Source: a virus
Length of the DNA stretch: 36,067 nucleotides
Reading direction: 5' to 3' (one strand)
Virus record (IMG/VR): IMGVR_UViG_3300025141_000335
Location: 1-36,067 of that record
Shown here: piece by piece, positions 1-36,067 of the stretch
Position numbering within the stretch: the first letter of the stretch is position 1
How the letters are laid out: every line of letters begins with the position of its first letter
Position numbers and translations under genes: made by a program
The notes under the pieces: generated by a model
The model's database searches: none
Seen by the model: only the letters and a program-made list of their open reading frames with translations
What the model was told of the DNA's origin: nothing

Positions 1-2
1 GT

Positions 3-77
3 ATCCACTCACAAAAAGTTAAGCTTTTAGATTACTTGATGGACGATTCTAATGATGGCCACGACGAATTCATCTAA
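3..77 (+). CDS. C-terminal tail of an upstream gene (partial, tentative)
   Basis: An open frame enters from the left edge and stops at the TAA at 75-77. It gives a 24-residue acidic tail ending in MDDSNDGHDEFI. The other two forward frames close at 20-22 and 28-30, so this is the longest candidate for the end of the preceding gene. It would overlap the next gene by 26 bases, more than the 1-14 base overlaps seen elsewhere here. The product cannot be identified from so short a piece, and the real upstream gene could equally end in another frame. Confidence 0.3.
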   Translation: MHSQKVKLLDYLMDDSNDGHDEFI

Positions 78-1113
78 ATACATAGGTGAATATGAAAAGA
101 TTATTAAATGCACGAGTAGGCGGCCCGCTAAGGGCACGTCTGGCGGCTTCACTACGACGCTACTGGTTAATTTAATGGAGGCCGGCCAAATCGACACCGC
201 GTTTGTGGTAGATTCAGAGGGTACAAAATCTTTTTATAAAGAGGCTACAACTGTTGAGGAGATTATAAATTGTCGAGGCTCAAAATATCAACTACTTTCT
301 CCTTTTCCCTTGTTGAAAAACATTGACAAGAATAAAAAATATGCAATAGTTGTTCTTCCTTGCCAAGTAAAGAAAGTGCGGGAGATATCCAAAAAAAATA
401 ATAATGCAATAAAATTAATAATCGGACTTTTTTGCGGCTTCATGTTAGAGAGAAAAGCGCCCGATAGGCTGGTTAAAAGTTTGGGCATTGAGAAAGCAGA
501 TGTCAAAAAAATAGAATATCGCGGAGGCAAATTTCCCGGCGGATTTAAACTTCAGACACACTCAGGAAAAACTGTTTTTTGGCCAAAGAAGTATTACACA
601 CTGCTGAATAAGATGTTTGCACCCAAAGCATGCTTGGCATGCCCAAGGTTTTCTGCTGAGTCGGCAGATATTGCAGTTGGAGACGCTTGGGAAGAAGTTG
701 AATACTCTAGAGTTATATTAAGAAATGAAACTGCTTTAAAATATTTTGAATATGCCAAAAAAGATTTGGTGGTGAAAGAAAGTGGATTTGAAGACATATA
801 CAACACTCAGTGGCACTTGATACAATTTAAGAAGCGCGGAGTGAAAGTAAGAAGAAAGGTTTTTAACTTTAGAGAAAAATATGATAAACTACCTTTATAT
901 GAAAGGCTTACTTCTTATTTTTTTGTATATGAAATTTTCTTTTTTAAAAAAATTAGAAATCTTTTATTGGGGACGAATTTTAAAACTTTGTTTAGAATAA
1001 ATCAACTTATTAGAAAAATTGATTTTTTTATTGGAAAGTTCAATAAAAAATATATGGAAAACAGCCTTAAGGACGAGGAAAAAAGTGGAAAAGAAAAAAA
1101 TGGGAGTCGGTAG
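52..1113 (+). CDS. FrhB/FdhB-family oxidoreductase (coenzyme F420 hydrogenase beta subunit-like)
   Basis: This 353-aa protein has the pattern of the FrhB_FdhB N- and C-terminal domains. Visible motifs are GTSGGFTT (residues 28-35), GSKYQ (about 76-80), LPCQV with Cys104, GLFCGF with Cys128, the glycine-rich EYRGGKFPGG near 155-164, and CLAC (Cys194, Cys197) followed by ADIAVGD. Family members bind a flavin and iron-sulfur centres and move electrons, sometimes with F420. Relatives in bacterial polysaccharide clusters act on unknown substrates. No N-terminal ferredoxin-type cysteine cluster is present. The last 80 residues are strongly basic and aromatic and may be membrane-associated. The sugar enzymes that follow point to glycan metabolism, though the actual reaction is unknown. 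The start ATG ATG has only a weak ribosome-binding site; ATG at 55 is equally possible. Confidence 0.8.
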   Translation: MMATTNSSKYIGEYEKIIKCTSRRPAKGTSGGFTTTLLVNLMEAGQIDTAFVVDSEGTKSFYKEATTVEEIINCRGSKYQLLSPFPLLKNIDKNKKYAIVVLPCQVKKVREISKKNNNAIKLIIGLFCGFMLERKAPDRLVKSLGIEKADVKKIEYRGGKFPGGFKLQTHSGKTVFWPKKYYTLLNKMFAPKACLACPRFSAESADIAVGDAWEEVEYSRVILRNETALKYFEYAKKDLVVKESGFEDIYNTQWHLIQFKKRGVKVRRKVFNFREKYDKLPLYERLTSYFFVYEIFFFKKIRNLLLGTNFKTLFRINQLIRKIDFFIGKFNKKYMENSLKDEEKSGKEKNGSR

Positions 1114-1120
1114 GGCAGCA

Positions 1121-2023
1121 ATGAGGAATCAGGGTTATTATAATCCGGACTTGCCGCGCTGTCTTGTGACGGGCCACATGGGCTATATTGGATCACATTT
1201 AATTCAGAAGTTGCGAGAACTAGGACATGAGACGCGGGGCATCGACTTAAAAGAAGGTCATGATATTAATCAGGATTTAAACGAAGGTTTGGATGGAAAA
1301 TCTTTTCACCCTCATTATTTTAATTTTAAACCTGATGTTATTTTTCATTTAGCGTGTATTCCAAGAGTTGGATATAGTGTAGAAAATCCAGTAAAGACAA
1401 TGCAAAATAACGTTTTAGCAACAACAAATGTGCTTAATTTTGCGCGCAAAGTTGGTACCACAAGAGTTGTTTACTCTGGTTCATCGTCTGTTGTTGGTGA
1501 TGGCAACGGCCCTACAAGTCCATATGGTTTACAAAAATTGATATCTGAAATGGAGTGTAAACTATATTCTAAACTTTATGGGGTGGACACAGTAACATTA
1601 AGATATTTTAATGTTTATTCACCTGATCAAAAAGCAGAAGGGCCATATGCTACGGCAATTTCAAATTGGATGGAACACATTAGGCAGGGTAAAAAGCCAT
1701 TCATTACGGGCGACGGCGAACAACGAAGAGATATGTTAAATGTTCGAGATGCCGTCAGCGCAAATATATTTGCAATGAATTATTCTAAGCGCTTTTTTAA
1801 CGGCGCAGCTTTTGATGTTGGCACGGGCGAAAACATTTCTTTAAATGAGATAAGGGCTATAGTACAAAAGTACCATCCAGAAGTTGAGTTTGAGTATGTT
1901 GCACCAAGAGAGGGAGATGTACTATTTACCAAGGCCTCCCGCGAATCACTTAAAAAAATGGGTTGGCAAACATCTGTGTCTATTAAAGACGGAGTAGAGG
2001 AGTGTTTTTGTGATTTACAATAG
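1121..2023 (+). CDS. NAD-dependent sugar epimerase/dehydratase (extended SDR family)
   Basis: This is a nucleotide-sugar enzyme of the UDP-glucose 4-epimerase type. From the ATG at 1121 the NAD-binding motif GHMGYIG lies at residues 18-24, the serine of the catalytic triad at 121-123 (SSS), and the YxxxK pair at Tyr135 and Lys139. RYFNVYSPDQ and DGEQRRDMLNVRDA are typical of sugar-nucleotide 4-epimerases. At about 300 aa it has normal length for the family. An ATG at 1100 would add seven residues and overlap the previous gene by 14 bases; 1121 is chosen because TAGGG lies a few bases upstream. Which sugar it uses (UDP-Glc, UDP-GlcNAc or another) cannot be read from the sequence. The adjacent UDP-sugar dehydrogenase suggests the two act on one pathway. 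Confidence 0.85.
   Translation: MRNQGYYNPDLPRCLVTGHMGYIGSHLIQKLRELGHETRGIDLKEGHDINQDLNEGLDGKSFHPHYFNFKPDVIFHLACIPRVGYSVENPVKTMQNNVLATTNVLNFARKVGTTRVVYSGSSSVVGDGNGPTSPYGLQKLISEMECKLYSKLYGVDTVTLRYFNVYSPDQKAEGPYATAISNWMEHIRQGKKPFITGDGEQRRDMLNVRDAVSANIFAMNYSKRFFNGAAFDVGTGENISLNEIRAIVQKYHPEVEFEYVAPREGDVLFTKASRESLKKMGWQTSVSIKDGVEECFCDLQ
1991..2002 (+). promoter_or_regulatory. Shine-Dalgarno site inside the epimerase gene
   Basis: The sequence GGAGTAGAGGAG lies inside the end of the epimerase gene. Its GAGGAG half ends 7 bases before the GTG at 2010. It supports GTG as the true start of the dehydrogenase gene and the 14-base overlap between the two genes. Confidence 0.75.
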
Positions 2024-2849
2024 CGTGGGCGTCGTCGGCCAAGGTTTTGTTGGTACGGCCATAAAAGAGGGCCTTAAAGAAAAAATCCACGTTGAAACGT
2101 ATGACAAATACAAAGATTCAACTTGTGCAAATATTGAAGAGTTGTGTTCTAAAACAAAAGTTATTTTTATTTGTGTGCCCACTCCGATGAAAAAGGATGG
2201 TTCGTGTGGCACCTTCATTGTAGAAGAGGTTGTACGCGAAGTGGATTCCTGCGCGACAAATAAACATATAGTCATAATAAAATCAACAATACCGCCGGGC
2301 ACTACCCAAAAATTAAATGACAAGTGCAAAAACTTGACCGTCTTATTCAGCCCTGAATTTTTAACAGAGGCTAATTTTATTGATGACTTTAAAAATCAAA
2401 ATAGAATTATTGTTGGCGGCCCTCGGCCAGCTACAACAAAAATAAGGACTTTATTTAAGAAGCTTTTTCCAAAATGTGCTGTCATTAAGACGCATTCGAA
2501 TACTGCAGAAATGGTTAAATATTTTACTAATTGTTTTTTAGCGGTGAAAGTAAGTTTTTCAAATGAAATTAAGCAAGCATGTGACAAGCTAGACATTGAT
2601 TATGACAAGGTTGTAGAATATGCTTTATATGATGAAAGAATCGGAAAATCACATTTAACTGTGCCCGGGCCTGATGGGAAATTGGGTTTTGGCGGCAGTT
2701 GTTTTCCAAAAGACATAAATGCATTAATATATGTGTGTACAGAATTAAATTTACACCCCCGAGTGTTGCTTGCGGCTTGGGAAAAGAATTTGGAGGTGCG
2801 CCCCGAAAAGGATTGGGAACAACTTAAGGGTCGCGCCGTAATAGATTAA
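2010..2849 (+). CDS. Short UDP-glucose/GDP-mannose dehydrogenase-family protein
   Basis: This family oxidises the C6 hydroxyl of a nucleotide sugar to a uronic acid using two NAD+. The NAD motif GQGFVG is at residues 10-15. SPEFLTEANF carries the catalytic glutamate (Glu116), VKVSFSNE carries the conserved lysine (Lys180), and GFGGSCFPKD carries the nucleophilic cysteine (Cys231). All key catalytic residues seem present. At 279 aa it is much shorter than usual (about 400-450), because the protein ends soon after the catalytic cysteine and lacks the C-terminal Rossmann-like domain that helps bind the UDP-sugar. It starts at GTG with a strong Shine-Dalgarno and overlaps the epimerase gene. Whether the short form is active alone is unclear; the clean stop at 2847-2849 does not look like decay. 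Confidence 0.85.
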   Translation: MIYNSVGVVGQGFVGTAIKEGLKEKIHVETYDKYKDSTCANIEELCSKTKVIFICVPTPMKKDGSCGTFIVEEVVREVDSCATNKHIVIIKSTIPPGTTQKLNDKCKNLTVLFSPEFLTEANFIDDFKNQNRIIVGGPRPATTKIRTLFKKLFPKCAVIKTHSNTAEMVKYFTNCFLAVKVSFSNEIKQACDKLDIDYDKVVEYALYDERIGKSHLTVPGPDGKLGFGGSCFPKDINALIYVCTELNLHPRVLLAAWEKNLEVRPEKDWEQLKGRAVID

Positions 2850-2852
2850 ACT

Positions 2853-2857
2853 AGGAG
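2853..2857 (+). promoter_or_regulatory. Shine-Dalgarno AGGAG for the 79-aa gene
   Basis: AGGAG is placed five bases before the ATG at 2863, in the 13-base spacer after the dehydrogenase. It is a near-ideal site and fixes the start of the next gene. Confidence 0.7.
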
Positions 2858-2862
2858 AAAAA

Positions 2863-3102
2863 ATGAGCGAAATTAAATTTAAACTTGAAACGATGCAATT
2901 AAGCGATCAGGCTATGGGTTGTTTGATGATGGCATTGCAAAAATCTTTGCTTGAACAAAGTGATATTACAGAAACCCTTAAGGGTTTTGAGTTTGTTAAA
3001 ACAAATGATGGTCTGTGGGTTAAAAATCCGCCACTTGTAAAATATGAGAGTTCACCACCGGCCGGCTATGAGTTTATGCCCGATGAATCAGAAAAAGAAT
3101 AA
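2863..3102 (+). CDS. Small phage protein of unknown function (79 aa)
   Basis: I cannot assign a function. The protein is acidic. It has a probable helical first half containing SDQAMGCLMMALQKSLLEQ and a proline-rich C-terminal part (NPPLVKYESSPPAGYEF). There is no signal peptide, membrane segment or metal site. It is well expressed by appearance (AGGAG five bases before the ATG) and sits two bases ahead of the zinc-ribbon gene, inside the group that includes the late sigma factor. The regular helical core suggests a conserved small protein rather than noise, possibly an accessory factor, but this is inference. Confidence 0.75.
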   Translation: MSEIKFKLETMQLSDQAMGCLMMALQKSLLEQSDITETLKGFEFVKTNDGLWVKNPPLVKYESSPPAGYEFMPDESEKE

Positions 3103-3104
3103 TT

Positions 3105-3365
3105 ATGCCGCTATACAGTTACCGCTGTGGCCTTTGCGGCCACATATTTGATGAATTCCATTCTATAAAAGAAGTTCGTACTGATTGTTTAGAGTGCGGC
3201 GACAAAAACGGCTTGCAGCGAGTTATACAAGAATTTTTAAACCTTAAAAAGCAAGATGGTGAAAAAAAAGAAGTTGGTTCGTTGGTCAAAAATTATATTG
3301 AAGAAACTAAAAGAGAAATAGATGAAGAAAAAGAAAAACTTTCTAAACAGGAGTACAATCCATGA
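3105..3365 (+). CDS. FmdB-like zinc-ribbon protein
   Basis: The 86-aa product begins MPLYSYRCGLCG and continues to DCLECG, giving two CxxCG knuckles (Cys8/Cys11 and Cys28/Cys31) spaced as in FmdB-type putative regulatory zinc ribbons. The opening PLYSYRC is characteristic of that family. The C-terminal half is a charged Lys/Glu-rich helix. A zinc-binding or nucleic-acid or protein contact role is likely; a specific target is not known for the family. The ATG follows the previous stop by two bases, and its own stop overlaps the next start as ATGA. Confidence 0.8.
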   Translation: MPLYSYRCGLCGHIFDEFHSIKEVRTDCLECGDKNGLQRVIQEFLNLKKQDGEKKEVGSLVKNYIEETKREIDEEKEKLSKQEYNP

Positions 3366-3652
3366 TTATATTATCAATAATGTTAACGATATTATTAGTT
3401 GCTTCGATATATTATAATTTTTTCTTAATTAAGAAATTGAAATATATTTCAGAGAACTTATTCCAATTGTTAGAGCGAGTGGAAGAATTTAGTGAACACA
3501 TGGAAAAGGTTTATAATTATCCGGTTTTTTATGGCGATTCAACACTACAAGCTCTACTTAAGCACTCTAAAGACACTGTAGAAGAGATAAAAGATTTTGC
3601 AGATATTTTTGATGCTGAAGAAGAAGAGGGGGAGCATGACGAAACGTGGTGA
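3362..3652 (+). CDS. Membrane-anchored small phage protein (96 aa)
   Basis: The N-terminus is one hydrophobic segment (residues 1-23, IILSIMLTILLVASIYYNFF). It is followed by a helical region and an acidic tail rich in Glu (EEEEGEHDE). The stretch FYGDSTLQALLKHSKDTVEE resembles small membrane proteins I associate with T4-like phages, but I know no established function for them. The topology is probably one transmembrane helix with a cytoplasmic acidic tail. It starts within an ATGA overlap with the zinc-ribbon gene and overlaps the sigma factor start by 7 bases, so the three are probably translated together. Confidence 0.75.
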   Translation: MIILSIMLTILLVASIYYNFFLIKKLKYISENLFQLLERVEEFSEHMEKVYNYPVFYGDSTLQALLKHSKDTVEEIKDFADIFDAEEEEGEHDETW

Positions 3653-4326
3653 AAAAAACTCGAAAAAAGAGGCTCTATTTTACTCAAGAGCACGAAGACG
3701 CAATAGTAGAGTATTGCCGAACAGAAGATATAAGAACTAAAACAGTTCTTTATGAGACTCTCATTGGACCAGCTTTTGACGAGATGGTCAAAAAAATAAT
3801 ATATACTTATAAATTTAATACACTACCAAACATTGATTCTTTGGAAGATGAATGCAAATTTTGGCTTGTTACAATTTTATATAAATTTGACCCGGACAAG
3901 GGGCATAAGGCCTTTTCTTATTTTAGTGTTATAACCAAGAACTGGTTTATTCACAAAGTAAAGAAAAACTCAAAACGTCTTAGGGCCGAGGTTTATTTAG
4001 ACGATTTGAGGGTAGTTGATCAAAATTTAATAACAAAAAATACATATGTAGAAGATCGTGCCAACAGAGAGTTTTGGAAAATTTTAAATGATGCTGTTAA
4101 CAATTGGTCTAATGAAGATTTAAAAGAACAAGAGCAGCGGCTCCTTTCTGCGATTAGAGTATTGTTGGACAACAAAGATAAGATTGAAATTTTTAATAAA
4201 AAAGCTATTTACTTATATATTAGAGAAATTTCTGGTTTGAATTCAAAGCAGATAACTGCCGGTTTGCAAAAGATAAGAGTGAAATATAGAGATTTGCGCC
4301 GGGATTGGAATGAGGGAAAACTGTAA
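3646..4326 (+). CDS. 55: gp55-like RNA polymerase sigma factor for late transcription
   Basis: T4 gp55 is the divergent sigma factor that lets host RNA polymerase recognise late phage promoters. This 226-aa protein matches that family. Residues 78-101 contain LYKFDPDKG and then AFSYFSVITKNWFI, corresponding to the conserved gp55/sigma region 2 signature, preceded by acidic DSLEDECKFW. The length is close to the family norm (T4 gp55 is 185 aa). The C-terminal 40 residues (IYLYIREISGLNSKQITAGL onward) are basic and helix-turn-helix-like. I do not see the short hydrophobic/acidic sliding-clamp-binding tail of T4 gp55, so coupling to replication may differ. The start is GTG at 3646 (or GTG at 3649), with GGGGGAG upstream, inside the previous gene. 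Confidence 0.9.
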   Translation: MVKKTRKKRLYFTQEHEDAIVEYCRTEDIRTKTVLYETLIGPAFDEMVKKIIYTYKFNTLPNIDSLEDECKFWLVTILYKFDPDKGHKAFSYFSVITKNWFIHKVKKNSKRLRAEVYLDDLRVVDQNLITKNTYVEDRANREFWKILNDAVNNWSNEDLKEQEQRLLSAIRVLLDNKDKIEIFNKKAIYLYIREISGLNSKQITAGLQKIRVKYRDLRRDWNEGKL

Positions 4327-4613
4327 TGGCAAAAAAGAACGAAACTTTGTTAGAAGAGGCTTTAAAAAACATAAGAAGCGACAGAAAAGAAACAGAAAAT
4401 CTTCTAAAAGATTTAAAGCAAGAACTAAAGAACGGCCTTGTTGACCACGCACAAGTCGCGACTTCTGCTGCCAAGTATGTAGAAACGCTACAGAGGTCAA
4501 ACGAACAATTGGTTAAGGTTATTACTATTCTAGAAAAGAGACAAAAAGCTGTGACCGGCCTTACAAAAGAAGACCGCGAAAACATATTTGATATAATTCG
4601 GGAGACGGGATAG
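4326..4613 (+). CDS. Small helical protein next to the late sigma factor (95 aa)
   Basis: No function is assigned. The sequence is almost entirely helical and charged, with heptad-like spacing in ETLLEEALKNIRSDRKETEN and QRSNEQLVKVITILEKRQK, so a coiled coil is likely. It ends in DRENIFDIIRETG. The start overlaps the sigma gene stop (TAATG) and its stop overlaps the next GTG (TAGTG). It is thus translationally linked to both the sigma factor and the hub/amidase gene. I compared it with T4 gp33, the late co-activator, from memory and saw no convincing sequence match. Confidence 0.7.
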   Translation: MAKKNETLLEEALKNIRSDRKETENLLKDLKQELKNGLVDHAQVATSAAKYVETLQRSNEQLVKVITILEKRQKAVTGLTKEDRENIFDIIRETG

Positions 4614-5944
4614 TGCCAACGCTTGCAGAAAAATTTTTAAACGATAGTTTCGCAGATGGAAATAAAAATTTAAAATCTCAAGTTCGTGGGCTGCAAGCGA
4701 AATCCGGCCGAAATGATGCTTATCGTCACAACCCGGGTCCATATAAAGCAAGAGTTTTAAAATTTGAACATCTAGATTCAACCCAAGCCCCTGTTCATGT
4801 TGGCACATCACAAGGTCAAACTGGATGGGGGCAAATCAATATTAATGATACAGAAGCCGGCCCCGTCGCCTATTACAGGATTACATATAGGCTGGAAGAT
4901 GAATCTACGGGCCCCTTTGATTTTGCGCTGCCGGCCCCAACTAGCGCCGATGATCATGCTGCGATCGATTTGCATGCTCACGCTGGTTCGATTTTAATAT
5001 GTAACTCAACAGAAACCGGTGTTCTTAATTATTGGGACTCAATTCATGTAAATTTTGATCCAGCAACTCGCACCAACGCTGTCCTTGTTCAGCCTCCTGC
5101 GCCCGCCGGCACGCTAACGGCCCAAGCGCTAGTGGCAGGAACAGGCGCAACTGCTAGTGGCGCTTTTGCAGGCGGCGCCAGCGGCGTCGGAACGGTCACC
5201 GGCGGCGGCCCTGTACAATTAAGTAATGTTAAAGATACTAGCAACTCTTTTATTGCTAATGGCAAGGAAGTAAAAACAGGTACAAATAATATTATTAATA
5301 TTCATAGCACATGGAAGGGCAGATTGATCTTGCCGGAAAATTGTTATACGAAATGGAAGGGGTGGAAAGCAAAGAAGAATCCAATCCGCCCGATAAAGCA
5401 AATTTGTCTTCACTGGGACGGGGGTTGGTCTGCGAAGGGATGTCATAGAATTCTTTTAAAGAAAGGCATTTCTTCGCATTTTGCTATTGATAATCGCGGC
5501 GAAATTTATCAATATGTGGATACACAACATATTACTCGCCACGCCGGCGGCCCGAGCAATAAAAAGCCCGAGTGGGAGCATTGGGTCAACAGAGATATGA
5601 TTGGAATTGATTTAAGCATTAATCCAAGTATGTCCGCTCAGAAAAAATATACAGAACGCCATGGCGAACGACCTGTAATCACCGGCGCTGCCGTGCACGG
5701 TAAAAAACGCACGCATTTGGGCTTTTATGATGCACAAATTAGATCTCTTACAGCATTGCTTAAAGCACTTTGTGAACATTATGGCGTTCCAAAAGCGTGT
5801 CCAACAATGCCAGATGGAAAATTAAATACAGGCTTTGCGCCAAAAGGCTTCCTAGGGATTTTATGTCACTATAGTATTCGTCGCGACAAGTATGATGTAT
5901 CAGGATTGGATTTGGTTAAAATTGTCAAAGATATCGGCGGCTAA
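4613..5944 (+). CDS. Baseplate hub-like protein with N-acetylmuramoyl-L-alanine amidase domain
   Basis: This 443-aa protein has three parts. Residues about 44-150 form a beta-rich, OB-like region. Residues about 155-205 form an Ala/Gly/Pro-rich flexible linker. Residues about 225-435 form an Amidase_2 (type 2 amidase/PGRP-like) domain. Predicted zinc ligands are His267 (in CLHWDGG), His419 (in CHYSIRRDKYD) and Asp428, with His310 in TRHAGG as a further active-site candidate. The 9-residue His-to-Asp spacing is that of AmiD-like enzymes. It would cut peptidoglycan between MurNAc and the stem peptide. In T4 the hub gp5 carries a lysozyme domain after an OB domain; here an amidase would take that place, by inference from domain order and neighbours. 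It starts at GTG in a TAGTG overlap. A soluble endolysin is the alternative. Confidence 0.8.
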   Translation: MPTLAEKFLNDSFADGNKNLKSQVRGLQAKSGRNDAYRHNPGPYKARVLKFEHLDSTQAPVHVGTSQGQTGWGQININDTEAGPVAYYRITYRLEDESTGPFDFALPAPTSADDHAAIDLHAHAGSILICNSTETGVLNYWDSIHVNFDPATRTNAVLVQPPAPAGTLTAQALVAGTGATASGAFAGGASGVGTVTGGGPVQLSNVKDTSNSFIANGKEVKTGTNNIINIHSTWKGRLILPENCYTKWKGWKAKKNPIRPIKQICLHWDGGWSAKGCHRILLKKGISSHFAIDNRGEIYQYVDTQHITRHAGGPSNKKPEWEHWVNRDMIGIDLSINPSMSAQKKYTERHGERPVITGAAVHGKKRTHLGFYDAQIRSLTALLKALCEHYGVPKACPTMPDGKLNTGFAPKGFLGILCHYSIRRDKYDVSGLDLVKIVKDIGG

Positions 5945-5949
5945 AGGAG
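5945..5949 (+). promoter_or_regulatory. Shine-Dalgarno AGGAG for the spike-like gene
   Basis: AGGAG immediately follows the amidase stop and lies six bases before the ATG at 5956. It fixes that start. Confidence 0.65.
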
Positions 5950-5955
5950 CAATAA

Positions 5956-6861
5956 ATGGCAGAAAAAGATATAAAAAATGCTCATCTTACAGAACAGCAA
6001 AAAAAATTACAAAAGCGCGCAAAAAAAACTGGGGCTCTAGGCCAAAAAGCAGCCGCATTTGCCCCACCGTTTTCCAGCACAAACGCTGAAAAGCTTATTT
6101 CTAATCCAAGCAATACTGCACACGTTGTTCTAGGCCAAGATCGCCCGGGCCTCCCAACTACAGGCTACGGCGGAAAAGGACATGTCGCTTGTGCCGCCAT
6201 AGATCTTGTTGTTGGCCGCGGCTCTTCGATGGACGACGAAGAAAAAGCAAATGCCCTTAAAGGCGGAAAAGTCCACCCAAATATGTTTACGGACGCTGCA
6301 AGAATTTATATAAGTCAAAAAGCAGATCCTGATGCTTATTTTGGCCTGCAAGCTGGTAAAGCCGAGAATCTCAAGGGGGTTTCCACCGTGGCAATAAAAG
6401 CCGACGCAGTACGAATTATGGGCAGAGAAGGAATTAAACTCGTTACGCACTCTGATAAGAAAAACTCCAGAGGGAAAAAAAAATATAAAATGTTGGGAAT
6501 TGATTTAAATGCTGGCAACGTACCGGCTGATAAGTTGCAGCCCTTGGTAAAGGGAGAAAACTTAAAGAAGTGTGTTGGTGACATATATACTTCGATAGCC
6601 GACCTTAGAAAGCTAATTGATGATTTATCCGGCACTGTTAATGACCTTTCTGCTAACTTTCGCGATCATATCCATCCACCACCCGGGTCTGCGCCCGGCC
6701 CTGTACAGCTTCTTTCGGACGTTCTACAAAAAGTTGATTGGGGCGTAATGAAGATCGGCCTTGCCAAACACGCCGCTAACGCGGCGAAGGCCAAAACCGC
6801 TTATATAACTTTGCCCACGGATAAAAATTATCTTTGCTCTTCCTATAATAATACTAATTAA
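5956..6861 (+). CDS. Probable baseplate spike/hub-associated structural protein (301 aa)
   Basis: I cannot assign a named family with certainty. The N-terminal 50 residues are basic (KKLQKRAKKTGALGQKAAAF). Residues about 112-165 contain DAARIYISQKADPDAYFGL and VAIKADAVRIMGREGIKLVT. These are short alternating hydrophobic strands like those of phage spike or puncturing proteins. Residues about 203-240 are helical, followed by DHIHPPPGSAPGP, which resembles the end of spike-related proteins. It has a strong Shine-Dalgarno and directly follows the amidase/hub gene, where T4-like phages place hub and spike genes. The role in the central spike is inferred from shape and position. Confidence 0.65.
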   Translation: MAEKDIKNAHLTEQQKKLQKRAKKTGALGQKAAAFAPPFSSTNAEKLISNPSNTAHVVLGQDRPGLPTTGYGGKGHVACAAIDLVVGRGSSMDDEEKANALKGGKVHPNMFTDAARIYISQKADPDAYFGLQAGKAENLKGVSTVAIKADAVRIMGREGIKLVTHSDKKNSRGKKKYKMLGIDLNAGNVPADKLQPLVKGENLKKCVGDIYTSIADLRKLIDDLSGTVNDLSANFRDHIHPPPGSAPGPVQLLSDVLQKVDWGVMKIGLAKHAANAAKAKTAYITLPTDKNYLCSSYNNTN

Positions 6862-6866
6862 AAACA

Positions 6867-9800
6867 ATGGCTGTAAAGTGGGAAAACTTAAATTACGAAA
6901 CTTGGGGTTCTATAGCAGAATTAGCTAAAGCTGTCCACATCAAGCATGATGGAGATGACGTTTATTTCGCCGCATCATCTTTTTCTGTGGCCGGCAAAGG
7001 ATATTCAAGTGTTAATGATATCCCTCCGGATTTAAAAAATAAATTTGCGCAAGAAACATTAAAAAAGCTGTTTTCTTGGCTGGCGAAGAAGCCTCTTGCC
7101 AACGCTGATGAGTTGAAATATAGACTTGAGGACGAGAAGGTTTATGTTTTAGTCGGAGTTGAAAAAGAAAAAGCAGACGACCAGCCTGCTGCAGATGCCC
7201 CCGAAGATGCTCCCGGGTATTTCGCCGATAAAAAAGCGGTTTCAAAAGTCAGCGAGCTTGATTGGTGGTCCGCACCAGAAGAAGTTGGTGAGTTCTTTTG
7301 GAAACCGGAAAATACAAATTATGTATATTATGTGGTAAACACAGAAGAAGAACCAATAACTGCCGGCTCTGATAAAAAAACTTCAATAGACGCAGCTATT
7401 TCGGAAGATAGTGAAAACTCAGCCGATTTAAAACCGGATTCGAAGAAGAAACCCGAATCTTTGGAACTTTCGATCGACCACCTTAAAGACGCATCTTTCA
7501 TGGGCTTTGATCCTCAACGGGAGAAGCCATTTGATAATAATGTTTTCAGATATGCTTTAAGCAATATTTTGTCGCAAAATGGAAAAATAGGCATACATTT
7601 GCTTCAGAACGAAGATATAACAGATGATTTCAAAAAAGAAATTATAGATGAAAAGGCTAAATACAATTTAGATCCGCTCAATCTAGAGGATGAGCTAGAA
7701 CATGTAAAGTGGGAAAGAAGATTAAGCACAAGAGATAATAGCGAATTTGTTTTTGATGGTTTTGAGGATAGCCTATACTGGAACGATGATTTTGAAACTC
7801 TAGCAGATTGGCATCTTACTGGCGACCGGCCCACAGACACAATCTTGGTCTTTTTCGCGATTCCCCAAAAATATATTGATGCCGTTCCAAACGTTGAAGA
7901 ACAACACTTTAAGTTGGCCGAGCCGCCTTTTGATGAGGTTGTATTCGCGCCACATATAGAGCTTGAAGAGAATGCAAAAATTCTTGAAAAAATTATAAAA
8001 GAATACGTTGATGTTATAGAAGACGAAGGCCCTGCTGGCGTAGAAATTTACATTGAAGGCGATAAGTTGGGCTCTAAGTGGGTAAAGGGACAAGAAATTG
8101 TAGAGTATATTGAAGGCTCAGTGCTGCCGGATTTGCTCCGACTACACGCGTTTGTTAAACACAGGTTTATGCAGAGGTCTTACAATATAACGCTTGAAAA
8201 AGAAGATAAGCTTCAATTTAAATTTAAAAAGCATGCCGAAAATCCCTATGTACTTTCAAAAGTTATCCACACCAGAGGACAGACTACCACACCACTATTA
8301 CAAAAAGATGTAAATCTTCTTCAAATTAACTTTAGATTTTCTATGTACGGCGCCGCACTTATTAATCTTAATGGAATCGTTAATAAATACAACGCTGGCA
8401 TGCGAGTGGGATATAAAAAGTTTTTAACAGAACAATTATTTCCAGATTACAAAGAGCTGTTTGTTTATAAACCAATACAAACGCCAATACAAGACAAGGG
8501 AAAAGAAGTTTGGAAAACGTTTACAAATCAAGCAGAAGAATTCGCAGTTAGGGAATTCGCCGGCTCTATTAAAAGACAAAACTTTATGAAGCAGGTGGAA
8601 AAGGGAAAGCCCTCCACAGATAAAAGTGTTGCAGGTAATGTTAGAGATTCTTTAAAGGTTGTTAGTTCAATTGATGATATCTATGATAAAATTTGTAGAA
8701 AATTTGGAATTACAGATATAGCTGCAGACTTAGTTAAGTGCCTGAAAGAAAAAGTGCCCGGGGCCGAGACTGCATTAAACATAAAAGATACAGCTAGGCA
8801 GATTAGAAATAACCCCAAAAAATTAAGAATAATGATAGAAAGCGCACTGATGTCCACTTTGGCTCCACCGGGTGAAGAGCCTAGATTGACCGACATTCTT
8901 ATAAATGGAGATGTAGCCAAGCTTAAAAAAGAGAAAGCCGCGTGGTGTAAAGAGTTAATAAAACAGTATCCGGGCAAAACATGTAAACAGGCTTCGGATG
9001 AATATCAAACTAAAATAAGCGATTCTAAAAAAGTTCTTAAAACATTCGTGGTCTGCATAGATTTTCCCGTTGAAGACGCAAACACTTTTTATGAAAAGCC
9101 AATTAATGAAATAATAAAAGAAGTCGGAGACTGGTTCGAACACCCCGGCGCCAAATATGACAAAAAACAGGCGATTAAATGCGTCAGTCATATAGCTGCC
9201 ACTGGTCTGGCTCTTGCCGGCGCCAGCGATTCTATTGATAAGTTCCGCAAGGCCGAATTCGTCAATAACAAATATATTAAATTAACAGGAAATGATGTTC
9301 CAATCGTCGGCCAAAAAAAGGGAGCTAGACACACTCACACGGGCACTCCAAGAGAATTTGAAACTGATATAAACAAAATAAAGGCCTTCTCCTCGGGCGA
9401 CCCGTGGAAAGCCATTGAAAAAGAAATAATTGAATTAATTTTAAGGCTGGCGTTTGAGGGGATTAAGGCTTTATTAAACACTCTTCTTGAGGCCCTTTTC
9501 GATGCTGCGTGTAAGTCTGATGATGACGATAAGAAAAAGCCTGACGGCAACCCCGGGGATGTAAGCTTACCAGCAGGCCCTATTGATCCGAACGATCCAA
9601 AGTGGCAGCGCGCTTGTTTGCCACAAACACCAGAAGCCATGGCCACACTTTTAAAGTCGATTTCTGCAAGGCTGACTCCGAGAGAGCTTTGTCATTTAAT
9701 GAACGGCGAATATTATAATGAGAATGTTGATGTCGCGACAGTTATACAAAAATTAATACGAAAGTTGGATAAAAGTGGCGGCTGGGGTATTGAAAAAGCT

Positions 9801-11192
9801 GGCATATACAGTAAGAGTTCTATAGCTAAATATTTTAAGAAGGTCGGCGAAACCTTCCCAGAAAAGTTCAGCAGAGTTTGTAACGAGGCTTTGAACGCCA
9901 TTGAGGCCGCAGCGCACGCGGCCCGGGCAAACCGCGAGTTGTGCAAAGATTTAGGCGCTGAAGCAATCAAGGATCTTCAGGATAGGCTGAAAAAGCTTGG
10001 CTTAAGTAATGAAGATGTAGCCAAGATCATTAAAAATAGTAAAGTAAAAGATCTGAACGCGCTTGAAAAAGCCTTGGACTTCTTAGCAGAAGAGAACTTC
10101 CTTGACAGTATCTTAGACGAAATTGTTATTGAGCAGCCCGAAATAGTAAACTCTGCAGTAGAAAAATCTATTAATGGTGTTTTCGGCGGAATTGAAAAAG
10201 CTATCAATGCATATTTAAACGATCTTTATTTCAAGTCATATCTACCAACTTCGGATTTCAATTTGGCTGTGAATTATATCGTCAACAAAAAAGAGGCGGA
10301 TCCTGTGATAAAGACAACGATCCCAAAAGACCAATTGGAAAAAATAGCAAAAGACAAGCTTATTTCCGACATTGAGGGCAACTATAGTGATCCGAACCCG
10401 CTTTTATCCCTATTTGCTGATGATAATTTTTATGAAAAATATCTAGACCTAGACATTTATGGCGAAGGCAACGCACCTTTGGAAAAATATCGTGAAATGT
10501 TTAAGGCTGCAATTGATTTTAAATTTTATTTTCGAACTGTTCCCACTAAAGCCAAATCTAAAGCGTTAATTTTATCAGAAAAGTATAATCGCACGACATT
10601 AGGGCAGGACGTTGAGGTGGCATTTGACGATTCGGGAAAATATTATCAAGTGTATATCTGGAACATTCCAATGTTTTTGGATTTTTCAGAGCCAAGCAAA
10701 CCTTTTCCTGTGGATCGAGCACCCTATATCCACAAAGCCGCAGAGGTGCCTAACGTCTGGCACGCTCTCAGACCGGTTGTAGATCCTGACGATAAAAAAC
10801 TAAATGACTATATTGATAAACGAATGAACAAAGGGGCTATAGAGTCATCTACGACTTCAGGCGGCCAGCCCGCCGAAGTTTTTGATGAGATGTTTTATGG
10901 TGCATTGAAAGTTGCCGTCGATCAAAACAAGGGGTCTAAGGCGAGTTTTAAGAAAGCTTTGACTTCGATTAGAAAAAATATAGGTGTGCAGTTGCTTGAA
11001 ATGATGCCAGAGACAACTCCTAATAAAATGATTGCGGGGGCAATGAAAGATTTTTATTTAGAGGAATATAGCAGTCCGAAGCCGAAGCCAAAGAAAAAAT
11101 TGCGAAAATATAAAGTTTTTCAAAAAGAAAATTCCTTGGTGCCAATCGAAAAAATAAAAAAGCAGGTTATAGAGATTTACGAGAAAAAATAG
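6867..11192 (+). CDS. Large uncharacterised tail/baseplate protein (1441 aa)
   Basis: No function is recognised. The first 480 residues are mixed, with acidic, poorly ordered segments (about 110-120 and 180-215). A helical region with several cysteines covers roughly 600-800 (for example CKELIKQYPGKTCKQASDEY). A strongly hydrophobic helix lies near 851-882 (EIIELILRLAFEGIKALLN), followed by an acidic/lysine linker with DDDDKKKPDG. Near residue 936 comes TPRELCHLMNGE, which opens a long helical segment. The C-terminus holds PKPKPKKKLRKYKVF near 1404. The length and position between hub and wedge genes suggest a structural, possibly ejected or hub-attached, protein. The ATG has no clear Shine-Dalgarno and follows the previous stop by five bases. 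Confidence 0.75.
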   Translation: MAVKWENLNYETWGSIAELAKAVHIKHDGDDVYFAASSFSVAGKGYSSVNDIPPDLKNKFAQETLKKLFSWLAKKPLANADELKYRLEDEKVYVLVGVEKEKADDQPAADAPEDAPGYFADKKAVSKVSELDWWSAPEEVGEFFWKPENTNYVYYVVNTEEEPITAGSDKKTSIDAAISEDSENSADLKPDSKKKPESLELSIDHLKDASFMGFDPQREKPFDNNVFRYALSNILSQNGKIGIHLLQNEDITDDFKKEIIDEKAKYNLDPLNLEDELEHVKWERRLSTRDNSEFVFDGFEDSLYWNDDFETLADWHLTGDRPTDTILVFFAIPQKYIDAVPNVEEQHFKLAEPPFDEVVFAPHIELEENAKILEKIIKEYVDVIEDEGPAGVEIYIEGDKLGSKWVKGQEIVEYIEGSVLPDLLRLHAFVKHRFMQRSYNITLEKEDKLQFKFKKHAENPYVLSKVIHTRGQTTTPLLQKDVNLLQINFRFSMYGAALINLNGIVNKYNAGMRVGYKKFLTEQLFPDYKELFVYKPIQTPIQDKGKEVWKTFTNQAEEFAVREFAGSIKRQNFMKQVEKGKPSTDKSVAGNVRDSLKVVSSIDDIYDKICRKFGITDIAADLVKCLKEKVPGAETALNIKDTARQIRNNPKKLRIMIESALMSTLAPPGEEPRLTDILINGDVAKLKKEKAAWCKELIKQYPGKTCKQASDEYQTKISDSKKVLKTFVVCIDFPVEDANTFYEKPINEIIKEVGDWFEHPGAKYDKKQAIKCVSHIAATGLALAGASDSIDKFRKAEFVNNKYIKLTGNDVPIVGQKKGARHTHTGTPREFETDINKIKAFSSGDPWKAIEKEIIELILRLAFEGIKALLNTLLEALFDAACKSDDDDKKKPDGNPGDVSLPAGPIDPNDPKWQRACLPQTPEAMATLLKSISARLTPRELCHLMNGEYYNENVDVATVIQKLIRKLDKSGGWGIEKAGIYSKSSIAKYFKKVGETFPEKFSRVCNEALNAIEAAAHAARANRELCKDLGAEAIKDLQDRLKKLGLSNEDVAKIIKNSKVKDLNALEKALDFLAEENFLDSILDEIVIEQPEIVNSAVEKSINGVFGGIEKAINAYLNDLYFKSYLPTSDFNLAVNYIVNKKEADPVIKTTIPKDQLEKIAKDKLISDIEGNYSDPNPLLSLFADDNFYEKYLDLDIYGEGNAPLEKYREMFKAAIDFKFYFRTVPTKAKSKALILSEKYNRTTLGQDVEVAFDDSGKYYQVYIWNIPMFLDFSEPSKPFPVDRAPYIHKAAEVPNVWHALRPVVDPDDKKLNDYIDKRMNKGAIESSTTSGGQPAEVFDEMFYGALKVAVDQNKGSKASFKKALTSIRKNIGVQLLEMMPETTPNKMIAGAMKDFYLEEYSSPKPKPKKKLRKYKVFQKENSLVPIEKIKKQVIEIYEKK

Positions 11193-11195
11193 AAA

Positions 11196-12815
11196 ATGAA
11201 GATAATAGATAAAACACAACAGTACGACGATGCAATCTTGTATGGCACAATGCTTGGCAAAATTATGTTTATAATTGCTGACAAGGTGTACACTAGCGTT
11301 TCTTTCCTCATCGATAAAAACTTGGGCGAAAAGCAGGACTTATTAACAGCTTATTTTATGGAGCTTGTAGAAAGAAGACTAAAACAAGAAGCGACACTTA
11401 GCGAATATTACGATGATGCGAAAAGACTGTATGAAAAATATCAAGAAGTTATAGACCCTAATAGCAAGAAAAATCCATCACTTATAACCGGCAAAGAGGC
11501 TCTTGGGGTGATGTGCTTGAATTCAATTAAAATAATTTTGGAACAACTCAACAAAGTAAGCACTAAAAGTACAAAAAACACACCTTGGCACGAAAAGTGG
11601 TTTTATGAAAATGAACTAACTATTACTACTTGGTGGACTTCTACAACTGGCCCGTTAAACGACAAGGGCTGGGCTAACTGGGTGTCGAAACATGAGAAAC
11701 CTTTTAGGAACAAAAATTTATCTTTGCAGCCATATTTTGATCCGTCACCCGGCACTGGCGGCTCTTATGAGTGGCCAAAACAAGCCAAAACAATGGAAGG
11801 TGCTGCAAATTTTTGGAGTGTGGCCGCAGCATCCAAATTTACCCACCCGCCGGGCGCGAGCGATGCCGCCTACGGTTTAGGAGGAGATATAGATGTTCCC
11901 AAATTTCATAATAAACTTTTGTGGCAGAGATTTTTAAAAATAAAGCCAACTGATAAACCCAACTGGTCTGATCTGCAAATGATTGCCATGGACACTGCCA
12001 AAAGCGGAGAGCATGAACGATTTAATTTAAAGCCGGCGCTTTATTCAAGCAATCTTACCGGACATGTTAATATATACTATTGGGAGGCCGCGTGGAAAGA
12101 TTTTATAACTAAAATTAATAATGCCTCTAAAACATCTAATACGGCGCCAGGCGGTAAGTTTGCAACTCATGCTGCTAAAAAAGTTTATGCTTCGCCACAA
12201 GATTTGTACGATTCTATAGAATACGGAGTAAGGGCGGTATATCTTTGTGATAAAGCTTTTTATAATGAGCATAAAGATTTTTTTAGCATTAAATTTGGTA
12301 AAAATGCCGGCACCACTGGTGATACGATGCGCAAAAAAAGCTATAAAGACGCTGCTTATAATATAGGTAATTATTTTTTAATACCGATAGCCGAAGTTAC
12401 AAGACCGTATGATTTATCAAACATGACGATTCCTTATGATAAGAGTGCTCCTGATAAGAATACCAGTGGAAAAGCAGTTGAAAAATTTATAACTCGCAGC
12501 GGCCCGGGCTTGAGAGTAAAAACCCCCGCTCAAATTGTCGCACTAAAAGCACCCCTTAACACCCAAAAACTTTCTGAACTCAAAAGCCTTCAAAAAGAAC
12601 TGCTTGAGACAAACGAAATGAGGGCGCTTACAGAATATATTTTCCCTTATCATCTATTACCACAAATGTCAGCTATTTACTGTATAGAGTCCTTGTCAAA
12701 TGCTTTAATGTCTTTGACAGCCGGTGGAGGAGTGCCATCGGTGATTGTTAACGCTGGGCTCGATGCGTTGATTAATAAAATAAGATATTCTGGGGTATAT
12801 ATGAAAAATGAATGA
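11196..12815 (+). CDS. Uncharacterised tail/baseplate protein (539 aa)
   Basis: I cannot identify this protein. It is helical at the start (EKQDLLTAYFMELVERRLKQ, about residues 45-65). The middle is rich in Trp, Gly, Ser and Pro (TITTWWTSTTGPLNDKGWAN). Near the end it has LTEYIFPYHLLPQMSAIYCI, followed by a long hydrophobic helix, then VIVNAGLDALINKI. No signal peptide is seen. It starts three bases after the 1441-aa gene and overlaps the gp25-like gene by eight bases. Together with its larger neighbour it forms a two-gene block between hub and wedge genes, where T4-like genomes keep baseplate components. A partnership with the 1441-aa protein is inferred from adjacency only. Confidence 0.7.
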   Translation: MKIIDKTQQYDDAILYGTMLGKIMFIIADKVYTSVSFLIDKNLGEKQDLLTAYFMELVERRLKQEATLSEYYDDAKRLYEKYQEVIDPNSKKNPSLITGKEALGVMCLNSIKIILEQLNKVSTKSTKNTPWHEKWFYENELTITTWWTSTTGPLNDKGWANWVSKHEKPFRNKNLSLQPYFDPSPGTGGSYEWPKQAKTMEGAANFWSVAAASKFTHPPGASDAAYGLGGDIDVPKFHNKLLWQRFLKIKPTDKPNWSDLQMIAMDTAKSGEHERFNLKPALYSSNLTGHVNIYYWEAAWKDFITKINNASKTSNTAPGGKFATHAAKKVYASPQDLYDSIEYGVRAVYLCDKAFYNEHKDFFSIKFGKNAGTTGDTMRKKSYKDAAYNIGNYFLIPIAEVTRPYDLSNMTIPYDKSAPDKNTSGKAVEKFITRSGPGLRVKTPAQIVALKAPLNTQKLSELKSLQKELLETNEMRALTEYIFPYHLLPQMSAIYCIESLSNALMSLTAGGGVPSVIVNAGLDALINKIRYSGVYMKNE

Positions 12816-13185
12816 AGGTCTATCAGTAAAACTTCCTTTGCAAAAAGATAAGAAATTCGGCTTTCTGCTGAATACAACTTATGAAGATATGGTTCTTCAG
12901 AACTTAAAGAATCTAATTTTGACATCACCCGGAGAACGAGTTTGGGATCCGGAGTTTGGTGTCGGTTTGAGGAGATATCTTTTTGAACTACAGAGCAGTA
13001 CAATAAACAATGAGCTTATCGCACAGATAGAGGAGCAGGTAGAGACATATATGCCCTTTGTGGAAATACTCAACATTGAAGTACTTAGAAATGCAAGAAT
13101 AGAAAATATGTTAAATGTTACACTTTCTTTTCTTATTAAGCCACTGCAAAAAGCCGCGGCTTTAGATATCTCATTTCTTATTTAA
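12808..13185 (+). CDS. 25: gp25-like baseplate wedge protein
   Basis: This is a close match to the gp25 family (baseplate wedge/sheath initiator, also TssE-like in type VI secretion). It has 125 aa, near the family norm (T4 gp25 is 132 aa). Residues 39-60 carry the hallmark TSPGERVWDPEFGVGLRRYL, including the conserved GER and the PxFG core. The rest follows the family alternation of strand and helix. In T4, gp25 sits in the wedge, contacts gp6 and gp53, and helps start sheath assembly. The next gene is gp6-like, the classic neighbour, so the pair is secure. The start overlaps the previous gene by eight bases. Confidence 0.95.
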   Translation: MNEGLSVKLPLQKDKKFGFLLNTTYEDMVLQNLKNLILTSPGERVWDPEFGVGLRRYLFELQSSTINNELIAQIEEQVETYMPFVEILNIEVLRNARIENMLNVTLSFLIKPLQKAAALDISFLI

Positions 13186-13200
13186 AAACTATTTAATGTC
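13186..13200 (+). promoter_or_regulatory. Short AT-rich spacer before the gp6-like gene
   Basis: The 15-base gap reads AAACTATTTAATGTC. It has no Shine-Dalgarno sequence. It shares AAACTATTTA with the longer spacer before the gene at 32205, so the two may carry a common promoter-like or start-proximal element. This is tentative. Confidence 0.25.
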
Positions 13201-14994
13201 ATGGCCGGTAAAAAAATAATCCCAATAAACTACACTAATCGCGAATTTGAGACAATCAAAGCCGATTTAGTTGAATATGCAAAACGTTATTATCCAAATA
13301 CGTATAAAGATTTTAATGAGGCGTCCTTCGGCGCTTTGATGCTTGATACGGTTGCGTATATTGGCGATATGCTTTCTTTCTATCTAGATTATCAAGCAAA
13401 TGAGTCTTTTTTGTCAACTGCGATAGACCCAGATAATGTGATCAAGTTGAGCAAGACTTTGGGGTTTAAATATAAGGGCACTCCAAGTTCAAGCGGAATT
13501 GCAACTTTTTATATTTTGATACCAGCCAAATCAACAGGACTTGGAGTAGATTCAAATTATTTGCCAATATTAAAGAAGGGCACACAGATTGCCAACGACG
13601 CCGGCGCAAGTTATATTCTTAATGAAAATATTGATTTTGCTAATCCAAACAATTTAGTTGTCGTTGCACAAAACGATGCAACAACTGGCTTACCCACTTC
13701 CTATGCAGTCAAGGCATCGGGTCAAATAATTTCTGGTATTTTAGAACAAGAGTCCTTTGTGCTTGGCGGCTACAGAAAGTTTAAAAGTTTACAGTTGGCG
13801 GCCTCTAACGTGGTGGAGGTATTATCTGTCTCTGATACATCCGGTCATGAATATTTTGAAGTGGATGCATTAACACAAAATGTTATTTATAAAACGTTTG
13901 AAAATAAAAATGACGATAAATTTGACACCCCATACGTCCTTAAGGCTGTTCCGGTTCCGCGAAGATTTGTTCTTGAGCGTCACCGGAATGATGTATTTTT
14001 ACAATTTGGATATGGATCAGATACCAATTTAACTTCAGAGGTTGTGGTGGATCCCGCAAACGTTATATTGAACACTTACGGCAAAGATTATATTACGGAT
14101 ACCACTTTTGATCCAACCAACTTAATTAAAACAGATAAGCTGGGCGTTGTACCAGCTAACACAACTTTGACGGTTACTTATCGGACAAACACTGCTGAGA
14201 ATGTAAACGCTCCGGTCGGCTCCGTAGTCCTTGTAGAGAAGGCGGATTTTAGTTGGCCAGATGGTGCAACGAATTCTTCGACAATTCAGGCGGCCATTTC
14301 AAGCCTAGAGAGCACAAATGAAGAGCCTATTCTAGGAGATTTAACACTGCCAACAGTCGATGAGATAAAAATTAAGGCCATTGATACGTTTATGACACAA
14401 AATCGCGCAGTAACAAAACAAGATTATATGAACTTATGTTATTCTATGCCAACAAAATTAGGCTCTTTAAAGAGGGTGAATATTGTTCAAGATAAAGACT
14501 CATTTAAAAGAAATCTCAATTTATATGTAATGGCTGAGAACTCACTTGGATTTTTTATTACAGCAAACAACACGCTTAAAGACAATTTAAAAACTTGGCT
14601 TTTAAACTATAAGATGTTAAATGACACTGTTGATATCCTCGATGCCAAGATTGTTAATGTTGGAATAGATATTGAAATAATCACACTTTTGGGAAAAAAC
14701 AAATATGATGTTTTGGAAGATGCGTTAAGTGCTCTGAAGGAAAAGTTTGATAAGAAATTTGAAATTGGTGAGAGTATATACATAAGCGATGTTTACACAA
14801 CCGTCAACAAGGTTGACGGTGTACTAGACACGACTAACGTAAAGTTCACAGCAAAGACCGGAGTAAACTACTCCCAAGTTCCATTTGATATAGTTCAAAA
14901 CACATCTGCAGATGGTAGATATGTGTCTGTGCCTGAAGATTATGTATTAGAAATAAAATTCCCAGAAGACGATATTAGAGGGGCTGTGAAATAA
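13201..14994 (+). CDS. 6: gp6-like (baseplate J-type) baseplate wedge protein
   Basis: The 597-aa product fits the gp6/baseplate-J family. The N-terminal part has NEASFGALMLDTVAYIGDML then SFYLDYQANESFL, and TQNRAVTKQDYMNLCYSMP lies near 395-415. Both are typical of baseplate J-like proteins. T4 gp6 is 660 aa, so length is normal. gp6 forms the inner ring of the baseplate around the hub with gp25 and gp53. The neighbours fit: gp25-like upstream, fibre-type proteins downstream. The ATG has no good Shine-Dalgarno, only an AT-rich spacer. The stop overlaps the next gene as TAATG. Confidence 0.92.
   Translation: MAGKKIIPINYTNREFETIKADLVEYAKRYYPNTYKDFNEASFGALMLDTVAYIGDMLSFYLDYQANESFLSTAIDPDNVIKLSKTLGFKYKGTPSSSGIATFYILIPAKSTGLGVDSNYLPILKKGTQIANDAGASYILNENIDFANPNNLVVVAQNDATTGLPTSYAVKASGQIISGILEQESFVLGGYRKFKSLQLAASNVVEVLSVSDTSGHEYFEVDALTQNVIYKTFENKNDDKFDTPYVLKAVPVPRRFVLERHRNDVFLQFGYGSDTNLTSEVVVDPANVILNTYGKDYITDTTFDPTNLIKTDKLGVVPANTTLTVTYRTNTAENVNAPVGSVVLVEKADFSWPDGATNSSTIQAAISSLESTNEEPILGDLTLPTVDEIKIKAIDTFMTQNRAVTKQDYMNLCYSMPTKLGSLKRVNIVQDKDSFKRNLNLYVMAENSLGFFITANNTLKDNLKTWLLNYKMLNDTVDILDAKIVNVGIDIEIITLLGKNKYDVLEDALSALKEKFDKKFEIGESIYISDVYTTVNKVDGVLDTTNVKFTAKTGVNYSQVPFDIVQNTSADGRYVSVPEDYVLEIKFPEDDIRGAVK
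14800..14820 (+). repeat. Perfect 9-base inverted repeat inside the gp6-like gene
   Basis: ACCGTCAAC and GTTGACGGT flank a three-base loop (AAG). The stem sits fully inside the reading frame, at the segment TVNKVDG, and is not followed by a run of T. It could fold in the mRNA, but it may simply follow from the encoded residues. Confidence 0.5.
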
Positions 14995-16481
14995 TGGGCG
15001 TTAAACGTTATATAGCTACAAAAGATAATACAATAACGAATGCATTTAAATCAGATCTTTCTACAAGGGGAACTGGTTCAAACATGGGGGCTTCTGATAT
15101 TTTGGAGGTCTTTTCCATCTATGCTCAAGCTAACACAAGTAGCATAGAAAAGTCGCGGGTGCTGCTTCAATTTCCAACAACTGAGCTTATAGCTGACAGA
15201 CAGAGTGATGTAATCTTATCCGCCTCTGCAGATCCTAAATACTTTTTAAGGTTGTTTAATGCAGAGCACGGCAAAACTTTGCCAAAGCAGTTTGGGGTAA
15301 CAGTAAAGGCCGTATCTAGATCTTGGGCCGAAGGCACGGGTCTAGACATGGATGAGTACAAAGATTTAGGTTCTTCAAACTGGATTAATGCAACCAGCGA
15401 GTCGTCGGGTATAACAACTTGGACGGCAGCCGGCGGCGATTTCCACGCCAGCCCTTCATATACTTATTCTTTTGATAAAGGAACTGAAGATGTTGAGCTT
15501 GACATTACAACGCTGGTTAATCAGTGGTTGGATGGCACCAAAACCAATGATGGCTTGGGCGTCTTTCTATCTACGACATATGAGGACTCAACTGAGCGCT
15601 CATATTATACAAAAAAGTTTTTTGGTAGGGGGAGTGAGTTTTTCTTTAAGCGCCCTTGTATTGAGGCTCGTTGGAAAGACGCAAAGCTAGATGATCGCGG
15701 CGTGTTCTTTGCAAGTAGCTCATTAGCTCCGAAGACTGATAATCTGAACACTTTATATTTTTACAATTATATTCGCGGCCAACTGAAGAACATTGAACAA
15801 GTTGGCAAAGGAAACATATACGTTCACTTATATTCTGGTTCTGACACTAACAACGCACCTGTTGCCGGCGGTGTACCACTTACTTTAGACCTACCTGATG
15901 ATCACCCATCTACTCCACGCGTAGCAGATACACCAGCTACCGGAGGGTGGTTTACAACGGGAATATATACCGCATCTCTTGGTTTAAGAACTTCTCTTGT
16001 AAAGGCCTTTGACGTGTGGCACGTCGGGACAACCCAGTATAAGAGTGGTACAATCGAGATTAAAACATTTAATACTAACTGGGAAGTTAATCCCACCGAT
16101 CGATATATAACTTCAATAACAAATTTGAAAGATTCGTATAACACTAAAGAAACGGCTAAGTTGAGATTGTATATTCGTTCGCAAGATTGGAATCCCAATA
16201 TTTATACAAAGGCGTCAACTAAGGTTCAGGCAGATCTTTTAGAACAAACTTATTATAGCATTTATAGAGAGTCCGATGATTATACGATAATTTCATATGG
16301 CACCTCAAGTGCCACAGAACACACAAGATTATCTTATGATATATCTGGAAATTATTTTGATTTGGACATGTCTTTATTTGAACCGGGTTATGCTTATGGA
16401 ATTAAATTTTTAATGAAAGTCAACGGCAACTGGAGAGAAACTCCAGAAACATTCAGGTTTAGAGTAGATAATGAGTCTTAA
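14994..16481 (+). CDS. DNRLRE-like structural protein (baseplate/fibre, 495 aa)
   Basis: The N-terminal 250 residues match the pattern of DNRLRE-type (CBM96-related) beta domains: SSIEKSRVLLQFPTTELIAD near the start, then SRSWAEGTGLDMDEY, SNWINAT, and later DVELDITTLVNQWLDG and NDGLGVFL. Such domains often bind sugars. The C-terminal part has SYDISGNYFDLDMSLFEPGY and ends in GNWRETPETFRFRV, a pattern I associate with tail proteins of T4-like phages. It overlaps the gp6-like gene by TAATG and the 2857-aa gene by 11 bases, so the three are translated together. A role in the outer wedge or adsorption is inferred; no catalytic residues are seen. Confidence 0.7.
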   Translation: MGVKRYIATKDNTITNAFKSDLSTRGTGSNMGASDILEVFSIYAQANTSSIEKSRVLLQFPTTELIADRQSDVILSASADPKYFLRLFNAEHGKTLPKQFGVTVKAVSRSWAEGTGLDMDEYKDLGSSNWINATSESSGITTWTAAGGDFHASPSYTYSFDKGTEDVELDITTLVNQWLDGTKTNDGLGVFLSTTYEDSTERSYYTKKFFGRGSEFFFKRPCIEARWKDAKLDDRGVFFASSSLAPKTDNLNTLYFYNYIRGQLKNIEQVGKGNIYVHLYSGSDTNNAPVAGGVPLTLDLPDDHPSTPRVADTPATGGWFTTGIYTASLGLRTSLVKAFDVWHVGTTQYKSGTIEIKTFNTNWEVNPTDRYITSITNLKDSYNTKETAKLRLYIRSQDWNPNIYTKASTKVQADLLEQTYYSIYRESDDYTIISYGTSSATEHTRLSYDISGNYFDLDMSLFEPGYAYGIKFLMKVNGNWRETPETFRFRVDNES

Positions 16482-19400
16482 GAAACTATTTGATGCAGAG
16501 AGAAGTAAAAAAACTACCAACTTAACTTCGGTAGTTCATCAAAGCTTATCTGGCATCAATTCAAGTTCTTTAGATGTTGAGTCCGGAGATTTAGTCAGAG
16601 AGTCTAATAAAGAAACCCGCAGGTTTGTTCCAGAGGTGGATTATTCTGATCCAGCTAACTTTGCACGCTTTGGCCTGAGCGCTCAATATTATAATGAGTC
16701 AATAACAAGAGTCAAAGATTATTATCCATATGATGGCTCATTGGCAGAAAAACAAAAATGGCGCAACGAGTCAACGTACTTGGATCTTTATCTTTTTGAT
16801 AATGAGTACCCTAGGACAAATGGATACGTTTCATTTGGTGACACTTGGACTGGCACTAGTACAATAACTGGCGGTTGGGGCAAACCAACTACACTTGAGT
16901 ATATTCAGTTCAAAAGCGGCCCGCACAAAGACCCCAACAACAAAGACACGATAGCGGAGACATTCCCAGATCCCGGCAATGTCGTCGGCGGCAAAGCAAG
17001 TATATATGATGAAAATATAGACGACCTAGGCAAGAGCAGAGAGGGGAATTTACAATTTGCGTGGACGGACGGAGCTTGTGTCGAGTTCTGGATGAAAAAG
17101 AGCGCATGGCTAAACGTTTCAACAGATACCGTAAATGAGTGCATATTTCAGCTATCCGGGTCAGATGACACTGAGAACGTCGGCCACGAATTGGCTGTAT
17201 TTTTAAGCGGATCGGGCAACAGCACAAAGATTTTCACTCACTATGGAACATATAGTGGCAAAGCGTTTACCAAATCTGCGCTTAGCGCGTCATTAGACAC
17301 CGGCTTAACAACGATTGCAGACGGCAACTGGCATCATTATGCTATTAATATTAAGCCAGTGTCAGCCGCCACAACCCTTGAGTTGTATGTTGATGGTGTC
17401 CATACTAGCGAGCTTGCAGCGTTAGCCACACCGACCGTTACAACCGTTGTTAGCGGCGCTCTAGTGGGTACTATCGGCGCCTGTGGCGCCCAGATTGATA
17501 CCAGCTTCAGAACATTAGGCTATGGCAAGTTGAAAGCCAGCTTAGACGAGTTCAGATTTTGGAGAAAAGCTAGAACAGCAAAAGAGATCGGCCGCTTTTG
17601 GAAGGGTCAAGTTGGTGGTGGTACAAACACCGACATAGCAAATATTGATTTGGGAGTCTACTATAAGTTTAACGAAGGTGTTGTGGGCTCTTCTTCTGTC
17701 GATAGCAAAGTAATAGACTACTCAGGTAGAATATCTAACGGCACGTGGGTTGGGTATACATCAGGTGCCAGAAGCACTGATTCGGCGATTGTGGAATCTG
17801 GTGTTTCTAGTTTCGAGTTTAAAGATCCCATTTTGTACAGCGCACACCCGGATTTCATAACTTTTGAAAACAGGCTGGCTCAAAGTGCCAGTTATCACGA
17901 CAGGAACAACCCATCTGCCATTTATAACACTTTGCCGGCTTGGATAACAGAAGAAGATTATGAGAATGGCAGTGTTTTGCGCAACTTAACACAAATAATG
18001 GCAAGCTACTTGGATGATCTTTATCTTCAGATACAAGAACTTCCAAAGCTTAGACACAAGACTTATGCAGAAGATTTTAGAAAGCCTCATGTTTTTTATG
18101 CGCAATTGTTAGAAAACACCGGCTTCCCCGCACCAAAGATTTTTTCGAACATATCAAGCTTCACAAAATATCTAAACCGCTCAGAAAAGAAACTATTTGA
18201 AAAAGACGTAGATGAAATAAAAAATACGATTTACCAAAACATATATAACAACTTAGTTTATATTTTAAAGAGTAAGGGTACCGAAGCTGCTTTTAGAAAC
18301 CTGATTAGGTGTTTTGGCGTCGGTGACGAGCATTTTAAACTTAATATATATTCAAACAACACAGAATATATTCTTAAAGATGGTTATAGACCAGCAGTTG
18401 TAAGAAAAAATTATATCAATTTTAACGACACAGATGAGTTTGAAGCAAACGTTTATCAGCATTCAGATTCGACCAACTCCGACTCGACGGGATTTATCTA
18501 CGGCACACTTGATCAGAAAAATGCTGCCTCAAACGCGGTCGAGGGCTCGATTGCAAACACTTATGAGTGTGAGGTCATATTTCCTAAGCGCGAAAAACCC
18601 GGAAGTGTTAACTTTGTAAACTATCCTTATTTAACATCTTCGCTGTTTGGCGTGCACCAACACAATACGGCTAGCAATGCTGATGATACTGGATTTCCAG
18701 CGCCAGACTATGCAAACTTTCAAGTGCACGCTGTGCGGAATAAAAAATATTCAGATGATGCATATTTTGTTTTAACTTCTTCTGGCGATTTCAGTTTTAA
18801 GGAAATCGCTTCGCCGGTATTTAAAAACGTTTATGATAATCAAAAGTGGAATTTTGCCGTTCGTGTTAAGCCGAGAAAATTTGATCTTGCAGACTTTACT
18901 AGTGGAAGTTTCACGGTTGGCGTAACCGGCTCAAATGTTGAGTTTTATGGCATAAGCACAGTGGGAAGTTATGTTAATGGTGAGTTTTCACTTTCAGCAT
19001 CCATACCGACTTATCTTCAGGGCGTTTCTTTGGTGTCGCACCCGCGCAGAGTTTATGTTGGCGCTCACCGCCAACACATGACAGCTTCGACAGTGTATCA
19101 AAGGACGGATACGAAGATTTCATCGATGAGAGTTTGGGCAGATTATTTGGACAACAACACCATTAAAGCTCATGCCCTCGATCCGGAAAACTATGGTACT
19201 GCGCAGCCTTATAAGAGTGCTTATATGGGTCAATCACAAATAAGTGATGTTTTTGTGCCAAAGTCTGAAGCTTTAATGTTGAATTGGGATTTTGCTCAAG
19301 TTAGTGGTTCGGACGCATCCGGCAGGTTCTCTGTTGTTGATGCATCTTCCGGCTCTGTGACTGATTTAAATACCCGCGCTCGTTATGGAAAAATGGGGGA

Positions 19401-22400
19401 CGTAATTAAAAAGTTCCACACTGGCCGCGGCGACTTTTTTAAAGCTAGCGAAACGCGTGTATTTGAGAAAGAATATGTTCAGTCTGCCAAGAAACAATTG
19501 CCGGAAAACTTACACACAGACGACACGGTTCAAATTTTACGAGAAGACGATTTACAATTTACAAAAGAGTCCGCACCGATTTCCACATTTATAAATGTAG
19601 AAAGAAGCATGTATCAAAACATCTCACAAGAGATGGTAAACGTCATGTCTTCAATTGTTGATTACGCCAATCTTGTTGGCGAACCGGCCGACAAATACAG
19701 ACAAGAATATAAAAGCTTAGCAAAACTAAGAGGTCTCTTTTTTGAGAGAATCGACAACATACCAGATTTAGATAAATATTTGGAATATTTCCAGTGGTTA
19801 GATCTTTCCCTTAATAGGATTATTGAACAACTATTTCCAGCATCTGCGAACGTTTCAGACGGCGTAAGGAATATGGTCGAAAGCCACATTTTTGAAAGAA
19901 GTAAATACCGCCATCAGTTTCCAACGCTTGAGATGAAACAAGACGATCCCTCTGGTTCTCTGGAGAGTGTCAATAAACTTCTTTATAATTGGAAATATGG
20001 GCATGCCCCGCTAACAGCCGGCGGCACCAGAGAGCAGCTAGAACAACCAGAGAAGCAAGCAGAAAATTGTTTGTGGTGGAACAAACGCTCCATGGAAGAC
20101 GGCCTTCCACACTCTGGAGACAAAGATGTAGACGAAAACTACCGCCAAGTGATGTTTAAAGCTGAAATCGATGCGCTTAAGCGGTCATGGACCAGCCCGT
20201 ATAAATACACGTTAGATTTTCAAGACGAATACAGAGGCGGCATTCAGACCAAAAATAGTAAATATAACTTACACAAAGCAACACGCGGGACCATAGACAT
20301 TTCCGATCCAAACCCCAGTGTTACGCAGATCGGAATTAACTGTGATGATGACGCCGCACTTAAACTTAAATACGACGGTCAGGAAAAGATTAAGGTAGTT
20401 ATAGATGGCAATACATACAAACCGGCCGGCTTGCCAGTTCGCTATTATTCAACTTCAGATGCGATAGGAGACAAATATACAACCCATCAACACCTAGATG
20501 TATACGAACCCGACTATGAAGTTCCAATGCAAGGGCCGTTCACAGAAAAGTATGTCGGCGGATCCGCCCACAGAAAGGTGCCTGCCACGACGGCCAAAGC
20601 CGGCACTGCCGGCAACACCACAAGGCCGGAAGCTTGGCTATTTGACGGCCCAGAGGAAAAAATTGATAACCCCTTTAATGTCAATACAGATCATGCCCGG
20701 GCCGATTTTTATGGCGGCGGCGAATTCGGTGGTAGTATGTTGGCCAAGCGCCCGGTCAACATACGAAATGTTGTGTATACTACAGGCACAGTTGGCTTGC
20801 CGACTGTAATAGGAAACTATCAGAAAAATTACGAAGTAGTACAGACTAGTGATCGCATGACAAACAATTTCTACTTTCGTTCTAGCGATGGGAATGTTGC
20901 AACTTTATATATTAACTCAGCCTATTTGTCGGGCGCCGCCCTCGGCCGCGCTGCTCCAGCCGATCGAACAAAAAATAAAACAGTGTTTGTTGAAAGATTC
21001 AGTGCCCCGGGCGGTATTGATACCATGGGCCAAGAATCTTTAGACTTTGTTTCTGTACAATACTCGCCTTATAATGCTTTGCCATATAGAAACTTAATTG
21101 TAAGGCGGCCACTCAGAGATGATTTGTCAAAACCAATGGCTTGGGGCGGCTATCAATCTGGATCGTCGGTTACAGCTTCTTTCCACAAGGTGAACCACAA
21201 CCCATTAACAGTGCTTAAACATCGCGGCGCCGATGAGAGTGCAGGATATGTAACGGCTAGCCTTGAAGACAACTGGTTCGTTCAGCACATGATTCCTAGG
21301 AGTGATATTCAATATTCTTGGATTGCAGATTCATATAAATCTACAGATGTATATGGTTATGCGACGGGTAGTAAGGATATTACGTTTATAAGTGCGAGTG
21401 ACTGGGGGACGTTCGATGATGGCGGCGGCAACGCCAATGTTTGGGGTCTTGACCAAGGCGCCGTTGACGCAACAGCCGGATATACCGATTTTAGGCCAAC
21501 ACCCTTTAATTATTTGAGATTAGATATTAATGATATTATCACCTCTTCGGTAAATACTCTTGGTTGGCCTTTGGACACTAATATGGAAAAGTATTTGAAT
21601 GAAGGGGGCCAAACTGCGTATCCGCTGCACGAAGATGATTTGTGGAATCCCGGGGATGGGCATATGTTGATGGCCATTCTTCTTAATAGAAACGGCCCGT
21701 ATGGATACCCCTCTTGGAAACAAGTAAGAACAGGTGAGCACCCAGTTGCCAGATACCACAGGCGCAATAATACAATATCGATTGTAGAACCTATTACAAT
21801 TGATGGTACAGTCGCTGGAACTGATTTCCCGAAATACAAGGGAGGCGGATTTACGCAATACATTGAGCCAGCGGTTGTTTCAAAGTACAGCCCCTTGGTT
21901 CATAAGCTGACAGTAGAAACTGATCAGGTTGATTTCTATCTAGGAACAGACGAAGGTTCAGTGCCGGTTATGAAAGAGTCTGAAATTATTATTCAGCACA
22001 CTTATGCCAACAATAAGTCAGACTTCAGTTCTGACGAATTGAATAAAAAATTGGGAATAGATTTTGATTCTAGAGTTCAAATGTATGATCACGTTTTAGA
22101 TTTGTATAATACAGATGTGATCAAAAAAGTTAATCACCTGAAATATAAAGAAACGTTGTGGCCAAGAGAAAAGAATTCATTTCTAGCTCGGAGCAGAAAA
22201 AGATTAGATTATGCTGAACTGCAAACTGAAATTGATGCTATAGAACACAGGTCGTTCTGGAGAGACGACATTCTTGACCGCGAAAGGCGAACTCTTGGAA
22301 CTGCGCTTAACTCGCAGAATAGAGTGGTCACGGACATAAACAATCCAACTGGTAAATCTATTTGGCCCCTTGATACTTTTGGCGAGTTAAGGCTTCACCA

Positions 22401-25044
22401 TTCTGGTACCGCGACCAGCCCCATGGGATTGGCTCTGCCGTGGCTCACGGCTTCTGCCTGTTATACACGCATTTCGTCGTCGCACATGGCACATTGGCAG
22501 CAAGGAAGAACCGGGCCCGGCATTGAACCCCCCGGCGGCGGCAATCCCGCCAAGAGCGCCATTAGTTTTTATTTTACAAACCAGCTTTTGCCAACAGCAG
22601 ATAATAGATATTGGACTGATAATGTAACAACCGGACGCGCTCCTCGCAACCCGTGGTTTGACTCATATGAAGACTTTTCAGAAGACATTAAAAGGTTTGG
22701 CAAAGATCACTCTATTATTCCAGAGTTTAGAATAAGCGAGCACATGGACTATTATGTTAACCAAAAAGATGGAAACTTTGCCGCCGACTTACCCGGGTTC
22801 TTAAGAATCGACGGGGCAAGCTCCGATGCAGCCCCGAGAACAAATGGTATTTTAGATACTGAAGATGCGTTTGGGAATAGCTTAGCTGTTCAAGGCCGGC
22901 CGGATGAAGACAGTTCTTCTGATAATTTTTATAAATATTATGCAGAGGGCGAGTTTAATAAGTACTTCAAAATTTTACGCCAAGATCACAAGGGCAAAAA
23001 GACAAAGGTAAAATTAGAATGCCACGGTATCATGAAACTATTGCCTTATAATGGTTTTTATCCCGTGTTAAGAAGTACACAAATGGCAGCACTTTTCTCT
23101 TCTTCGTATGGTTCTGCTGTGTCTGGTGGCGAAAATATGATACCAGTTATCGACGCCAAACACAAGAGAAAACAAGCTGCATATGCTGGTTTCTTACAGC
23201 CTTTCTATTCCCCGGGTATTTTTTATAATACGGTCAAATCTGGTATTGCAGTTGATTATCCGGTGCACACTACAGACCCGGGTAATATGATCAACCACCT
23301 AGGCGGGCATAACTCAGCCGGCCCATGGTCCACAATTCCGAACAATCCAAATTTTAGAATACCATTTGAGGCAATTGTAAGCCCAAAAGAATATTTGTTA
23401 TCCGGTACAAGCATGTTGATTCCTGTCCCAGAAGCAAACTTTTCTTTAACTTGCAGCTTCAGCGGTAAAACTTCTAATGCTTTATATGACTTGGCTGCAA
23501 ATAATTATTTCGCCGAAGTTTCGAACTTCTTTTTGCAGAACAAGAGAAACGTTGTACTGGCCTCAAAGCAAGAGCCGTTTAATATGAGATCGGGGATTAC
23601 ATATAAAATGGATGTTGTGCTGCGCAAAAAGCAAGAAAAAGAGCCACAACACTCCGGGGATACGCTCGACGGCAATCGCTTTGTTATGTTTGAGGGCCCT
23701 TCATATCCGGAAGACAGTTTCACTTATAATTACTTAGGCGCTCCTTACGGCCCTGCATATCAATCTCAGACGGGGTCAAATTTCTACGATGAAGACCCGG
23801 GCTTTGCGCCACATTGTCCACCATATTTTTATGGAGATTCAGTGGCAACGATTAGCTTTACACCATCACGGAATGATGCATTCCGCTTAGAAGAAATACT
23901 TGCGGGTTCTACGATTACGTATTCGAACACAGACAATTACTTATTAGGTTGGACAAAGCCGTTCTCACCCGGTTTCCCAGCAAAAGACGCCCGAATGAAC
24001 ATCAGTTCATCTGTAAATTTGTTTGGAAAGACAAAAACCAAGCAGGTTTCGTATTCGGCCGAAAATGTGTTTGAAACCGGGGAAGGTAAAAAGTTTAAGC
24101 CAGTGAGCGTTTCCGACGATCCAAACGGCCCCAACACATGGGTTATTTCACCAAGATTCGAATGCCCGGTGATGAACTTTTCCAACGTGCTCTTGGAAGA
24201 GGAAACAGGTGGCATGTGGACCCATTATGGCAAGATTCCAACTCAAAAAGAAGGGATCACTTTGCAGATTCGCGAACAAGACCCGATATTAAGCCGCGAT
24301 CCAGATTCAACGAAAGTTGGCTCCCTTGCACAGGCCTGCGGGTTCAATACAAAAGAAAAACACATTGGTCGATTTGCCAATCAAAAAGAAATTTCAGAAG
24401 CGATCGTGGCCATACCCTTAAGACCAGCCGGAACTGTTGGTAGAAAATCCCTTTTGGAAAGGCCATATTATTTTGATAAACAAACTTTGGCCATCGCTCT
24501 AGAAGAAAGGCAAATGTTCATGGCGATTCAAGACATTCATCTGAACCCGGAAAACTCAATTAAACAGATGGTAGAAAAAATGCAAAAATATGTATTCCCG
24601 CCTCATTTAGATTTCTTGACTAACAGAGAAGCTACGCCGTTTGGGATGTACATTTTTGAGTTTGAAGACGCATTGTCCAAGCAGGATTTAGCCAATATTT
24701 GGCAGGGCGTGATGCCAGATAGAGCCGTCACCGCAAGACGAGAAACTGTTGCTGTTGAGCATGAAATTGGCCCGGGCGAGATATTCCAAGAAGACTTTGA
24801 AGAAGATACTCGTTGGATAATTTTTAAAGTTAAAAGAAAAGCTAGAACAAATTATTTTGCAACAACGGCAGATCAATCTGATGATGACAGATTTAAGTTC
24901 GATTTTAAGATTGGCTCTCAAGGTTCAACAGCGGAACAAGATGAACTGCCGTATAGTTATAACTGGCCATACGATTATTTTTCTTTAGTTGAGTTGGCTA
25001 AGATTGACGCAGAAGTGACTTTTGAAGAGGAAGAGAAAGAATGA
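16471..25044 (+). CDS. Giant tail/baseplate protein with LamG-type lectin fold (2857 aa)
   Basis: This is the largest gene of the window. Residues about 190-400 form a LamG/concanavalin A-like domain: CVEFWMKKS (from about 203), DGNWHHYAINI (about 283), YVDGV (about 305) and the closing LDEFRFWRKARTAKEI (about 358). Near 590-620, IYNNLVYILKSKGTEAAFRN resembles a motif I associate with large baseplate proteins of T4-like phages. A second jelly-roll-like stretch spans about 700-910 (CEVIFPKREKPGSVNF, RRVYVGAHRQHM, ISSMRVWADYLD). The remaining 1900 residues have no domain I can name. By position it may play the part of gp7 or an outer-wedge protein. It starts 11 bases inside the previous gene and ends in an ATGA overlap. 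Confidence 0.8.
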   Translation: MSLKKLFDAERSKKTTNLTSVVHQSLSGINSSSLDVESGDLVRESNKETRRFVPEVDYSDPANFARFGLSAQYYNESITRVKDYYPYDGSLAEKQKWRNESTYLDLYLFDNEYPRTNGYVSFGDTWTGTSTITGGWGKPTTLEYIQFKSGPHKDPNNKDTIAETFPDPGNVVGGKASIYDENIDDLGKSREGNLQFAWTDGACVEFWMKKSAWLNVSTDTVNECIFQLSGSDDTENVGHELAVFLSGSGNSTKIFTHYGTYSGKAFTKSALSASLDTGLTTIADGNWHHYAINIKPVSAATTLELYVDGVHTSELAALATPTVTTVVSGALVGTIGACGAQIDTSFRTLGYGKLKASLDEFRFWRKARTAKEIGRFWKGQVGGGTNTDIANIDLGVYYKFNEGVVGSSSVDSKVIDYSGRISNGTWVGYTSGARSTDSAIVESGVSSFEFKDPILYSAHPDFITFENRLAQSASYHDRNNPSAIYNTLPAWITEEDYENGSVLRNLTQIMASYLDDLYLQIQELPKLRHKTYAEDFRKPHVFYAQLLENTGFPAPKIFSNISSFTKYLNRSEKKLFEKDVDEIKNTIYQNIYNNLVYILKSKGTEAAFRNLIRCFGVGDEHFKLNIYSNNTEYILKDGYRPAVVRKNYINFNDTDEFEANVYQHSDSTNSDSTGFIYGTLDQKNAASNAVEGSIANTYECEVIFPKREKPGSVNFVNYPYLTSSLFGVHQHNTASNADDTGFPAPDYANFQVHAVRNKKYSDDAYFVLTSSGDFSFKEIASPVFKNVYDNQKWNFAVRVKPRKFDLADFTSGSFTVGVTGSNVEFYGISTVGSYVNGEFSLSASIPTYLQGVSLVSHPRRVYVGAHRQHMTASTVYQRTDTKISSMRVWADYLDNNTIKAHALDPENYGTAQPYKSAYMGQSQISDVFVPKSEALMLNWDFAQVSGSDASGRFSVVDASSGSVTDLNTRARYGKMGDVIKKFHTGRGDFFKASETRVFEKEYVQSAKKQLPENLHTDDTVQILREDDLQFTKESAPISTFINVERSMYQNISQEMVNVMSSIVDYANLVGEPADKYRQEYKSLAKLRGLFFERIDNIPDLDKYLEYFQWLDLSLNRIIEQLFPASANVSDGVRNMVESHIFERSKYRHQFPTLEMKQDDPSGSLESVNKLLYNWKYGHAPLTAGGTREQLEQPEKQAENCLWWNKRSMEDGLPHSGDKDVDENYRQVMFKAEIDALKRSWTSPYKYTLDFQDEYRGGIQTKNSKYNLHKATRGTIDISDPNPSVTQIGINCDDDAALKLKYDGQEKIKVVIDGNTYKPAGLPVRYYSTSDAIGDKYTTHQHLDVYEPDYEVPMQGPFTEKYVGGSAHRKVPATTAKAGTAGNTTRPEAWLFDGPEEKIDNPFNVNTDHARADFYGGGEFGGSMLAKRPVNIRNVVYTTGTVGLPTVIGNYQKNYEVVQTSDRMTNNFYFRSSDGNVATLYINSAYLSGAALGRAAPADRTKNKTVFVERFSAPGGIDTMGQESLDFVSVQYSPYNALPYRNLIVRRPLRDDLSKPMAWGGYQSGSSVTASFHKVNHNPLTVLKHRGADESAGYVTASLEDNWFVQHMIPRSDIQYSWIADSYKSTDVYGYATGSKDITFISASDWGTFDDGGGNANVWGLDQGAVDATAGYTDFRPTPFNYLRLDINDIITSSVNTLGWPLDTNMEKYLNEGGQTAYPLHEDDLWNPGDGHMLMAILLNRNGPYGYPSWKQVRTGEHPVARYHRRNNTISIVEPITIDGTVAGTDFPKYKGGGFTQYIEPAVVSKYSPLVHKLTVETDQVDFYLGTDEGSVPVMKESEIIIQHTYANNKSDFSSDELNKKLGIDFDSRVQMYDHVLDLYNTDVIKKVNHLKYKETLWPREKNSFLARSRKRLDYAELQTEIDAIEHRSFWRDDILDRERRTLGTALNSQNRVVTDINNPTGKSIWPLDTFGELRLHHSGTATSPMGLALPWLTASACYTRISSSHMAHWQQGRTGPGIEPPGGGNPAKSAISFYFTNQLLPTADNRYWTDNVTTGRAPRNPWFDSYEDFSEDIKRFGKDHSIIPEFRISEHMDYYVNQKDGNFAADLPGFLRIDGASSDAAPRTNGILDTEDAFGNSLAVQGRPDEDSSSDNFYKYYAEGEFNKYFKILRQDHKGKKTKVKLECHGIMKLLPYNGFYPVLRSTQMAALFSSSYGSAVSGGENMIPVIDAKHKRKQAAYAGFLQPFYSPGIFYNTVKSGIAVDYPVHTTDPGNMINHLGGHNSAGPWSTIPNNPNFRIPFEAIVSPKEYLLSGTSMLIPVPEANFSLTCSFSGKTSNALYDLAANNYFAEVSNFFLQNKRNVVLASKQEPFNMRSGITYKMDVVLRKKQEKEPQHSGDTLDGNRFVMFEGPSYPEDSFTYNYLGAPYGPAYQSQTGSNFYDEDPGFAPHCPPYFYGDSVATISFTPSRNDAFRLEEILAGSTITYSNTDNYLLGWTKPFSPGFPAKDARMNISSSVNLFGKTKTKQVSYSAENVFETGEGKKFKPVSVSDDPNGPNTWVISPRFECPVMNFSNVLLEEETGGMWTHYGKIPTQKEGITLQIREQDPILSRDPDSTKVGSLAQACGFNTKEKHIGRFANQKEISEAIVAIPLRPAGTVGRKSLLERPYYFDKQTLAIALEERQMFMAIQDIHLNPENSIKQMVEKMQKYVFPPHLDFLTNREATPFGMYIFEFEDALSKQDLANIWQGVMPDRAVTARRETVAVEHEIGPGEIFQEDFEEDTRWIIFKVKRKARTNYFATTADQSDDDRFKFDFKIGSQGSTAEQDELPYSYNWPYDYFSLVELAKIDAEVTFEEEEKE

Positions 25045-26000
25045 AGTTCTTCAACAGAAAAGAAGAAGTAATGGACTTCCAGCTTACTCAAGAAGGCAAA
25101 CGCCAATTGAAGAGCGGCAAGCTCAATCCAACATATTATGAATTTTACGATGATGATATTATGTATGACGTAGACGGGTCTAGCCACTGGGAACTACAAA
25201 ATAGTTCTGAGAATAGAATCAAAACAACGCCACGCCACAAGACTCAGTATCTTTTCTACGGGGCCCAAACAGAGTTTCAAAAACATCTAAATCAAGAAGA
25301 AGATAATTTTATGGCTAGAGATGAAAACTGGAATCCAATGAAAGGTCCGCTGGCAACAGCCGACTTTTCGTCCAACTATGCCCCGGCTTGGGATATAAAA
25401 TTTTTGGCTGGTGAAAATTACAATATTTCAACAGTCTATACATCTTCTGCTGGCATGAGTGAAAAAATACCACAGATTAATTGTGAAATAGAATATGAGC
25501 TAGATGTGGGAGATGGGAAAGAACTTGAAAAAGATTTTGGTATACTGCCACAAGGAAAAAACTATGAGAGTGAGGATTTACACATTTTTGGTGACGGCTC
25601 TTTTTTTGCTATTCGGAAAAAAAGTGATTTTATTTTAGAAATATTAGAAGAAAATACAATTTTTGATAAAGAAAATTTTGATGTAGAGGTATTCTTGGTA
25701 GAACATACTGGCAGCACAAATAAAAAAGAAATGCTTATACCTCTTAAATTTTCTTTGGAAAAAAGCTTAGACTTGTTTCCTCAACAGGAAGAAGGAGATC
25801 TTGGTTCTGAAGAAGTTGAATATTTTATTGATGTTCTAGGCGAGAGTGAAATAGATCCTGAACTCATAGAAGAATTAGAATCGCTAGCTAAGTTTAAGTC
25901 TAGATTCGACACCTTTGAAAAGGCCGACTATACAAAAGTTGGCGTAGATGATAATTATACTGATCAGCTGCCACCAAAAGACATTAAGGAGCCTTGCTAA
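25041..26000 (+). CDS. Tail/baseplate-associated phage protein (319 aa)
   Basis: The N-terminus has DFQLTQEGKRQLKSGKLNPT followed by YYEFYDDDIMYD. This pattern is shared in looser form with the gene at 32205 (LTDTGRYRMAKGDGSF, then DDEIDY). The rest is strongly acidic with scattered strands and no recognised catalytic residues. It begins as an ATGA overlap with the 2857-aa gene, so they are translationally coupled. The function is unknown; a connector or attachment role is suggested by the shared N-terminal motif and the surrounding tail genes. The stop (25998-26000) lies just before the next start at 26003. Confidence 0.7.
   Translation: MKFFNRKEEVMDFQLTQEGKRQLKSGKLNPTYYEFYDDDIMYDVDGSSHWELQNSSENRIKTTPRHKTQYLFYGAQTEFQKHLNQEEDNFMARDENWNPMKGPLATADFSSNYAPAWDIKFLAGENYNISTVYTSSAGMSEKIPQINCEIEYELDVGDGKELEKDFGILPQGKNYESEDLHIFGDGSFFAIRKKSDFILEILEENTIFDKENFDVEVFLVEHTGSTNKKEMLIPLKFSLEKSLDLFPQQEEGDLGSEEVEYFIDVLGESEIDPELIEELESLAKFKSRFDTFEKADYTKVGVDDNYTDQLPPKDIKEPC
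25986..25991 (+). promoter_or_regulatory. Shine-Dalgarno AAGGAG for the 1196-aa gene
   Basis: AAGGAG lies inside the end of the previous gene, eleven bases before the ATG at 26003 and only two before an in-frame TTG at 25994. The spacing favours the ATG as the true start. Confidence 0.6.
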
Positions 26001-26002
26001 AT

Positions 26003-29000
26003 ATGGCTGAAAATCTTACAACTGAACTTGGCCACATTATTCCCGATGTGTATTTTGACAAAGTAAACCTTCACAACGAGGGTGAAAAGCTAATTGTCAA
26101 AATAAACGCACACTTAAAAGATTTTGTTGAAGACGATGTTATTTCATCTTGGTTCGCTGATGAAGATTTTGCAAAGTATTTTAAAGTGGACATGTACTAT
26201 AGTACTGATCGTGAAGTAACACAACATATTATTGAATATAGTCTCCACTCATCTCGCGCTGGTGAGATTGATATGGATTGGAAATCTTCGATAACCAAGC
26301 AAGCAAAAAAAGAAAAGACATTTACAAAGCACGGCTCAATAGATTTTGTAAAAAGTGATTATGTTTCAGTTAGTGATAGCGGGAATAAGATAATTGAAAT
26401 ACCACTTATTCCTCAAAAAATTAAACTAGATGAAGATCCCGGCCACTTAACAGTATTTTTTGGACCACGCCTTAATCTTGCTTCCCTTGCCACGAACATG
26501 GACCTCCCGGCGCCTAAATGGCCGCAGAAGTCCTTTATTTACAGCCACAAAATATTTGCGTTTACAATATTTGATAATGGACAGACTGTTTCTACTCAGA
26601 AGCAGTTTGTTACAAAAGATGATGTAGATAAGTCTGGCGACTTGGCGACCGCTTGGAGCGGGCCTGTGCATTCAATTCCGGGCTATGAAGTTGCAGATCC
26701 TGCAGGCGGCTATAAGTATGTTCCCCTCGCTTTTATGAAGGGTGCGAAACACCCCGGCTGGGATGTACCTCACGACATTTTGGAACTTATTGATGTTCCA
26801 TATAACATCGTACAGGATTTCAGAAGCGTAACTAGACTTGAACAGACACAACTAGATTTAACACAAATCGACAATCAATTGATGCCGGCTATGCAGGCTG
26901 TTGAAAAGTTTGCCAAAACTACAGAAGGCAACAAGATGGTTGGCAAAAAGCCAAGGTATTTTTCGGAATTATTTGTATCAAGAAACGATGAAAACGAGGC
27001 TAGCCTAGTGTTTATGTTTGATCAAAGGCAATTTTTAAAAAACAATTCAATATACAGAGCCCTCTTTGCACTGTCTCAGTACTCTGATGGAAAGGCAGTA
27101 GAAGACATCCTTTTAGAAAACTCGCGCATATCTTCAATACAAATTTACAGAACCAGAATAGATAAAAAGGCGCCTGATGATGATGGGCCGACATTAATTG
27201 TATCGTCCGGACAAGGGATAGGGCAAGTTGAGGTAACGCCGGCCGTTTCGGGTTTAAATAATTATTTTGGCGAGCTTACTGAAAAAATGAACTTGTCAAA
27301 AGGCCTTCGCGTTTTTCCAGTTTTTGATCGCGAAATAAAAGACATTAATGCTGGAAAGTATTCATACAGGGTTTCTCTAGAAGTTACAGACCCCACAATT
27401 CCGTATATTAAAGAACAACTAACAAAACTACACGCGGCTCAAGCTACGTTTGAAAAATATTATCAAACATCCTTGGGATATACGGGCCGCAGCGACCAGA
27501 CACCATCAAAAATAACCACAGATTCAACAACGGGCATGCCGCTTAAAACATCATTTCCGTTTTATGATTATCTTACTGAGAAGTTTAGACCAGAGTTTCA
27601 AAAGTCTGTAGCCGTTTTCGGCTGGGAATCAGCACTTTCAGATTTAAGGGAAGTTCTTTTCGCCATTTATGGTTCAAATTTTAATTTGGGTTACACCGAC
27701 ACTGTTAAAACAGACGAGTTTGCAAAAATGGTAAGTCCAGAAACAGGAAGTCCAGATGGAATCAAGGTTGTTATAGAGGTAATGGACAAATTTGTTACTG
27801 CTTTAGAAAAATTAGTCAGTGTCCACAGGGCCACCGCCGTGGATGATAAACCAGCAATAAGTAAAATAAAAGTGCCTAAAGCACTACGTGCTGAATATAC
27901 TTTTTCAGAATCGTTTGATACGAGTGAATCAACTGGCGTGGGATATCATTACATGTCGTTACCAGATTTGGATCCTTCTCGTAGGTTTGGGTTAAAGGAG
28001 TATAATCCTAGCTGGGTTGACACAAGAGTTAATTTAGAGACGGATAAATATTTTGCAGAGGGAGTGTCTGATCAGTCTGATATTAGTTGGCTTTGGGGTA
28101 TTGCGATAAACAAGAACGAATATATGAGTCTTGCCGATAATGTAACTAATCAAAAATATTCTTTTATAAGCCCTTCAAAGATCTACACTCTAACACTAGG
28201 ATCAACAGAACAACTTGAAAAGGGTGGAATTTATAATAAGAAAAAATATCAAAAACTTCTTTTAGATATTATACAATATAAGAAAACAAAAACCGGCGCC
28301 ACCTTTGATTTTAAGGCACACCCGGGCCTCCCCTCAAAAGAAAAAAACAAAGATTGGCATGCGATGCGCTCTGGTTTGATTGACATTATGTCTGAAGAAA
28401 ATTGCGTAATGATAAGTAAAGAAGGGTTTTCTGAAGGTGCCTTTAGCTTCAAGTCATTTAAATCAATTTTTGGTTCGCTCGGCCTTCCAAACTTTTTTGG
28501 AAAAAAAGATAATAAAGTACCTCCTCTTGACTCAACAAAGAAAGAAGAGAGCATACCCTATACAGTCCCATCAGATCAGGAAGATTACAATCCCAACTCT
28601 TTATTTCTTTACCTTATAATTAAAAATATTTTAGAAAAAGAAGGTATGTCAATCGGCTCAATTGAAAATTTATTATATTATGAGGGTGAAACGAATGAAG
28701 ATTTTTTTGTAAATGATTTTTATAGTTTTCTTGCAGCAGCGAAGCCGCATTTTGATGAAATACTAAAAAGCGGGAAATACGGCTCCCAAGCCGGCCCAGC
28801 AATGCAAGCTGCTAAAAGGGCAGTTCTTACGGGTTTGCCGAATCAACTCAAGGTGCTTATTTTAGAATCACAAAAAATATATTCAAAGTATGGGCTTAGT
28901 TCTAACCCGGCAGATCCAATGAAAGATCCAAAATCATTTATGGCAATATGGATGAACTTTAAAAATTTAATGAAGGTCGAATATTTTCAAGGGTTTGCAA

Positions 29001-29593
29001 CGGACAAAACCAATGAAACAAATTTCTTAGCACTTCCGGCATGGACAACGCTTCCGGCTGATTATAAAAGCTTAGGCTCAACCGATAAGCCATTTTTGCT
29101 TTGCCGTTTAAGAAGATATGTCAATCAGGTATTCGGCATTGTTGAGTCTCCTCTTTTAGATTTACCAGTGTTCGATCAATATTTTCTTATTAATGCGGCC
29201 GATACTAGCACGATCGCCGCCGGCTTATTGCCCGAAGTGGAGTTAGGGTTGGATCAAATTTCCGGCATAGGTGTGTCTGGTTTAACTACGACAGGAGCCG
29301 CTCCTGTTGCCGGCACGCCTGCAGGCAGCACAGCTACTGAGTTGGGCATCGGCGGGCCCGGAGGGGCTGCAGACATCGGCGGCTTCGCCATGAAACAGCT
29401 TGATGATCTTGCCAAAGCGGCCAACGCCGGAACAAAAACAATACAGTCGCCCAAAGCACTGCGTGTATCAAGGTCCGCACCCAAGAAGAAGCGCACCGCC
29501 CAACGCACGAAAAAGAAGAAGATCGACACGCCGGCAGTTGATATAAGCACAGATCTTGGCGACGACGGCTTCGGCGGTGGAGGCATGTATTAA
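26003..29593 (+). CDS. Large uncharacterised tail/fibre protein (1196 aa)
   Basis: No named family is recognised. It opens MAENLTTELGHIIPDVYFDK with a beta-rich first 250 residues. A long middle follows, with segments such as LPDLDPSRRFGLKEYNPSW and SDISWLWGIAINKNEYMSLA. The last 150 residues change character: an Ala/Gly/Pro/Thr-rich stretch is followed near residue 1155 by a strongly basic run (APKKKRTAQRTKKKKID), and the protein ends in GDDGFGGGGMY. This tail looks disordered and is encoded by noticeably GC-richer DNA. The protein lies between tail genes and overlaps the next gene by TAATG. A structural role is likely from context. The basic tail could contact DNA or membrane, which is speculation. 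Confidence 0.75.
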   Translation: MAENLTTELGHIIPDVYFDKVNLHNEGEKLIVKINAHLKDFVEDDVISSWFADEDFAKYFKVDMYYSTDREVTQHIIEYSLHSSRAGEIDMDWKSSITKQAKKEKTFTKHGSIDFVKSDYVSVSDSGNKIIEIPLIPQKIKLDEDPGHLTVFFGPRLNLASLATNMDLPAPKWPQKSFIYSHKIFAFTIFDNGQTVSTQKQFVTKDDVDKSGDLATAWSGPVHSIPGYEVADPAGGYKYVPLAFMKGAKHPGWDVPHDILELIDVPYNIVQDFRSVTRLEQTQLDLTQIDNQLMPAMQAVEKFAKTTEGNKMVGKKPRYFSELFVSRNDENEASLVFMFDQRQFLKNNSIYRALFALSQYSDGKAVEDILLENSRISSIQIYRTRIDKKAPDDDGPTLIVSSGQGIGQVEVTPAVSGLNNYFGELTEKMNLSKGLRVFPVFDREIKDINAGKYSYRVSLEVTDPTIPYIKEQLTKLHAAQATFEKYYQTSLGYTGRSDQTPSKITTDSTTGMPLKTSFPFYDYLTEKFRPEFQKSVAVFGWESALSDLREVLFAIYGSNFNLGYTDTVKTDEFAKMVSPETGSPDGIKVVIEVMDKFVTALEKLVSVHRATAVDDKPAISKIKVPKALRAEYTFSESFDTSESTGVGYHYMSLPDLDPSRRFGLKEYNPSWVDTRVNLETDKYFAEGVSDQSDISWLWGIAINKNEYMSLADNVTNQKYSFISPSKIYTLTLGSTEQLEKGGIYNKKKYQKLLLDIIQYKKTKTGATFDFKAHPGLPSKEKNKDWHAMRSGLIDIMSEENCVMISKEGFSEGAFSFKSFKSIFGSLGLPNFFGKKDNKVPPLDSTKKEESIPYTVPSDQEDYNPNSLFLYLIIKNILEKEGMSIGSIENLLYYEGETNEDFFVNDFYSFLAAAKPHFDEILKSGKYGSQAGPAMQAAKRAVLTGLPNQLKVLILESQKIYSKYGLSSNPADPMKDPKSFMAIWMNFKNLMKVEYFQGFATDKTNETNFLALPAWTTLPADYKSLGSTDKPFLLCRLRRYVNQVFGIVESPLLDLPVFDQYFLINAADTSTIAAGLLPEVELGLDQISGIGVSGLTTTGAAPVAGTPAGSTATELGIGGPGGAADIGGFAMKQLDDLAKAANAGTKTIQSPKALRVSRSAPKKKRTAQRTKKKKIDTPAVDISTDLGDDGFGGGGMY

Positions 29594-32151
29594 TGGGAAA
29601 AAAGAAACGGATCATGGCGGATTTAAACGATCCTCTTAGAACATTGATAGGCAATACGTGGAATAAAGATCTTACTTCTTGGGGCGCAGATCCATCGCTG
29701 GCCGGTGCAGGCACAGATGGTTATAAATATTTGTCTGATTTAAAATATAAAGGCGCGGATAGTGGTAATTATGCCAAAGGTTTTAAAGTGGATTCTAAAA
29801 GAACTTTGGGCATGAAATATATTACACTATCAGGTGACGAAGGTTCGAAAAACTTGAAAATGAAATATTTTAAGCCGGCCGCCCTAATGACGCCCGAAGA
29901 TGAAAATTGGGCTATAGAAGAGTTAACAATCAATTTTCAAAAACTTAGTGGCAAATATCAAAGTGAAATGGTGATGCGGCATATAGAGTTGCTTCTTAAA
30001 CAGGAAAGAGATTTTCTTTTTGATAACTGGAAAACTTCGTTTTTTGATTATTCATTTGTTTTGGACGTGCCAATTCAAGAAGAGATGATCAAAAAAATAA
30101 ATATGCCGCTACAACCTAAATATGCAAAAGTAACTCCGATGTACAACTTTTATCAAAAAGATTATGAAGACGTTGATTCTAGTGACCCGGATTTTTTTAA
30201 GTTTAATTCTCACCCAGAAGATTTTTTATACAATTTATATATTTTATCTTTGTTGGAAAAATTAAGCTTTCCAAATTCAGAAAAATTAAGAAAATATAGA
30301 GATGGCTTAAAAGGCGGCTTATATCAGCTTCTACATCGAGACAGCTTTAGTTTTGAATATATTAAAAAACAAGCGGGATATAAAAGCAGCGGTGGAAAGC
30401 CTACGTTTCCGTTTTGGAAAAATTATTGGGAAAAGATTAAGTCTCGCATAGACACAGCGAAACAAGGGAGATATTTATTGTTTTCTTCAACAGACACAGA
30501 CTTGCTTAAAGAGTTCGAAGATAAAAAATATCTTTTTCCCATGGGCATTGAGCTTGAGTTTTCAAGCCAAGAGGTTGAAGCGTTTACAAATACTCTTGCT
30601 AAAGCTAAAAGTATGTTTCCGATAATGTATAAAGCAGGAGCCGCCATTCAACAAAACCCTCCTCCGACCGAGCTTTATCACACAAACGCGCCACATTATG
30701 AAAGGAATAAAGATAAATATGAGCTAAAGAGCGGCGCCGCACAAGATGAATTTTTGCTTACCATACCTATAAAAGAATTTCTAGAAGATTATGCTTTAAT
30801 GGCCGCGACATCTTTGGGCACAGCCTTGAAAGAGCAGGTAACACATATAACTTCTGGAGAAGAAAAAATACCAACTGAGGGGGGGACTTCATTTATAGAA
30901 AAACTCAAGGCAAAAATTCTAGAAAATAAATTAGAACAAGTGTTAATCGACAAAGGCGCACAACCTAAGACTACTGTGGGCCAAAAATATTCGGGAACTA
31001 ATTTATCTATTCTAGATGTTTTTAATGGAGTACCTTCGTCTTACGAAGTTATGTTTTTTCAAATAGACAAGCACAAAGTTTTGAATGGTGACGAAGAGAT
31101 GGTTCCGCTACAGACCATTATGATACCAAACACTGAAGATGTGGCCACACATAAATATTTTGATAGCCAAGTGTTATATGGCACAGACTATACATATAAA
31201 ATATACGCATGGTGTTTGGTGATTGGGACAGAATATAAATATGTGGGCTTGGATGAACTAAAGATTGACTGGCAAAAGCCAGATGTAAAATATATATTTA
31301 ATGATGCCAATCTAAAAGTAAATGTCGCGTATCGACCAGCGCCGCCGCGCATGATACGCGTTCCATATTTTAAATATGGCTCTCAGAACAGCCCAATCTA
31401 TGTATTAGATAATCCGCCAACAGAACCAAACGTCAACGTTGTTCCTTATAAAAATGAAGACAGCAAAGTACTCATAACAGTTGATAGCGGGATAGGCTCT
31501 TATATAACTGAGCCAGTAGAGTTAATCAAAAATGAGTTTGAAGGGATTAAAAAATATCAAAAAACATTTTTACACGACATTTCAGACAACAAAGTCCTCT
31601 TTGAGTCTGACGATCCCGTGACTTCATTTGAAGTTTTTCGACTAACAGAAAGGCCCGCCGCGTATGAGGATTTTGCTGGCAACAGCTTGAGAACAATCAA
31701 AGCAGACGCCGGCGGCTTTGTTGACCAAATCGCCCCAAACACAAAATATTATTATACAGTTCGCTCGACTGATGTACACGGGCTTGTTTCAAATCCGTCA
31801 GCTATTTATGAAGTTGAACTAATTAATAACAGCGGCACTATTTATCCAAAGATTCGTATTGTTAACTTAGAACAATCGGAGCCACCCCAAAAGAGAGTTA
31901 AGTCGATTAAACGATTTTTAAAGATAGAGCCGACCGGCGAGCAGATTGCGGTCAATCCATTAAAAATACCAGCCAATGCCGGATCAGCAAAAGAACTAAA
32001 CAAGGGAACTTTAGCGAATCTAGTGGGGATACTGGATGAAAGCGTATTTAGTAAAGACAAAAAATTTAAAATACGAATAACTTCAAAACACACAAAGAAA
32101 AAAGTTGATGTTAATTTGAAATTTAGTCTTGCCGAAACTAATGACACTTAA
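29593..32151 (+). CDS. Tail protein with Fn3-like segments (852 aa)
   Basis: The first 400 residues are helical and charged (ENWAIEELTINFQKLSGKYQ near the start). Residues about 478-545 (PSSYEVMFFQIDKHK to YGTDYTYKIYAWCLVIG) and 670-745 (SFEVFRLTERPAAY, then NTKYYYTVRSTDVHGLVSNP) have the strand pattern of fibronectin type III-like domains, which are common on phage tails. The C-terminus FKIRITSKHTKKKVDVNLKF is basic. No catalytic residues are visible. The start overlaps the previous gene by one base (TAATG). It ends before the only spacer longer than 50 bases in the window, so it may close a transcription unit. A structural role in the tail or adsorption apparatus is likely. Confidence 0.75.
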   Translation: MGKKKRIMADLNDPLRTLIGNTWNKDLTSWGADPSLAGAGTDGYKYLSDLKYKGADSGNYAKGFKVDSKRTLGMKYITLSGDEGSKNLKMKYFKPAALMTPEDENWAIEELTINFQKLSGKYQSEMVMRHIELLLKQERDFLFDNWKTSFFDYSFVLDVPIQEEMIKKINMPLQPKYAKVTPMYNFYQKDYEDVDSSDPDFFKFNSHPEDFLYNLYILSLLEKLSFPNSEKLRKYRDGLKGGLYQLLHRDSFSFEYIKKQAGYKSSGGKPTFPFWKNYWEKIKSRIDTAKQGRYLLFSSTDTDLLKEFEDKKYLFPMGIELEFSSQEVEAFTNTLAKAKSMFPIMYKAGAAIQQNPPPTELYHTNAPHYERNKDKYELKSGAAQDEFLLTIPIKEFLEDYALMAATSLGTALKEQVTHITSGEEKIPTEGGTSFIEKLKAKILENKLEQVLIDKGAQPKTTVGQKYSGTNLSILDVFNGVPSSYEVMFFQIDKHKVLNGDEEMVPLQTIMIPNTEDVATHKYFDSQVLYGTDYTYKIYAWCLVIGTEYKYVGLDELKIDWQKPDVKYIFNDANLKVNVAYRPAPPRMIRVPYFKYGSQNSPIYVLDNPPTEPNVNVVPYKNEDSKVLITVDSGIGSYITEPVELIKNEFEGIKKYQKTFLHDISDNKVLFESDDPVTSFEVFRLTERPAAYEDFAGNSLRTIKADAGGFVDQIAPNTKYYYTVRSTDVHGLVSNPSAIYEVELINNSGTIYPKIRIVNLEQSEPPQKRVKSIKRFLKIEPTGEQIAVNPLKIPANAGSAKELNKGTLANLVGILDESVFSKDKKFKIRITSKHTKKKVDVNLKFSLAETNDT

Positions 32152-32204
32152 AATAATGTTAAACAAAAATATAAACTATTTATAATGAATGAGAGGAGAA
32201 CAAA
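32152..32204 (+). promoter_or_regulatory. Candidate promoter spacer with AT-rich palindrome
   Basis: This 53-base gap is the longest in the window. It holds a perfect inverted repeat TATAAA-CTA-TTTATA (32170-32184). It also has a strong Shine-Dalgarno (AGAGGAG, 32192-32198) before the ATG at 32205. TATAAA on the + strand partly matches the T4 late core TATAAATA, and the opposite strand reads TATAAATA in full. Whether it is a promoter, and in which direction, cannot be told from the sequence. Confidence 0.45.
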
Positions 32205-33179
32205 ATGGCGTTTTTAAATAATTCTGGAGACATCATACTCGATGCAGTCTTAACTGACACGGGCCGATATCGGATGGCCAAGGGCGACGGCAGTTTTAAA
32301 ATTGCTAAATTTGCTTTAGCTGATGATGAGATCGATTATAGTTTATATCAAAATGCCAATTGGACTGGTGTTGGCGCAGACGGCGCCCACGCAAGCGGCA
32401 GCGCATATTATGATTTAAACATTCTCAAGACTCCGATTTTAGAAGCTTTTACAAACAATACGTCTCTTATGAAACACAAGTTAATTTCAATTCCTAGGAC
32501 AAACATATTGTATTTGCCGACATTGAAACTAAACGCGCTCGCAGGGGCCCGCGGCGTTAAGGGTCAGGGCGCGCTACTACAACAAGCTAGTGGAACTTTT
32601 TATGTTGCAACTGATAGCACAACAGAAGGTACTACAAAGTTGGGTGGTACCACGGCCTTGGGCAACGCCAAGTGGATGGAAGGCTTTTCTACTCCCGGCT
32701 CTGTAATCAGAGTAGACCAAGGGTTAGACACAACTGAAATTCCGCCATCAATAAGTATACCGGGCGACTTGAAGGAAACTCAATATATTGTTGAAATGGA
32801 TAATCGGCTTGGCTTTATAAGAAAGCCGGCCGCGTCAGAAGCTGCAACACCATCGTTTATAGATGACGATAATATCGCAAGTTATTATTTTACTGCCGGC
32901 AGCGACACTGATTATATTGGTGATGTTCCATTTGCCAACAGTGATCAGGTATATGTCGCGGCCAAGGACGTGATCGCAGGCCCCCGGGGCACATCAATAA
33001 ACTTTTCATTGGGTGCCTCGATTCAATTACAAACAAGTACATTTCTTTTTACACAACTAGGCGGCACTGAGGTTATTAGCGGCGTATCATATTATGTTCT
33101 AGATACTATAGTAAGGGTTACTGCTGCCACATTGGGCCGAAGTATGACAATCCCAGTTAGATTCATTAAGGCAGTATAA
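32205..33179 (+). CDS. Tail-associated structural protein (324 aa)
   Basis: The protein starts MAFLNNSGDIILDAVLTDTG, then RYRMAKGDGSFKIAKFALAD and DEIDYSLY, an opening I associate with tail or virion proteins of T4-like phages. The same skeleton (LTxxG, then a DD/E-I-x-Y) is seen in the gene at 25041, which suggests a shared attachment module. The rest is beta-rich with Gly/Thr/Ser, closing in VRVTAATLGRSMTIPVRFIK. The start follows a strong Shine-Dalgarno and the only long spacer in the window, so it may begin a new transcript. The function is structural by context. No enzyme motif is seen. Confidence 0.75.
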   Translation: MAFLNNSGDIILDAVLTDTGRYRMAKGDGSFKIAKFALADDEIDYSLYQNANWTGVGADGAHASGSAYYDLNILKTPILEAFTNNTSLMKHKLISIPRTNILYLPTLKLNALAGARGVKGQGALLQQASGTFYVATDSTTEGTTKLGGTTALGNAKWMEGFSTPGSVIRVDQGLDTTEIPPSISIPGDLKETQYIVEMDNRLGFIRKPAASEAATPSFIDDDNIASYYFTAGSDTDYIGDVPFANSDQVYVAAKDVIAGPRGTSINFSLGASIQLQTSTFLFTQLGGTEVISGVSYYVLDTIVRVTAATLGRSMTIPVRFIKAV

Positions 33180-33190
33180 GAGGAAAAATA

Positions 33191-34300
33191 ATGGCAAGCA
33201 CATTCAAAACATTTTTAAACAACGACGTTGCTCAAACAAAGACGCTATTACACGAGGCAATTCCAATAACTGGTACGCTGGTATCTGGTACATACGCCGG
33301 GACATATGGCTCTGAAGGACATATTAAGAATTATTCACACGCAATGTTTCAGTCTGTATATGATTACCCTCATGCCAGTTCCTCGGCAAATCATATTTTT
33401 GACATTACATTCGGTTACAGTTCAGCTTCGCAATTTCAAAATGCGACAAGCAGCCAGAACACTGAAAAAATGCAGATTTATAATCAAATGGCTCAAGTGT
33501 TGATGGGGTTCAAAACAGACGGAAATTTAAGAGCTTTTGATGAAGACGGAAATCTTAGCGGCGGCAATAAAATTTACGATGCTTACTTTATTAACTTCTC
33601 TCGTTTGTTGGTTAAAGATGAGATCAAAAAAGGTTCATTCTCGATGACACTGCTTTCAGACAACGCTTATGAAGCCGCGGCTGGCGCAATTAAAATTGAG
33701 GACACAAACGCTAATAACGAATACAAAGTTAATTCCCCGGCCGGCGAGTATGGAATTTTATATGCCAATGCTTTGACAAGTGGTCGATCATTTACGACTC
33801 CAGATGGTTTAAGCAATCCGCCTATAGGCCTGATCTTCTATCAAGCCGGCGTAGTTGTGTTACCGATGGCAGACACCACCAATTATTCTATAACTCCGGA
33901 TGGACCTTCAAATCAGATATTTACATTTAATGCCGAGATGAACTCAACTCCGGGTGATGAATATAGTGAACTAATCACCGGCTCAACTATTCAGCTTATG
34001 GCCGACTCACTAAGACACAGAATCGATAATATCACATTTAATAATACAACTGAGCTAAACTCAAGTATTTATTTCTGTCGAGCCAATCATAACGATTTTA
34101 ACTATAGTTCTAATCCAACGTATTTGACAGGCAGTAAAATTATGGTTAAAGAAAAGTTAACCGATCAGCCTGTTAGCTATATCACCAGTATTGGCTTATA
34201 CTCAGCAGATAATGAACTGTTGGCCGTCGCTAAGCTTTCTGAGCCACTTAAGAAGACGCCCAGTACGGAATTAACGCTGAGAGTGAGATTAGACTATTAA
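33191..34300 (+). CDS. Tail/fibre-type structural protein, paralogue of the next gene (369 aa)
   Basis: The sequence is beta-rich and rich in Asn, Ser and Thr. In the middle it has INFSRLLVKDEIKKGSFSMT and GLIFYQAGVVVLPM. It ends with FNYSSNPTYLTGSKIM, then YITSIGLYSADNELLAVAKL and SEPLKKT. These align in order with blocks of the following gene (SSIKKGSVELEFYF, GVVLYNEGFIILTGA, LNYSNNPTHTTYG, ISKIGVYDDKKRLIGIAKM), so the two are tandem duplicates that have diverged. AGAGGA precedes the ATG by a short gap. The function is presumed structural (distal tail or fibre) from context; no enzymatic motif is seen. Confidence 0.75.
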   Translation: MASTFKTFLNNDVAQTKTLLHEAIPITGTLVSGTYAGTYGSEGHIKNYSHAMFQSVYDYPHASSSANHIFDITFGYSSASQFQNATSSQNTEKMQIYNQMAQVLMGFKTDGNLRAFDEDGNLSGGNKIYDAYFINFSRLLVKDEIKKGSFSMTLLSDNAYEAAAGAIKIEDTNANNEYKVNSPAGEYGILYANALTSGRSFTTPDGLSNPPIGLIFYQAGVVVLPMADTTNYSITPDGPSNQIFTFNAEMNSTPGDEYSELITGSTIQLMADSLRHRIDNITFNNTTELNSSIYFCRANHNDFNYSSNPTYLTGSKIMVKEKLTDQPVSYITSIGLYSADNELLAVAKLSEPLKKTPSTELTLRVRLDY

Positions 34301-34316
34301 TAGAAACGATGAATAA

Positions 34317-35417
34317 ATGTATAAGTTTTCAGAGAATGATAAGTTTTATAATGTTTTAGTAACTTATCCAAAGTATGAATTTTTACTTTATGATGAAAGC
34401 ATCTACTATCAAAATAGAAAAAACAACAACGACAATTCAAACACTCCCTCTGGTCATGTTAATCTTTATGAATTAAATGTTAACCGCCCCAGCAACTTAA
34501 TTTATCCATTTGTTAGCAAGGATGGCTCGTTGAGCGCCTTCTCTACAGTCGCCACTACCACTTTTAATGATTACCAATATGGAGATGTTATAGCTGGTAC
34601 TTATCCACTAACATCTACAATTGCTCATAACTATTATGCCCTAGGAACAGCCAGAACAACCGTTGACGCTCTAAAAAACACTATCAACTTTTATCGGCCA
34701 CTAAGTACACATTTTGAATATGGTACTAAATTTTCAAACGACGCTCTTAGTCTAATAAGCGTTCCATCTATTTTTTATGGCTCAAGCATAAAAAAAGGGA
34801 GCGTTGAACTGGAGTTTTATTTTACCGGCAGTTTAATCGGCAAGGCTGAAGATACAAAAAGAAATGGCGAGTTGGTTACAACGACAGGTTCAGCCGTGGG
34901 CGATACAGTCGGCGTGGTTCTTTATAACGAAGGTTTTATAATTCTTACCGGCGCTGTCAACATGACAAACAACGCGGAGCACACAGATCAATACGTAGGA
35001 ACAGATTCTACACGCTCTAAATGGATTTACTTTGGGAACTATGATCAAAACGCAGATAACTCAGCTTTCAAGATAAAGTATCAGGGTACTAGCAAGACGC
35101 CGACGATTACTTTGTTGGCCCACGCATCCAAGATCAGCTTAAACTACTCTAACAACCCAACGCACACAACATATGGTCAAACACAAACGCTTAGTACGGG
35201 TTCAAGAGCATATATTGAAAATCCAAAAATGACAATTAAAAATATAGTTAAAAGCCCACACAGCAACCATTCCGCCAGCTTTGAAAGGATTACATATATT
35301 TCTAAGATCGGCGTGTATGACGATAAAAAAAGATTAATAGGTATAGCTAAAATGGCCACGCCTATTAAAAAAACTCAAGAAAGGGATTATACTTTTAAAT
35401 TGAAGTTAGACGTATGA
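34317..35417 (+). CDS. Tail/fibre-type structural protein, second tandem paralogue (366 aa)
   Basis: This protein shares the fold-level blocks listed for the previous gene. It differs in its N-terminal third (FSENDKFYNVLVTYPKYEFL) and in a longer loop before the C-terminal block (TYGQTQTLSTGSRAYIENPK). The C-terminal SKIGVYDDKKRLIGIAKMAT, then PIKKTQ, is the best conserved part. It is rich in Asn, Thr, Tyr and Ser. The ATG at 34317 has no good Shine-Dalgarno. Its stop overlaps the next gene by ATGA, so a structural gene and a DNA-processing gene are translationally coupled. The function is presumed structural. Confidence 0.75.
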   Translation: MYKFSENDKFYNVLVTYPKYEFLLYDESIYYQNRKNNNDNSNTPSGHVNLYELNVNRPSNLIYPFVSKDGSLSAFSTVATTTFNDYQYGDVIAGTYPLTSTIAHNYYALGTARTTVDALKNTINFYRPLSTHFEYGTKFSNDALSLISVPSIFYGSSIKKGSVELEFYFTGSLIGKAEDTKRNGELVTTTGSAVGDTVGVVLYNEGFIILTGAVNMTNNAEHTDQYVGTDSTRSKWIYFGNYDQNADNSAFKIKYQGTSKTPTITLLAHASKISLNYSNNPTHTTYGQTQTLSTGSRAYIENPKMTIKNIVKSPHSNHSASFERITYISKIGVYDDKKRLIGIAKMATPIKKTQERDYTFKLKLDV

Positions 35418-35929
35418 TACTTGGGCTAGATATTTCAACCAGCATTACTGGCGTGACCGTAATAGACAACAAGGGCAATGTTGTCTTCTGCGAGGCATGG
35501 GACACTCGCAAAACTAAAAACTTTTTTGATAAAGCGTCTCTGATCGGGGGGCAGCTGATAAATATTCGAATACAGTTTCCCATTACCCACATTGTTATTG
35601 AACAATCATTACAGATGTTTAGAGCCGGCTTTTCATCAGCAAAGACGCTCACGCTTCTTTCAAAATTTAATGGCGTTGTTAGTTGGCTGTGTTATAATAC
35701 TTTTGGGCTAGAGCCAGAATATGTTTCGGCAACGACGGCTCGTAAGCAAATCGGCATTAAAGTGCCCCGGGGCACAAAAGCGAAAGAAGTTGTTTTGGAA
35801 CACATCAACAAAACAATTTCAGATTTTGAATATGAATTAACAAAAGCTGGCAACCCAAAAGCCGGTACTTACGACAGGGCAGATAGTATTGTTCTGGCAA
35901 AATATGCATACTTGACGCAGCAGCAATAA
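35414..35929 (+). CDS. RuvC-like Holliday junction resolvase/nuclease
   Basis: The 171-aa protein has the RNase H-like fold of RuvC: MILGLDISTSITGV with catalytic Asp6 in the first strand, HIVIEQSL with Glu63, and YDRADSIVLAKYAYL with Asp154 and Asp157 near the C-terminus. These acidic residues are in the order and spacing expected for the metal-binding centre. Enzymes of this group cut four-way junctions or branched DNA during recombination and packaging. The length (RuvC is about 170 aa) is normal. It overlaps the previous tail gene by ATGA and is followed 17 bases later by the primase start. It is best called RuvC-like; the substrate cannot be read from sequence. Confidence 0.9.
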   Translation: MILGLDISTSITGVTVIDNKGNVVFCEAWDTRKTKNFFDKASLIGGQLINIRIQFPITHIVIEQSLQMFRAGFSSAKTLTLLSKFNGVVSWLCYNTFGLEPEYVSATTARKQIGIKVPRGTKAKEVVLEHINKTISDFEYELTKAGNPKAGTYDRADSIVLAKYAYLTQQQ

Positions 35930-35946
35930 TGTTGTAAAATGATTAT

Positions 35947-36067
35947 GTGACTAAGATTTTTTTATTGCAAGACGTACTCGGCCAAAGCTATCGCTCTGGG
36001 GAAGAGTATCTTTTTACCTGCCCTTTTTGCGATCACCACAAGAAGAAGCTGTCAATCAATTTAAAGA
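35947..36067 (+). CDS. DnaG-type DNA primase, N-terminal fragment (runs off the window)
   Basis: From the GTG at 35947 the frame stays open to the right edge and gives about 40 residues. They include YLFTCPFCDHHKKKLSIN, the CHC2-type zinc finger (CPFC, then the histidine of DHHKKK) found at the start of DnaG-like primases. The preceding GQSYRSGEEY also fits the family. Primases make RNA primers for replication. The rest of the gene, with the Toprim domain, lies outside the window. ATG codons at 35939 and 35945 run into TGA, so GTG at 35947 is the best start. Placement after the RuvC-like gene marks a move from virion genes to DNA metabolism. Confidence 0.8.
   Translation, partial: MTKIFLLQDVLGQSYRSGEEYLFTCPFCDHHKKKLSINLK

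Follow-up and report, generated by a model that had tools for sequence, protein, structure and literature searches.

The window, that is, the whole 36,067-base virus record analysed here, contains a single uninterrupted ORF of 2857 aa at 16471-25044. It lies on the plus strand, as do its domains and the gp25-like, gp6-like and 495-aa ORFs placed below, starts with an ATG and has no internal stop; the extent and length given in a preliminary description of this DNA were borne out. The ORF shares 11 bases with the preceding ORF and 4 with the following one, and its first residues, MSIK or MSLK, are common to the giant protein and its relatives. Residues 1-190 (16471-17040) form a conserved N-terminal region.

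The giant is preceded by genes for a gp25-like baseplate wedge protein (12808-13185; PHROG 261, E 1.3e-19; PF04965, E 9.7e-11), a gp6/gpJ-like baseplate wedge protein (13201-14994; PHROG 10646, E 2.5e-18; TIGR02243, E 4.2e-7, below the cut-off) and a 495-aa ORF (14994-16481) with a DNRLRE-domain match below the cut-off (E 1.4e-5). The order in the window is thus gp25-like, gp6-like, one 495-aa ORF, giant; it places the giant just after gp25- and gp6/gpJ-like genes, with the intervening ORF as a deviation from P2 and T4. Judged by size, a series of ORFs of about 598 aa, about 500 aa, the giant, about 340 aa and about 1200 aa recurs in the fetched relatives.

The other genes of the region differ in their conservation. 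The gp25 and gp6 genes and the 495-aa ORF are 88-92% identical to their counterparts in the three contigs L002-L004, whose giants are 81-82% identical to the window protein. The 539-aa ORF preceding gp25 (11196-12815) is only 52-55% identical to these contigs and is the most divergent gene compared. A 1441-aa ORF further upstream (6867-11192; about 1400-2090 aa by size in relatives) had no match in Pfam (E ≤ 0.1) or PHROGs (E ≤ 0.01); it is 68-70% identical to L002 and L003 over the aligned part and is conserved less than gp25 and gp6. Nucleotide-sugar epimerase- and UDP-glucose dehydrogenase-like ORFs are found near the tail genes (1019-2849), and the tail region is flanked by late sigma factor-like and RuvC-like ORFs (3646-4326 and 35414-35929).

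In 12 large relative records (119-201 kb) the T4-type major capsid protein gp23 (PF07068) was found over the cut-off in all 12, and the tail sheath (PF04984) likewise in all 12, in seven of them over the cut-off. On the basis of these two markers, the giant-bearing phages can be classed as contractile-tailed and T4-related.

The giant itself is 99.97% identical in one near-identical contig, and a search of IMG/VR with the full-length protein matched 53 loci. At least 591 confirmed IMG/VR stretches contain its N-terminal profile and at least 584 its C-terminal profile, two scans that may share contigs. The family is therefore common in viromes, yet tblastn of the whole protein against 50,697 phage records revealed no relative at E ≤ 1e-5. 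Complete, unsplit copies of 2500 aa or more (132, some of them fetched in duplicate) are between 2536 and 4325 aa long. Two cellular carriers were considered and rejected. The chromosome record of a WOR-3 MAG (CP070664; L215:9824-14107) contains a fragment that is 98.4% identical over 637 aa to the phage contig L016, beside bacterial genes, and was taken as a probably chimeric assembly; the second candidate, L216, is a contig of only 3.6 kb. A host was not inferred from either.

Alignments of 37 rows (A1, the window together with proteins drawn from the 53 loci; A6 contains all 37) and, for structure prediction, of 94 rows for the core (A3, the window and 93 of 113 clusters) and 72 rows for the C-terminal part (A4, the window and 71 of 91 clusters) were used, together with subsets of 60 rows of A3 (A5) and 40 rows of A4 (A8) and with all 65 inserts described below (A7). 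In scans of the giant with Pfam, PHROGs and NCBIfam, only LamG was named over a cut-off. Whole-protein searches of PHROGs, NCBIfam and PDB sequences yielded no usable match; the rows for cytochrome bc1 subunit 7 (five, E 0.09-0.9) and for phrog_14786 (one, E 0.047) were taken as chance. PDB-sequence searches with the A3 and A4 profiles revealed no relative, with one row at E 0.99. Among the open-licence papers listed for LamG or ConA domains with baseplates there was no report on this family, and literature searches that covered virion proteins of Flavobacterium phage immuto as well as Microcystis phage Mel-JY01 revealed no proteomics of a relative.

Lectin-type domains and the helical core

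The preliminary description had placed a LamG-type domain at about residues 190-400 and a possible second jelly-roll at about 700-910. For the first, Laminin_G_3 (PF13385) matched residues 211-373 (17101-17589) with 38.8 bits against a curated cut-off of 27.6 (E 1.3e-9), inside a domain that spans residues 191-445 (17041-17805), and it was found at E ≤ 0.01 in 35 of 37 relatives. The second was unmatched in the window protein by Pfam at E ≤ 1, both LamG rows belonging to the first domain. Segmental structure prediction, as proposed in the preliminary description, was run on residues 440-1180. The AlphaFold2 model (94 rows; mean pLDDT 79.4, pTM 0.74) contains a beta-sandwich with helices on either side, at about 460-614 and 1047-1119 in full-protein numbering. 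This sandwich, residues 644-1006 (18400-19488), is larger than expected and has a ConA/LamG/pentraxin fold in the predicted model (VIA Z 16.1, rmsd 3.2, 212 aligned residues; Foldseek best E 6e-6). The Pfam match and the ConA-type predicted sandwich together indicate that both lectin-like regions are real. LamG domains are common beta-sandwiches, for which sugar binding is not obligatory. A weak match to the first LamG part of the giant profile (E 0.0017) was also seen in a separate 591-aa ORF of Microcystis phage Mel-JY01 (L056:36161-37936).

The two lectin-type domains enclose a putative helical gpI/gp7-type module, residues 446-643 (17806-18399). The baseplate-like motif that had been suspected near residue 600 proved to be KSKGTEAAFRNLIRCFGV at residues 600-617 (18268-18321), which aligns with the KGT motif of P2 gpI; one K and the G are invariant across 60 rows. 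In the model, KSKGT at 600-604 sits at a turn between helices 580-600 and 605-614. A KGT motif at a helix-helix turn is typical of gpI-type proteins, and alone it is of little statistical weight. The NCBIfam profile TIGR02242, 'phage tail protein domain', was found at E ≤ 10 in residues 440-645 of half of the relatives scanned (30/60), with a best E of 4.4e-4, which stays below the cut-off. Any other NCBIfam family matched at most 3 of 60, and the window protein's own segment gave no match to TIGR02242. When whole records were searched, three of seven family records and Flavobacterium phage immuto contained one TIGR02242 match each, always at the giant's core or at the ORF orthologous to it. 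A further match was to a 783-aa ORF of Streptomyces phage GiJojo, two genes after baseplate J (E 4.6e-8).

The curated cut-off of TIGR02242 was reached in none of 12 records, and at the loose threshold used here the profile also gave matches in 4 of 14 control genomes; both results count against the gpI link. Pfam Tail_P2_I (PF09684) matched 3 of 60 relatives (best E 0.078), fewer than Mei5 (6/60) and CREPT (5/60; best E 5.6e-4 for these two), which were taken as chance coiled-coil matches. Using hhalign, the helical module aligned with a P2-type gpI profile on the KGT motif (E 0.003, probability 10); the reversed profile, five pieces of the C-terminal module and two other core pieces scored E 0.095 or worse with this gpI profile. 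When six T4-type gp7 sequences were the target, the helical module scored E 0.34, and three pieces of the C-terminal module reached E 0.019-0.051, taken as chance; hhalign values of that size therefore carry little weight. A search for T4 gp7 similarity by hmmsearch gave no match, and T4 gp7 was absent from the fold-search rows, which were filled by the lectin sandwich and barely tested the helical part. In summary, the link to gpI is weak by sequence, yet it falls where the gene order predicts it. The earlier proposal that the protein may combine the roles of T4 gp7 and of a carbohydrate-binding fibre is partly supported: the evidence points to a baseplate protein in the gpI/gp7 position with two lectin-type domains, and the sequence comparisons did not reveal kinship with T4 gp7 itself.

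More distant genomes were informative about the core. The gp6-like protein matched Flavobacterium phage immuto, Microcystis phage Mel-JY01 and the uncultured phage LR756508 over 98-99% of its length with 29-32% identity. In each of these records the core profile of the giant matched one ORF only, all just downstream of gp6: immuto gp109 with 1265 aa (E 7e-16), an ORF of 1336 aa in Mel-JY01 (E 5e-16) and one of 1400 aa in LR756508 (E 4e-10). Two ORFs lie between gp6 and the core orthologue in immuto and Mel-JY01, and one listed ORF (≥ 200 aa) in LR756508. An hhalign comparison of the module with the three orthologues gave a probability of 99 (E 3.5e-18), and a 719-aa piece of the protein of a further locus, L053, matched four immuto records at E 0.003. 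The homologous region covers about positions 20-200 and 590-700 of the A3 model, and the conserved helical segment at residues 1007-1160 (19489-19950) is common to all three orthologues. They differ from the giant in having half its length. The first LamG domain was not detected in the three orthologue ORFs, and a profile of residues 2537-2857, which matched four of four family records, had no match in six references (immuto, Mel-JY01, LR756508, T4, ACG-2014d and RM378). It follows that the shared core consists of the gpI-like and the later helical parts, and the C-terminal module appears, from these profile searches, to belong to the giant's own lineage.

Three lines of evidence, the order gp25-gp6-x-giant, the gpI-type motif and the core orthologues downstream of gp6 in three genomes, argue for a gpI/gp7 place. 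Together with the first LamG domain, the second sandwich, the TIGR02242 matches in 30 of 60 relatives and the capsid and sheath genes, they lead us to the reading that the giant is an enlarged gpI/gp7-type wedge protein of a contractile-tail baseplate with built-in lectin-type domains, to which we assign a probability of about 70%. The reading is weakened by the TIGR02242 scores below the cut-off, the matches in control genomes, the weak hhalign values and the extra ORF or ORFs after gp6.

Sequence variation, inserts and the C-terminal module

About 1900 residues had been left unassigned in the preliminary description. This remainder still has no named family; it can now be divided into a variable stretch, residues 1161-1620 (19951-21330), in which the alignment of relatives revealed insertion sites, and a family-wide C-terminal module, residues of about 1632-2857 (21364-25041). 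In one MAFFT alignment of the window with 92 of 93 non-redundant giants, on which all insert counts rest, inserts of at least 100 aa compared to the window occurred in 41 of the 92 relatives, 65 inserts in all. Laminin_G_3 was found in 18 of the 65 (best E 1.8e-23). At one site, after residue 1183 (about 20019), 19 of the 92 relatives have 102-250 additional residues, and four of these 19 inserts appear LamG-like by eye. A repeat-like domain with ITLTQ-type segments at its end recurs in several inserts at this site, in different relatives (L163, L122, L041 and others).

Divergence along the protein was quantified in bins of 100 codons between the window and L002 or L004, and in 11 non-overlapping close pairs chosen from 18 at 68-97% identity. 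In the former comparison, non-synonymous divergence was 0.004-0.086 in residues 1-1200 and up to 0.51 in residues 1601-1700. In the latter, a lectin domain was the least conserved of five core segments in every one of the 11 pairs (the first LamG domain in five and the second sandwich in six, with one near tie). A sharp local divergence of a lectin domain was seen in three pairs; e.g. the first LamG domain is 0.71 identical between L170 and L202, versus 0.92-0.97 in the other core segments. Residues 1621-2050 had the lowest median identity of all segments, 0.74. These data did not support the idea that the first LamG domain changes faster than any other part of the protein, and they do not clearly mark out the LamG domains as the main determinant of host range. 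The pattern is consistent with lectin domains exposed on a conserved wedge and with a partly variable C-terminal module.

These data bear on an alternative in which the wedge role is right, while the two ConA-type sandwiches are structural spacers that do not bind glycans and host specificity resides in the C-terminal module or in downstream ORFs. It would agree with the low identity of residues 1621-2050 and with the finding that the bins of the sandwiches are 87-95% identical to L002 and L004, the C-terminal bins falling to 49% (L002) and 59% (L004). The consistent position of a lectin domain as the least conserved core segment, its sharp local divergence in three pairs, the lower conservation of the first LamG domain compared to residues 2201-2700 in 5 of 11 pairs and the extra LamG domains inserted in other family members speak against mere spacers. 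We regard this alternative as less likely than not.

A second alternative is that the giant is a fibre or spike adsorption protein docked on the baseplate, and that the gpI-like motif is a docking segment and not part of the wedge core. The very large size, the several lectin folds and the variable C-terminal part would suit such a protein, as would the VIA matches of the second sandwich, which include the tailspike TSP2 of phage CBA120 (Z 12.7). It is at odds with the distant orthologues of 1265-1400 aa, which show the gpI-like core downstream of gp6 and in which neither the first LamG domain nor the C-terminal module was detected, and it is thus improbable.

The last 1230 or so residues are separable from the core. 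At 25 of the 174 loci that hold both, the core and the C-terminal end are in different ORFs; because three pairs share a junction, these represent 22 distinct junctions. The breaks occur at about residues 1250-1340, 1500, 1580-1635 and 1820-2057, and at most junctions the start codon is at most 40 bases from the stop codon, an arrangement usual for neighbouring genes. The second ORF of L190, open from residue 1624, encodes 1199 aa when counted from its first ATG, i.e. residues of about 1632-2857. In L037 (L037:14840) an in-frame TAG breaks the giant near residue 1500, and the next start codon follows after 84 bases; this TAG could be a sequence error, a fission or a recoding event, and the splits in L037 and in L115, where the giant is in three pieces, could both be sequence errors. 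The split loci would be compatible with a product resembling a polyprotein, from which a wedge protein (about residues 1-1620) and a separate C-terminal protein are released by cleavage, but the breaks at several places, mostly with a start within 40 bases of the stop, resemble ordinary gene fission or fusion, making this the least probable of the alternatives.

The C-terminal module also includes the most conserved motif of the C-terminal end, YNWPYD.FSLVELAK, at residues of about 2828-2845 (24952-25005). A model of residues 1658-2857 (72 rows; pLDDT 75.8, pTM 0.82) had no clear PDB match: none of 76 Foldseek rows was at E ≤ 0.001 (best E 0.4), and VIA Z was at most 5.1. The search used the module as a single model of 1200 residues and may have overlooked individual domains, so a new fold is not claimed. 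A search of BFVD with the same model gave nine rows at E ≤ 0.001, which represent seven accessions of unnamed or uncharacterised proteins and were taken as members of the giant's own family. We consider this module the most interesting part of the giant.

A proposed wedge protein and its counterparts in known systems

We propose that the giant is the third wedge component, with the gpI/gp7 role, of a contractile-tail baseplate. The data demonstrate the ORF, its domains, the gene order, the orthology of the core and the separable C-terminal module, and we infer the position in the wedge, sugar binding and signal transfer. In the wedge core, two gp6-like chains would most likely pack with the helical module at 446-643 and with residues 1007-1160. 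The built-in glycan- or surface-binding modules, on the outside of the wedge, would be the first LamG domain, the second sandwich and the variable stretch that follows residue 1160; in some relatives further LamG domains have been inserted. The C-terminal module may be an extra, lineage-specific part of the baseplate, fused here and encoded by its own gene elsewhere. When these outer parts touch the cell surface or fibres, the signal would travel through the gpI-type core to gp6 and gp25 and finally reach the sheath. In addition to the evidence listed above, the Laminin_G_3 inserts, the divergence of the lectin domains and the precedents of AlgoCIS and S-CREM2, as far as the available parts of those reports go, support the wedge reading.

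A bolder version, which we put forward only tentatively and think rather less likely to hold than not, is that in this uncultured T4-related lineage the gpI/gp7 wedge protein became a modular adsorption arm. Lectin cassettes would have been added at fixed sites of the wedge chain, the lineage-specific C-terminal module, about 1200 aa long and of a fold unlike those of solved structures, would form a new outer part of the baseplate, and host recognition would perhaps be spread over six giant wedge chains beyond the fibres.

The giant is real, and the wedge reading explains it in outline, as the enlarged and modular form of a type of baseplate wedge protein already known, found in a lineage that is abundant and uncultured. 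If the wedge reading is true, it illustrates how adsorption domains come to be carried by a baseplate wedge protein, and the enlarged tail part may help the phage to grip its host. It would also provide an annotation marker, the core plus the YNWPYD C-terminal end, for an abundant uncultured T4-related lineage, and it would parallel the gp7-like hotspot of extracellular contractile injection systems.

Very large proteins at a similar place are found in cyanophages. In ACG-2014d (NC_026923, L225:2307-22760) the gp25-gp6 pair is followed directly by the gene for a 'virion structural protein' of 6817 aa, in which no sequence similarity to the giant's core or C-terminal module was detectable. In cyanophage S-CREM2, ORF122, annotated as 'Baseplate wedge protein, intermediate' and 1937 aa long from its coordinates, adjoins the inner wedge protein, which we take as gp6-type, and was found in virions by mass spectrometry with 91 unique peptides, according to the part of the report available (PMC10665884). 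Like the giant, it is a very large structural protein after the inner wedge protein.

The gpI-type proteins (P2 gpI, PF09684, TIGR02242; gp17 of XM1) resemble the giant in that they follow gp25/gpW- and gp6/gpJ-like genes and have the KGT motif at a helix-helix turn, the latter seen in the model of the giant. They differ in size, P2 gpI having 176 aa compared to 2857 aa, and the giant lacks a single-sequence match over a curated cut-off. In the available part of its description, XM1 gp17, with 242 aa, is called an orthologue of T4 gp7 and forms a wedge scaffold with two gp16 chains (PMC10457771).

T4 gp7 and the gp7-like part of Alg12 of AlgoCIS resemble the giant as large wedge chains placed next to gp6. 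No sequence similarity to T4 gp7 was found, and the lectin domains and the C-terminal module are extra in the giant. According to the accessible part of the AlgoCIS report, the tail fibres are contacted by a hotspot, the gp7-like part of Alg12, and the other wedge chain, Alg11, has carbohydrate-binding modules, for which its authors hypothesised a role in attachment (PMC8894135). Carbohydrate modules are carried by the other wedge chain, Alg11, in AlgoCIS, whereas the lectin-type domains described here are proposed to be built into the gpI/gp7-type chain itself.
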